DNA from: Acaryochloris sp. IP29b_bin.137
GTDB lineage: Bacteria; Cyanobacteriota; Cyanobacteriia; Thermosynechococcales; Thermosynechococcaceae
DNA: 48,438 nucleotides
Assembly: GCF_028285745.1 (NCBI RefSeq)
Contig: NZ_JANQOP010000122.1
Location: forward strand, 1 to 48,438
Direction of reading: 5' to 3'
Shown here: one piece after another, positions 1 through 48,438 of the stretch
How the letters are laid out: each line of letters opens with the position of its first letter
Numbering within the stretch: the first letter of the stretch is position 1
Translations under genes and position numbers: made by a program
Notes under the pieces: generated by a model
The model's database searches: none
What the model was told of the DNA's origin: nothing
The model's input: the letters and a program-made list of their open reading frames with translations, nothing else

Positions 1-195
1 ATGCAACTGAAACCCCATAAACGACTCAATTACCAGAGAGGCATGAGGGCGCTATCACTGATTCAGAACACATTGTGAAACCCTTGTCATCCCCAAAGTT
101 CGTTGACAAATCAAATTGATAATACCCCTCAAGATCTGAATGGTTTTTCATTTGGTGTTAATTTTGGAGTAAATATTCCACTATTTTGATAATTG
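1..195. other. Left-edge intergenic sequence
   Basis: No recognisable gene. A 25-codon open frame runs on the plus strand from base 1 to the TGA ending at 78; it may be the tail of a gene cut by the window edge or chance. The remainder is AT-rich sequence downstream of the minus-strand TIR-STAND-WD40 gene. I see no convincing terminator hairpin. Confidence 0.4.
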
Positions 196-3100
196 CTAAC
201 ATATATCTTTGCCCGTCTGTGAGATTTTTAAGTTATTTTTCTGATAATCATCTAACCAGACGCAACCTTTATCTAAAAGAGTGTCTAACTCTAAGTTCCA
301 AATAACAACTCTGTTATCCATACTTGCAGCAATAAGGCTTTTTCCATCAGAGTTAAAACTTATGTCTTGAAAGGTATCCTTATTACTTTTAAAGCTAGCA
401 AGTGATCCACCCGCTCGATTCCAAAGTTTAACTGTGTTATTAGTAGTAGATGCAATTATTCTTCCATAGGGACTAAAGGCTACACTAGTAATACTTTCCT
501 CTTGCCCATCAATTGCAAATAGTTTTTCCCCTTCAAGATTCCATATCTGAATGGTTTTATCTTCACTAGCTACAGCAACTATTTCGCCATCAGGGCTGAA
601 GTTGATATCATTTATGGTTTGTTCAAGTTTTCCTAAAGTTATGGGTCGCTCTTGATCCAATTGCCATAACTGTAATTTATTCTCCTCAGTAGCTAAGGCA
701 AGCTTTTGGCCATCTGGACTAAATATCAGGTGGGTAAACACTTCATTCGGACTTTCAATGACAGTAGGTTTGTCTAATTTTTCGATATTCCAAATCTTAA
801 CTGTTCCATCCCAACTTGCTGATGCAAGATTCTTACCATTTGGACTAAACCTTAGGCTAGTAATAGTATTATTGTGACCCCCTAGTGTTTTGATGATTCT
901 TTCCTTTTCAAAACTCCAGAGTTTGACAGTGTTATCTGAACTAGCTAATGCCAGAAGTGGGTTATGAGCTTTTGGCGCAAAATCAAGTCGATAATGGCCT
1001 ACTAAGTCTTTTAAGATAAAATATTCTCCATTATTCAGTTTCCAAACCTTTACTAATTTATCTAAGCTAACAGATGCAAGATATTGACTATCAGGACTAA
1101 AACGAACTTGAAGAACTGGCATAGTATGCCCATCTAAAATCTTGAGGAATGGGTTCTCTTTTAAGTTCCAAAATCTTAAGACATTATCATCTCCCCCTGA
1201 AATAATAAGGCTTCTACCTGTATTAGTACTGGAACTCAGACTGTGAACTGTTCCTGTATGTCCTTTAAAAGTTTGAAGAAGCGTGCAACTCAGAACATTA
1301 TTCTGTCGACCAAGGCTCCAGAGTTTGACAGCCTTATCTTCACCTGCTGACGCGATTTGGTTATCTGAAAGGAATTTTATCTCATTTATGGATGCATTAT
1401 GATCCACATCACAGAACTGCAGTTCTTGACCATCCTTGCTCCAAAATCTGATTTTTCCCTCCTGGGTACCAGAAGCAACAATTTGACCGTCTGGACTAAA
1501 AGCTACGCTATTTACCGAGTGATTATGATTGAGAGTTTTTATAGTTTGACCATTACTCAGATTCCATAGCTTTACAGTGTTATCTAAGCTTGCAGAAGCA
1601 ATGGTATTTCCTTCAAGGTCAAAGCTAGCACTAAAAACTGTATTTTTATGGTCCATTAAAGTATGAATTAATCTGCCATCTTCATTCCAAATACGAATCA
1701 TTTTATCATCACTTGTTGAGGCAATATTTTTACCATCGCGACTAAAAACGACATTGTGTACTGGTTGAGTATGAGATTTCTCCCAGATGATCCTACCGCT
1801 GGTGTCCCAGAGTTTAACGGTGCCATCTATGCTGCTAGAAACGATCTTTTTCTGCCCTAGATTAGGGCTGAAATTCACACTGGTAACTCTGTCTTTATGG
1901 GCTATCCATTTTGCCTTAAGTTTTCCATTATTTCCCCAGATCCTGATAGTCCTATCATCACCTGCTGAGGCAATGGATTGCTCATCAGGGCTAACACTAA
2001 TACCTCTGATAGGAGCACTATGTCCTTCTAAGCGATTAAGTTCTTGTATTTCATAAACAGATTTAGCTAGAACAGCTACAGTTCTGGTATGAGTAGTATC
2101 AGACAACAGATGAAGTTTATGAAGCATCCAAGGCATCGGACTTTGGAGCTTTTTTCCTGCTTTCATACTGGTTACTAGTGCTTCAATCTGCTTATTTTCA
2201 GCAAGATACGAATTAGACAAAGCCGTTAAAGAATTGATTTCACCCTGTATCGTTTGACTCAATTGCACTAGGAAACTGATAGCTGCGGTACTTGCTATCA
2301 CTGCCGAAAAAATTGCAATTTTGGCCCGTCTCTGCGCTTTTTGACGCAATATTCTTTCATATGCCAAATTATCTTGAATTGCGCTATCGCTAACTTCCAC
2401 CAACTCTAGTAGTACTTCATCTTGTCCTAGCTCTTGAGCATCCTGGCTGTTTAACCATCTTTTTGCTTCAGCGAGTTGAGCTTCATCGAGCAAACCATGG
2501 TTACTCGATTTTTCTAACCAAATCCAATCCTCTACTCGACGCATCAATTGCCTACGAGTTAACTCCGCCTCCCGACGTTCACTGAGCCATAGCTGTAAAG
2601 TTGGCCAGCCGTCAATCAGAGCTTCATGGGCGATATCCACTTTCCTCCCCACGTCTTCTGATGTTCCACTAAGGGTAAGCAACCGTCGATCAGCAAGAAA
2701 TAATAAAGTCTCATTGAACAACTGGATATCATCATCCAGTGTCAGTAATTGTTCGACAGACTGTTGCCGACGAGTATCCGCTCTTCCTTCACCAAATTGA
2801 ATTAAGCGCAGGAAAATTCGGCGTATAATTGGCAACTGCTTTTGATCTAAAGCAGCTATAGTAGCATCAGCCCGATTAGCAATTGCAATCTGCAAACCTG
2901 TGCGGTTACTACCATCGAAGTTTTTATAAGCTTTATCAAGGACCAAAGATTCATAAGCACTAAGGTGTAGAATTTGTTCTTCTACTTTCTCCCATAACAA
3001 AACTAATGTCTCTTGAATTAAGGGCAAAACGCCTGGTTCGCCAACTGCATCTGCCACCAATCGCTCTGCCAAAATAGCCTCAACGAATACCCCTGCATCT

Positions 3101-4116
3101 TTAGCGGGTTGAATAATTGCCTCGTGTAAGTTTGAAGGATTTAGCGGGATGATCTCCATTCGAGAAAACTGAATCTTTGGCCACAATGGCGATTCCATCA
3201 AGTCAGGATAGAAATCAGCTCGAACAGTCAAAATGATATAAAGATTGGGGATCTCAATCAGGCGTAGTAATGCTTGTTGGAAGTTGGCTTTTTCTTGTTC
3301 TGCCTGCGCAAATACTTCTTCAAATTGGTCTACAACCAATAGCATTCGCTTTGCTTCAGGCTCGACCATTAATACTTCTGTGATGGCCAGATTAGGATCA
3401 ACTAAATCACTTCCCAAAGTAGCTTTCAATGTACTTAATGGAGATTTACCAGGACGGATATCCAAAACTAACCAATTCCCAGTTCCAAACAGGTCACTTT
3501 GGCGCAAAGCAGGAATGAGTCCTGCAAAAACAAGTGATGACTTCCCACTCCCCGAAGGACCAATCATCGTAATCAAGGGGAACTGGTGTAAGCGTCTTTT
3601 AGCATCCTCTATTTCGTTATCACGCCCAAAAAAACAGTCACTGTCTACTTCACTAAAAGGCACCATGCCAGGGTAGGGGCATGGTGGCCTTGAGGGTAGA
3701 TCAGAAATCCCAGGCTTTAACTGGTTACAGAGCCTTGCAATAACATCTTTCCTATCACTGGGATCAGTTGCATTAAGATGAACAACCGTATTTAAGCGAG
3801 TGGGTAGTTGAACTGGTTCAAGAATCAAGGGAATGACTGGCCAAGTTCCAGTTTCCAAACCGTAAGAGCTACTAAGTCTTTCTATAAAATTGTTAGCGAC
3901 TTCAGCCATATAGGCATTAGAAATTATCAGCACAACCCATTTACTTTCTTGAATCGCCCGTTCAATTGCCAGTAACTTTGGAAGTCCCAGATTGAAGTCA
4001 TCTTTGGTATGGCACTGAATATCAGCTTGTTCCAAAGCAGATAATAAGTATCCTTCTACCCAAGCACGATCTGCATCCGCATAAGAAATAAACAGATCAT
4101 ATTTTTTAACTACCAT
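196..4116 (-). CDS. TIR - STAND NTPase - WD40 repeat protein (NLR-like sensor)
   Basis: This 1306-residue protein has a TIR domain at about 5-130 (YDLFISYADADR start, IISNAYM strand). A STAND/AAA_16 NTPase follows, with an FFGRDNE entry motif near 162, Walker A GPSGSGKSS at 186-194 and Walker B LLVVDQFEE at 259-267. Residues about 599-620 form a hydrophobic segment, probably a membrane anchor. From about 695 onward there are 14 WD40 repeats, enough for two seven-bladed propellers, and the tail contains GCVWLDDY. Proteins of this layout are STAND signalling ATPases in which the repeats sense a ligand and the ATPase oligomerises to switch on the N-terminal effector domain. The TIR glutamate is at 79, one residue off the usual spacing, so NADase activity is doubtful and an adaptor role is possible. 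It lies 340 bases downstream of a caspase-TIR gene on the same strand. Domain calls are firm; function is inferred. Confidence 0.9.
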   Translation of the reverse strand: MVVKKYDLFISYADADRAWVEGYLLSALEQADIQCHTKDDFNLGLPKLLAIERAIQESKWVVLIISNAYMAEVANNFIERLSSSYGLETGTWPVIPLILEPVQLPTRLNTVVHLNATDPSDRKDVIARLCNQLKPGISDLPSRPPCPYPGMVPFSEVDSDCFFGRDNEIEDAKRRLHQFPLITMIGPSGSGKSSLVFAGLIPALRQSDLFGTGNWLVLDIRPGKSPLSTLKATLGSDLVDPNLAITEVLMVEPEAKRMLLVVDQFEEVFAQAEQEKANFQQALLRLIEIPNLYIILTVRADFYPDLMESPLWPKIQFSRMEIIPLNPSNLHEAIIQPAKDAGVFVEAILAERLVADAVGEPGVLPLIQETLVLLWEKVEEQILHLSAYESLVLDKAYKNFDGSNRTGLQIAIANRADATIAALDQKQLPIIRRIFLRLIQFGEGRADTRRQQSVEQLLTLDDDIQLFNETLLFLADRRLLTLSGTSEDVGRKVDIAHEALIDGWPTLQLWLSERREAELTRRQLMRRVEDWIWLEKSSNHGLLDEAQLAEAKRWLNSQDAQELGQDEVLLELVEVSDSAIQDNLAYERILRQKAQRRAKIAIFSAVIASTAAISFLVQLSQTIQGEINSLTALSNSYLAENKQIEALVTSMKAGKKLQSPMPWMLHKLHLLSDTTHTRTVAVLAKSVYEIQELNRLEGHSAPIRGISVSPDEQSIASAGDDRTIRIWGNNGKLKAKWIAHKDRVTSVNFSPNLGQKKIVSSSIDGTVKLWDTSGRIIWEKSHTQPVHNVVFSRDGKNIASTSDDKMIRIWNEDGRLIHTLMDHKNTVFSASFDLEGNTIASASLDNTVKLWNLSNGQTIKTLNHNHSVNSVAFSPDGQIVASGTQEGKIRFWSKDGQELQFCDVDHNASINEIKFLSDNQIASAGEDKAVKLWSLGRQNNVLSCTLLQTFKGHTGTVHSLSSSTNTGRSLIISGGDDNVLRFWNLKENPFLKILDGHTMPVLQVRFSPDSQYLASVSLDKLVKVWKLNNGEYFILKDLVGHYRLDFAPKAHNPLLALASSDNTVKLWSFEKERIIKTLGGHNNTITSLRFSPNGKNLASASWDGTVKIWNIEKLDKPTVIESPNEVFTHLIFSPDGQKLALATEENKLQLWQLDQERPITLGKLEQTINDINFSPDGEIVAVASEDKTIQIWNLEGEKLFAIDGQEESITSVAFSPYGRIIASTTNNTVKLWNRAGGSLASFKSNKDTFQDISFNSDGKSLIAASMDNRVVIWNLELDTLLDKGCVWLDDYQKNNLKISQTGKDIC

Positions 4117-4456
4117 GATGATTTACCTGTCTTGCGGATTAATCATTATTTGCTAGTGATTTCTCTAAATAGTCAGCAGAATATTAAAATAATTTAGAAA
4201 CTAGATTGTCATGCAAACTAGTTCTACTTTTTTGTTGCGAAAAAATCTTATGCTAAAGAATATATAATCACTAATACTAAAAATCATGGCTTTTCATATA
4301 CAATCGACAATATGGCTACAGCAATAGCTTTTCATAGATTAATTAAAAAATTCACATAATACTACAAAGATACTATAAAATCTTTATGAATAAGTTAGCA
4401 AAAATATATATCTATAAAAAGCATTTAAAAAATCATTTTTTAAATGAATCACCTTA
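4117..4456. other. AT-rich spacer between caspase-TIR and TIR-STAND-WD40 genes
   Basis: Very AT-rich, with no open frame of protein-like composition and no strong hairpin. It is long for an operon spacer, so the downstream WD40 gene could have its own promoter here. I cannot fix promoter boxes with confidence. Confidence 0.4.
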
Positions 4457-5698
4457 TTAGCGGTGGAATAGTGGACCCTTTAAAGCTTTGACTAGACGCT
4501 CAAACTCACTCTCAGCTCGACGAGCATGAGTCAGGTCTAGCATTGCCAACATACTAAGTCTTATAGGTAAGCGATTATAATCAATAGGTGTAGTCTTTAA
4601 AGGTAACAGGCGGTAATTGCCTTCCTGAATACCCATTGTTTGTGCAAGAACATTTTCAAACTCTGCCATGCTATCTGCTAAATAGTTTTCTGATAACACA
4701 ATAAGAATTCGTTTAGACTGAGTAATACCACGTTCAATGTTAACTACACGAGCTACACCTGGTTCATCCACATCACCAGAAATAGCAATCTTTAAACCAG
4801 CGTTTTTTAGTCGCGGCACTAAAGTTTCCCAAACCCAAATGGCATCAGGCTCTTTATCTATATAGCTAATGTAGGCATCATATCGGAAGTCTTCTTCTAT
4901 CGTAGGGACAATTCCTCGTTGACCACCTAAGTAAAGTGAAACAGGAATATTTTCTTCTAATTCTGCTTTGAAGATTGGATGCTGATTATGCTGATCTTGA
5001 GTCACTTTAGGTTGGAGATACTCAAATAAGTCAAAAATACGGATCACCCCGTCATTACTGACAATCTCCCCTTTTAAACCAGCTAACAAATGCTGTGTAA
5101 AAAGACTATTCTCTGAACCAGAAAGGAAATAAGAAAACTCATTTGCACGTGAAGAAGCAAGAATTGCTCTACCCAAACCTTGCTTTAAAAGATCATAATA
5201 ATCCGCTGACAGTTCTTCCTTCAATGCAAGTGCACATTCTTTCTTTGGCTGACCAATTCCGCCAGCATGGCAACAATCAAGAATTGTTAACATTTTCTTA
5301 GCTGGAATTGCTTGTAATTTTCGAGTCAGTTCAGCACTCGAAATTGCTGTTTTACTGAAAGACTCTTCTGACTTACAATTAGTATCAACTGTTAGTAAGT
5401 ATTCTCCTGAATGGGGGCCAGATTCTATTTGGCCCCCATGACTAGATATATATAACAGAATAGTTGATTTCGTGTTACTTCTATTAGCAATTATCTCCAA
5501 AGTACCTAGTATCGAGTTTTTGGTTGCTTGATTATTTAGAAGTAAGTATACATTATCATTTATGTATCCACAGTATTTTTGACTAATAAGCAAATTATAA
5601 ATATCTTGAGCATCATTTATGACAGTTGCAGGCAACGAACTAATGTGTTTATAGTTAGAAATACCTATTATTAGAGCATAAGCATTATCAAATTGCAT
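4457..5698 (-). CDS. Caspase-like (C14) protease fused to a TIR domain
   Basis: The 413-residue protein opens with a caspase/metacaspase-type peptidase domain (about 5-255). The catalytic His is in YISSHGG (H87) and the catalytic Cys in DCCHAGG (C143). A TIR domain follows at about 272-408, starting YDAYISYIDKE, with a helix-proximal Glu (E348) placed like the catalytic Glu of TIR NADases. Both protease residues are intact, so it should be an active cysteine protease. The fusion suggests protease activation by TIR-driven assembly, or a TIR that makes or binds an NAD-derived signal. No signal peptide or membrane helix is visible, so it is cytoplasmic. The next gene downstream on the same strand encodes a TIR-STAND-WD40 protein, the obvious partner. 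Local sequence is AT-richer than the core genes, which suggests transfer. I see no clear Shine-Dalgarno at the chosen ATG. Confidence 0.9.
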   Translation of the reverse strand: MQFDNAYALIIGISNYKHISSLPATVINDAQDIYNLLISQKYCGYINDNVYLLLNNQATKNSILGTLEIIANRSNTKSTILLYISSHGGQIESGPHSGEYLLTVDTNCKSEESFSKTAISSAELTRKLQAIPAKKMLTILDCCHAGGIGQPKKECALALKEELSADYYDLLKQGLGRAILASSRANEFSYFLSGSENSLFTQHLLAGLKGEIVSNDGVIRIFDLFEYLQPKVTQDQHNQHPIFKAELEENIPVSLYLGGQRGIVPTIEEDFRYDAYISYIDKEPDAIWVWETLVPRLKNAGLKIAISGDVDEPGVARVVNIERGITQSKRILIVLSENYLADSMAEFENVLAQTMGIQEGNYRLLPLKTTPIDYNRLPIRLSMLAMLDLTHARRAESEFERLVKALKGPLFHR

Positions 5699-6235
5699 GG
5701 CAAAAAATTACTACTAACTTTTCAATCTTTATTAAAGTCATACATGAAATCAAGCATGATTTATATTTTATTTAATTATCAAAAAATCCATAAGCTCTCT
5801 ATTTGAAACATAAAAATGATGACCCTATGCTAGTTATCGATATCTACTTTAACTAGTTACCAAGCTTAGATGAATATAACCCTCTTTTACTGCTTTAGGG
5901 AGAGGATAAAACTTTGATTATTTCTCGCCTATCCTCATATTTTTGCGCTGAAGAATAATTTTCAATAATAACGGTAAAACGTTAATACAGATTTTATCTA
6001 GCCAGAGTGATAAAAGAGGGATCAAGTAATGAAATTAGTTGTAATGCAAATATATAAGGAGAGAATCTAAGGACATATATCTATCAGGTGTTGATATAGT
6101 TTTTACGCAAGAATGTTTTAGCAATACAGAAAATCCTATTCCCATTGTGATAGATCAGCCTTGAGAAGATCAGCTAGGTGAAGTTAAATTAATCGACCTG
6201 CTCTATCGTTCACCAGCAATTGTAAATTCAAAAAT
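5699..6235. other. Intergenic region upstream of caspase-TIR
   Basis: AT-rich region with no supportable gene. It should contain the minus-strand promoter of the caspase-TIR gene. A small inverted repeat, CTAGTTA at 5830-5836 and TAACTAG at 5850-5856, lies about 130 bases upstream of that start and could be an operator, but it is short enough to be chance. Confidence 0.35.
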
Positions 6236-6607
6236 TTAAGAGGTATTTGCCGCTGCCCAAAGTTCTGGATCATCCAACATAAACTGGAGTAAATGCTCCC
6301 AATCAACAGGGTCATGAATAATCGGTTAGCCATTGGTTCTGGATTAGGCTTTCCCAGTGGCTTGATTGATGGGTTGAGAGCTACAAACAGAAGTCAGATC
6401 AAGATGATTTTTTGGGTTTGCTCACATTTTCAATGCTTGCGGTTGAATAACCCAGTTTTTAGACCCAATGTCGAGGATAAAGTCGCTTTGACCGCCTTCA
6501 TTGGAAGTTGCCGCATTGTGGTTAATTCGTCTGTCAGCGTTTAGCTTTACAGGATGAGCGGAGGTTCCGAAAGGGGTATAGTCCATAAAGCCCAGATGCG
6601 ATCGCAC
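6236..6607 (-). pseudogene. Possible decayed gene remnant downstream of bcsA
   Basis: On the minus strand, protein-like stretches appear one after another but in shifting frames. An open frame of 61 codons ends at 6422. It is followed in the same frame by about 24 more sense codons after the TGA, and then by a segment in another frame (6236-6325) containing DPVDWEHLLQFMLDDPELW before a TAA. The composition looks coding, but stops and frame changes interrupt it. It overlaps the last bases of the cellulose-synthase-like gene. I do not recognise the family. It could be a relic or chance open frames. Confidence 0.2.
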
Positions 6608-8660
6608 GCAACGTATCCCATTCCGTCGGTAGACGAGGCAACTGCCAATTCTGGGAATTACAGTAGGTGAAATTCACGAGCTTCCATAGGGTGGGGGGAT
6701 CAACTGCCTTAAACATGCATCCAAAGATCGTATTATTGCGTTGTTGATGACGGATTTCGGCCATCAGTCTCAGACTCGTGTGGGGAACTTCAACTTTAAC
6801 GGTCTCAGATATCTCTAAAGACACAGGAAGGTGAGTTTGCAGACGGCAGCCAGCCTCCGAGATATCCAGAAATTTCCCTTCGTAAACCTCGCCTGTTGGA
6901 GTGGTAATTTGACAAGCCTCGCCAGAAAAGACTCTAGGGTGTCCTCGATCATGATCAGCACTAACACCCGCAATCAAAGCTGTAGCTAAAAGCAAAATGT
7001 TCGCCTGTGCCCAAATCAAATAAATCCAATCGAGATCTCCGCCTGAAGAATGGAACATACCAAAAACGATAGCGAGAATGCTTAAGATTAGGAGAAATAA
7101 GATATGAGACAGACTGCGAACATTAAAGTGGATGCCATAACTATCTAACTGTTTACTGGTGACATGAAAGGGCTCAGATATTTGAGAATAAAAGAAAATT
7201 TTGAGCACCACTTTAAAAACATGAAATCCCTGTAGCAAGTTGTAGATAATCAGCAACAACACACTCCCCCGCATCCAGCTCATGACAATAATGGAAAGAG
7301 AATAGCTATACAAGGTATAGGTACTGATTTCTGACAGGGTAATATCAATACTTTTCCAACCTAACAATAGGTACAAAATCGGAGACAGAAAACTCAGAGT
7401 TTTGAGAATCTCCTCCAGCCAATACAAGGTTCCTGACAGATAGGTAAACCGCTGCATCATGCTCAGCCCTGACAACCACAACGGGTTATGCTGGCTGATC
7501 ACCATTCGCAACGTTCCTTCTGCCCAACGCATGCGTTGTTTTAGATATTCATTAATATTGTTGGCTGCACATCCCACACTCAATAACTCATTCAGATAAA
7601 CTGTTTTATAGCCCCGAGCTTGCATCAAAATACCCGTGGCATAATCTTCAACAATGGTATTGAGCGGAATACCACCAATCGCCTCAAGATGCTGGCGGCG
7701 ATAGAGAACTGAACTGCCCGAACACACCACTGCGTTGACGGCATCTCGGGCAGGTTGAATAACTTGGTAGAATTCAGTCTGCTCATCGGCGATAAAACGC
7801 CCTCCCAAATTTTTTTGGGGTGGGTCAGGATTATAAAATTTTTGGGGCGTCACCACCATGGATACATGGTTATCTGCCTGAAAAAATCCAATAGTTCGCT
7901 CTAAAAAATGGTTGAGCGGAATAAAGTCTGCATCAAAAACCACAACAATTTCACTATTCGTTTGTTGTAAGGCATGGTTGAGATTCCCAGCTTTTGCATG
8001 TTCATTGATCGGTCTCGTTAAGTAATGGCAACCCCATTTTTTCGCCAGGGCTTCCATTTCAGGGCGCTGCCCATCATCCAAAAGCCAGATATGCTTTTGC
8101 TGCTTGGGATACTTGATCGACTTGCAGCCAATCAGCGTTCGCTCCAACATGGTTGTGGGTTCATTATAGGTGGGGATAAAAATATCAACGCTCAGTTTAT
8201 TGGCCCGTTGCCCCCTCTGATGATATTGATCGGCTTCTGCTCGCCGATTGGGTGCCTGTAGGATCAAATAGTTATTGGTCCAGCTATTCAAAATGCTGAG
8301 TAGTTCATAGGCAAAAAGCCCAATGCAGAGTAAGGCATCTGGCCCTTGCAAACTGAGGGTATGGGTAGAGCGCCAGACCAGATACTTAGACTGCACAACA
8401 ATGAGTAAAACAACCAGCAAACTTTTGATCCAGTTTGGCGGTTGTGTCGGCAGTAAAACCCTTAATATTCCCAACAGCAAAATCGCCAAGAAAATTGGCT
8501 TAGTTGTCAAAATAGCTTGATAAATCGTTTGTGCTTTGGGTCCAATTGAAATGACGTCATAAATGATAAATGCAGAAGTAAGCAGTAACAGTAAACATTT
8601 GCTACCAGCAACCCTGTAATCTTGTGCAAGTGACCGTAGACTGTTGGTCACCGTTTGCAT
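6534..8660 (-). CDS. bcsA: Cellulose-synthase-like glycosyltransferase 2 with PilZ domain
   Basis: This 708-residue membrane protein is a processive family-2 glycosyltransferase of the BcsA type. It is expected to polymerise UDP-glucose into beta-1,4-glucan and push it through the inner membrane. N-terminal helices (about 20-130) precede the GT2 core, which has DDG at 195-197, DAD at 243-245, VED at 337-339 (the TED site) and QRMRW at 375-379 (the QxxRW site). Further helices lead to a PilZ domain from about residue 568, with RGHPR (RxxxR) and DISEAG (DxSxxG), the two c-di-GMP-binding motifs. Cyclic di-GMP control is therefore expected. No bcsB, bcsZ or other bcs gene is adjacent. In cyanobacteria such stand-alone enzymes make extracellular cellulose linked to aggregation or biofilm. 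Another beta-glucan product cannot be excluded. Confidence 0.88.
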   Translation of the reverse strand: MQTVTNSLRSLAQDYRVAGSKCLLLLLTSAFIIYDVISIGPKAQTIYQAILTTKPIFLAILLLGILRVLLPTQPPNWIKSLLVVLLIVVQSKYLVWRSTHTLSLQGPDALLCIGLFAYELLSILNSWTNNYLILQAPNRRAEADQYHQRGQRANKLSVDIFIPTYNEPTTMLERTLIGCKSIKYPKQQKHIWLLDDGQRPEMEALAKKWGCHYLTRPINEHAKAGNLNHALQQTNSEIVVVFDADFIPLNHFLERTIGFFQADNHVSMVVTPQKFYNPDPPQKNLGGRFIADEQTEFYQVIQPARDAVNAVVCSGSSVLYRRQHLEAIGGIPLNTIVEDYATGILMQARGYKTVYLNELLSVGCAANNINEYLKQRMRWAEGTLRMVISQHNPLWLSGLSMMQRFTYLSGTLYWLEEILKTLSFLSPILYLLLGWKSIDITLSEISTYTLYSYSLSIIVMSWMRGSVLLLIIYNLLQGFHVFKVVLKIFFYSQISEPFHVTSKQLDSYGIHFNVRSLSHILFLLILSILAIVFGMFHSSGGDLDWIYLIWAQANILLLATALIAGVSADHDRGHPRVFSGEACQITTPTGEVYEGKFLDISEAGCRLQTHLPVSLEISETVKVEVPHTSLRLMAEIRHQQRNNTIFGCMFKAVDPPTLWKLVNFTYCNSQNWQLPRLPTEWDTLRAIASGLYGLYPFRNLRSSCKAKR

Positions 8661-9139
8661 TACTCAACACTCATGCTGTAAAACATCGACATTAAAAAAG
8701 CACAAGCCTCTTTCTTCGGTATCTATCATCTAGAAATTGAGGGAAAACAAGCGATTAATCCGCAATATTTTGGTTAGCGTACCCGAATAAAAAAATAATC
8801 CGGCAGAGATGTAACTGAGCAACATCCTATCCACCACAAACTAAAAGCCATCTCTACCGTATGGCGCGGCTTTATCTTCATAAAGGACTGTACTGGCACT
8901 GGAATCAATACGGCAAAGTCATATCTCAACGCTGTCACTTGTAACAGGAAGGACAGAGCATTGTCTTGTTTACCCACTTCACCGACTAGCCCACTGCCAT
9001 GGCATAACGATAGAAGCCAACAAAAATGAACTAGCCAGGCTGGAGAGGGCTAGCGTAGGATGGTCATGGCTTTCTTTAGCTGAAATAATTCGCTGTTAAA
9101 ACCTACAAAGTCTACTCATTAAGGTCAACATCCTGTTGG
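8661..9139. other. Intergenic region between divergent bcsA and sbcC-like genes
   Basis: This stretch separates two divergently transcribed genes and should hold both promoters. A 67-codon open frame on the minus strand (8774-8977) shows no recognisable family and poor protein character, so I did not call it. CTAGCC and GGCTAG flank a ten-base loop near 9030-9055, a weak hairpin. Confidence 0.35.
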
Positions 9140-11881
9140 ATGGAAGTTCTCTCTGTTACCCTCAAAAACTTTAAAGCCCATCGCGATCGCTACTATGAAT
9201 TTCGACCGGGGGCCAATGCTATTTGTGGTGAAAATGGGTCCGGAAAAACCAGCATCCTGGAAGCCATTGCCTGGGTCCTGTTCGATCACAGTGAATATAA
9301 GCGGGCCGAACTGATTAGCGTTGGTGCCAAGAGCGCTCAAGTGAGTGTCAGTTTTGTCTCTCACCTAGATGGGCGAGTGTATGATGTCCGGCGCTGCACC
9401 AGTCGGGGCTATGAAGTCCATGATCCACAACTCAAGCGCAAGCTAGAACTGAAAAAACTGGATGATGTGCGTTGCTGGCTCTGTGAACATCTGGGAGTGG
9501 GAGTCCATACAGAACTCGCCAAATTATTTGCAGAAACCATCGGTATTCCTCAGGGCACCTTTACGGTGGATTTCCTTAAATCCGCGGGCGATCGCAAAAA
9601 GGTATTCGATCCTATTCTCAAGGTGGAAGAGTATAAGCAGGCTTACGATCAAGCTCAAAAATTAACCAGCTACGCCCAGGCCCAAGTCCAACAGCTAGAG
9701 CATCAGTTGCACAGCTACGAACAGCAGTTGGAGGGCTGGGAAGACCTAAAACAACAACAGAAAACCCTTGCCCAAACCATCCTGCAGCAGCAGTCCCAGC
9801 TCAAAGCCCTATCTGAGCAGATGGCCGAGCACCAGACGGAACTGAAAGCACTCAAACAGCAAGACCAAGCCATCCAAGTCTTGGACAAACAAGTTCAGCA
9901 CTTGCAAACCCAGTGGACGAGTAAACAAGAAATCCTCCAGCTACTAGAGAGCAATTGGCAGCAGGCGGAACAAGCGGTTCAGATTTGTCGCCAGCATCGT
10001 CCCCAGTTTCAGGCTTATCAGCAGGCCCAAGAGACTCTGAAGACGCTGGCTCAGCAACAAAAGCAACGACAGCACCTGTTGCAGGAGCGCGATCGCATCC
10101 AAAATACCCTCCGGGATCAGCAAGTCGCGATGTCCCAACACCAAGGCCAGCTCACCACCTTTGCCAAGATGGAGGCTGAACTCCAGGACTGGCAAACCAA
10201 AGTCCCGCAGCAGCAGCAGCTCGAACAAGAAAAGATCACCTGTCAACAAGCACTACAAACCCTCACCACTGAACAACACCAGCTCGCCAGACTGCAAGAG
10301 CAGCTGCAACAACAGCAGCAACAGCGAGATGCGCTGGAGGAAACGATTAGCCAACTGGCGGCCTTGGAGCCTCAAGTTGCGGCCATTCCCAGTCTGGAAG
10401 CCCAGCAGCAGAACATGCAAGAGCGGCTTGGACGGATTACCGCCGCCCAGCAATTTGCCACGGAACTACAAGATGTGATCGCCGCAGCAGAACCTCAACA
10501 GCAGCAGTATCAGCAACAAGTCGGCAAAGCCAAGGCCCTCCTCCAAAGCCTATCCCTCACCAAAACTCAGACCACTCAATTGACCAAGGTTTTGGACCAA
10601 GGGGCAGCTTTAACTACCCAGATGATCCAGCAACTGCAAACGGCTTTTGCCGACATTATTGATCCACAGGCCGTCACCAAGCTGAATCAGCAGCTCCAGC
10701 AGATTAAAACCCAACTCAAAGCCGCCCAAAAAGCGCAAACGCAATGGCTGATGCTAGATGCAAAACAGCAACAGCTCGCAGAGCTGAATCAAGCGATCGC
10801 ATCCTTGCAGCAGGAGTGCGATCGCATCCAAGTGATCCTTAATCAAGAACCCCAACTCCAGAGCCAGCTCACCCACCTAGATACTCAACTAACAGCTCTC
10901 AACGATCCTAAAGGCCATGTCCGCATCTTGCAGCAACAGCTCCAAGGGGCAACCCAACTGGAAGCAGAGATCAACCGTCTGCAGCAGGCTTGTCAGCGCC
11001 ATGAGCAGTCCCTGGCAACGATTGAAGCTCAGGTCGAGGCCTTAGGCGATCTAGCAGCCCAAGTTGAGGCCCAACAGCTGATCCAGCAAGAACATCAGGA
11101 TGTTTATCAGCTCTATTTACGCCACCGAAATCAGGCTAATGCTTTTAAAGAGCTGGATCAGCAACGCCGAAGTGCGATCGCAGCTCAAACTCAACTCCAG
11201 GCTCAGCTCACCGAGGCTCAAGCTCAATGGCAGGAAAAGCTGACAGTGCATAACCCTGAACGATTAGCTGAATTAAGTCAAACTTACGAACACCTCCAGC
11301 GACAACAGGCTCAACTGCAGGGGGGGCTGGCACCGCAACAGGCTCAGCTCCAGTATTTGGACCAACAGCTACAAGCCAAACAAGCCCTCGCCCAAGAACG
11401 CGATCAGGTGCTGGTAGCGCTAGCAGACAAGCACCAGATCTCACAATTTATCACCGATGCTCGCAATATCTATAAGCAAAGCGGCCCCAGGATCACTAAA
11501 TTCTATCTGACAGAAATTTCCTGGGAAGCGGATCGTCTCTATCGGGAACTGTTGGATCGACCTGATGTGGCCTTACAGTGGACCGAAGATTATGAAATTC
11601 AGGTGCAAGAGCAGGGACATTGGCGAAGTTTCAAAAGTCTGTCCGGGGGGGAGCAAATGTGTGCAGCTTTAGCGGTACGTCTAGCCCTGCTGAAAGTCTT
11701 AGTCGATATCAATATTGCGTTTTTTGACGAGCCCACGACCAATATGGATGAACTCCGTCGTCGGCAGTTGGCCGAAGCATTGGGACATCTCAAATCGTTT
11801 CATCAGCTGTTTGTGATCAGCCATGACGACACGTTTGAAAGCGTTACGGAAAATATTATTCGGGTTGAGAGAGTCCGTTAA
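9140..11881 (+). CDS. sbcC: SbcC/Rad50-like SMC-family ATPase
   Basis: The 913-residue protein has the split ATPase head of SbcC/Rad50: N-terminal LSVTLKNFKAHRD and Walker A GENGSGKTS (30-38), then a long coiled coil. The C-terminal half-head carries the ABC signature LSGGEQ near 834 and Walker B AFFDEPTTNMD near 858-868. Partners of this family (SbcD/Mre11) process DNA ends and hairpins. The coiled coil is extremely rich in Gln and Leu. I see no CxxC zinc hook in mid-protein; the only CxxC-spaced pair (CWLC) is close to the N-terminus, about residue 112. At 913 residues it is somewhat shorter than classic SbcC. No sbcD is adjacent. It may be a true SbcC with a degenerate hook or a related coiled-coil ATPase. 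Confidence 0.8.
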   Translation: MEVLSVTLKNFKAHRDRYYEFRPGANAICGENGSGKTSILEAIAWVLFDHSEYKRAELISVGAKSAQVSVSFVSHLDGRVYDVRRCTSRGYEVHDPQLKRKLELKKLDDVRCWLCEHLGVGVHTELAKLFAETIGIPQGTFTVDFLKSAGDRKKVFDPILKVEEYKQAYDQAQKLTSYAQAQVQQLEHQLHSYEQQLEGWEDLKQQQKTLAQTILQQQSQLKALSEQMAEHQTELKALKQQDQAIQVLDKQVQHLQTQWTSKQEILQLLESNWQQAEQAVQICRQHRPQFQAYQQAQETLKTLAQQQKQRQHLLQERDRIQNTLRDQQVAMSQHQGQLTTFAKMEAELQDWQTKVPQQQQLEQEKITCQQALQTLTTEQHQLARLQEQLQQQQQQRDALEETISQLAALEPQVAAIPSLEAQQQNMQERLGRITAAQQFATELQDVIAAAEPQQQQYQQQVGKAKALLQSLSLTKTQTTQLTKVLDQGAALTTQMIQQLQTAFADIIDPQAVTKLNQQLQQIKTQLKAAQKAQTQWLMLDAKQQQLAELNQAIASLQQECDRIQVILNQEPQLQSQLTHLDTQLTALNDPKGHVRILQQQLQGATQLEAEINRLQQACQRHEQSLATIEAQVEALGDLAAQVEAQQLIQQEHQDVYQLYLRHRNQANAFKELDQQRRSAIAAQTQLQAQLTEAQAQWQEKLTVHNPERLAELSQTYEHLQRQQAQLQGGLAPQQAQLQYLDQQLQAKQALAQERDQVLVALADKHQISQFITDARNIYKQSGPRITKFYLTEISWEADRLYRELLDRPDVALQWTEDYEIQVQEQGHWRSFKSLSGGEQMCAALAVRLALLKVLVDINIAFFDEPTTNMDELRRRQLAEALGHLKSFHQLFVISHDDTFESVTENIIRVERVR

Positions 11882-11902
11882 AGTGCTGACACCCTTCAGA
11901 AC

Positions 11903-12391
11903 TTAGGGAGCGGCCCATTGGGTCACAGGTGCAGCAATTTGCTGTTGCTGTTGGTAAGCCACGACTTCCTGCTGACACATGCTGAGGCTATCTTGCTCGC
12001 TACTCCCCACCGATGGGAGGCGATGCATTTGCGTTAGGGGAACCTCGACTTCAATCACATTTTCATGGGGCAAACCGAGAGATAGGACCTCTAAGCGCTG
12101 GTTCTTGGCTGTGCCAGTGAAGCAGCTGAACTCAGATTGCGGATAGTAAAACGCACCCGTCACTTTCTGACCCTGCTTTTTGAAGACAATATAACCCTGA
12201 CCAATTTGATTGGCCTGGTCAGAATCCCCATATAGATAGGTACCATCAGCCAAAGGTTGAGTGCTACGAGACGCAGCGATATTGGTGGGTTCTGCAATGG
12301 CTATACCTGTGCTGCCTAAAACCAGGGCACCAACAGCCAGTACTGTTTTGACGGAACCCGAGAGAATTGAAGCTTGGGGAAATGTTTTCAT
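11903..12391 (-). CDS. Secreted protein of unknown function
   Basis: The 162-residue protein begins with a clear signal peptide: basic start, then VLAVGALVLGSTGIAIA and a likely cleavage after AIAEP. The mature part is small and hydrophilic, with two cysteines (one in FSCFTGT, one in MCQQE) that could form a disulphide, and a Gln-rich, Pro/Ala-ending tail. It is probably periplasmic or exported. It converges on the sbcC-like gene, with 21 bases between the stops. I do not recognise a named family and assign no function. Confidence 0.7.
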   Translation of the reverse strand: MKTFPQASILSGSVKTVLAVGALVLGSTGIAIAEPTNIAASRSTQPLADGTYLYGDSDQANQIGQGYIVFKKQGQKVTGAFYYPQSEFSCFTGTAKNQRLEVLSLGLPHENVIEVEVPLTQMHRLPSVGSSEQDSLSMCQQEVVAYQQQQQIAAPVTQWAAP

Positions 12392-12583
12392 CTTTAAAGT
12401 CTCACTACCACTTACTTAATCTTCAGTCACAAACCGAGGAAAAACCGTGATCTTGTTATGTCTAAACCGTGTTTTAAATCAATCATGGGCGTGATCAAAA
12501 TCACTTTTTACGCCGTGCCGACATGCATCAAGCGTTTCGCTGATTCGATGCAATCTGAGAGGGCCTGTCGGATCATAGAACCT

Positions 12584-12663
12584 GTCGTATATTCACTCCG
12601 TAAAATTACTGATTCATACTGTTGCAGGTCTTCCACTGACCTCACAATAGTGAATATACGGAC
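12584..12663. repeat. Inverted repeat, 14-base arms
   Basis: GTCGTATATTCACT at 12584-12597 is matched by AGTGAATATACGGAC at 12649-12663, the reverse complement apart from one extra G. The spacer is about 51 bases. It could be a protein-binding pair, a short mobile-element relic, or the base of an RNA fold. Confidence 0.55.
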
Positions 12664-12892
12664 CTAATCGAGGCAAAGCGATCGGGGCCTGAGCATTGCT
12701 ACCGCATCTAATCAAACTTCAGCAAATATACGGTTGTTCTATTCTCTTCAATCTGAAAAATTTGCAATTCAAGATTAGAGAAGAAAACAAAAATGTATCA
12801 AGTTGTAAACTAGAATTTAGAGCGATTTTTTCCTAGTAAAAAGACAGGAAATACACGTTTTATCAGGAACACTAACGATTCATTACCCTATT

Positions 12893-12925
12893 GATCTTGA
12901 TCACACTTGTTAAGTGTTCAAGATC
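12893..12925. repeat. Strong hairpin / interrupted palindrome
   Basis: GATCTTGA then ACACTT (12893-12908, with TC bulged between) pairs with AAGTGT and TCAAGATC (12912-12925) around a three-base loop. That is 14 paired bases. No T-tract follows on either side, so it is not a standard terminator. It lies about 185 bases upstream of the gene at 13109 and may be an operator or RNA element. Confidence 0.6.
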
Positions 12926-13108
12926 ATTAGAAGTCTTGATGTACGTTACAGCACAGAGATGGGCAAAAGAAGAATATAACCTTGTGAGTTAGATTCCTCA
13001 GCGAATTTAACGCTAGGTCAGGTGATATCGACAAGAGTACGTTCGCTGTAATTTCGCTTACAACCGCTTTATTCTCTATCACTCTATCTTTTGAGGAGGG
13101 TAACCCCC

Positions 13109-13660
13109 ATGACTCCAGAAGCAAAGCAGATCCTAGTCCAACTCCGCGAAACGTTTTATACCCAGTTCGCTGCAGCAATGAAACGGGACGTATCGGTGAC
13201 CAAAGACAATTCTCTTGTTTTTAGCCCTTCACTGGCTGCGATCGTATCTTGGGTGGATGACCAGCAGCGCTTCAACTATCTCAGTGTCCAGGCCCATACA
13301 GCCCCCGATCCGCTTTATCCCGGTCGGCCGCTAACCCTACGGATTACGATTAATCCTCCCAGCGGCATCATTACCAATACAAAGACCGTCCAAAAGAAAA
13401 TGGGTCTAAGCCTCAACTCCAGTTGGAGCCTCAACCTGACGGTATTACCAGAAGAGATCGTGGACATGGCTCATTGGGTCGCCAGTTGGATTCATGCCCA
13501 AGATAACGACAGTATCGCCATTGCCGCCCCCTACCGGTTAAAAGTGACTCCCACTGAGGATGACCGTGAGTATCCAGTGTGGACGCAAACGGCTTGGTAT
13601 TGCTTACATCCAGAAGAGCAGGCTGTTACTCCCGAGGAGCAAGCTTATCACGCAGCTTAA
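13109..13660 (+). CDS. Conserved-looking hypothetical protein
   Basis: I start this gene at the ATG at 13109 because GAGGAGG at 13093-13099 sits ideally before it; an open TTG at 13091 would lie on that ribosome site. The product is 183 residues, hydrophilic, with no signal peptide or membrane helix, and ends in a Glu/Ala-rich tail. Core segments such as LTLRITINPPSG and WVASWIHAQD suggest a folded alpha/beta protein. I do not recognise the family and give no function. Confidence 0.7.
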   Translation: MTPEAKQILVQLRETFYTQFAAAMKRDVSVTKDNSLVFSPSLAAIVSWVDDQQRFNYLSVQAHTAPDPLYPGRPLTLRITINPPSGIITNTKTVQKKMGLSLNSSWSLNLTVLPEEIVDMAHWVASWIHAQDNDSIAIAAPYRLKVTPTEDDREYPVWTQTAWYCLHPEEQAVTPEEQAYHAA

Positions 13661-13808
13661 TGGGTCCATGAGGCATGGGGTATCGTGCTGATCTGCTGCA
13701 TGTTTACCGCTCATCCCCTGATACAGCAAGCAGTCTAATCGCCACCCAGCCAGCAGGATGGCGACACCACGTTACAGTGGGAACTACGCTCCTTGCTGAA
13801 CTGCGCTT

Positions 13809-14546
13809 GTGAAACAATCGGACCCCACGCCGTTATCCCCCTGGAATGTTTGGGAAACCCTGGGATTAACCATCCTGATTCTGATGGCCTTTTTCAGTAT
13901 CAGTAGTGCGATCGCTCTTATCTTCTTAACCCTCCAGCTCGCGCAAGATCCAACACTAGACCCTCAAACCGTCATACAAACCCTACAAACGGATGGCCTC
14001 GTCTTATCCGTTGCCACCCTGATCGCGGGTATAGGCTCAAGCAGTCTTATTTATGCAGTGTTAAAGGTGCGGCCCGCCTTAAACATTCAGCATTACCTCG
14101 CGCTCCGACGGCCGCGATGGACGTCCTGGTTGGTTTGGAATGGGCTACTACTGGCATTGATTGTATTTTCAGAATCGGTTCTGCGGGCGTTTGAGCATCA
14201 GGAAACGTTTACGGAAAAAATCTACCAGACAACCCCCAATCCCGTTCTTCTCTACATAGCCATTGTCGGGATTGCGCCTTTATTTGAAGAGCTACTCTTT
14301 AGAGGATTTTTATTTCAGGGCCTACAGTCATCCCTGCTCGGCAATACGGGAGCCATCCTGATTAGTGCCGTGGGATGGGCTATTTTGCATCTTCAATATG
14401 ATGTGGTTGTGATCAGCCAAATTACCCTCTTCGGCTTCCTCTTTGGTTTAGCGCGCTGGAGAACCCATTCGCTGCTGATTCCCCTCTCTATGCATAGTCT
14501 CAATAATTTTTTGGCCTTATTTTTCACTAGCCTGAACCTGCCATAG
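13809..14546 (+). CDS. CPBP-family intramembrane metalloprotease (CAAX protease-like)
   Basis: The 245-residue protein has several membrane helices and the CPBP/ABI signature: PLFEELLFRG (the EExxxR motif), ILHLQYD with its His, and SMHSLNN near the C-terminus. These residues form the metal site of intramembrane CAAX-type proteases. The start is GTG at 13809. In bacteria, members act in bacteriocin self-immunity, protein scaffolding or membrane proteolysis; the substrate here is unknown. The gene sits alone, about 145 bases before ycf3. Confidence 0.85.
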   Translation: MKQSDPTPLSPWNVWETLGLTILILMAFFSISSAIALIFLTLQLAQDPTLDPQTVIQTLQTDGLVLSVATLIAGIGSSSLIYAVLKVRPALNIQHYLALRRPRWTSWLVWNGLLLALIVFSESVLRAFEHQETFTEKIYQTTPNPVLLYIAIVGIAPLFEELLFRGFLFQGLQSSLLGNTGAILISAVGWAILHLQYDVVVISQITLFGFLFGLARWRTHSLLIPLSMHSLNNFLALFFTSLNLP

Positions 14547-14690
14547 CAGAATGCTTCTGCGCCATGAAGTGTTACGGTCAGAACAGCGGTGCGATCGGAA
14601 AACTGCTGCTACACTAAGGGATAAACGCTTTTACAACGCAATATCCATTTACACTCAACTTGAGTCTTAGCAACTGTTTAAAAAGTCACT

Positions 14691-15191
14691 ATGCCGAACG
14701 ACAATTTCCTTGATAAGGCCTTTTCAGCACTTTCTGACGTGGTGATGAAAGTGATTCCCACGGATCAACAATCTAAAGCTGCTTTCAAATATTATCGGGT
14801 GGGCATGGCTGCACAAGATGCGGGGAACTATGCAAAAGCGCTGGGGAATTATACCGAAGCACTGGAGCTAGAAGAGGACCCCATTGACAAGAGCTATATT
14901 CTTTACAACATGGGGCTGATTTTCGGTAATAACGGTGATCACGATAAATGTCTGGAATATTATCGACGGGCCCTAGAACTGAATCCCAACCTCGTCCAAG
15001 CCCTGTACAATACAGGCGTCGTCTTGCAATATAAAGGCGAACAAGCCGAGGAATCAGGGGAACTTGACGAAGCCGAAAGATTCTTTGACCTAACAGCTGA
15101 TTACTGGAAAAGAGCGATTAAACTTGCTCCTAACAACTATAGCGAGGCGCAAAACTGGCTGAAGACGACCGGCCGTATGGGAGTGGGTTAG
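14691..15191 (+). CDS. ycf3: Photosystem I assembly protein Ycf3
   Basis: The 166-residue TPR protein matches Ycf3 throughout: an NDNFLDKAF start, [22 protein letters not shown], the GNNGDH helix turn, [14 protein letters not shown], and the conserved ending [13 protein letters not shown] then [11 protein letters not shown]. Three tetratricopeptide repeats cover about 47-150. Ycf3 is a membrane-associated chaperone that helps assemble PsaA/PsaB and peripheral subunits into photosystem I. Length is normal. Codon use and GC resemble the other core genes. Confidence 0.93.
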
Positions 15192-15290
15192 GACGATTTC
15201 CCAGCTTAGTTCCACCATCATGCCTTGACACGGTGGGATTGATCAAACCTTCAAGCAGCTCACAGCGACCGAATAGATAGGAGATCTTCG

Positions 15291-15581
15291 ATGCTAGACC
15301 GTTCTGAAGTCGATAAAGTGGCCCATCTCGCCCGCTTGACCTTAACAGAGTCAGAATCAGAACAATTTACAACCCAGTTAGGGGATATTCTTGACTATTT
15401 CGAGCAATTGAGTGAACTCGATGTTGTCAATATTGAACCCACGACTCGGGCCATTGACGTCAGCAACATTACCCGGGCCGATACCTTGCACCCTTACACG
15501 GATCGAGAGGCTATCTTGGCCTGCGCACCTGACCAGGAAGATGATTACTTCAAAGTTCCTAAAATCATGGGCGATAGCTAA
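15291..15581 (+). CDS. gatC: Asp/Glu-tRNA amidotransferase subunit C
   Basis: The 96-residue protein is GatC: DKVAHLARLTLTESE, then QLGDILDYFEQLSELD, and the ending DYFKVPKIMG. GatC wraps around GatA and GatB and stabilises the GatCAB complex, which converts misacylated Glu-tRNA(Gln), and often Asp-tRNA(Asn), to the correct amide form. A good ribosome site, TAGGAGA, precedes the ATG. gatA and gatB are not adjacent, as is common in cyanobacteria. Confidence 0.94.
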   Translation: MLDRSEVDKVAHLARLTLTESESEQFTTQLGDILDYFEQLSELDVVNIEPTTRAIDVSNITRADTLHPYTDREAILACAPDQEDDYFKVPKIMGDS

Positions 15582-15770
15582 ACCCAAACAGATCACTGCC
15601 TTTGACAAACCCTCCTTATCCAGAAAAATATTTGAATTCCTGGAATAGAGATCTGTACCATAGATAAGGGCATCCCCTGATTAGATTCGATCGGATTAGC
15701 AACGCCAAGATGTTCTGGGCTCCAACATTTTTTGGGTTGTCGTCATTTTTTGGAAGGAACCGTTTACGAT

Positions 15771-16955
15771 ATGCCAACCATTGAAACTCGCACCGAACCC
15801 ATGGTCATCAACATGGGACCTCAACACCCCTCAATGCACGGTGTGTTGAGACTTATGGTGACCCTTGATGGCGAGAATGTCATTGACTGTGAGCCTGTGA
15901 TTGGCTACTTGCATCGCGGCATGGAAAAAATTGCCGAGAACCGGACCAACATCATGTTTGTTCCCTACGTCAGTCGGTGGGACTATGCAGCTGGGATGTT
16001 CAACGAGGCCATTACGGTCAATGCCCCTGAGCGTTTAGCAGATATTAAAGTTCCCAAACGGGCTAGCTATATCCGGGTGATCATGCTGGAGCTGAACCGG
16101 ATCGCCAACCACCTGTTGTGGTTAGGGCCATTTCTTGCTGACGTGGGCGCTCAAACCCCATTTTTTTACATCTTCCGCGAACGGGAAATGATTTATGACC
16201 TGTTTGAAGCGGTCAGCGGTATGCGCTTCATTAACAACAATTATTTCCGTATGGGGGGCGTTGCCGCCGACCTGACCTATGGATGGGTCTCCAAATGTCT
16301 CGATTTTTGCGACTATTTCCTCCCCAAAGTCGATGAGTATGAACGGCTGATTACCAACAACCCCATCTTTATTCGCCGATTAGATGGTGTAGGCACCATC
16401 AGCCGCGAAGACGCCATCAATTGGGGCCTCTCCGGCCCAATGCTCCGGGCCTCTGGCGTAAAGTGGGATCTCCGTCGTGTTGACCACTATGAGTGCTATG
16501 ACGACTTTGATTGGGACATCCATTGGGAAACTAAGGGCGATTGCCTAGCCCGCTACTATGTGCGCATCCGCGAGATGCGCGAGTCTGTCAAAATTATCCA
16601 GCAAGCGTTGGAGCATCTCCCAGGTGGTCCCTACGAAAATCTGGAAGCCAAGCGGATGATGGAAGGGCGCAAGTCGGAGTGGAACTCTTTTGAGTATCAG
16701 TTCTTAGGCAAAAAGTTAGCTCCCACCTTCAAAATTCCGGAAGGGGAACTCTATGCTCGGGTTGAAACGGGCAAAGGAGAGCTAGGAATCTACTTAATTG
16801 GGGATGAGAATGTTTTCCCTTGGCGTTGGAAAATTCGTGCCCCTGATTTCAATAATCTGCAGGTCTTGCCTCAATTGCTGCAAGGGATGAAGGTCGCTGA
16901 TATCGTGGCGATTCTCGGCAGTATCGATGTAATTATGGGGTCAGTTGATCGTTAA
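15771..16955 (+). CDS. ndhH: NAD(P)H-quinone oxidoreductase subunit H
   Basis: The product is NdhH, the 49-kDa-type subunit of NDH-1, on the peripheral arm near the quinone site. NDH-1 carries electrons from ferredoxin to plastoquinone for respiration and cyclic electron flow. I start at ATG 15771 ([20 protein letters not shown]), with GGAAGGAA just before, giving the standard 394 residues; the open frame extends 13 codons upstream to a TTG that is not convincing. Conserved stretches include [23 protein letters not shown], and the C-terminal [19 protein letters not shown]. Confidence 0.96.
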
Positions 16956-17016
16956 GCATTAAGACCGATTTTTGGAAATTTATCTGTTAACTTGCTGCAA
17001 AGCAAGTACTGTTTCC

Positions 17017-17700
17017 ATGTCTAATACTGCAAAACTTATTCAAGAGATGCAGACTTATTATCACCATAGGGCAGCCCTGTACGATGTTTCGATGGGATAT
17101 GACCAACCTGAAACAGTGATGCAACTGACCCCGGTCATTGAGCGACTCAGGCAGTTGGTTACAGACAAAAAAGTCTTGGAAATTGCCTGTGGTCCCTGTT
17201 TTTGGACCCAACAAATCTATGATTGCACTCATTCAATCTTGGCAACGGACTTCAATCAAAGCGTGCTAAACCAAGCAGCAATGAAAAAGCTGTCTTCAGA
17301 TAAAGTTCAGATGCAACAGGCGGATGCCTATCAGCTTGATGGTGTTCCGTCCAACTTTGAGGTTGCTCTAGCGATTGATTGGTTGTCCCATGTTCCCAAA
17401 ACCCGCCTACAAGGCTTTTTAAAAAATTTGCATCGTCATGTGCAGGGCATGGTCATATTTTGCGATCAGCTACCTGGCCCCCAATCTCAAACGGACACAT
17501 TTGATGAGGAAGGTAACCATCTCCAGCAAAGAACCCTACCCGATTCTTCGTCTTATACCGTTATTAAGCATTTCTTCTGTAATCAGGAGATAAATTCTAT
17601 TTTCACGCCATTCACACCTCAAATTGCAATAGAACGATTTCCACAAACACGAAGATTGCTGATCCACTATCCTCTTATAGCAGCTGAGAACCTATCATGA
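17017..17700 (+). CDS. Class I SAM-dependent methyltransferase
   Basis: A 227-residue protein from the ATG at 17017; a TTG 45 bases earlier is open but unlikely. Motif I, KVLEIACGPCFWT, and a following acidic turn (ILATDFNQ) form the S-adenosylmethionine pocket of a Rossmann-fold methyltransferase. VALAIDWLSHVP fits motif IV. The substrate is unknown. The gene follows ndhH by about 60 bases and could be weakly cotranscribed. Small-molecule methylation is more likely than DNA methylation, since no DNA-specific catalytic motif is seen. Confidence 0.8.
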   Translation: MSNTAKLIQEMQTYYHHRAALYDVSMGYDQPETVMQLTPVIERLRQLVTDKKVLEIACGPCFWTQQIYDCTHSILATDFNQSVLNQAAMKKLSSDKVQMQQADAYQLDGVPSNFEVALAIDWLSHVPKTRLQGFLKNLHRHVQGMVIFCDQLPGPQSQTDTFDEEGNHLQQRTLPDSSSYTVIKHFFCNQEINSIFTPFTPQIAIERFPQTRRLLIHYPLIAAENLS

Positions 17701-17921
17701 GCTTGTTATTTTTCTAAAACTCAGTAATGACAAGATTTGTAAGGAAGGCAGGCGTCCTAACCATCTGCCTCGCTTCTATACCAACCTAGAATTATTGATC
17801 AAGCACTGTAGAGCATGTCTCAACAAAAGCCACTGTGGTTGTTTATTTCATTGGCGTTTGACGTTATTGGCTGATCTTGAATCTTTGGTCTTAAGGCTTA
17901 AATCCTAAAATTTTAGCCAGA

Positions 17922-19433
17922 TCAGGCTTTTTCTAATATCAACTTGGTGCGCTTGAGGGGTTCTGGAATCGAAATGGGATATTTCCCGGTAAAGCAAGCT
18001 GAACAATAATTTTCAGGATTTTTGTGCGTGGCCGCTAGCATCCCTTCCCAACTGAGATAGTGCAACGAGTCCACGCCAATTTTCTTAGCAATATCTGACG
18101 TAGACGTTGTCGCCGCGATCAGTTGATCTTGATCATCCGTATCAATGCCATAGAAGCAGGGATGAGTGACAGGCGGTGAAGACACGCGCATATGAACTTC
18201 CTTAGCACCCGCTTCTCGCAGCGCCCGCACAATTTTATAGCTAGTCGTACCTCGGACAATCGAGTCATCCACGATCACGATTCGCTTGCCTTCTAGCACA
18301 TCCCGAAGCGGATTAAGCTTCATGCGAATGCCAATTTCGCGCATGGCCTGAGTCGGCTGAATAAACGTCCGACCCACATAGCGATTTTTGATTAAGCCTT
18401 CAGCATAAGGAATTTCACTTTCTTGGGAATAACCTATGGCAGCGGGAACCCCAGAATCGGGGACGGCAATTACCATATCTGCGTCCACTGGAGACTCTTG
18501 TGCCAAATGTTGTCCCAGGCGTAACCGATAGCTATACAGACTTTCACCTTTCATATGGCTATCTGGGCGGGCAAAATAAATCATCTCGAAAATACATAGC
18601 TTTCGCTCAGGTTGTGGAGCCCACGTCTGAGCGGTCATCCCTTCTGCGGTGATGTGAACAATCTCACCAGGTTCAATTTCTCGCAGGTGGTTTGCCCCGA
18701 TGATGTCTAGAGCACAGGTTTCAGAGGCCAATACATAGTGAGGCGCATTGGGATTATCTTCATTTTCCAAGGTGCCCAAGACCAAAGGACGGATGCCGTG
18801 GGGGTCACGGATACCAATGATACCTGTGGGAGTGCCAATGACTAAACTAAATGCGCCTTCACATTGTTGGCAAGCAGTAATCGCGCTTTGGTGCCAATCT
18901 TTCCCTGCTTTGATGGCTTCACCAATAGCATAGGCAATAACCTCAGAATCCGTTGTGGTTTCCAAAGGGCAGTTTTGAGCTAGCAATTTTTCGCGGAAAT
19001 CGACAGTGTTGACCAGATTGCCATTATGAGCCAGCGCCAGTGAACCTTTAGGGGTCTCGACTACAACTGGTTGGGCATTGGCAACCCGGCTCGATCCCGT
19101 TGTAGAGTAACGAGTATGGCCGACGGCTATGTAGCCTGGTAATTCATTCAAAATCGGTTCTGAGAAGACTTGGGAAACCAATCCCATATTTTTGTAGGTA
19201 TGAGTCTGCCCCTCAGCAGTGTAGGTGGTAATCCCTGCTGACTCTTGGCCCCGATGTTGGAGAGCATAGAGTCCAAAGTAGGCTAGCTTAGCGGCTTCAA
19301 TGCCGGGGGCAAATACACCAAATACCCCACAGGCTTCTTCCGGTTTGTCTGCTGACCACGATTCGGTAGGAAGGTTGGGATCGGCAGGATCGGTGCCAGA
19401 AGAAATCGGTGGAACAGAAGCAGCAGAAAACAT
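17922..19433 (-). CDS. purF: Amidophosphoribosyltransferase
   Basis: PurF makes 5-phosphoribosylamine from PRPP and glutamine, the committed step of purine synthesis. The 503-residue product has a propeptide of about 34 residues before the catalytic Cys in EEACGVFGVF (C35), typical of the iron-sulphur class. The Ntn glutaminase domain shows YALQHRGQESAG and VGHTRYSTTG. The PRTase domain has the PRPP loop VIVDDSIVRGTTS and the C-terminal cysteine motif NYCSACFTGKYP, a cluster ligand region. It lies 79 bases downstream of purL on the same strand, a conserved cyanobacterial pairing. Confidence 0.96.
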   Translation of the reverse strand: MFSAASVPPISSGTDPADPNLPTESWSADKPEEACGVFGVFAPGIEAAKLAYFGLYALQHRGQESAGITTYTAEGQTHTYKNMGLVSQVFSEPILNELPGYIAVGHTRYSTTGSSRVANAQPVVVETPKGSLALAHNGNLVNTVDFREKLLAQNCPLETTTDSEVIAYAIGEAIKAGKDWHQSAITACQQCEGAFSLVIGTPTGIIGIRDPHGIRPLVLGTLENEDNPNAPHYVLASETCALDIIGANHLREIEPGEIVHITAEGMTAQTWAPQPERKLCIFEMIYFARPDSHMKGESLYSYRLRLGQHLAQESPVDADMVIAVPDSGVPAAIGYSQESEIPYAEGLIKNRYVGRTFIQPTQAMREIGIRMKLNPLRDVLEGKRIVIVDDSIVRGTTSYKIVRALREAGAKEVHMRVSSPPVTHPCFYGIDTDDQDQLIAATTSTSDIAKKIGVDSLHYLSWEGMLAATHKNPENYCSACFTGKYPISIPEPLKRTKLILEKA

Positions 19434-19512
19434 ATTTAAGTCATTAAGTAAACGGAAGAAACCAGAAAAACTGACACAAACGCTTGCCCTCTCTAGCCAA
19501 GCAAGCCTGGAT

Positions 19513-21864
19513 TTACACTAGCTTGGACTCAATGGCTTGAGACCATCGTTGAGTGACCTCTTCAATCCTAACCTTGATTAAGGTTTGGTGAATATTTGTT
19601 ATGAGCATAAGCTCTGAATTTGGAGTCGTGACCGTTCCGAGATATTGCCAATATTGCGGCAAATGCTGTTGTAAATAGAGTTCCCAATCTGCTTGGTCAG
19701 TTTTGCCGACAGAAACAATAATTCTGGCTCCCCCTTCTCCAAATAAGACCTGATCCCAACGGTTTTCCCCTGTAGGAACCTGAATCTCAGCGCCTCGTTG
19801 GCCACTGGTGCAGGACTCGGCTAGCGCTACGGCCACTCCTCCTTCTGCACAGTCATGGGCAGAGTGAAGCCAGCCTTGTTGAATGCCGTGGCGACAGGTG
19901 GCTTGGACTTGGGCTTCTAGATCTAAATCGGCATGGGGGGGCTCACCGGCTACCTGATGATGAATGCTGGCTAAATATTCCGTACCGCCTAAGGTGACGA
20001 GATCACTTGCAGCGTCGAGAGGAATGCCCAGCAGATAAATCAGATCGCCTTCCGCTTGCCAGCCTTGCTGACAAATCTTGTTGAGATCTGGGACTAAGCC
20101 CACCATGCCAATCACTGGAGTGGGATAGATGGGCTGGGGCTGCCCCTCGGCATCAAAGGTTTCGTTATAGAGGGACACATTTCCCCCGGTTACAGGGGTT
20201 TGCAAATGACGACAGGCTTCCGATAGTCCCCGGCAGGCTTCTGCTAATTGCCAATAGCCAACGGGCTTCTCTGGACTACCAAAATTAAGGTTATCAGTAA
20301 CAGCAATGGGTTCTGCCCCAACACAACTCAAATTGCGAGCCGCTTCCGCTACGGTCATCTTGGCCCCTTCATAGGGATCCAAATAGACGTAGCGAGCATT
20401 GCAGTCGATGGTGGCGGCAACGGCGGTTTTGGAATCTACCCCTGAATCAGGGGTTTCTTGGTTGGCGACGGGACGAAGGCGAACGATGGTGGCATCGGCA
20501 TCACCGGGCAAGACAACGGTGTTATTTTGCACCTGATGATCGTATTGGCGATAGACCCAGCGCTTGCTGGCGATGGTAGGAACTTGTAAAAGCTGTAAGA
20601 GAATGTCTGACCAAGAGTGTTGTTGGCCTTGAATTTCGATGCCTTCGGCGGTACAAGAGGGGATGCGATCGCAACGCCATTCCCGTGCTTTCTGTATATA
20701 CTCAGGCGGTTCCGCCAAAACCTCACGCTTATAAATCGGCGTATTGTCGGATAGAGCCGTAGCCGGAATTTCCGCCGCCACTTCTCCCTGAAACCGAATC
20801 TTGACAATCGGATCGGCGATCACCGAACCAGCAACGACGGCATGTAGTCCCCAGCGATGGAAAATATCAATCAGCTCTTGTTCCCGGCCTTTTTCAGCCA
20901 CAAACAACATCCGCTCTTGAGATTCGGAGAGCAAATATTCGTAGGGTACCATTCCCGTTTCTCGGTTTGGGATCAGATCTAAATCCAGATCAATACCAAC
21001 GCCACCTTTTTCCGCCATTTCAGCAGTGGAGCAAGTCAGCCCAGCCGCTCCCATGTCTTGGGCAGCCACCACCGCTCCGGTTTGGAAAGCTTCTAGACAA
21101 GCTTCAATTAAAGATTTTTCGAGAAATGGATCACCCACCTGAACGGCAGGCCGATCTTCCACCTCAGAAGTGGCATCCAGTTCAGCACTAGCAAAGCTAG
21201 CCCCACCCATGCCGTCTCGTCCAGTGGTAGATCCGACATACAGTACCGGATTGCCCACACCAGATGCGCCTGCTTTAACAATTTCAGCGGTTTCCATCAG
21301 GCCCATGGCCATGGCATTCACCAATGGGTTGCCAGTGTAGGCCGGGTCAAAATACACCTCGCCTCCGACCGTCGGAACGCCTACACAGTTTCCATAGTGG
21401 GCGATTCCAGCCACCACCCCGCTAAATAAACGGCGAGTACGGGCATCTTCCAGATCGCCAAACCGCAAGGAGTTAAGAACGGCAATGGGGCGGGCGCCCA
21501 TCGTGAAAATATCGCGTAGGATGCCTCCAACCCCTGTTGCCGCACCCTGAAAGGGCTCAACGGCAGAAGGATGGTTATGGGACTCGACTTTAAAGGCAAG
21601 CTGCAGACCATTCCCTAAATCCACCACCCCAGCATTCTCACCAGGGCCCACTAAAACATGCTTACCTTCGGTGGGAAATTGCGAGAGCAAGGAGCGGGAA
21701 TTCTTATAGCAGCAATGCTCAGACCACATTACCCCAAACATGCCCAGTTCAGCTCGATTGGGGTGGCGTCCCAAACGCTGAACAATATCGTCGTATTCTT
21801 CGAGCTTTAGCCCTTCAGCAGCAATTTCTTCAGGGGAAAAGGGAGCAGATCCAGGGCTTGCCAT
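19513..21864 (-). CDS. purL: Phosphoribosylformylglycinamidine synthase subunit PurL
   Basis: The product is the small-type PurL, which with PurQ and PurS converts FGAR to FGAM using ATP and glutamine-derived ammonia. I take the start at [18 protein letters not shown] (21864), giving 783 residues; the open frame runs ten codons further to 21894. Family landmarks include [52 protein letters not shown] cut here to its core HNHPSAVEP, and PTVGGEV. PurF follows it, so the two form a purine operon. Confidence 0.95.
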
Positions 21865-22818
21865 GTACTCTATACCAATCGCACAAGTCCTCATTGTACA
21901 GGTTGATCTGGAGCATCGATTCAGGCTGAATCAGATATTCAGAAATGCTCAGAACTTATATTCAGTGTCTTTAGAAATACCGCAAATAGACTGAGATTGC
22001 AGTGCTCTACATAAAATTAAGGCCAGAGAAAACTTGCTAAATTTCTAATAAAAATAGGCAATCTAATCATATAAATAATTCGGTATTTTTGTATATTTTT
22101 CACTAGTAAAACGCTATTTTTTATTTCAGCAAATGTTAAGAATATATTTAATTTTGCATAAAGTTAGAAATAAAAACTGATGAGTAAGTATAGTTCTGCA
22201 AGATCTGATGCTAATGCAGCTTTCTGACTATTTCAGTTGATCGAGAAAGGATGACTCCAGTGTAAATGCTGGATTCTCATAAAAAGCAACTGAATATTGT
22301 ACAACTCTAGTCTTATTGGAGGAGGCTAGACCAATTGAGCCGCTTTTTAGCACGGATTAATAGAGGTAAAGCTATTGAGGAAGCGTTTGTAAGTATCTCT
22401 ATAAACATCTAGCAGTATGGGTTTATTTTAATTGACAAGAAATACGGAGAATCTCTTTTTATAAGGAATCTCAGCAAAATTCTTGGGTAATTCGAGAGCA
22501 ATTAAGCACCAATCATTAATCGGCTAGCTTCTCGATACAAAGGAGCCAATCTACTCAAGGCTACAGACGTAGTGAAGAATTGATTGGCTAGCAGTGTGTT
22601 CTTAGCAATTCAATACTGCTCAAGTTGGACGATGTCTTTGAAACATCAGTCCAATTAATCCTCATATATTTTCTCTGCCGAAGCAGATTTTTATGTCATT
22701 CGGAACAGAGGTTAATTCAGAAATGAAAAATTTTCTTGATCGATTATGTCAACAAATCAAATCTTGGCTTTTCAATAAGCCAGCAACCATTCAATCCACA
22801 AAAAAGGAGACACATAAT
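21865..22818. other. Long AT-rich intergenic region
   Basis: No gene I can support. It holds the minus-strand promoter of purL and the plus-strand leader of the Cys-rich gene. Inverted repeats are visible near its right end: GCCAATC at 22545-22551 with GATTGGC at 22582-22588, and a better hairpin, TTGGAC-GATGT (22625-22635) with ACATC-A-GTCCAA (22643-22654). The reading frame of the next gene is open back to 22693, so its right part may be coding. Confidence 0.45.
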
Positions 22819-23463
22819 ATGGTTAATCCAGACACCAATCCCACAACTACTAAAACAACAAGTTTTGCAGACTTTGTTTCAGATTTTCCACAAAGCAAAG
22901 ATCCAAAAATTTGCAAACTTGCAGAGGACTTTGCTGATCGGCTACTCGATAAAGAATGTGAAGCAAAAGAATTCATCATTGACGCGGGTCATCCCTATCC
23001 AAAAGCTAAAGATCCAAAAGCTAAAGTTTGCAAACCAGCAGATATCCCAGAACTTGCTCCTTGTTTCCAAATTCACTGGGGGGACGGGCCGAAGGACATG
23101 ATTGAAACCACAGATACTGAGTGTCTGTGCATCACGGCTTGCAATCCCTATTCCAACGTGACTTTCAAAGACTTAACAGTCGTTATTTCTGTTGTGACTA
23201 AAGCAGATGGCACACCTGTACCGGAGTTACCCGATGGCACGCCTTCTGTTTACGTTAAGCCCTCTAAGTTTGTTTGCTTTGGTGATTTGCCACCTTGCAA
23301 TCCTCATAAGCCTGACAAGCTCTCTTGCCTATCGCGGGAACTAGTTTTAGTTAGCTGTGGCGCAAAGGAAGGGGATTATTGCTTCAAGATTCTCTACTGC
23401 TACTCAATTCACTTTGATCTCAAAGGCGTAGATAAGTTCAAACTACCATTGTGTGCGAGTTAG
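22819..23463 (+). CDS. Cys-rich orphan protein
   Basis: I start at ATG 22819 because AAAAGGAGA (22802-22810) is a near-perfect ribosome site. The frame is open to ATG 22693, which would add 42 residues with an amphipathic MKNFLDRL-like helix, so the longer form is possible. From 22819 the product is 214 residues: a Thr-rich start, an Asp/Lys-rich helix, then a beta-rich C-terminal half with many cysteines (CLCITACNPYSNV, FVCFGDLPPCN, CYS near the end). The CLCITACNPYS segment and the regular strands suggest an Ig-like or small beta-sandwich fold. There is no signal peptide from either start. I do not recognise a named family. The AT-rich setting and a following hairpin point to a stand-alone accessory gene. 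Confidence 0.7.
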   Translation: MVNPDTNPTTTKTTSFADFVSDFPQSKDPKICKLAEDFADRLLDKECEAKEFIIDAGHPYPKAKDPKAKVCKPADIPELAPCFQIHWGDGPKDMIETTDTECLCITACNPYSNVTFKDLTVVISVVTKADGTPVPELPDGTPSVYVKPSKFVCFGDLPPCNPHKPDKLSCLSRELVLVSCGAKEGDYCFKILYCYSIHFDLKGVDKFKLPLCAS

Positions 23464-23488
23464 GTAAACGCTCAGATTGGTGAATGAC

Positions 23489-23523
23489 GCATTGGGCTTG
23501 CATTCAATACGCAAGCCCAATGC
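23489..23523 (+). terminator. Perfect 13-bp hairpin after Cys-rich gene
   Basis: GCATTGGGCTTGC (23489-23501) and GCAAGCCCAATGC (23511-23523) are exact reverse complements around a nine-base loop, 26 bases after the stop. No T-tract follows, so it is a terminator-like or mRNA-stabilising hairpin rather than a classic factor-independent terminator. It also faces the minus-strand gene at 23618. Confidence 0.6.
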
Positions 23524-23617
23524 CGTAGAAAATAATCAGGAAAGATCGGCTTCACGGCTTAGGAATAGCAAGCGTTGCCTCATCTTTGAACTCTACAATG
23601 CCCACGTTGGGTAAGAC

Positions 23618-23866
23618 TCACAAAATACGATGTGCCGCTCTTGTATATCCACCAGTTTGTGATTGAGCGATTAAGACAGCATTAACAGCTACCAAAAACT
23701 CACTTTTGCAAGCTGGATCAGCACTATCACCATCCGCTAATAGACTCATATCACTGAGTTCATCCGCTATTCGGTGTTCAGGTGTCGATTCCCATCTACG
23801 CAGTAAGTACTCATATGCCGCGAGATAAGCCTGTTCAATAGAAATTTTGTCTTTATATTTGAGCAT
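23618..23866 (-). CDS. Small hypothetical protein
   Basis: An 82-residue soluble protein with helical character (SIEQAYLAAYEYLLRRW) and an acidic middle. It has no signal peptide or membrane segment. Composition looks coding, and it lies in line with the Uma2 gene on the same strand, about 100 bases downstream of it. No family is recognised. Confidence 0.5.
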   Translation of the reverse strand: MLKYKDKISIEQAYLAAYEYLLRRWESTPEHRIADELSDMSLLADGDSADPACKSEFLVAVNAVLIAQSQTGGYTRAAHRIL

Positions 23867-23965
23867 GCTTCATTTCACTCATCATTATGCTGTTGATAAA
23901 GTCTTCTATAATCGCATGGAAGGACAAGTACATTGCCAAGCAGTTATTCCCAACTAAATGTTGCT

Positions 23966-24592
23966 TTATAAATATTTTTTGGTCCAAGTTCTCACAGCTT
24001 TGCGGAGTGCACGTCTACCTCGTTGACGATGTTCGTTGATGAGCTGAGGTAATTCTCGAATGGGGAGCTGCGGAAATACTAGGCTATTCTCTGCCTCTGC
24101 ATATTCTCCTTGACACAGATGGTAAATCGTTAACTGCCCATCGTCATAACACCATAATTCAGGGACACCCAGCCGGGCATAAATGGGTAAGCGGTTTAAC
24201 GACTTACTGGTAACATCAATTTCTAACGACAAATCAGGTGGCGGATCACGGTCTAGGTCAAACGATAATTTCCCTCGAACTTTAGATTCATTTTGAAAGT
24301 AAAAGCAGTTATCTGGCTCTAGTCCAGCTTCTTTGATTTGTCGTCGCCAAGTCGTCGATCCATAGCTTTCATAATCCCGTTCTAGGACATCAGCAATTTC
24401 TTTGGTAGCCTCGCTGAGAACTTCCTTGTAATATTCGTGTTCTGGCAGAGGTGTCATAATCTCAAGAGTTCCACGATCATAGGCTAGACGAGCAGCACGA
24501 TGATCGCCCAAGTTATGGAGAAGCGCTTCAAATTGTTGCCAACTAATGTTATTGAGAAGGATGCGATCGCATCTCCGAAACGTTGTAACCAT
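23966..24592 (-). CDS. Uma2-family (DUF820) endonuclease-like protein
   Basis: The 208-residue protein is of the Uma2 type, very abundant in cyanobacteria. It has the N-terminal LLNNISWQQFEALL, RLAYDRGTLEIMTPLPEHE, and the PD-(D/E)xK-like core PPPDLSLEIDVTS, followed by YARLGVPELWCYD. The fold resembles restriction-endonuclease superfamily nucleases, but cellular roles are mostly unproven. Partial homologues occur in many copies, and a second copy starts at the right edge of the window. Confidence 0.88.
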   Translation of the reverse strand: MVTTFRRCDRILLNNISWQQFEALLHNLGDHRAARLAYDRGTLEIMTPLPEHEYYKEVLSEATKEIADVLERDYESYGSTTWRRQIKEAGLEPDNCFYFQNESKVRGKLSFDLDRDPPPDLSLEIDVTSKSLNRLPIYARLGVPELWCYDDGQLTIYHLCQGEYAEAENSLVFPQLPIRELPQLINEHRQRGRRALRKAVRTWTKKYL

Positions 24593-24615
24593 GAGATCTC
24601 ACGTAAAATCTGCCT

Positions 24616-25650
24616 TTATCCTATCGTCTCTGAAAAGCCTTGATTGGCATGGGTTTCTTCTAAACAAGACCGACTCAGCAGTTCGGACTTGACTGTGAGC
24701 GGATATTCCTGGGGTGATCCGGCAGACCATTCCCACATCGATCCTGCATAATTTTTCACCTGGAAACCCAAGTCAGTAAGGACAACGGTTAGCCACCCAG
24801 AGCGGATTCCCCCGGTACAGTAGGCCACAATCTCTTTATCTCGAGTAATGCCCATCCTTTGTAGCTTCGCCAGGATTTCTGCTTGGGGTAACAGCATACC
24901 CTGCGGGGTTAATAAATCACGGAAGTGAAGCGACACTGCCCCTGGAATATGCCCTGGGCGTTGCTCGCCATAGGGAGTAGCTCCAGCATATTCTTTCGGT
25001 GTACGCGTGTCGATAATGACCAAATTGGCGTTTTTTAGTGATGCTTTGAGGGTTGCTTGCTGCATCTGCCATGCGACATTTCTATGGATGGCAAAATTCC
25101 CGATCCTTGGCTGTGTGGTTGGAATAGGGTTCACCTGCACTAGGGCCGTATATCCACCATCCACCATTGCCACCTGCTGATGCCCTAATGTCCGCAACAT
25201 CCACACAATGCGTCCCTCTTCTCCCCACCCTCGCGGCGGATTCGCAAACACCACGACGGGACGATTCTGAGCAATTTTTAGTTTTTTCAGTTTCTGAGCA
25301 AGCCGTGCATTATTATCAAGCAGATTCCCCTTGCTCACTTTGTGCTGGGGCGAAAAGTCTTGCCATCGAACCGATACGCTACCGGGCAACCGATTAAGCC
25401 CCAACCACTGATTACTTCGGGCATCTAGAAGCGTCGCGCCTTGGTCAATCAACGTTTTTGCTTCAGAGGCACTGACAATCCAGGTTTGCGCAAGATTAGG
25501 GGTCTGAGTTCGCTGTACATAAGCAGCCTGGGGCAGTTCCGCTGGAGAGCGGGTAGTAAGGGTATACGTCAGTGCGATCGCACCCAAACACAGCACTATT
25601 CCTAGAGCGACTGCTTTGATCACCTGGGTAGGGTGGGATTTATGCTTCAT
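24616..25650 (-). CDS. Membrane-anchored tandem rhodanese (sulfurtransferase)
   Basis: The 344-residue protein begins with a signal anchor (VIKAVALGIVLCLGAIALTY). Two rhodanese domains follow, about 50-170 and 185-320. The second has the active loop CTGGIRSGW with its catalytic Cys and the CDC25-like strand LVIIDTRTPKEYAG. The first domain has FANPPRGWGEEGR at the corresponding loop and lacks the Cys, the usual pattern of a degenerate N-terminal domain in two-domain sulfurtransferases. It likely transfers sulphur from thiosulphate or mercaptopyruvate to a thiophilic acceptor, outside the cytoplasm. The natural acceptor is unknown. Confidence 0.85.
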   Translation of the reverse strand: MKHKSHPTQVIKAVALGIVLCLGAIALTYTLTTRSPAELPQAAYVQRTQTPNLAQTWIVSASEAKTLIDQGATLLDARSNQWLGLNRLPGSVSVRWQDFSPQHKVSKGNLLDNNARLAQKLKKLKIAQNRPVVVFANPPRGWGEEGRIVWMLRTLGHQQVAMVDGGYTALVQVNPIPTTQPRIGNFAIHRNVAWQMQQATLKASLKNANLVIIDTRTPKEYAGATPYGEQRPGHIPGAVSLHFRDLLTPQGMLLPQAEILAKLQRMGITRDKEIVAYCTGGIRSGWLTVVLTDLGFQVKNYAGSMWEWSAGSPQEYPLTVKSELLSRSCLEETHANQGFSETIG

Positions 25651-26086
25651 CTTATTTATGACCAGCAGTTAACTAGACCCGAATGAAAAATTGCTAAATT
25701 ACAAACATTGTTGTGGCTGGTCATTGTAGGGCGTCACGTCCAAGGGAGCCTATCGCTGACAGCAGTACCAACCGCTATCGATATTTGGCCAGCCAGGTTG
25801 TGATCATCCTACAGGCCATAGCGTGATCATGGCATCAATGGGGGCTTTACTGGGAATTACTTGAACTCTCTTGAGCCTCTTAGCAAACCGTAACGATGCC
25901 AAAATCACAACAACCTTATCCACAACCAGTTAGGATACGTTTGGGTTTAGGTATTTGCTAACCATCCAACCTCCGCTTTGCTCGCCAAACGCGTGACAAT
26001 AGTTTTATTCCAGATCCATGGTCAACAGTGTTGAGGGTCATGGGTAGCGATGAGACTGTACACCTCTCACACAAGCATTACGGATT
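25651..26086. other. Intergenic region between divergent genes
   Basis: Divergent promoters for the rhodanese gene and the kinase-TIR-ATPase gene should lie here. I see no open frame, tRNA or strong hairpin that I would defend. Confidence 0.4.
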
Positions 26087-28657
26087 ATGCTCGGTCGAAC
26101 CCTCGGTGGACGATATCAAGTTCAGGACACCCTTGGTGGTGGTAGTTTTGGTCAAACTTACCTGGCCATAGATATTCATCGACCCGATCGCCCACAATGT
26201 GTAGTCAAACATCTCAAGCCAGCAAAACGAGATCCCGAGTTTCTGCCAAAAGCTCGGTCTCTATTTGAGCGGGAAGCCGTCATGCTGGAGAAATTGGGGA
26301 GCCATGATCAGATACCGCGCTTGTTAGCCTACTTCGAAGAAAAACAAGAGTTTTATTTGGTTCAGGAATACATCCCCGGCCCCTTACTGCGCAAAGAATT
26401 ACCCCAGGGCTGTCGATGGTCAGAAGAACAAGTCACCCAACTCTTGCTGGATATCTTGTCCATCTTGGCCTTCATCAATCAATTCAATGTCATCCATCGC
26501 GATATCAAACCCGAAAATATTATCCGCCGCCAGCAGGATGGTCGACTAGTCCTCATTGACTTTGGCGCAGTCAAGCAGCTGAGGAAGGAACTGAGCAGCG
26601 ATCCTCATCAGCCGCTGCCAGTGGGAGGGACGATTGCTATTGGGACGCCTGGCTACATGGCTCCTGAACAGGCCCAAGGCCGGCCCCGCGCCAATAGCGA
26701 TCTCTACGCTTTAGGGATGATTGGCATCGAGGCCTTTATTGGCAAAAATCCGACCCAATTTACCCAAACAGCCCAGGGCGAAATTGACTGGCAGGAAGAA
26801 GTGCCTGTGAGCCCAGCCTTAGGGGATGTGCTGCAGCAAATGGTACGCTATCACTTTCAATATCGATATCAATCGGCGGAAGAGGTTTTAAAGGATCTGC
26901 AAGCTCAACCGTCGTCAGGATGGTTCAAAAAAGTCGGTAAAATGCTGCGATCGCCCGTACAAAACCTGTGGGCCGACGATCCTGAGCTCACTGAAAAACG
27001 CAGCAACCCAACCACCCCTCAAATTGTCCGGAACTCTCTAGGATCAGATGCCCTCTCCGCAGATCCAGAAAGTGCGACACAACCCTTTGCAGAAGTGACC
27101 AGCCAGGTTTTTATTAGTGCCTTAAACCGTGAACCTGAGCTGCAAGTGGCCAAGGATTTATTTGAAGCGATTAAAGAAGCAGGCTATCAGCCCTTTATGT
27201 CCACGCAGAGTTTGGAATTAAAAGAGAATTGGGCGCAGCATATTGATCACGCCCTCAAAGCTTGTGACTTTTACATCTTGCTTTTATCGCGGGCCTCGGC
27301 CCATAGCGAGCTGATGCTACAGGAAGTGAGAGCCGTCAAAGCGCTGCATCAGAGCCGTTCGAAACAGCGACCCCAGATTGTACCCATTCGGGTTGATTTG
27401 CCGATGGATGGTTCCTTGAATTACGAATTACGAGGCTATTTGCATCGGTTACAGCAGCGTATTTGGCGGTCTGCCAGTGATACCTCCAACCTCGTCCAAG
27501 ATATTTTGGCCGCCTTAGAGGCCAGCGAGTCAGTTGCCAGAACCACTGGACAAGTCAGTTCCGGTTCGTTTCCAACAGTGCCGCCCCCTAAGCAGGGATC
27601 GGATGCGCCCCCGTTACCCGTCGCCGAGCCAGAATTGCCTGAGGGGCAGGTGAATGTAGCGTCCGCATTTTATATTGAGCGACCGCCGATAGAGTTGCGC
27701 TGTGCTGAAACCGTTATCCAACCAGGTTCGTTAATTCGAATTAAAGCCCCTCGGCAAATGGGCAAAACCTCACTGATGGCCCGAATTCTCCATGAAGCCT
27801 CCAGTCAAGGATTGAATACGGTGTCCTTGAACTTACAATTGGCAGATGGCAAGGTGTTTACCGATCTAGATAAGCTTTTGCAGTGGCTCTGCGCCAGTGT
27901 CAGCCGCCGATTGCGCTTGCCCAACCGGATTGCCGAGACTTGGGATGATATTTTTGGTAGCAAATACAACTGCACCGCTTATTTTGAAGAATATGTGCTG
28001 CCTGAATTGGATGGTCCGCTAACATTAGCCCTGGATGAAGTCGACCGAGTATTCGAATACCCCGAAATTGCTAGCGACTTCTTTGGCCTGCTCCGTGCCT
28101 GGCACGAGGAAGCCAAAAACCAAGAAATTTGGCAAAAGCTACGGCTGATTGTGGTCCATGCGACAGAGGTTTATATCCCTCTCAATACCAATCAGTCCCC
28201 CTTTAATGTCGGCTTACCCATTGATTTACCCGAATTTTCCTTGGCTCAAATTAGTCAATTGGCAAAGCTTCACAACCTAGATTGGGATAAAGACCAAATC
28301 ACTCAGCTCCAAACCCTCATCGGTGGACATCCCTATCTGACCCGGCTGGCCTTGTATCACGTTGCCAAAGGGGATATAACTGTTGATCAACTGCTAGAAA
28401 CGGCACCGACAGAAGCAGGACTCTTCCGCGATCACCTACGGGGCCACTGGTGGAATTTGCAGCAGCACGCCCAGTTGGCTAAAGCCTTTATTGCCGTCGT
28501 CACGTCAGATCAGGCAATTTCTCTCGAACCATCAGTGTTGTTTAAGCTGCATAGCTTAGGTCTCATTCGGCTGGTCGGCAACGGGGCGCAACCCCGCTGC
28601 GATTTGTATCGTCAGTATTTTGCGACGGTGGCTACTGACAAAGAGGCCAACGAATAA
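26087..28657 (+). CDS. Ser/Thr kinase - TIR - AAA_35-like ATPase fusion
   Basis: The 856-residue protein joins three modules. Residues 1-275 are a Hanks-type kinase: glycine loop LGGGSFGQTY (16-25), ATP-binding Lys 41, HRDIKPEN with D139, DFG at 158-160, and APEQ. Residues about 336-475 are a TIR domain (SQVFISALN start), with E413 near the NADase Glu position. Residues about 525-850 are a P-loop ATPase of the AAA_35 kind, with FYIERPPIE before it, Walker A APRQMGKTS (K560) and Walker B LALDEVD (D650, E651). All kinase residues needed for catalysis are present. No membrane helix is seen. It precedes an ATPase-TM-WD40 gene by about 60 bases and the two are probably cotranscribed. The kinase-TIR-ATPase order is unusual. 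Confidence 0.9.
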   Translation: MLGRTLGGRYQVQDTLGGGSFGQTYLAIDIHRPDRPQCVVKHLKPAKRDPEFLPKARSLFEREAVMLEKLGSHDQIPRLLAYFEEKQEFYLVQEYIPGPLLRKELPQGCRWSEEQVTQLLLDILSILAFINQFNVIHRDIKPENIIRRQQDGRLVLIDFGAVKQLRKELSSDPHQPLPVGGTIAIGTPGYMAPEQAQGRPRANSDLYALGMIGIEAFIGKNPTQFTQTAQGEIDWQEEVPVSPALGDVLQQMVRYHFQYRYQSAEEVLKDLQAQPSSGWFKKVGKMLRSPVQNLWADDPELTEKRSNPTTPQIVRNSLGSDALSADPESATQPFAEVTSQVFISALNREPELQVAKDLFEAIKEAGYQPFMSTQSLELKENWAQHIDHALKACDFYILLLSRASAHSELMLQEVRAVKALHQSRSKQRPQIVPIRVDLPMDGSLNYELRGYLHRLQQRIWRSASDTSNLVQDILAALEASESVARTTGQVSSGSFPTVPPPKQGSDAPPLPVAEPELPEGQVNVASAFYIERPPIELRCAETVIQPGSLIRIKAPRQMGKTSLMARILHEASSQGLNTVSLNLQLADGKVFTDLDKLLQWLCASVSRRLRLPNRIAETWDDIFGSKYNCTAYFEEYVLPELDGPLTLALDEVDRVFEYPEIASDFFGLLRAWHEEAKNQEIWQKLRLIVVHATEVYIPLNTNQSPFNVGLPIDLPEFSLAQISQLAKLHNLDWDKDQITQLQTLIGGHPYLTRLALYHVAKGDITVDQLLETAPTEAGLFRDHLRGHWWNLQQHAQLAKAFIAVVTSDQAISLEPSVLFKLHSLGLIRLVGNGAQPRCDLYRQYFATVATDKEANE

Positions 28658-28719
28658 GGGTGATATTTTGAGACTATTGGCTCGTCCCCTAAGGACTACC
28701 CACCCGTTATGGTTTGTAT

Positions 28720-31700
28720 ATGGATATCTCTGTTTCAGGCTGGACGCCAGATACGTCACCTATTAATCCCTATCAGGTTGGGGGCAGCTTACCCGTTGAT
28801 ACTCGCACCTATGTGGTCCGGCAGGCCGATCGCGACTTGTATCAAGCCTTAAAAGCAGGTGAGTTTTGCTATGTGCTTACCGCTCGGCAGATGGGCAAGT
28901 CGAGTTTGCGCGTCCACACTATGAAGCGATTGACCGTGGAAGGGTTTGCCTGTGCCTCGATTGATGTCACCAAAATTGGCAGCCAAAATATTACGGCTGA
29001 GCAATGGTATGCCAGTTTAATTGGAGCATTAGTCAGCGAATTTAAGCTCGGGGATAAATTTCATTTGCGGTCTTGGTGGCGAGATCGCACCCTATTATCC
29101 CCCGCTCAACGCTTGACTGATTTTATTGAGCAGGTCCTGTTTGCCCATGTCCCCCAGAACATGGTTATCTTTATTGATGAAGTCGATAGTTTGCTCAGTC
29201 TGAGCTTTTCTGCTGATGACTTTTTTGCCCTGCTGCGGGCCCATTACAACAGCCGAGTAGATCGCGATGATTTTAAGCGACTTACCTTTGCCTTGTTCGG
29301 TGTTGCCACGCCTTCGCAGCTGATTCAAGACCAGCAGCGCACCCCTTTTAATATCGGCCGAGCCATTCGGCTGCAGGGTTTTCAAACCTCAGAAATTCGT
29401 CCCCTCACCTTGGGGTTGGGTGAGATCTCTGATTACCCAGAACGCTTGGTGAAAGCCGTTTTAGGTTGGACGAATGGTCAACCCTTTTTGACCCAAAAGC
29501 TGTGTAAGTTCTTAGCCACGGGTCCCACCATCCCCCCCGGTGAAGAAGCAAAAACCATTACCGAGCTAGTGCAGTCGCACATTCTCCATAGTTGGGAAGC
29601 TCAAGATGAACCGGAGCATCTCCGTACGATCCGCAATCGCCTGCTGCAAAACGAGAAACGGGCCGGACGGCTACTCGGCAGCTATCAGAAACTCTTAGAC
29701 CAACCCGACTGGCAAATCGGCATCCCCATCGATAACAGTGCAGAGCAGATGGAACTTCTGTTATCGGGATTGGTGATTCAGCAGCAGGGACAGCTTCATA
29801 TCCACAATCGCATCTATGCAGAAATTTTTGATCTGGCCTGGGTGGAACACCAATTAGCGCAATTGCGACCCTATGCCGCTGTGATGCAATCTTGGCTGCG
29901 TACTGGAGGACAAGATCCGTCGCGGCTGCTACGAGGACAAGCGTTACGGGAAGCCCTTGCTTGGTCAAATTCCAAGAGTTTAAGTGATCAAGACTACCAG
30001 TTTTTAAGTGCGAGCCAAAACGCCGATAAGCAAGCGGTTGAAGTTAGCCTCCAAACTGAACGGCAATCTAAAAAGGCGATTGAAGAAGCCAATGAAATTC
30101 TAACGGAAGCCCATCGGAAGGCCCGCCGGATTTTCAGAGTTGCGATCGCAGCTTTAGCACTCGTCTCCGGTATTTCCGTTTTGGCCATTGCAGTGGGGAT
30201 TCGCACCGGCCGAGATCTACAAGAATCGCAGCAAAGTCTTGGTTTGGAACAGGAAGGGGTGATTACCCTGCGGCAGTTTCCCACCAACCAACTCCAAGCC
30301 TTGCAATCTGCCATTGAGCTGGGCCAAAAACTGCAAGACTTGGTGCCTGCCAAACGCTCCTTGCAGGACTATCCCACCGTCAAACCCATTTTTGTACTGC
30401 AAAGTATTCTGGACAATATCTATGAAACCAACACCTGGCAGGGACACAAGGGGCGTATTTATAGCGGTTCGTTTAGTCTTGACGGCAAACAGCTGATCAC
30501 GGCAGGGAAAGATGGATATGTCCGAATTTGGTCTCAACAAGGTAAACAGCTACAAGAATTTCAAGCTAACCCGAAAGGCACCAAATTTGCTGCTTTCCTC
30601 AAAAATGACCAAGTTTTGACGATTTCCTTAACTGGGCAGCTTCAGTTTTGGGATGCTGAGGGTGATCTTAAGTCCACCCTGCCACAACCAATCGGCAAAT
30701 TGAGAAGTATTCGGTTTAGCCCAAGTCGTGACCAGTTCGCGACTGCTTCCACCAACGGTCAGGTCTATATCTGGGATCAAACTGGTCAGCGACTGGCTCA
30801 GTTCACGGCCAATCATCAAACGGTGAGTAGCTTAAGTTTTAGTTCTGATGGGCAGACCTTGATCACCGTAGGAACAGACGGCACCATGCAAGCTTGGACA
30901 CTATCTGGTCAGAAACTGAGTGAATGGAAAAGTCGAATTAATCCTAATCTAAAACTTAACAGCGTCAGCTTTTTAGCCAGTGCGCCCTCTACCCAAAGCT
31001 ACCAGAAGCAACGATTTGCCATGGTTGGTACGGATGGTCTGATTCGTCTTTGGAGTGCATCTAGTGCACAGCCTTTGAATGTGTGGCGGGGGAGTCAAAC
31101 CTCACTGTACCTCGTTGATGCCAGTCCCACCGGAGAAAAACTGGTGACACTGGGAGAAGACAGTACCATTCGAATTTGGGATTATGCAGGAAGAAAACTA
31201 GCGGAACTGAAAGGGCATTCCGGTCTAGTGAGTAGCGCTAGCTTCAGTCCTGACGGTAAGCGTCTACTGACCACTGGTAGAGATGGTAGTCTCCACTTGT
31301 GGGATCTCGCAGGTCAACAGCAATGGGCAGGAAAACATCAAAGTATTTGGAGTGTGGCGATCCATCCACAGCAAGATACCGTGGCGACAACCGGAAAAGA
31401 TGGGATGTTGCGGCTGTGGCAAACCAATGGAGACCTACTCTGGGAAAAACAAGCCCACGATAAGGGAAACGATGTAGTATTTAGCCCCGATCAAACACAA
31501 CTCGCAACCGCTGGAGAAGACGGCTACGTGCGCATGTGGGATTTGCAGGGCCGTCAACGGGAAGCACATCTCGTCGATAAAAAAGGCGTGTATGCCCTGA
31601 GTTATGCACCAGATGGTAAATTGCTGGCAGCAGCGGCTAACGATGGTAGCGTTCATCTGTGGGATTTTGCGTCCAGAGACCATCGACACTTTGAAGCATC

Positions 31701-32256
31701 TACCCAGCCGGTGTGGGCCATTCGGTTTAGCCCTGATGGCAAACAACTGGTGACGGCTGGCAAAGACGGACAAATTAAAGTCTGGACGCCTTTGGGCAAG
31801 GTATTGAGCCAATTTGATGCCCAGCAAGGTTGGCTGAGCGATGTTCGTTTTAGCCCTGATGGCAAACAGCTAGTGACGGCTGGCAAAGCAGGCACTGTTA
31901 AATTTTGGTCTATCCAGGGCCAATTGCTGCACCAGTTTCAGAGTCATCCCAATGATATTCTTCGCCTAGTGCTCAGTCAGGATGGCCAGCGCCTCGCAAC
32001 CGCAGGTCAAGATGGCATCGTCAAAATTTGGACCTTCACAGGGCAACAATTAGCAGAATTCATGGGACATCAAGGGGCTGTATATAGTCTGCAATTTGCA
32101 GCGGATAGCCAGTCTTTAATGACAGTCGGCAAAGATGACGTTGTTCGGATTTGGCAAACCGGCACTCTTGCTCAACTGTTACATCGCGGCTGTCAATGGC
32201 TCCAGACTTATCAACAGCGACATCCTGATGCTACTAATGCTTGTCCTCAACGTTAA
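28720..32256 (+). CDS. AAA_35-like ATPase - transmembrane - WD40 repeat protein
   Basis: I start at ATG 28720; a TTG two codons earlier is also open. The product is 1178 residues. It has an ATPase domain with TARQMGKSS (Walker A) at about 54-62 and [11 protein letters not shown] near 149. A single membrane helix (about 470-495, [20 protein letters not shown]) is followed by 14 WD40 repeats from about 573, and a GCQWLQTY tail. The ATPase is related in motif to that of the upstream gene. One would expect a membrane-tethered STAND-like sensor whose propellers lie on one side of the membrane and whose ATPase lies on the other, unless the helix is only a hydrophobic linker. It is very like the WD40 protein at 196-4116 in its back half, although the ATPase front ends differ. 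Confidence 0.9.
31720..31893 (+). repeat. Near-identical tandem WD40 units
   Basis: Bases about 31721-31770 and 31845-31893, spaced 123 bases apart, are almost the same: both encode [14 protein letters not shown] with nearly the same codons. Spacing equals one 41-residue WD repeat. Other repeats in the gene are much more diverged at DNA level, so this pair looks recently duplicated or converted. Confidence 0.75.
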
Positions 32257-32432
32257 AATAAGCAGATAAGGGTTGCTTTGCATCCGAATGGTAGCTCAAT
32301 CACCGTATACCTCACTGGCCTGATCCAGTATGAGACGTTGTCAACTAATATGAAGTTAAATCAGCCCATAAACGTCACTGAGCGGAATCGTTTGCCAACC
32401 GTTTCCCTACCTATTCCGATCCGTTTGCCGGA

Positions 32433-33605
32433 ATGAAATCATCTTCCGAGCCCCCCATCGAACATCTACATTCTGTAGTCAAGTCAGATGCTTCACTACA
32501 GTTGTTGCTGTTTGTGGATAAGCGCACAACCGCTAAAGAGCAAATTCATCAAATCTCTCAATATTTAGAGACCCTAAAACCCGATTGTGATTTTGAACTG
32601 CATGTGGTTGAAGTGGCAGAACAGCCGTATTTGGTGGAGCATTACAAACTGGTTGCAACCCCTGCTTTAGTCAAAATTAGACCCGAACCTCGACATATTT
32701 TGGCGGGCAGCAATTTGGTCTCTCAGTTAGAAGAATCTTGGCCCTATTGGCAACATTCCCTATCTCCGAATGGGGTGTTTGAAGATCAAATTAGCCTAGA
32801 AGATCATTCAACCTCCTTTGCTGATGCGGCTCAACTGATGCAGCTCTCGGATCAAATGTTCCGTCTGCGACAAGAGAATGAAGCCTTACAGGATCAGCTC
32901 AAGTTCAAGGATCGCATGATTACGATGCTGGCCCATGATCTCCGTAATCCATTGACGGCAGCGACCATCGCTTTAGAGACTCTGACGGGACAATGGGATG
33001 ATGACAATGACATGATTCAAAATTTAGCGCCGGCTCTAATCCAGCGTTTGACGAAACATGCTTATGCCCAAACCCAGATCATTGAGCGCATGATCACCAA
33101 TCTTCTTGAAGCTTCGCAAGGCAATGAACCTGACCTTAAAATTCATCCTAAACAACTGGATTTAGGTGGACTCTGCCAAGAAATCGCCTTAAGGCTTCAG
33201 AATGCTCTTAAGGCGAAGTCCCAGTCACTTGAAAGCGATATTCCCCCAGATATCCCTAATGTCCATGCTGATGCAGATCAGGTTCAGCAGGTGATTCTCA
33301 ACTTGCTGGATAACGCCATGAAATATACGCCGGAGGGAGGGGCGATTACGCTGTCCGTTTTGCACCGCACGACGCAAAAAGTGCAGGTCAGCATTTGCGA
33401 TAATGGTTTAGGGATTCCCCAGGAAAAACAGCAATATATTTTTGATCACCAATATCGTCTGGACCGCGATCAAAAACAGGCAGGGTACGGCATGGGGCTA
33501 GCGCTGTGCAAGCGGATTGTGGGTAACCACTACGGAGAAATCTGGGTGGATTCTGCCCCCAATCACGGAAGCTGCTTTCATTTTACGTTGCCTGTCTATC
33601 GGTAA
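32433..33605 (+). CDS. sasA: Circadian output sensor kinase SasA
   Basis: The 390-residue protein has a KaiB-like thioredoxin-fold domain at about 20-110 (LQLLLFVDKRTT, VVEVAEQPYLVEHYKLVATPALV). A coiled linker leads to a histidine kinase: H-box MLAHDLRNPLTA (H168), N-box VILNLLDNAMKYT, and glycine boxes DNGLGIP and GYGMGLAL. SasA binds the KaiC hexamer at its N-terminus, autophosphorylates and passes phosphate to RpaA to drive circadian gene expression. It has normal length and no membrane helix. It is not next to kaiABC or rpaA here. Confidence 0.94.
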   Translation: MKSSSEPPIEHLHSVVKSDASLQLLLFVDKRTTAKEQIHQISQYLETLKPDCDFELHVVEVAEQPYLVEHYKLVATPALVKIRPEPRHILAGSNLVSQLEESWPYWQHSLSPNGVFEDQISLEDHSTSFADAAQLMQLSDQMFRLRQENEALQDQLKFKDRMITMLAHDLRNPLTAATIALETLTGQWDDDNDMIQNLAPALIQRLTKHAYAQTQIIERMITNLLEASQGNEPDLKIHPKQLDLGGLCQEIALRLQNALKAKSQSLESDIPPDIPNVHADADQVQQVILNLLDNAMKYTPEGGAITLSVLHRTTQKVQVSICDNGLGIPQEKQQYIFDHQYRLDRDQKQAGYGMGLALCKRIVGNHYGEIWVDSAPNHGSCFHFTLPVYR

Positions 33606-33650
33606 ATTGGATCCCTAAAAGACTATAAGGGCGTGAAAAAGCGATCCATT

Positions 33651-33667
33651 TTTACGATAGTTATAAA
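33651..33667 (+). promoter_or_regulatory. Possible HLR1-like site upstream of psaE
   Basis: TTTACGAT (33651-33658) and GTTATAAA (33660-33667) each match seven of eight bases of the HLR1 half-site consensus, the RpaB site found at light-regulated photosystem I promoters. Here the gap is one base instead of two. The overlapping TTATAAAATTTTATAG also offers -10-like boxes. It lies about 90 bases before the psaE ATG. Confidence 0.3.
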
Positions 33668-33756
33668 ATTTTATAGATTTTGGGATGGGAGTGCACCAAG
33701 ACCATAGTAGTCTGAGATCAATGCTTCGTTTGCAATTTCAATAAGGTAAAAGATTC

Positions 33757-34050
33757 ATGGTTCAACGCGGTTCTAAGGTTAGAATTCTCCGTCCGGAGTC
33801 TTACTGGTTTCGTGAAATCGGCACCGTCGCCTCCGTTGATCAAAGCGGTATTAAATATCCTGTGATTGTTCGTTTTGATACTTGTAACTACAACGGAATC
33901 AGCGGTACTGCTGCAGGTATCAACACCAATAACTTCGGGCTTCACGAACTCGAAGAGGTCGAGGCACCTAAAGGGGGTAAAAAGCCCGCAGCTAAGCCTG
34001 CCGCCGCAGCTCCTAAGGCAGAAGCGCCCAAAGCAGAAGGCGACAGCTAA
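33757..34050 (+). CDS. psaE: Photosystem I subunit IV (PsaE)
   Basis: PsaE is a small stromal-side subunit of photosystem I that helps dock ferredoxin and supports cyclic electron flow. The first 66 residues form the SH3-like core: [17 protein letters not shown], then [31 protein letters not shown]. After that comes a Lys/Ala/Pro-rich tail to residue 97, longer than the roughly 70-residue PsaE of many unicellular forms but seen in some cyanobacteria. The gene is monocistronic in appearance, 150 bases after sasA, with mutM following 40 bases later. Confidence 0.96.
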
Positions 34051-34090
34051 CTTGCTTTCATGACAAGATATATCCCAACAGCTTGCTTGA

Positions 34091-34945
34091 ATGCCTGAGC
34101 TACCTGAAGTTGAAACTGTTCGGCTTGGCTTAGAAAAGGCAACCGTTGGGATGCAAGTTTTGGGTGGGGAAGTACTTTACCCTCGTACCATTGCCCACCC
34201 TCAATCTTCTCAAGCGTTTATCCAAGGGTTGCAACATGCGACCTTTTTGTTGTGGAAGCGTCGTGGAAAATATTTACTGAGCCAGCTATCTTTATCTGCT
34301 AATGGCCAGACTGGCTGGCTTGGGGTACATCTGCGCATGACAGGACAGCTGCTTTGGCTGACTCAAGATGTGCCTGTGCCGAAGCATACCCGCGTACGTC
34401 TATTTTTTGGCAATAATTGCGAACTTCGATTTGTAGATCAGCGAACTTTTGGTCAAATGTGGTGGGTGGCGCCGCAAGAAGATCCTCAAACGATTATCAG
34501 TGGCCTGCAAAAGTTAGGGCCAGAGCCATTTTCCGAGGAGTTCTCCTTAAAGTATTTCAGTAACTCCCTGCAAGGTCGTAAACGCTCAATTAAAAGTGCT
34601 TTGTTAGATCAGGCCTTGGTAGCGGGAGTCGGCAATATTTATGCGGATGAAGCTTTGTTTATGAGTGGGATTTCTCCCACGACGTTATGCCATCAACTGC
34701 GGGTTGAACAGGTGCAACGGCTGCGAACTGCGATTATCGACGTCTTGTCTACCAGTATTGGTGTAGGCGGTACTACCTTTAGTGACTTTAGAGATCTCAA
34801 AGGCGTGAACGGCAATTATGGAGGCATGGCTTGGGTATACGGACGCCACGGTCAGCCTTGTCGAACGTGCGGTCACACCATTGAGCGCATCAAACTTGTG
34901 GGCCGCTCGACTCATTTTTGCCCTCAGTGCCAGCCGGAAAGCTGA
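34091..34945 (+). CDS. mutM: Formamidopyrimidine-DNA glycosylase
   Basis: MutM (Fpg) excises 8-oxoguanine and ring-opened purines and nicks the abasic site. The 284-residue protein begins PELPEVETVR, so the catalytic Pro after Met removal and the adjacent Glu are intact. The conserved RRGKYLL lysine and the DQALVAGVGNIYADEALF helix-two-turn-helix are present. The C-terminal zinc finger is CRTCGHTIER then FCPQCQ. It follows psaE closely, and its stop is four bases from that of the convergent MoxR-type gene. Confidence 0.96.
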   Translation: MPELPEVETVRLGLEKATVGMQVLGGEVLYPRTIAHPQSSQAFIQGLQHATFLLWKRRGKYLLSQLSLSANGQTGWLGVHLRMTGQLLWLTQDVPVPKHTRVRLFFGNNCELRFVDQRTFGQMWWVAPQEDPQTIISGLQKLGPEPFSEEFSLKYFSNSLQGRKRSIKSALLDQALVAGVGNIYADEALFMSGISPTTLCHQLRVEQVQRLRTAIIDVLSTSIGVGGTTFSDFRDLKGVNGNYGGMAWVYGRHGQPCRTCGHTIERIKLVGRSTHFCPQCQPES

Positions 34946-34949
34946 GATG

Positions 34950-36068
34950 CTAGAGCACCTCGCGACTAGCTCGATATAGGTCGCTCCAGTTGTCTCGCTC
35001 TTTAACCACGGTTTCCAGGTATTCTTTCCAGACCACCTGATCTTGCACCGGATCTTTGACCACGGCCCCTACTAACCCAGATACTAAATCATGGGCTTGG
35101 AGGGAGCCATCGCCAAAATGGGCAGCCAGGGACAAGCCGCTATTGACCACGGAAATGGCCTCGGCTGTGCTCAAGGTGCCGCTGGGAGACTTGAGTTTGG
35201 TCTTGCCGTCTTCGGTTAGGCCATTGCGTAGCTCCCGAAAAATGGTGACCACTCGTCGAATTTCAGCTAGGGCTGGGGATTCTGCTGGGAGATCGAGGGC
35301 GGTCTTTAGGTTTTGAACCCGTTCTTGCACAATTTTGACTTCAGAGTCTGTATCGTCGGGTAAGGGCAGAATAACGGTATTGAAGCGACGTTTGAGAGCG
35401 CTAGACAGATCATTGACCCCTTTATCTCGATTATTAGCGGTGGCAATCACGTTGAATCCCTGCGTAGCCTGAATCTCTTCCCCCAGTTCAGGAATCGGTA
35501 ACGTTTTCTCCGATAGAACCGTAATCAATGTGTCTTGCACATCAGCGGGAATCCGAGTCAGTTCTTCAATTCGGGTAATTTTGCCCTGGCCCATGGACTG
35601 CATAAGGGGACTGGGCACGATCGCATCTAGGGAAGGACCTTCTGCCAGGAGCTTGGCATAATTCCAGCCATACCGAATCGCATCTTCACTGGTGCCTGCG
35701 GTGCCTTGGATCAGTAAGGTGGAATCCCCTGCGATCGCAGCAGCTAAATGTTCCGATACCCAAGATTTGGCAGTACCCGGAACCCCATACAGCAGGAGGG
35801 CGCGATCGGTTGTCAAGGTGGCAATCGCAATTTCCATTAAGCGTTGATTGCCAATATATTTGGCTGAGACTTCAAATCCGTTGTCTAAGGTGCCGCCCAG
35901 TAAATAGGTAGAGACGGCCCATGGAGAAAGTTGCCAGTTCGCCGGGCGTTGACGAGTGTCGGCTTTGCGAAGTTCTTCGAGTTCTGCTGCAAACTGTTGT
36001 TCAGCATGTTGCCGGAGGATGGCCGTCTGCTCAGCTGTGGTTGACCGTTTTTTTGTCTTGGCAGCCAT
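34950..36068 (-). CDS. MoxR-type AAA+ ATPase
   Basis: I start at MAAKTKKRST (36068); a TTG four codons upstream extends the frame but is less likely. The 372-residue ATPase has Walker A GVPGTAKS (95-102), Walker B ITRIEEL near 164-170, sensor segment NVIATANNRD (206-215) and RRF near 227-229 as a likely arginine-finger region. Such AAA_5/MoxR proteins remodel partner proteins, often with a VWA-domain partner for metal insertion or complex maturation. No VWA gene is adjacent in this window, so the partner is unknown. Cytoplasmic, with no membrane segment. Confidence 0.88.
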   Translation of the reverse strand: MAAKTKKRSTTAEQTAILRQHAEQQFAAELEELRKADTRQRPANWQLSPWAVSTYLLGGTLDNGFEVSAKYIGNQRLMEIAIATLTTDRALLLYGVPGTAKSWVSEHLAAAIAGDSTLLIQGTAGTSEDAIRYGWNYAKLLAEGPSLDAIVPSPLMQSMGQGKITRIEELTRIPADVQDTLITVLSEKTLPIPELGEEIQATQGFNVIATANNRDKGVNDLSSALKRRFNTVILPLPDDTDSEVKIVQERVQNLKTALDLPAESPALAEIRRVVTIFRELRNGLTEDGKTKLKSPSGTLSTAEAISVVNSGLSLAAHFGDGSLQAHDLVSGLVGAVVKDPVQDQVVWKEYLETVVKERDNWSDLYRASREVL

Positions 36069-36113
36069 AGTACATCGCAAAATATCAAAGTCAATTATCG
36101 GATATTTCGTGGC

Positions 36114-36294
36114 TCAAGAACGGGTTGTGAGCGTGATTATTGGGATAGGAGCAACCTGACGAGGCTGATCTGATTCACGCACAACGCCTTTGGATGGGTC
36201 GTTGAGTTGTTGATAAAAATCATAGAGCTGTTGGGACTAAAGCCATTCTTGATAACAATCGCGACAGTCAACATAGGCTGGCTTTCAAGTTGAA
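36114..36294 (-). pseudogene. Possible relic upstream of the MoxR-type gene
   Basis: In one minus-strand frame about 60 codons are open except for a TAG at 36237-36239. The first part carries AYVDCRDCYQEWL and the part after the stop carries SQQLYDFYQQLNDPSKGVV, ending in a TGA at 36114. The composition looks coding, and the CxxC pair suggests a once-folded domain. It sits immediately upstream of the MoxR-type gene. No family is recognised, and it may be chance. Confidence 0.22.
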
Positions 36295-36592
36295 AAACTT
36301 ATCATGTCCCTTATGACATTTATACGTGGTGCGCAAAATTTAGCTTAAGCCAATCTGGACAGCGGTTTGGACACCTTGGCTAGATCAGAAAAAGGTTAGG
36401 AGGTGATCTCGATAGCTCTAGTAACGATTTCAACCCGCCCCGTTTAGATCTACAATGCCTGCATTCCCAAAGCTGCGAAAACCTGAGCGGCTTTCACTTA
36501 GGGACTAGTGACTCTGACAATTCAGATTTAATGACCCATTTCTCGAATCCCACCGATAGCAAGGAGGTTCTTCCCTGTTGTTGATTGGGTGA

Positions 36593-36619
36593 CCTCAGTT
36601 TATCTGAGGCGAGTTTTTT
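36593..36619 (+). terminator. Terminator-like hairpin in the leader of the small membrane gene
   Basis: CCTCAG and CTGAGG (36593-36598, 36604-36609) enclose a five-base loop and lead after four bases into a run of six T. It ends 47 bases before the ATG at 36666. Upstream (36295-36592) I see no gene, so it could end an unrecognised small RNA or act as a transcription attenuator. Confidence 0.55.
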
Positions 36620-36665
36620 ATATCCCTTTTATTTCAACTATTCTCAATAAGACAAGGAGAGATTT

Positions 36666-36773
36666 ATGCCTGTTTCAAAAGATGGAGTATTGGTTCTGGG
36701 TGCTGTAATTGGGGCTGCTTCTCTGATTGCCTATGTGGTGTACAGCGTCATGGCGGCACAAGCCAGCTTTTAA
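36666..36773 (+). CDS. 35-residue single-helix membrane protein
   Basis: This small gene is easy to miss. An excellent ribosome site, AAGGAGA at 36654-36660, precedes ATG 36666. The product runs MPVSKDGVLVLGAVIG to a TAA at 36771 and has one hydrophobic helix from about 7 to 30 with short hydrophilic ends. A strong terminator follows 19 bases after the stop. The size and style match low-molecular-weight photosynthetic subunits such as those of photosystem I, photosystem II, b6f or NDH-1. The sequence does not match the textbook PsaI, PsaJ, PsaM, PetG, PetL, PetN, PsbK, PsbT or PsbX patterns that I know. If the host is Acaryochloris, the lineage-specific photosystem I subunit Psa27 is one hypothesis. 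I assign no function. Confidence 0.72.
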   Translation: MPVSKDGVLVLGAVIGAASLIAYVVYSVMAAQASF

Positions 36774-36791
36774 CCTAATTCAAGCGTGGTG

Positions 36792-36826
36792 ACTCCCGTC
36801 AAGTATGGTCTTGACGGGAGTTTTTT
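36792..36826 (+). terminator. Factor-independent terminator
   Basis: ACTCCCGTCAAG (36792-36803) pairs perfectly with CTTGACGGGAGT (36810-36821) around a six-base loop, followed by a run of T to 36826. It ends the 35-residue membrane protein transcript and is the cleanest terminator in the window. Confidence 0.9.
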
Positions 36827-36911
36827 AGTTTGTTTCGGTCAATCTACTCGACGGATTTCTGGAGGATTTCAGCCATTCCACTGAATTCAAAAGTATTGCA
36901 AGAAACCTTTA

Positions 36912-37673
36912 TCAGCTAGCTTTTGGTTCCTTTGTTGCTGCATGTAAGAGAGGAGTTGCCAGTGTCCCTAGCACATTCAAAATAGCGAGGACAATAAATA
37001 GTCTCCAAGCCTGGTGTGGGAAATTCCCTAGAGCCATAATGTTACTAACTAGCACAACTGTAAATGTAGCGATTATGCTAAGAGTCAGATATCGCACGCT
37101 TTTTACAGTGGTATTAGCAGTATTTATTCTAAGCAGTAAAGCGCTATGGGCAAAAGCAATTGCGATAACAAGAAAAGAAAAGCGAAGCTGTATTGCTCCT
37201 CCTCCAAATTCTCCCAGATTTGACATCAGAGCCATATTCGTCATAAAAGCCCACAGTCCGCCTAGCATGGATATCATAATCCCTACTTGACCAAGTCCAC
37301 GATAGTGCGGATGATCCATGATGGTCGCGCAACACAACCCCGTCAAACTATACACACCGAAAGAGACCGTGGTCAGCAAGATAGTTCCTTGAGTGGTACC
37401 AAAACTGGATGTGAACAGTGAGTATATCGCGGTTAGAGCACCAAAGATTAAGCATGCTAACAGACTAATGAGAAAAATGCGTCGATAAATACCACCTTGA
37501 GATTGCTGAGATGCTGGCCTCCTAGAGCTGGGCTGGGGCGAATCTGAAATTCTGATAGCCTGGTGACGAGGGACTTGAACTACAGCAGCACAGTTCAGAC
37601 AAGTCATCGATTGCCCAGGTTGTTCTTGCTCTGTTTCGACTTTATGTCCGCAATACGTGCAATGAAAGGTCAT
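36912..37673 (-). CDS. Zinc-ribbon multi-pass membrane protein
   Basis: The 253-residue protein opens with a zinc ribbon, CTYCGH at the start and CLNC about 16 residues later, four Cys in all. A Ser/Pro-rich linker leads to about six or seven hydrophobic helices from residue 66 (for example FLISLLACLIFGALTAIYSL). The N-terminus is expected to be cytosolic. No transporter or enzyme motif is visible. I do not recognise a family; membrane sensing or scaffolding is conceivable. Confidence 0.68.
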   Translation of the reverse strand: MTFHCTYCGHKVETEQEQPGQSMTCLNCAAVVQVPRHQAIRISDSPQPSSRRPASQQSQGGIYRRIFLISLLACLIFGALTAIYSLFTSSFGTTQGTILLTTVSFGVYSLTGLCCATIMDHPHYRGLGQVGIMISMLGGLWAFMTNMALMSNLGEFGGGAIQLRFSFLVIAIAFAHSALLLRINTANTTVKSVRYLTLSIIATFTVVLVSNIMALGNFPHQAWRLFIVLAILNVLGTLATPLLHAATKEPKAS

Positions 37674-37968
37674 TGTGGCAGTCTCTTAGATGTTGTCATG
37701 ATGGCTTCACATGCAATCAGTACTTTAGATAACTATCTACAGACGCATCATTTCGTCTACAGGTTTGACTGATAGGATGATGAACCGATATCTCGCTACC
37801 ATCAGTTTTCCCTCATCCTTGGGAAAGTTGGGCGTTAGGATGAATCTCGACAGGTAAGTTAGCTATAGTTGATGCCAGCTACTGACCCCAGGCAGGAGAA
37901 CATAATGGGCACATCATCTAGGTAAATGCCTCTGAAACTGCTAGTCATAGCCATTCACTATAACTGTT

Positions 37969-38454
37969 TCAGTCGGTGCCGCCCCAAGTCCAGCGGGGAT
38001 TTCCTTGGCGTAAGCCACTTTTGATGATTTGGGTGGTGAATCCATTCACATCTCGCATTCCGGTCATATCTAAAATGACTTTGGCTTTGCCTTTGATCAG
38101 TTGTAATCGAATAAAAGAAGGGCCAGTATGTTCTTTCCCATCAATTTTGAACATGCCAGCGGTGCCTTCGCAATTGCGATATTGGGGCTTTAAGGTGCCG
38201 ATCCAGATGGCACTAAAAGGTTCTTTGGGGGCTAGGGTGATGTTGGTTGCGATCGCACTCAGACTCACCATGCCATCCGTGGCATAGCCCCCTTCCTGGT
38301 AGGGTTGCCGAGTTTGATAAGCAATCATCTTTTCGGGGCAGCCTTGGTTGGGGCCATTGGTAGGATAGACCTGCAGTTCAATCGTCTCTGCACTGACCGC
38401 TCTAGCCACCATCAAGCTAACAGGGGCTAATAGGAAGACCCAATATCGTTTCAT
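37969..38454 (-). CDS. Exported protein of unknown function
   Basis: I start at ATG 38454 because GGAGG lies just before it and the product then begins with a normal signal peptide (MKRYWVFLLAPVSLMVARAVSA). The open frame upstream to 38529 lacks that logic. The mature protein is about 140 residues, beta-rich, with two Cys (NQGCPEK, RNCEGT) that may bond. It is probably periplasmic. It lies 124 bases downstream of another membrane protein gene on the same strand and may be cotranscribed. No family is recognised. Confidence 0.7.
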   Translation of the reverse strand: MKRYWVFLLAPVSLMVARAVSAETIELQVYPTNGPNQGCPEKMIAYQTRQPYQEGGYATDGMVSLSAIATNITLAPKEPFSAIWIGTLKPQYRNCEGTAGMFKIDGKEHTGPSFIRLQLIKGKAKVILDMTGMRDVNGFTTQIIKSGLRQGNPRWTWGGTD

Positions 38455-38578
38455 CTTTAAACCTCCAATTCCATCTTGCCCCAAAGGGCATCTACTTCCA
38501 TGCTGGCGGGCGCAACAAACCAACGGCAAGGATTTGCCATAGAACTTGACTCTGCGCTAGTCCAGATCAGGATGCCGC

Positions 38579-39493
38579 TTACCAGTGGATGCCCGTTAAT
38601 CGATCGAGGCAAATCAAAAATAACCGGGCATTGGGAATTGCAGCATAGCCGAAGGAATACTTGCCTTTCCCAGACCACCAGTTAGCATCCTTATGCTTGA
38701 ACTGGAATATTCCGCCTCCTAAACGAATATCTTTCATATCGGCGACCTCGACTCTATGGGGACCATCTTTTTCCACAAACTCCATAAAGCCAGACCCAAT
38801 TCGCACCATGCGCAAGGTCTTGCCGATGGGGAACTCAACATACCCCAGTTGATTGAGTTGTTCATTGATAACGGGTAAGAGATGGGTGCTCCACTGTCCC
38901 TCTGCCGCTTTAACAAAGTGATATAAGTTGTCTGCGGGTGGGTTCCCCTCTTGGCTACGGTAAGCCCCTTTTAACCTAAATTCTGGCCCTGAAAGTCGAG
39001 TCCACCAATAGTTGAATGTGGTGCCGGTATAGACACCGTTATAGTAATTTCGAGTTTGCTGAGTAAACAGATTCTGACCATCCTTAAACAGAAAAATTTG
39101 GGTTTTGGGTTGGGCAGAACGACTCCCTTTGAGACTGTAAAGGGCAATCCCATGCTCGCCCACATAAGAGCATTGATAGAAATATTGGGTGACTAAGAAA
39201 CCCGTGATAGTCGCGAGTACCGTAAAAATCAGGGCACAAATCAGGACGGAGCTGTCTGCCAAAAATGCAATAAAGCAACCCACTAAAGCTCCCCCGCTGG
39301 CCCAAAACATACAGTTTTTGATGCGCTCCTGGGCTTGGGTGGCCTGTTTAGAACGGGATAGGGTGCTATCTGCTGAAATAATTTCCCCAATTTCTGGTGG
39401 GGGGGGTGTGAAAAACTCCATGTCTGGAATAATGGGACTCCCGACATGGCGAACAACGTTTTCAGTCGGCGTCCAGCTCATTTCCCCAGTCAT
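38579..39493 (-). CDS. Membrane protein with PH-like soluble domain
   Basis: The 304-residue protein has a soluble Pro-rich N-terminus (FFTPPPPEIG), two adjacent membrane helices at about 62-105 (ALVGCFIAFLADSSVLICALIFTVLATITGFLV) and a C-terminal soluble half with strand-rich segments (GEHGIALYSLKG, YVEFPIGKTLRMVRIG). The C-terminal half could be a PH-like fold, a guess from pattern only. It is followed on the same strand by the exported protein gene. Function unknown. Confidence 0.62.
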   Translation of the reverse strand: MTGEMSWTPTENVVRHVGSPIIPDMEFFTPPPPEIGEIISADSTLSRSKQATQAQERIKNCMFWASGGALVGCFIAFLADSSVLICALIFTVLATITGFLVTQYFYQCSYVGEHGIALYSLKGSRSAQPKTQIFLFKDGQNLFTQQTRNYYNGVYTGTTFNYWWTRLSGPEFRLKGAYRSQEGNPPADNLYHFVKAAEGQWSTHLLPVINEQLNQLGYVEFPIGKTLRMVRIGSGFMEFVEKDGPHRVEVADMKDIRLGGGIFQFKHKDANWWSGKGKYSFGYAAIPNARLFLICLDRLTGIHW

Positions 39494-39724
39494 ACCCTTA
39501 ATACCTCTAAATCACTACTTCTCCCACGGAATTGCTAATGCGAAAGATGTGTAAGCCTGATGGAGTCAAACCACAGCATCTTTAAGCCAAAAGCATAAGT
39601 CAATTTGAAGTCAGGCTCAAGAATATACCGTCTGGAATTCAATTGGGCAGTGGAACAAGCGCTGTGCCAAGAATATGCTTTTGGTGAAGAAGAAAAAAGG
39701 ACTACCCCGGCTCTCACTGATTAG
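39494..39724. other. Spacer with a possible short coding relic
   Basis: On the plus strand the codons at about 39622-39723 read RLEFNWAVEQALCQEYAFGE then reach a TAG, which is protein-like but only about 34 codons long with no start. It could be the 3' end of a lost gene. Otherwise nothing is seen between the two minus-strand genes. Confidence 0.2.
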
Positions 39725-40207
39725 CTATGCGTTGCTGTCGAATTCATAGGGAGGTCGCAAATCATCGTATATCTTCAAATAAAAATCAAAAAGTTCTTGG
39801 AACGAGTGAACCACAACAACTTCCTCTTCTTCATGACCTAGGATGAACCAGCGATTGGGGTCAGAGGGATGAAAAAGAATATCATCACCAAGATTGCTAT
39901 CGAAGAACGGGACACATTCAACGGCTTGAGCTTGTGTTAACACATTGGGGCTATTGTCCCAAAACCAACAATCAGACAATCTCTCACGAACTTCACTTAG
40001 GAAGATGTCTACAATTCTCTGTGGTGAAAGAGTTTGTATGCTTAGGTTGGTTATTCCAGGCCCGAGGGTAGTGACGAATTGACGATAATCTTCTGGAAAT
40101 AAAAATCCTAGATGATCTTCCACCGCTGACAGAGCTTGAATCGAGAGGGGGCGTAGGGGTAGAGTGGTTACACGAAACGATATGCCTTGAAATTCAATGC
40201 TGTCCAT
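39725..40207 (-). CDS. SMI1/KNR4 (SUKH) family protein
   Basis: The 160-residue protein has the SUKH pattern: an initial helix (IQALSAVEDHLGFLFPEDYRQF) with the typical LP/FPEDY turn, then GPGITNLSI, an FDSNLGDDILFHP strand pair and RWFILGHEEEEVVVVH. SUKH proteins in bacteria are frequent immunity partners of polymorphic and contact-dependent toxins. No cognate toxin lies directly beside it, and it may be an orphan or a general-purpose family member. Confidence 0.75.
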   Translation of the reverse strand: MDSIEFQGISFRVTTLPLRPLSIQALSAVEDHLGFLFPEDYRQFVTTLGPGITNLSIQTLSPQRIVDIFLSEVRERLSDCWFWDNSPNVLTQAQAVECVPFFDSNLGDDILFHPSDPNRWFILGHEEEEVVVVHSFQELFDFYLKIYDDLRPPYEFDSNA

Positions 40208-40448
40208 GTCTATCTAAACTGACTGCCAAGTCCTTCAAAAGTAACCGCAAAACTGCTTTTTATCAATTACCCAAGGGATTACCTCAAGTATTGTTGAACA
40301 CTCAGAACTTCCAATTTTGTGTCGGACTGAATCTGACCTATGCTTCAGCTTGGATACAAGAAATCTAGGATGACTCGCCCCTAGGAGAGCGGCAAAGCAG
40401 TACGCTGAAAAAGCATCTCAGCAATGACTGCGGTTTCCCCATCGACTT

Positions 40449-42245
40449 ATGGCAAGACATCCTTCTGGCTCCAAGACTCTGCACCCCCTAACTCGGCTGC
40501 TCAAATATGGGCGAGTCTATCGTTCTCAAATCCGGTCGGCGGCAGCTTGTTCTGTCCTCAACAAGATTTTTGATTTGGCACCGCCCGTGTTGATTGGGGC
40601 GGCAGTGGATATTGTGGTCAAGCGCCAAGATTCTTTGATTGCAACCCTAGGCATTACCGATGTTTTTCAGCAATTGGTGGCCTTGTCGATTATTTCCGCC
40701 ATTATTTGGGGACTGGAGTCCGTCTTTGAATATGCCTATGCCCGCCTGTGGCGCAACTTAGCTCAGACGATGCAGCATGACCTGCGCTTAGATGCCTATC
40801 AGCATTTGCAGAATCTGGAGCTTGCCTATTTCGAGGAGCGCAGTACGGGCGAATTGATGTCCATCCTTAACGACGACATTAACCAGCTAGAGCGGTTTTT
40901 GGACGGCGGGGCCAACGATATTCTCCAGGTGATCACCACAGTGGTGATTATTAGCAGCGCCTTTTTTATTCTGGCTCCCACGGTGGGGTGGATGGCGATG
41001 CTGCCGATTCCCTTGATTATTTGGGGTGCGATCGCATTTCAAAAAAAATTAACCCCCTTCTATGGTGCAGTCCGCGAAAAAGTCAGCTTTCTGAATGGTC
41101 GTCTCGCTAATAACCTCAGCGGCATGGTGACGATCAAGAGTTTTACAGCGGAGGAATTCGAAGCCCAACAGGTGCGAACCGATAGCGATGCTTATCGCCA
41201 GAGCAACCGTCGCGCCATTGCCTTGAGTGCGGCGTTTATTCCCCTGATTCGGATTTTGATTTTGCTGGCGTTTATGGCGATTATGCTGTTTGGCGGTATG
41301 GAAGTAATGGCAAATCGCCTAGAAGTCGGCACCTATAGCGTTTTAGTCTTTCTCACCCAACGCCTGCTCTGGCCCCTGACTCGGTTGGGGGAAACCCTCG
41401 ATCAATACCAGCGGGCGATGGCTTCCATTAAGCGGGTCATGACCTTACTGGATAAGCCGATCCAAATCCACCCAGGGCATCTCAATTTACCCGTCCACCA
41501 GGTGAAGGGTGAAGTTCAATTTAAGGATGTCTCCTTTGAGTACTATCCGGGACTACCGATTATCCATAATGTTTCTCTAGCGATTCCTGCAGGCGAAACT
41601 ATTGCCATCGTCGGCTCCACAGGGTCGGGGAAGAGTACGCTGGTTAAGCTGCTGCTACGGTTTTATGAAGCCCATACGGGGGATATTACCTTAGACGGAA
41701 TTTGCATTGAGACCTTGCAGCTAAAGGATTTGCGCCAAGCCATTGGCCTGGTGAGCCAGGATGTATTTCTGTTCCACGGTACGGTTTACGAAAATATTGC
41801 CTATGGCCAACCTCAGATTGATCAGGCTCAGGTGGAACAGGCAGCTAAAAATGCTGAAGCCCATGAGTTTATTTCCCAACTGCCCCAGGGTTATCACACC
41901 ATTGTGGGAGAACGGGGGCAGAAGCTGTCTGGGGGACAACGGCAACGACTTGCGATCGCACGCACGCTTCTCAAAGATCCGCCCATTTTAATTTTGGATG
42001 AAGCCACGTCTGCCGTGGATAACGAAACAGAAGCAGCGATTCAGCGCTCTTTAGACCGGATTACGGTAAATCGAACGACAATTGCCATTGCCCATCGCCT
42101 ATCCACCATCCGCCATGCTGACTGTATCTATGTAATGGAGCAAGGCCGGATTGTCGAACAGGGTAAACATGAACAGTTGCTGGCTGACAATGGCATTTAT
42201 GCCCAACTCTGGCGGGTACAAACCGGACAGCGAGTTGAAGTGTAG
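40449..42245 (+). CDS. ABC exporter half-transporter (MsbA/multidrug type)
   Basis: The 598-residue protein fuses a six-helix membrane domain (about 1-320) to an ATPase domain (about 345-590). The ATPase has Walker [10 protein letters not shown] at 388-396, Q-loop VSQDVFLF, signature [13 protein letters not shown] near 492, Walker [10 protein letters not shown] and the switch His in AIAHRLST. It should act as a homodimer, exporting lipid, peptide or drug substrates; none can be named. It stands between the SUKH gene and the eCIS-like effector candidate, and a link to either is speculative. Confidence 0.92.
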
Positions 42246-42415
42246 TGGTTCGATCAGCGCCATAAAAAAGTTTGGAACAACTGAGACAAAAAGTGAGGCA
42301 ATTTGTTGACGCACCCTCTTAGGATTGAAATAGGTGTCAAGGTATGGCTCTCTCAATGGGCAGATGTGAGCTGTTCTGGCTGAATCAATTTCAAGCACTA
42401 GTAGGGGAGCCATTC

Positions 42416-43888
42416 ATGCGTACTTATGATTCACGCAAGAAAAAGTCTACTAATCGTCCTGCCGTTCAATTAGCGCCAATACAGATACCTCAGAGTTCTG
42501 AGATCCAAGCTCCTACCATTCAAGCAAAATCTAATGAGGAGGGTTTAGCAGAATGGGCAACCCGAAGAGAAAAGTGGGCGAGATTGGGAACACCATGGAC
42601 AGAAGTTACTCATCTACAAACACCTAACATTAACCGACCTGCACGAGCACAGGTGCCAGAGCCTGCAACACAATCTTGGGTTTCAAACAGGCCACCTATA
42701 TTCAAATCACCCTTAATCTTGAGACAAACCAACTCTCTCAAGCATCGAGAAAAAAAGTCGAGTGCTCAGCAGTCCAATCTTCAGCAACCACAACATACGT
42801 ATTTACAGCATCTGCCAGATGTAGCTCATTCTCCTGTACATCTTGCACAACAATCGGTGATGAGCCATGCCAGAACTCGGCATCGGCAGCAAGATATTTC
42901 AGTCTTCCCGACTCATAAATTTCCGAGTACCGATACGACCATAACCGTCTCCAAGGTTAAAACACCAATAATTTTGAGAGCATGGGAGAGTTCACCAGAA
43001 GATCCTCAGCAAAAAAAAGAATGGGAAGAGAAAAAGAAAAAAGCAATTTTAGAAACAATCCAGGAGAAATTGCCCCATCGACCTCAAGAACTTCAAATGT
43101 ATGATGAGATTTATGCCAATATAGGCGTTTTTTTAGAAGATAAAGGACGTTTCTTAAAGCGGTTAATAGACTTAGAAACAAGCTTAAAACAAAGAGCCTC
43201 AGAGAAAGAGAATCCACTTCAGTACGGTGATTTAGTAGACGAATTGACGCAGTTTGAAAAGAGTATTAATTTAAATGTCGATTCTGTGACAATAGATGAG
43301 AAAGATGTATTTGGACCCGCAATCATATTTGGCACTATCAGTGCTAACTATTTTCTCAATAAATTAGTCAGCCAAGGCATCACATGGGAAGATCCATCAT
43401 TCGTCTCGCACGGAGGTTTATCTCATCGTATTCAATGGTATGCCATTGCCAAAGAAGTACTCAATAATCCTCAACCTTATGGGAATAAGTCTCCCAAGGA
43501 ACTATATGTAACAGTGCCACAATATGGAAGGTATCAAGAAACAAACCCTAATGATCCACGTGAAAAAAGTCCAGATCGATCTCTATGGGATATTTTAGTG
43601 GATACTGTACCTACAGATGAACGTGCAAAAGAACAAGGGTTGATTTTTTCTGACACTGGTCGTAGTCCCGATACCATCAACCAATACTTCAATTCTATGT
43701 TTAATAAAAACCAGGAAAGCAAAAGCGATTTTCCGAACTTAGGAGAAGCAATAAGCCTCTATGGAGAAAAAGCATGTCTTGAGTTTATGCAAGATAGAAA
43801 AGAAAAATTATTTCAAGATATAGTTAATCCTGATCAAGATAATTTTCAAGTTGCATATTGGCATAAATCTAAAGATCAGAAGAAATAA
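42416..43888 (+). CDS. Candidate eCIS cargo / polymorphic-toxin-like protein
   Basis: I start at ATG 42416 (GGGGAG just before), giving 490 residues; 24 codons upstream are open. The N-terminus MRTYDSRKKKSTN and the segment IQAKSNEEGLAEW, EKWARLGTPW resemble the start of cyanobacterial DUF4157 proteins, which are linked to extracellular contractile injection systems. The usual HExxH core is not seen. A low-complexity Gln/Pro/His-rich region (about 110-200) leads to a charged helix and an alpha/beta C-terminal domain from about 230, with VSHGGLSHRIQWY and NPDQDNFQVAYW, of unknown activity. The gene is AT-rich compared with its neighbours. The family link rests on the N-terminal pattern only, and no eCIS structural genes are in the window. 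Confidence 0.68.
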   Translation: MRTYDSRKKKSTNRPAVQLAPIQIPQSSEIQAPTIQAKSNEEGLAEWATRREKWARLGTPWTEVTHLQTPNINRPARAQVPEPATQSWVSNRPPIFKSPLILRQTNSLKHREKKSSAQQSNLQQPQHTYLQHLPDVAHSPVHLAQQSVMSHARTRHRQQDISVFPTHKFPSTDTTITVSKVKTPIILRAWESSPEDPQQKKEWEEKKKKAILETIQEKLPHRPQELQMYDEIYANIGVFLEDKGRFLKRLIDLETSLKQRASEKENPLQYGDLVDELTQFEKSINLNVDSVTIDEKDVFGPAIIFGTISANYFLNKLVSQGITWEDPSFVSHGGLSHRIQWYAIAKEVLNNPQPYGNKSPKELYVTVPQYGRYQETNPNDPREKSPDRSLWDILVDTVPTDERAKEQGLIFSDTGRSPDTINQYFNSMFNKNQESKSDFPNLGEAISLYGEKACLEFMQDRKEKLFQDIVNPDQDNFQVAYWHKSKDQKK

Positions 43889-43933
43889 TTTTATTCATTT
43901 TCTTAAACAAAATACAAACGGCATAAACAGTTC

Positions 43934-43965
43934 AATATTGAGGTTTGATATCTCAATATTTTCAG
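43934..43965 (+). terminator. Weak terminator-like hairpin
   Basis: AATATTGAG (43934-43942) pairs with CTCAATATT (43952-43960) around a nine-base loop; a mixed T-rich stretch follows. It is 46 bases after the stop of the effector candidate. The stem is AT-rich, so it would be weak. Confidence 0.45.
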
Positions 43966-44091
43966 ATTTTTAATGGCATAAATCTTACGAAGGTTCCTGC
44001 TCTGCATTTCAAGCAGTCTCCTCTGGGCAAATGTCTTGGCAAATTGGGCCAAGATTGCCTAAATTAAAATCGTAGGAATGAACGGTACATC

Positions 44092-44814
44092 ATGCATCGC
44101 TTGACTCAGGCTCCTAAACGAAAATCAGTTATTTCAGCCTTACTTCCCCTCAGCCTTGGATTATTAGTCAGCTGCAGTAGTGCAGAAGCCCCTGCAGATA
44201 TTGAATCCGCTGCCGAGATCACATCTGAAACCTCTGCCTCAGACACCTCAACCGAATCTCTCGATCGCTCGGTCGCAGATCCCAATGCTGCGGAGGAAAG
44301 TGCTGACAATTCAAATTCTGGGACTGAAACCTTAGCATCTTCTGTTAATTCAGGGAAAGTAGACTTGGCGGCCATCATTGGGAGTGAGGAGGATGGCTGG
44401 CTGCCCAAAGCAGTCTCTGGATATGATTTCAAGCGCGGAATGAGTCCAGAAGAAGTAGGCAAGATCCTACCTGGTGCAGAGAAGATCTCCAAGTTTGGGT
44501 TTAGCGAGGTGCCAGCAAAAGAGGTTCCTGGTGTGGATAAGTACAAATTTAGCTTCCTCAAAGATAAAAAAGATCCAGAAGGGAAGCGGACGTTATACAG
44601 CGTTTCACTGATCTTCGATCCGGCGATCAGAAAGGATCATCCCTATGACAAAGTGGCTTTAGCATTTGCTGAAAAATATGGCGAAGTCGAGCCGGAGAAA
44701 ATTGAAAAGAAAATTGTGACTTGGGTCGGGCCGAATTTTACCACTGCTCAATTTACCAACAGCGTCAATAAGTTCGAAGGATACGAATTTAAGATCGTTG
44801 TTCCCAAATCCTAG
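44092..44814 (+). CDS. Lipoprotein of unknown function
   Basis: The 240-residue protein has a type II signal with lipobox LVSC (Cys 28), so it should be lipid-anchored outside the cytoplasm. A Ser/Thr/Glu/Ala-rich linker (about 29-85) is followed by a folded domain with GYDFKRGMSPEEVGKILPGAE, a pattern like the SmpA/OmlA-type or PepSY-like small folds in general shape. Family unknown. The gene ends four bases before a strong hairpin that precedes the AlkB-like gene. Confidence 0.75.
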   Translation: MHRLTQAPKRKSVISALLPLSLGLLVSCSSAEAPADIESAAEITSETSASDTSTESLDRSVADPNAAEESADNSNSGTETLASSVNSGKVDLAAIIGSEEDGWLPKAVSGYDFKRGMSPEEVGKILPGAEKISKFGFSEVPAKEVPGVDKYKFSFLKDKKDPEGKRTLYSVSLIFDPAIRKDHPYDKVALAFAEKYGEVEPEKIEKKIVTWVGPNFTTAQFTNSVNKFEGYEFKIVVPKS

Positions 44815-44817
44815 GTA

Positions 44818-44867
44818 CAGTTCAGACACCCTAAGATCATGGATATAGAGATTAGGGTGCTGAACTG
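44818..44867 (+). promoter_or_regulatory. Long hairpin abutting the start of the AlkB-like gene
   Basis: CAGTTCAG and CACCCTAA (44818-44834, one A bulged) pair with TTAGGGTG and CTGAACTG (44852-44867), 16 pairs around a 17-base loop. The right arm ends one base before ATG 44869, and the only purine-rich ribosome-site candidate (TTAGGGTG) is inside the stem. It may block translation, stabilise the upstream lipoprotein mRNA, or terminate it; no T-tract follows. Confidence 0.7.
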
Positions 44868-44868
44868 A

Positions 44869-45516
44869 ATGCGCAAGCTCAATCAACAGAATTACCAACC
44901 ACACCAGATTTCTCTATTAACCTCTGCTAGTCAGGTACAACGGCTACAGATGCCGGATGCAGAGGTTTTGTTTTATCCCTGCTTTTTCAATGACACAAAC
45001 TGCGAGCAGATGTTTGCAGCCCTTGAAGCAGAAATTGCTTGGCGACAGGACTCAGCAACCCTCTTTGGCCGTCATCACCTTTTGCCTAGACTAACGGCCT
45101 GGTATGGCGATCCAGGTAAAACCTATCGCTATTCCGGTATCCGCATGGAACCGTTGCTGTGGACACCGACGTTGCTTCAGATCAAAGCTGCCATTGAGAC
45201 GATTGCTCAGGTGGAATTTAATAGTGTGTTGTTGAATTTATACCGTCATGGTCAGGACAGTATGGGTTGGCATAGTGATGATGAGCCTGAATTAGGCCTT
45301 AATCCGGTGATTGGTTCAGTGAGTTTTGGTGGTTGCCGACGATTTTTATTGAGGTATAAAGGGGATAAATCAATACCTAAGGTAGAACTCAATCTAACCA
45401 ACGGTAGCTTGCTTCTGATGCAAGGCCCAACACAGCATTTCTGGCAACATCATGTGCCCAAAACTAAACGCCCTGTTGATCCGAGGATTAATCTCACTTT
45501 TCGCATCATTCAGTAA
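44869..45516 (+). CDS. alkB: AlkB-like 2-oxoglutarate/Fe(II) dioxygenase
   Basis: The 215-residue protein is of the AlkB family, which removes alkyl groups from DNA or RNA bases using 2-oxoglutarate, Fe(II) and oxygen. It carries RLTAWYGDPGKTYRYSG, the HxD pair in GWHSDDEPEL (H135, D137), the distal His in FWQHHVP (H194), and the 2-oxoglutarate Arg pair PRINLTFR (R206, R212). All key residues are present. Start is at 44869 by the long frame; ATG 44950 (MPDAEVLFYP) is a shorter option that would free the start from the hairpin. It resembles the human ALKBH2/3 type in layout. Confidence 0.88.
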   Translation: MRKLNQQNYQPHQISLLTSASQVQRLQMPDAEVLFYPCFFNDTNCEQMFAALEAEIAWRQDSATLFGRHHLLPRLTAWYGDPGKTYRYSGIRMEPLLWTPTLLQIKAAIETIAQVEFNSVLLNLYRHGQDSMGWHSDDEPELGLNPVIGSVSFGGCRRFLLRYKGDKSIPKVELNLTNGSLLLMQGPTQHFWQHHVPKTKRPVDPRINLTFRIIQ

Positions 45517-45675
45517 ATGACAAGGTTGGACAAGTGCTTGCCCATCACCGCTGGCTTCCAGATAGCATCTATCGCTACGGTATCTTAATTCATTACTCAC
45601 CAAGCCAATGGGGCAGCACCTATAAGATTGTAATGACGTAGTGTTTTCAAAAATTGGTTGTTGAGGACTGATGGG

Positions 45676-46526
45676 ATGTTTCATCCACGGGGTTTGACCC
45701 TGACGGTATTGGCCATGCTTGCCTTTGCTGGAAATTCTATCCTATGTCGGTTAGCACTCAGAGAAACACCCATTGATGCAGCAACCTTTACATCAATTCG
45801 GCTCATTGCTGGTGCGATTATCCTGGGATTGATCACACAAATAAAGGGTAGAAGCCTTAAAGCAGAAGGCAATTGGCCCTCTGCTTTAGCACTTTTTATC
45901 TATGCAGCAGGCTTTTCGTTTGCTTATATCAAGCTAGCTGCTGGTACGGGGGCGTTACTGCTCTTTGGGGCAGTCCAGATCACCATGATCGGATATGGAT
46001 TTAGGACTGGAGAACGCTTGAGCAAACAGCAAATTGCTGGTTTTATGATGGCGCTGGTGGGTCTGGTGGGGTTCCTATTACCGGGTCTCTCGGCACCCCG
46101 CTCCACAGTTCTGCCCTGATGATCGCTGCGGGCATTGCCTGGGGGATTTATTCCTTACGCGGCAAAACGGCTAGCAATCCCATGGGAATGACGGCGGGCA
46201 ACTTTTTAAGAGCAGTCCCATTTACTTTGGGACTGAGTCTGTCGATGGTTTCTGCAACGTCATTAACCCTGGCAGGTTGTCTATATGCAGTCGCTGCAGG
46301 TGCAGTTACTTCAGGTCTCGGATATACCATTTGGTACACGGCCTTAAAAGATTTGACGGCAACATCTGCGGCGACAGTCCAACTTAGTGTTCCCGTCATT
46401 GCCGCTACAGGAGGGATTCTTTTTCTCGGTGAAAATCTAACCCTGCGCCTAGTGGTCCCGTCCAGTGCCATTCTGGGAGGAATCGCCCTGGCCATCTTGG
46501 AGAAATCTCCAACCGAAGCAACCTGA
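45676..46526 (+). pseudogene. EamA/DMT-family transporter split by a frameshift
   Basis: Two adjacent frames (about 45676-46119 and 46119-46526) together make a ten-helix drug/metabolite transporter of normal length. The first half ends in GLSAP then a short odd tail to TGA, while the other frame reads TPLHSSALMIAAGIAWG into the second half. Adding one C to the run of four C at 46096-46099 restores a continuous reading through GLSAPPLHSSALM. The overlapping TGATG would allow coupled translation of two halves, but a disabled gene or a sequencing error is simpler. Each half contains an EamA-like set of about five helices. I start at ATG 45676; TTG 45658 is also open. Confidence 0.75.
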
Positions 46527-46561
46527 GTTGATCACTCTTTTATGTAATCTGAGTTCAGAAT

Positions 46562-46999
46562 ATGGATTTACGTGTCACAGTTCAGAAATCTTGGAGTTGG
46601 TGTGGGATGCAAGCGGCTAAGATTGTCGCGCAAAATGACTTTGGAAATTTGATTGTTCTCGATGATGTAGGTACATACTGGCGAATTTGTCTTGAAGATC
46701 TGTACTGTGAAATCATTGCTACAAATGCTGAAGAGATGGACGAACTGTCTAGGGATGAAGAGTTTCGTAGCGATTGGGAGATGTCTAGACTGATTGAAAT
46801 AGGCCAAGAACTCCATGGCAAGCTTCCACCTGAGTGCTGCTACTGTCTTAAAGTTCCTAGCGTTTTGGGTGGGTTATACAATCGAGATAATATTGGCACA
46901 AAAACTCGTGCATAAGTCATCGCATGCTCAGGCGATCTTGAAAAACAGATAAAAGACTTACCAGACGGTACCAAGATTAAACTCACAGTCACTGATTAA
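46562..46999 (+). pseudogene. DUF1851/Tdi1-like immunity gene broken by an in-frame TAA
   Basis: The open frame to 46915 encodes 117 residues with the DUF1851 (T6SS Tdi1 C-terminal) pattern: NLIVLDDVGTYWRICLEDL, FRSDWEMSRL, CYCLKVPSVLGG, YNRDNIGT. After the TAA at 46913-46915 the same frame continues without shift to a TAA at 46997-46999, reading SGDLEKQIKDLPDGTKIKL, which is the usual family end. The stop is therefore a nonsense codon inside a 145-codon gene. Family members act as immunity proteins against NADase-type secreted toxins, as known for Tdi1. No toxin gene is adjacent. A truncated product could still fold in part. Confidence 0.7.
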
Positions 47000-47059
47000 G
47001 CCTATCTATCAGCTCCGCTGAATTCAGATATCTGTTGATACTGTGTATATCTCACGCAT

Positions 47060-47335
47060 ATGCCCAATTCTTTAGCCCATGACGCTTGTCACTACTTATC
47101 TGTCTATGAACGCCAAGGAGATAGATGGGTTAAAGATCACAAGCTAATTAATTTTGACCCCAGAGATTTCAGTATAGAATTTGGCCTCGATATTTCTGAC
47201 GACCCAGAGATGGTGTTTGTCTATCCGTTAAAAATAGAGCACGTTAGATATTTGAGTCGCTTGTACTGCGATCACGTCATATTTGATTTTGATTGTTATG
47301 AATACTTTCTGGAAGCATACACAGAAAAGCGTTGA
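47060..47335 (+). CDS. Small immunity-like hypothetical protein
   Basis: A 91-residue acidic soluble protein. DPRDFSIEFGL, DDPEMVFVYPLK and the end DFDCYEYFLEAY resemble the short DUF7683-type proteins often found near toxin and immunity clusters; this is pattern memory, not an alignment. It follows the broken Tdi1-like gene on the same strand, which supports an immunity-island setting. No signal peptide. Confidence 0.55.
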   Translation: MPNSLAHDACHYLSVYERQGDRWVKDHKLINFDPRDFSIEFGLDISDDPEMVFVYPLKIEHVRYLSRLYCDHVIFDFDCYEYFLEAYTEKR

Positions 47336-47491
47336 TGATTTCAATTTTGTAGGTAGGCTGATAGTTGTAATGAATATTTCGTACTCAAGTTGCAGCTCAA
47401 CTAACTGGTGCTGAATAGTCTTAGTTTTGCGCCCTTGCCAAACAAACCCACTTCAGTGAATTTCCCCCTTTTTTGAAAAACAGATCCTCCT

Positions 47492-48193
47492 ATGACAACA
47501 GAAGCCACTCCCCCCTCAAATAGCGCGATTAAACTTGAACCAAGCTGGAAAGCAGTACTGGAGGATGTATTCACTACTCCCTATATGCAGGAGCTAAAAC
47601 AGTTTCTCAAGGCGGAGAAGGCTGCTGGCAAAACAATTTATCCCCGTGGCTCACTGATGTTCAATGCAATGGACAGCACCCCTTTTGATCACGTCAAAGT
47701 TGTGATTCTTGGCCAAGACCCCTATCACGGTCCCAGGCAAGCTCATGGTTTATGCTTTTCCGTTCCAGAGGGCGTTGCGCCACCCCCTTCTCTGGTCAAT
47801 ATTTTCAAAGAAATTGAACAGGACCTGGGGATTCAACCACCCAGACACGGTTGCCTACAAAGTTGGGCAGACCAAGGTGTTTTACTACTCAACAGCGTCC
47901 TCACCGTGGAACAGCATAAAGCTGCTTCTCATCGGGGCAAAGGCTGGGAGCAATTTACCGATGCCATTATCAGTGCCTTAAACCAACAACGCGAACATCT
48001 CGTATTTTTGCTGTGGGGCAGCTATGCCCAACAAAAAGGCAAAATCATTGATCGCAGACGGCATCTAGTGCTGACCTCGCCTCACCCATCACCGCTATCT
48101 GCCCATCGGGGGTTCTTCGGCAACCAGCATTTTTCTAAAGCCAATGCATATTTGCAAAAGAATGGCATTGAACCGATTTCCTGGTCACTTTAG
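47492..48193 (+). CDS. ung: Uracil-DNA glycosylase
   Basis: The 233-residue enzyme is a family-1 Ung, which removes uracil from DNA to start base excision repair. It has the water-activating motif GQDPYHG (D76), the uracil-pocket region GLCFSVPEG, the LLNSVLTVE strand and the DNA-intercalation motif [13 protein letters not shown]. Length is normal. It stands alone on the plus strand, 156 bases after the immunity-like gene. Confidence 0.96.
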
Positions 48194-48381
48194 AAGGAAC
48201 TTGATAAATGCTTGGGCATCTTCAAAAATAAGCTTTACGATTTGAGAAGGGCTTCGCCTCGTTGGTGCATCTGTTATGTCCACTCATGCTCCCATGCACC
48301 AGTCATGCACAAAACTCAAAAGCGAATTCTTCGATTTTTAAGCAACAGATGAATGTGTGATTTAGTAATGGGGATAATGTC

Positions 48382-48438
48382 GTGACTGCCTATACCATTG
48401 ACTTCAGCCCAATTACCAAACTCACGGATGAGCAGTTT
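48382..48438 (+). CDS. Uma2-family protein, 5' fragment
   Basis: A GTG at 48382 opens a frame that runs off the right edge and reads TAYTIDFSPITKLTDEQF. This matches the usual N-terminus of cyanobacterial Uma2 (DUF820) proteins, in which LTDEQF precedes the substrate-type core. Only 19 codons are visible, so the call rests on that motif. Confidence 0.5.
   Translation, partial: MTAYTIDFSPITKLTDEQF

Follow-up and report, generated by a model that had tools for sequence, protein, structure and literature searches.

Why are a caspase-like protease and a STAND ATPase encoded side by side, each with a TIR domain? The question is raised by a contig of 48,438 nucleotides from Acaryochloris sp. IP29b_bin.137 (NZ_JANQOP010000122.1), analysed here over its whole length, which we call the window. 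According to the ORF list, both genes lie on the minus strand, and the caspase-TIR gene (4457-5698) stands upstream of the TIR-nSTAND1-WD40 sensor gene (196-4116), with 340 bp between them. The features of the locus are as follows.

4457..5698, minus strand: caspase-TIR protease gene, 413 aa (ORF; Pfam Peptidase_C14 E 3e-19, TIR_2 E 2e-11)
4955..5680, minus strand: Peptidase_C14 caspase domain, aa 7-248, with H87 (5438-5440) and C143 (5270-5272) (Pfam, alignment)
4469..4888, minus strand: effector-side TIR, aa 271-410; Glu column E348, in 'FEN' (TIR profiles, alignment)
4117..4456, no strand: gap between the genes, 340 bp (ORF coordinates, consensus scan)
196..4116, minus strand: TIR-nSTAND1-helix-WD40 sensor gene, 1306 aa (ORF, domain models)
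3712..4110, minus strand: sensor-side TIR, aa 3-135; Glu column I78, degenerate (TIR profiles, alignment)
2518..3678, minus strand: nSTAND1 NTPase, aa 147-533, with Walker A GPSGSGKS (3538-3561) and Walker B VVDQFEE (Pfam, motifs)
2263..2319, minus strand: predicted transmembrane helix, aa 600-618, Kyte-Doolittle 2.01 (hydropathy)
292..2049, minus strand: 14 WD40 repeats, about aa 690-1275 (domain models, motif count)

Architecture of the two proteins

The initial annotation described the upstream protein as a caspase-like protease with an intact His/Cys dyad fused to a TIR, and alignment confirms that H87 and C143 are the catalytic pair. The catalytic His and the catalytic Cys are each present in 29 of 30 aligned caspases. 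The AlphaFold model of the caspase-TIR protein (mean pLDDT 80.5) matches MALT1, metacaspases, caspases and the TIRs of TLR1 and MyD88 in the PDB. The likeness of both TIR profiles to TLR and MyD88 structures was dropped as specific evidence, since control TIRs (profile A8) have the same structures as best matches. At E 0.01 the protease protein is matched by Peptidase_C14 and TIR models only, with no CARD among them, and its sole NCBIfam match at E 1e-5 is NF047832 (EACC1-associated caspase), at 97.9 bits and thus under the curated cut-off of 140.

The neighbour was correctly read as a same-strand TIR-STAND-WD40 protein with 14 repeats, as borne out by the ORFs, the domain models and a motif count that spaces the repeats by about 41 aa. 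The membrane helix, by contrast, was absent from that first description; it is predicted in 29 of 30 sequences, and in the window its N-terminal flank is rich in K/R. The model of sensor residues 1-682 has a mean pLDDT of 81.7, and the structures that the STAND model matches in the PDB include the plant NLR RPP1 and Apaf-1 (rank 11), with low TM-scores. Domain models match a TIR on each of the two window proteins, the predicted structures match TIR structures, and the two TIRs align to each other with 31% identity (E 5e-11). The window sensor TIR has a glutamate, E79, one residue past the aligned Glu column.

A consensus scan found no terminator-like site in the 340-bp gap. It holds two promoter-like sites, one per strand, although regional counts equal the shuffled mean and are uninformative. 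The window spans the entire contig, which ends 195 bp beyond the sensor gene, so that the sequence downstream of the sensor is not seen.

The pair recurs as neighbouring genes

The proposal that the two genes are neighbours elsewhere holds. Among 36 distinct genes with this C-terminal effector TIR, 27 lie within 1 kb of a same-strand TIR-STAND gene, which is downstream of the effector gene in 25 cases and upstream in two, with a median gap of 123 bp. The set of 36 leaves aside duplicates (L066, L099, L103, L108, L109, L111), contig-cut or broken loci (L089, L113, L045) and a plasmid locus found later (L122). Two cases outside the 36 are of interest: in G156 a contig break truncates a caspase-TIR gene that adjoins a TIR-NB-ARC-TPR gene, and on a conjugative plasmid of Calothrix brevissima NIES-22 the two genes are separated by a single other gene. 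A plain listing of the named hosts contains filamentous cyanobacteria, Thiotrichaceae and Chloroflexota. Metagenome-assembled genomes contribute several of the rows and may contain binning errors (e.g. the Humibacillus MAG, L070).

Nine of the 36 effector-TIR genes have no such neighbour. A different TIR gene adjoins on the opposite strand in L064 and L102, a TIR-nSTAND1 gene lies farther away in L074 and L101, and L078 has a TIR-TPR gene. L082 carries a split version, with a free-standing TIR beside nSTAND1-WD40 and caspase-TIR genes, and no TIR-STAND partner was seen near the genes of L065 (a short contig), L077 and L079. Conversely, for seven of the 34 nSTAND1-type sensor rows no same-strand effector gene lies within 1 kb: a second copy in L072, those of L074 and L101, two next to broken genes (L113, L119), and L118 and L120, where none was seen. 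L119, with a caspase lacking a TIR beside a TIR-nSTAND1 gene, was considered as a counter-example and rejected; by eye, its C-terminus diverges from that of L115 where L115 enters the TIR, and the caspase is probably a broken gene.

Co-occurrence by genome points the same way. Among the best-scoring candidates of 388 Cyanobacteriales genomes, 19 genomes hold both TIR types, three only one (2/1) and 366 neither (Fisher p 5e-29). As several genomes share one genus (five of g152 among 22), the test was repeated by genus, giving 11/2/1/135 (Fisher p 7e-14). Places in the table were assigned by hand, and the sensor had to reach at least 150 bits with profile A4, a cut-off that excludes TIR neighbours in G587 and G677; an effector TIR (G552) and a sensor (G515) with internal stops were counted in. 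The genome searches scored at most the best 4 or the best 10 candidates per genome, and in one search all first-look candidates, so that TIR-rich genomes may be under-counted.

Parts are exchanged around the TIRs

The part preceding the effector TIR is a caspase in 27, a CHAT protease in six, a trypsin in two and a divergent caspase-like domain in one of the 36 genes (L068, assigned by eye). In a tree of 42 effector-TIR rows, the starred branches force at least four changes of protease label, which supports the view that the protease is swapped while the TIR stays. On the partner side, the NTPase is nSTAND1 or, in G156, NB-ARC, and the sensor part consists of WD40, TPR or other sequences. TIR distances of the partners correlate weakly in a mirror-tree comparison (r 0.26, p 0.02, 26 pairs), but the partial correlation after nSTAND1 distances is 0.08 (p 0.23). 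This indicates no TIR-specific co-evolution, and the mirror-tree was not used as support.

Docking, NAD+ cleavage or a small signal

The NADase glutamate column separates the two sides of the pair. It holds E in none of the 34 nSTAND1-type sensor TIRs, in 33 of 37 effector TIRs (the exceptions being L075, L077, L078 and L079) and in 19 of 21 other TIRs of the fetched loci, one exception being the free-standing TIR of L082. Loss of the glutamate in all 34 sensor TIRs fits docking better than a Thoeris-type small signal, which upholds the earlier distinction from Thoeris arrangements. A Thoeris-like scheme, in which a nucleotide signal made by the sensor TIR activates the caspase protein through its own TIR, has a precedent in type IV Thoeris, where N7-cADPR is reported to activate a caspase-like protease (PMC12847820, in its available sections). 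Here, however, the supposed signal maker is the very protein without the catalytic residue, and neither window protein has a PADLOC Thoeris match at E 0.01 (2023 library, which may lack type IV); we regard this scheme as very unlikely.

Retention of the glutamate in most effector TIRs leaves room for an enzymatic role on that side. The TIR of the caspase protein could itself be an NADase effector, with the dead sensor TIR nucleating an assembly that completes composite sites, so that the output would be NAD+ loss and the protease secondary or regulating. SARM1 is a known case of composite TIR active sites, and in locus L086 the paired caspase lacks both catalytic residues while its TIR is kept, with the glutamate. 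Nevertheless, 33 of 37 effector TIRs have lost the tryptophan four residues before the glutamate, which 20 of 21 other TIRs keep, four effector TIRs lack the glutamate altogether, and only protease folds replace the pre-TIR half in the 36 genes (with L068 assigned by eye), as though proteolysis were what counts. On these grounds, NAD+ loss appears an improbable main output.

Genomic context and biological role

Proximity to defence islands had been proposed as a check, and no signal of it was found: in a scan of flanking ORFs (150 aa or longer) that covered 109 out of 180, drawn from 22 of the 32 loci, no PADLOC family matches more than two of the 109 proteins at E 1e-15 (a plain count with no background rate). 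Single matches in the flanks include DolB and ThsB. This lack of signal favours a variant in which the same docking acts as a switch for development or stress in multicellular bacteria (e.g. for envelope stress) instead of phage defence, as do the predicted extracytoplasmic sensor part and the recurrence of a release-factor family and C1 peptidases (4 of 109 flanking proteins each). Genes of these two kinds flank the pair in L042, a hint that the chromosomal site is stable in some lineages. Yet the effector TIR occurs in only 21 of the 388 Cyanobacteriales genomes, none of the other six genomes listed for the window's genus gives a match (both among best-scoring candidates), the GC of the pair is low (0.40 and 0.37 against 0.47), and one copy sits on a conjugative plasmid. 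Together, this patchy spread, absence from congeners, low GC and plasmid copy look like those of a mobile conflict system. A developmental or stress role, which is compatible with an apoptosome-like switch, is rather unlikely, though less so than an NADase output. That the genes are merely chance neighbours, unrelated but both carrying a TIR, is close to inconceivable. This genome has more than a few TIR genes (seven TIR_2 matches above cut-off), but the 27 of 36 adjacencies and the genome co-occurrence refute this idea, and TIR profiles found no second TIR gene in the fetched stretches of seven TIR-NB-ARC loci (L092-L098).

A proposed TIR-coupled switch

We consider it probable that the pair forms an apoptosome-like, TIR-coupled STAND-protease switch. 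Both architectures, the intact protease and NTPase motifs, the conserved pairing, the swapping of proteases, NTPases and sensors around the two TIRs and the missing NADase glutamate of the sensor TIR are seen at the level of sequence. The WD40 repeats would sense a trigger, after which the nSTAND1 ATPase would oligomerise; the clustered, catalytically degenerate sensor TIRs may then dock the caspase protein by its TIR, and the resulting crowding would switch on the caspase by proximity. The active protease would cut cell proteins and lead to growth arrest or suicide, with phages as the presumed target. The TIR would thus fill the role of CARD in Apaf-1 and of the EAD or death-like domains proposed in other bacterial systems.

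More tentatively, the sensor could be a transmembrane TIR receptor, with its WD40 or TPR part outside the cytoplasmic membrane, one membrane helix, and nSTAND1 and a non-catalytic TIR inside, recruiting soluble protease-TIR proteins; the TIR would then be a pure docking domain for interchangeable proteases. We find this possible but doubtful. Such a layout would resemble an animal Toll-like receptor crossed with Apaf-1, with TIR docking as between TLR and MyD88.

Relation to known systems

Sources cited in this section are represented by their available portions. As in the Apaf-1 apoptosome, a WD40 sensor and a STAND-class ATPase share one chain with an N-terminal docking domain and have a caspase partner. 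However, the window pair uses nSTAND1 and TIR instead of NB-ARC and CARD (NB-ARC occurs in one relative), and a membrane helix, predicted between the ATPase and the WD40 repeats, sets the sensor apart from Apaf-1, which is soluble.

The principle of an adaptor domain shared by a STAND protein and a nearby protease, caspase or trypsin, has been described (Kaur 2020, PMC7159879; 2021, PMC8195603). Genes for bDLD3-caspases often stand in an operon with an AP-ATPase (PMC8195603), and an EAD8-nSTAND1-FGE protein is encoded near an EAD8 trypsin-like protease (PMC10907252). Our pair shares with these systems the single adaptor on both proteins, the gene neighbourhood and the exchange of caspase, CHAT and trypsin around a constant adaptor. 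It differs in that the adaptor is a TIR, without the catalytic glutamate on the sensor side; EADs are mostly alpha-helical (9 of 12; PMC8195603), and TIR is treated as an NAD+-processing effector in PMC7159879 and PMC8195603. From the EACC1-associated caspases (NF047832; Kaur 2020, system 4) our protein is set apart by its sub-threshold score and its TIR-STAND partner. Bacterial CARD-NLR systems, Lysobacter CARD-gasdermin and LypABC, use CARD with a trypsin-like peptidase, and gasdermin in Lysobacter; TIR docking is not named in the available text (PMC13236601). Type IV Thoeris also joins a TIR and a caspase-like protease in one system, with N7-cADPR as the coupling signal (PMC12847820, citing Rousset 2025), whereas in the window pair the caspase has a TIR in its own chain and the TIR of its partner is catalytically degenerate.

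The suggestion that the arrangement may be undescribed stands, within the literature searched, for the pairing only. TIR was listed among metacaspase-linked domains already in 2012 (PMC3501461), TIR_2 was found in one of 473 cyanobacterial orthocaspases in 2021 (PMC8283722), and the shared-adaptor principle has also been described. The available portions of these two surveys note the fusion itself but describe neither a TIR-STAND partner gene nor an adaptor role. The best reading of the pair is an adaptor-coupled STAND-protease system with TIR in place of CARD or EAD adaptors.

The family is now defined in searchable form, and the 2023 copy of PADLOC matches it only partly, at the domain level. 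If the reading is correct, bacterial TIR would be not only an enzyme but also a docking domain that joins an NLR-like sensor to interchangeable proteases, comparable to animal Toll signalling. The pair would then offer a compact two-gene system for studying directly how TIR functions as an adaptor, how an NLR-like ATPase switches on a protease, and how apoptosome-like assemblies arose.

Architecture of the pair

The caspase-TIR gene and the gene for its TIR-nSTAND1-WD40 partner lie 340 bp apart on the minus strand:

6534-8660, minus strand: upstream of the pair, a cellulose-synthase-like glycosyltransferase that also has a PilZ domain
5698-4457, minus strand: caspase-TIR gene, 413 aa; Peptidase_C14 (E 3e-19), then TIR (E 2e-11)
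4116-196, minus strand: TIR-nSTAND1-WD40 gene, 1306 aa; TIR_2 (53.5 bits, cut-off 28), nSTAND1 (E 9e-91), WD40 repeats

We refer to the C-terminal TIR of the protease as the effector TIR and to the N-terminal TIR of the STAND protein as the sensor TIR. In the window caspase, the catalytic dyad aligns to H87 and C143, which are retained by 29 of the 30 caspases in the alignment. The window sensor has both a Walker A motif (GPSGSGKS) and VVDQFEE, and 14 WD40 repeats spaced by about 41 aa (motif count); Walker A and Walker-B patterns were matched by 31 of 33 nSTAND1 ORFs, and the remaining two miss the Walker-B pattern alone. The domain matches and motifs bear out the initial annotation's description of a caspase with its dyad fused to a TIR, followed by a TIR-STAND protein with 14 repeats.

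AlphaFold models had a mean pLDDT of 80.5 (caspase-TIR) and 81.7 (sensor, aa 1-682). With Foldseek, the former matched GSU0716 (3bij), MALT1, metacaspases, caspases, and the TIRs of TLR1 and MyD88; the latter matched the plant NLR RPP1, ORC/Cdc6-type ATPases, Apaf-1, Avs4, and the TLR1 TIR, with low whole-chain TM-scores. Animal TLR structures were the best matches of both TIR profiles, with MyD88 among the next. Control TIRs match the same structures best, so this likeness was dropped as specific evidence.

The window is one complete contig of 48,438 bp. It also carries a second TIR/ATPase/WD40 pair on the plus strand: a protein kinase-TIR-AAA_35 gene (26087-28657, 856 aa) and, 56 bp on, an AAA_35-WD40 gene (28714-32256, 1180 aa). 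Other window proteins scanned include NdhH-like, PurL-like, and KaiB-histidine-kinase genes.

Recurrence and exchange of parts

The two genes form a real and recurrent pair of modular build. When the caspase-TIR protein was searched class-wide, most matches were confined to the caspase part. The three other genomes matching in the TIR part (G368, G275, and G156) each have a second TIR gene adjoining, and the TIR was therefore used as the query. One contig scan gave 28 loci, and 22 of 388 Cyanobacteriales genomes had a match, which in G685 was to its sensor TIR only. Once duplicates and cut or broken rows were removed, 36 genes, window included, had the TIR C-terminal to another domain. Of these 36, 27 have a TIR-STAND gene on the same strand no more than 1 kb away, downstream in 25 and upstream in 2 (gaps 12-930 bp, median 123); in L115, its TIR and nSTAND1 parts are separate ORFs. 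Among the 34 nSTAND1-type sensor TIRs, 27 have an effector gene on their strand within 1 kb and 7 have none there; L118 is a TIR-nSTAND1 gene without a protease neighbour. No partner was seen in the fetched stretches of caspase-TIR loci L065 (a short contig), L077, and L079.

With a sensor TIR threshold of at least 150 bits, 19 of the same 388 genomes have both TIRs, 2 the effector alone, 1 the sensor alone, and 366 neither. In the two effector-only genomes, the protease gene has another TIR gene beside it: TIR-FGS in L064 and one for a 262-aa TIR protein in L102. The annotated plasmid 2 of Calothrix brevissima NIES-22, which is typed as conjugative, encodes a caspase-TIR protein (BAY66897.1, annotated "hypothetical protein") and, separated from it by one TPR gene, a TIR-nSTAND1-WD40 protein (BAY66895.1, "WD-40 repeat-containing protein"). 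Directly upstream of this pair (L122, 2795-8934), a further caspase gene (696 aa) accompanies a WD40 gene that has an NB-ARC-like region, which makes two adjacent caspase/WD40 units.

The domain preceding the effector TIR is a caspase in 27 genes, CHAT (a caspase-related family) in 6, trypsin-like in 2, and without Pfam match in 1 (L068, with caspase-like H and C motifs judged by eye). When protease types are mapped onto the tree of effector TIRs, the caspase label requires 8 changes, at least 4 of them forced by starred branches; the corresponding numbers for CHAT are 5 and 4. The partner NTPase is nSTAND1, or NB-ARC in G156, with WD40, TPR, or another type of sensor at the C-terminus. In L082 (Acidobacteriota), separate TIR and nSTAND1-WD40 genes both adjoin the caspase-TIR gene. 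In L086 (9191-10420), both catalytic residues of a paired caspase-TIR are replaced by Tyr, and a full TIR-nSTAND1-WD40 gene adjoins it. Such a TIR-TIR link, lasting while other parts change, is to be expected of an adaptor under the "EAD principle".

Several variants were seen beside these. L072 (Halobeggiatoa, 6915-13065) has a caspase-TIR gene followed by a sensor that is both split and duplicated: two short TIR-nSTAND1 genes in tandem, plus WD40 repeats encoded in a gene of their own. L090 (1052-2716) encodes CHAT-TIR-TIR, paired with TIR-nSTAND1-WD40; its outer TIR is of effector type, and the inner one is canonical by eye, with a weak score with the sensor profile. At the sensor C-termini of the TIR-nSTAND1 or nSTAND1 proteins of L114, L115, L106, and L075, there are GUN4-like (tetrapyrrole-binding) matches that are weak and fall short of the Pfam cut-off.

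Proposed working of the pair

In the alignment of collected TIRs, the column that we take to hold the NADase Glu, anchored on the W-x-x-[FY]-E of other TIRs, is E in 33/37 effector TIRs, 19/21 other TIRs, and 0/34 nSTAND1-type sensor TIRs, where I, V, T, and A prevail. The preceding Trp is kept in 4/37, 20/21, and 3/34, respectively. The TIR of the NB-ARC partner keeps both residues; the TIR-FGS neighbour in L064 keeps the Trp and not the Glu. The nSTAND1-type sensor TIR is thus very probably not an NADase; the effector TIR may be one. The loss on the sensor side argues against a Thoeris-type route with the partner TIR as source of the signal, and agrees with the initial annotation, which had set the pair apart from such small-signal arrangements.

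The pair most likely works like an apoptosome, with the TIR as docking domain. Of 33 TIR-nSTAND1 ORFs, 30 were long enough for a hydropathy test (Kyte-Doolittle at least 1.6 over 19 residues); 29 have a hydrophobic segment between nSTAND1 and the repeats and reach 1.6 nowhere else, and K/R are richer on its N-terminal side in 25. The exception is L072, with its short STAND proteins and separate WD40 gene. The simplest reading of the hydropathy is one predicted membrane helix, with ATPase and TIR inside and the repeats outside; it is possible that the segment is instead a buried hydrophobic helix.

Distances of partner TIRs correlate (r 0.26, p 0.02, 26 pairs); once nSTAND1 distances are controlled for, the partial correlation is 0.08 (p 0.23), and these pairs give no indication of co-evolution specific to the TIR. 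By a bare count without background rate, known defence genes are not abundant in the flanks of pair loci. The patchy distribution of the effector TIR (21/388 Cyanobacteriales genomes), the low GC of the pair genes (0.40 and 0.37 vs 0.47), the absence of matches from the six other listed genomes of the genus, and the occurrence of a copy on a plasmid are signs of a mobile trait.

The caspase-TIR fusion itself is not new: TIR is one of the domains that a 2012 survey reports as linked to metacaspases (PMC3501461), and a survey of 473 cyanobacterial orthocaspases has TIR_2 with one protein (PMC8283722). The initial annotation's suggestion that the pairing may be undescribed stands for the gene pair alone: in the full-text literature as far as available, which takes in only a minority of subscription papers, no account was found of protease-TIR and TIR-STAND genes as a pair. 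An adaptor common to protease and STAND protein is described for EAD, bDLD3, and CARD systems (PMC7159879, PMC8195603, PMC10907252, and PMC13236601); the proposed adaptor here is a TIR. Judged by the features tested, the pair belongs to none of the Apaf-1, Thoeris, CARD-NLR, and EAD families and is a TIR-based variant among systems in which an adaptor couples a STAND protein to a protease; defence is a plausible, putative purpose for it.
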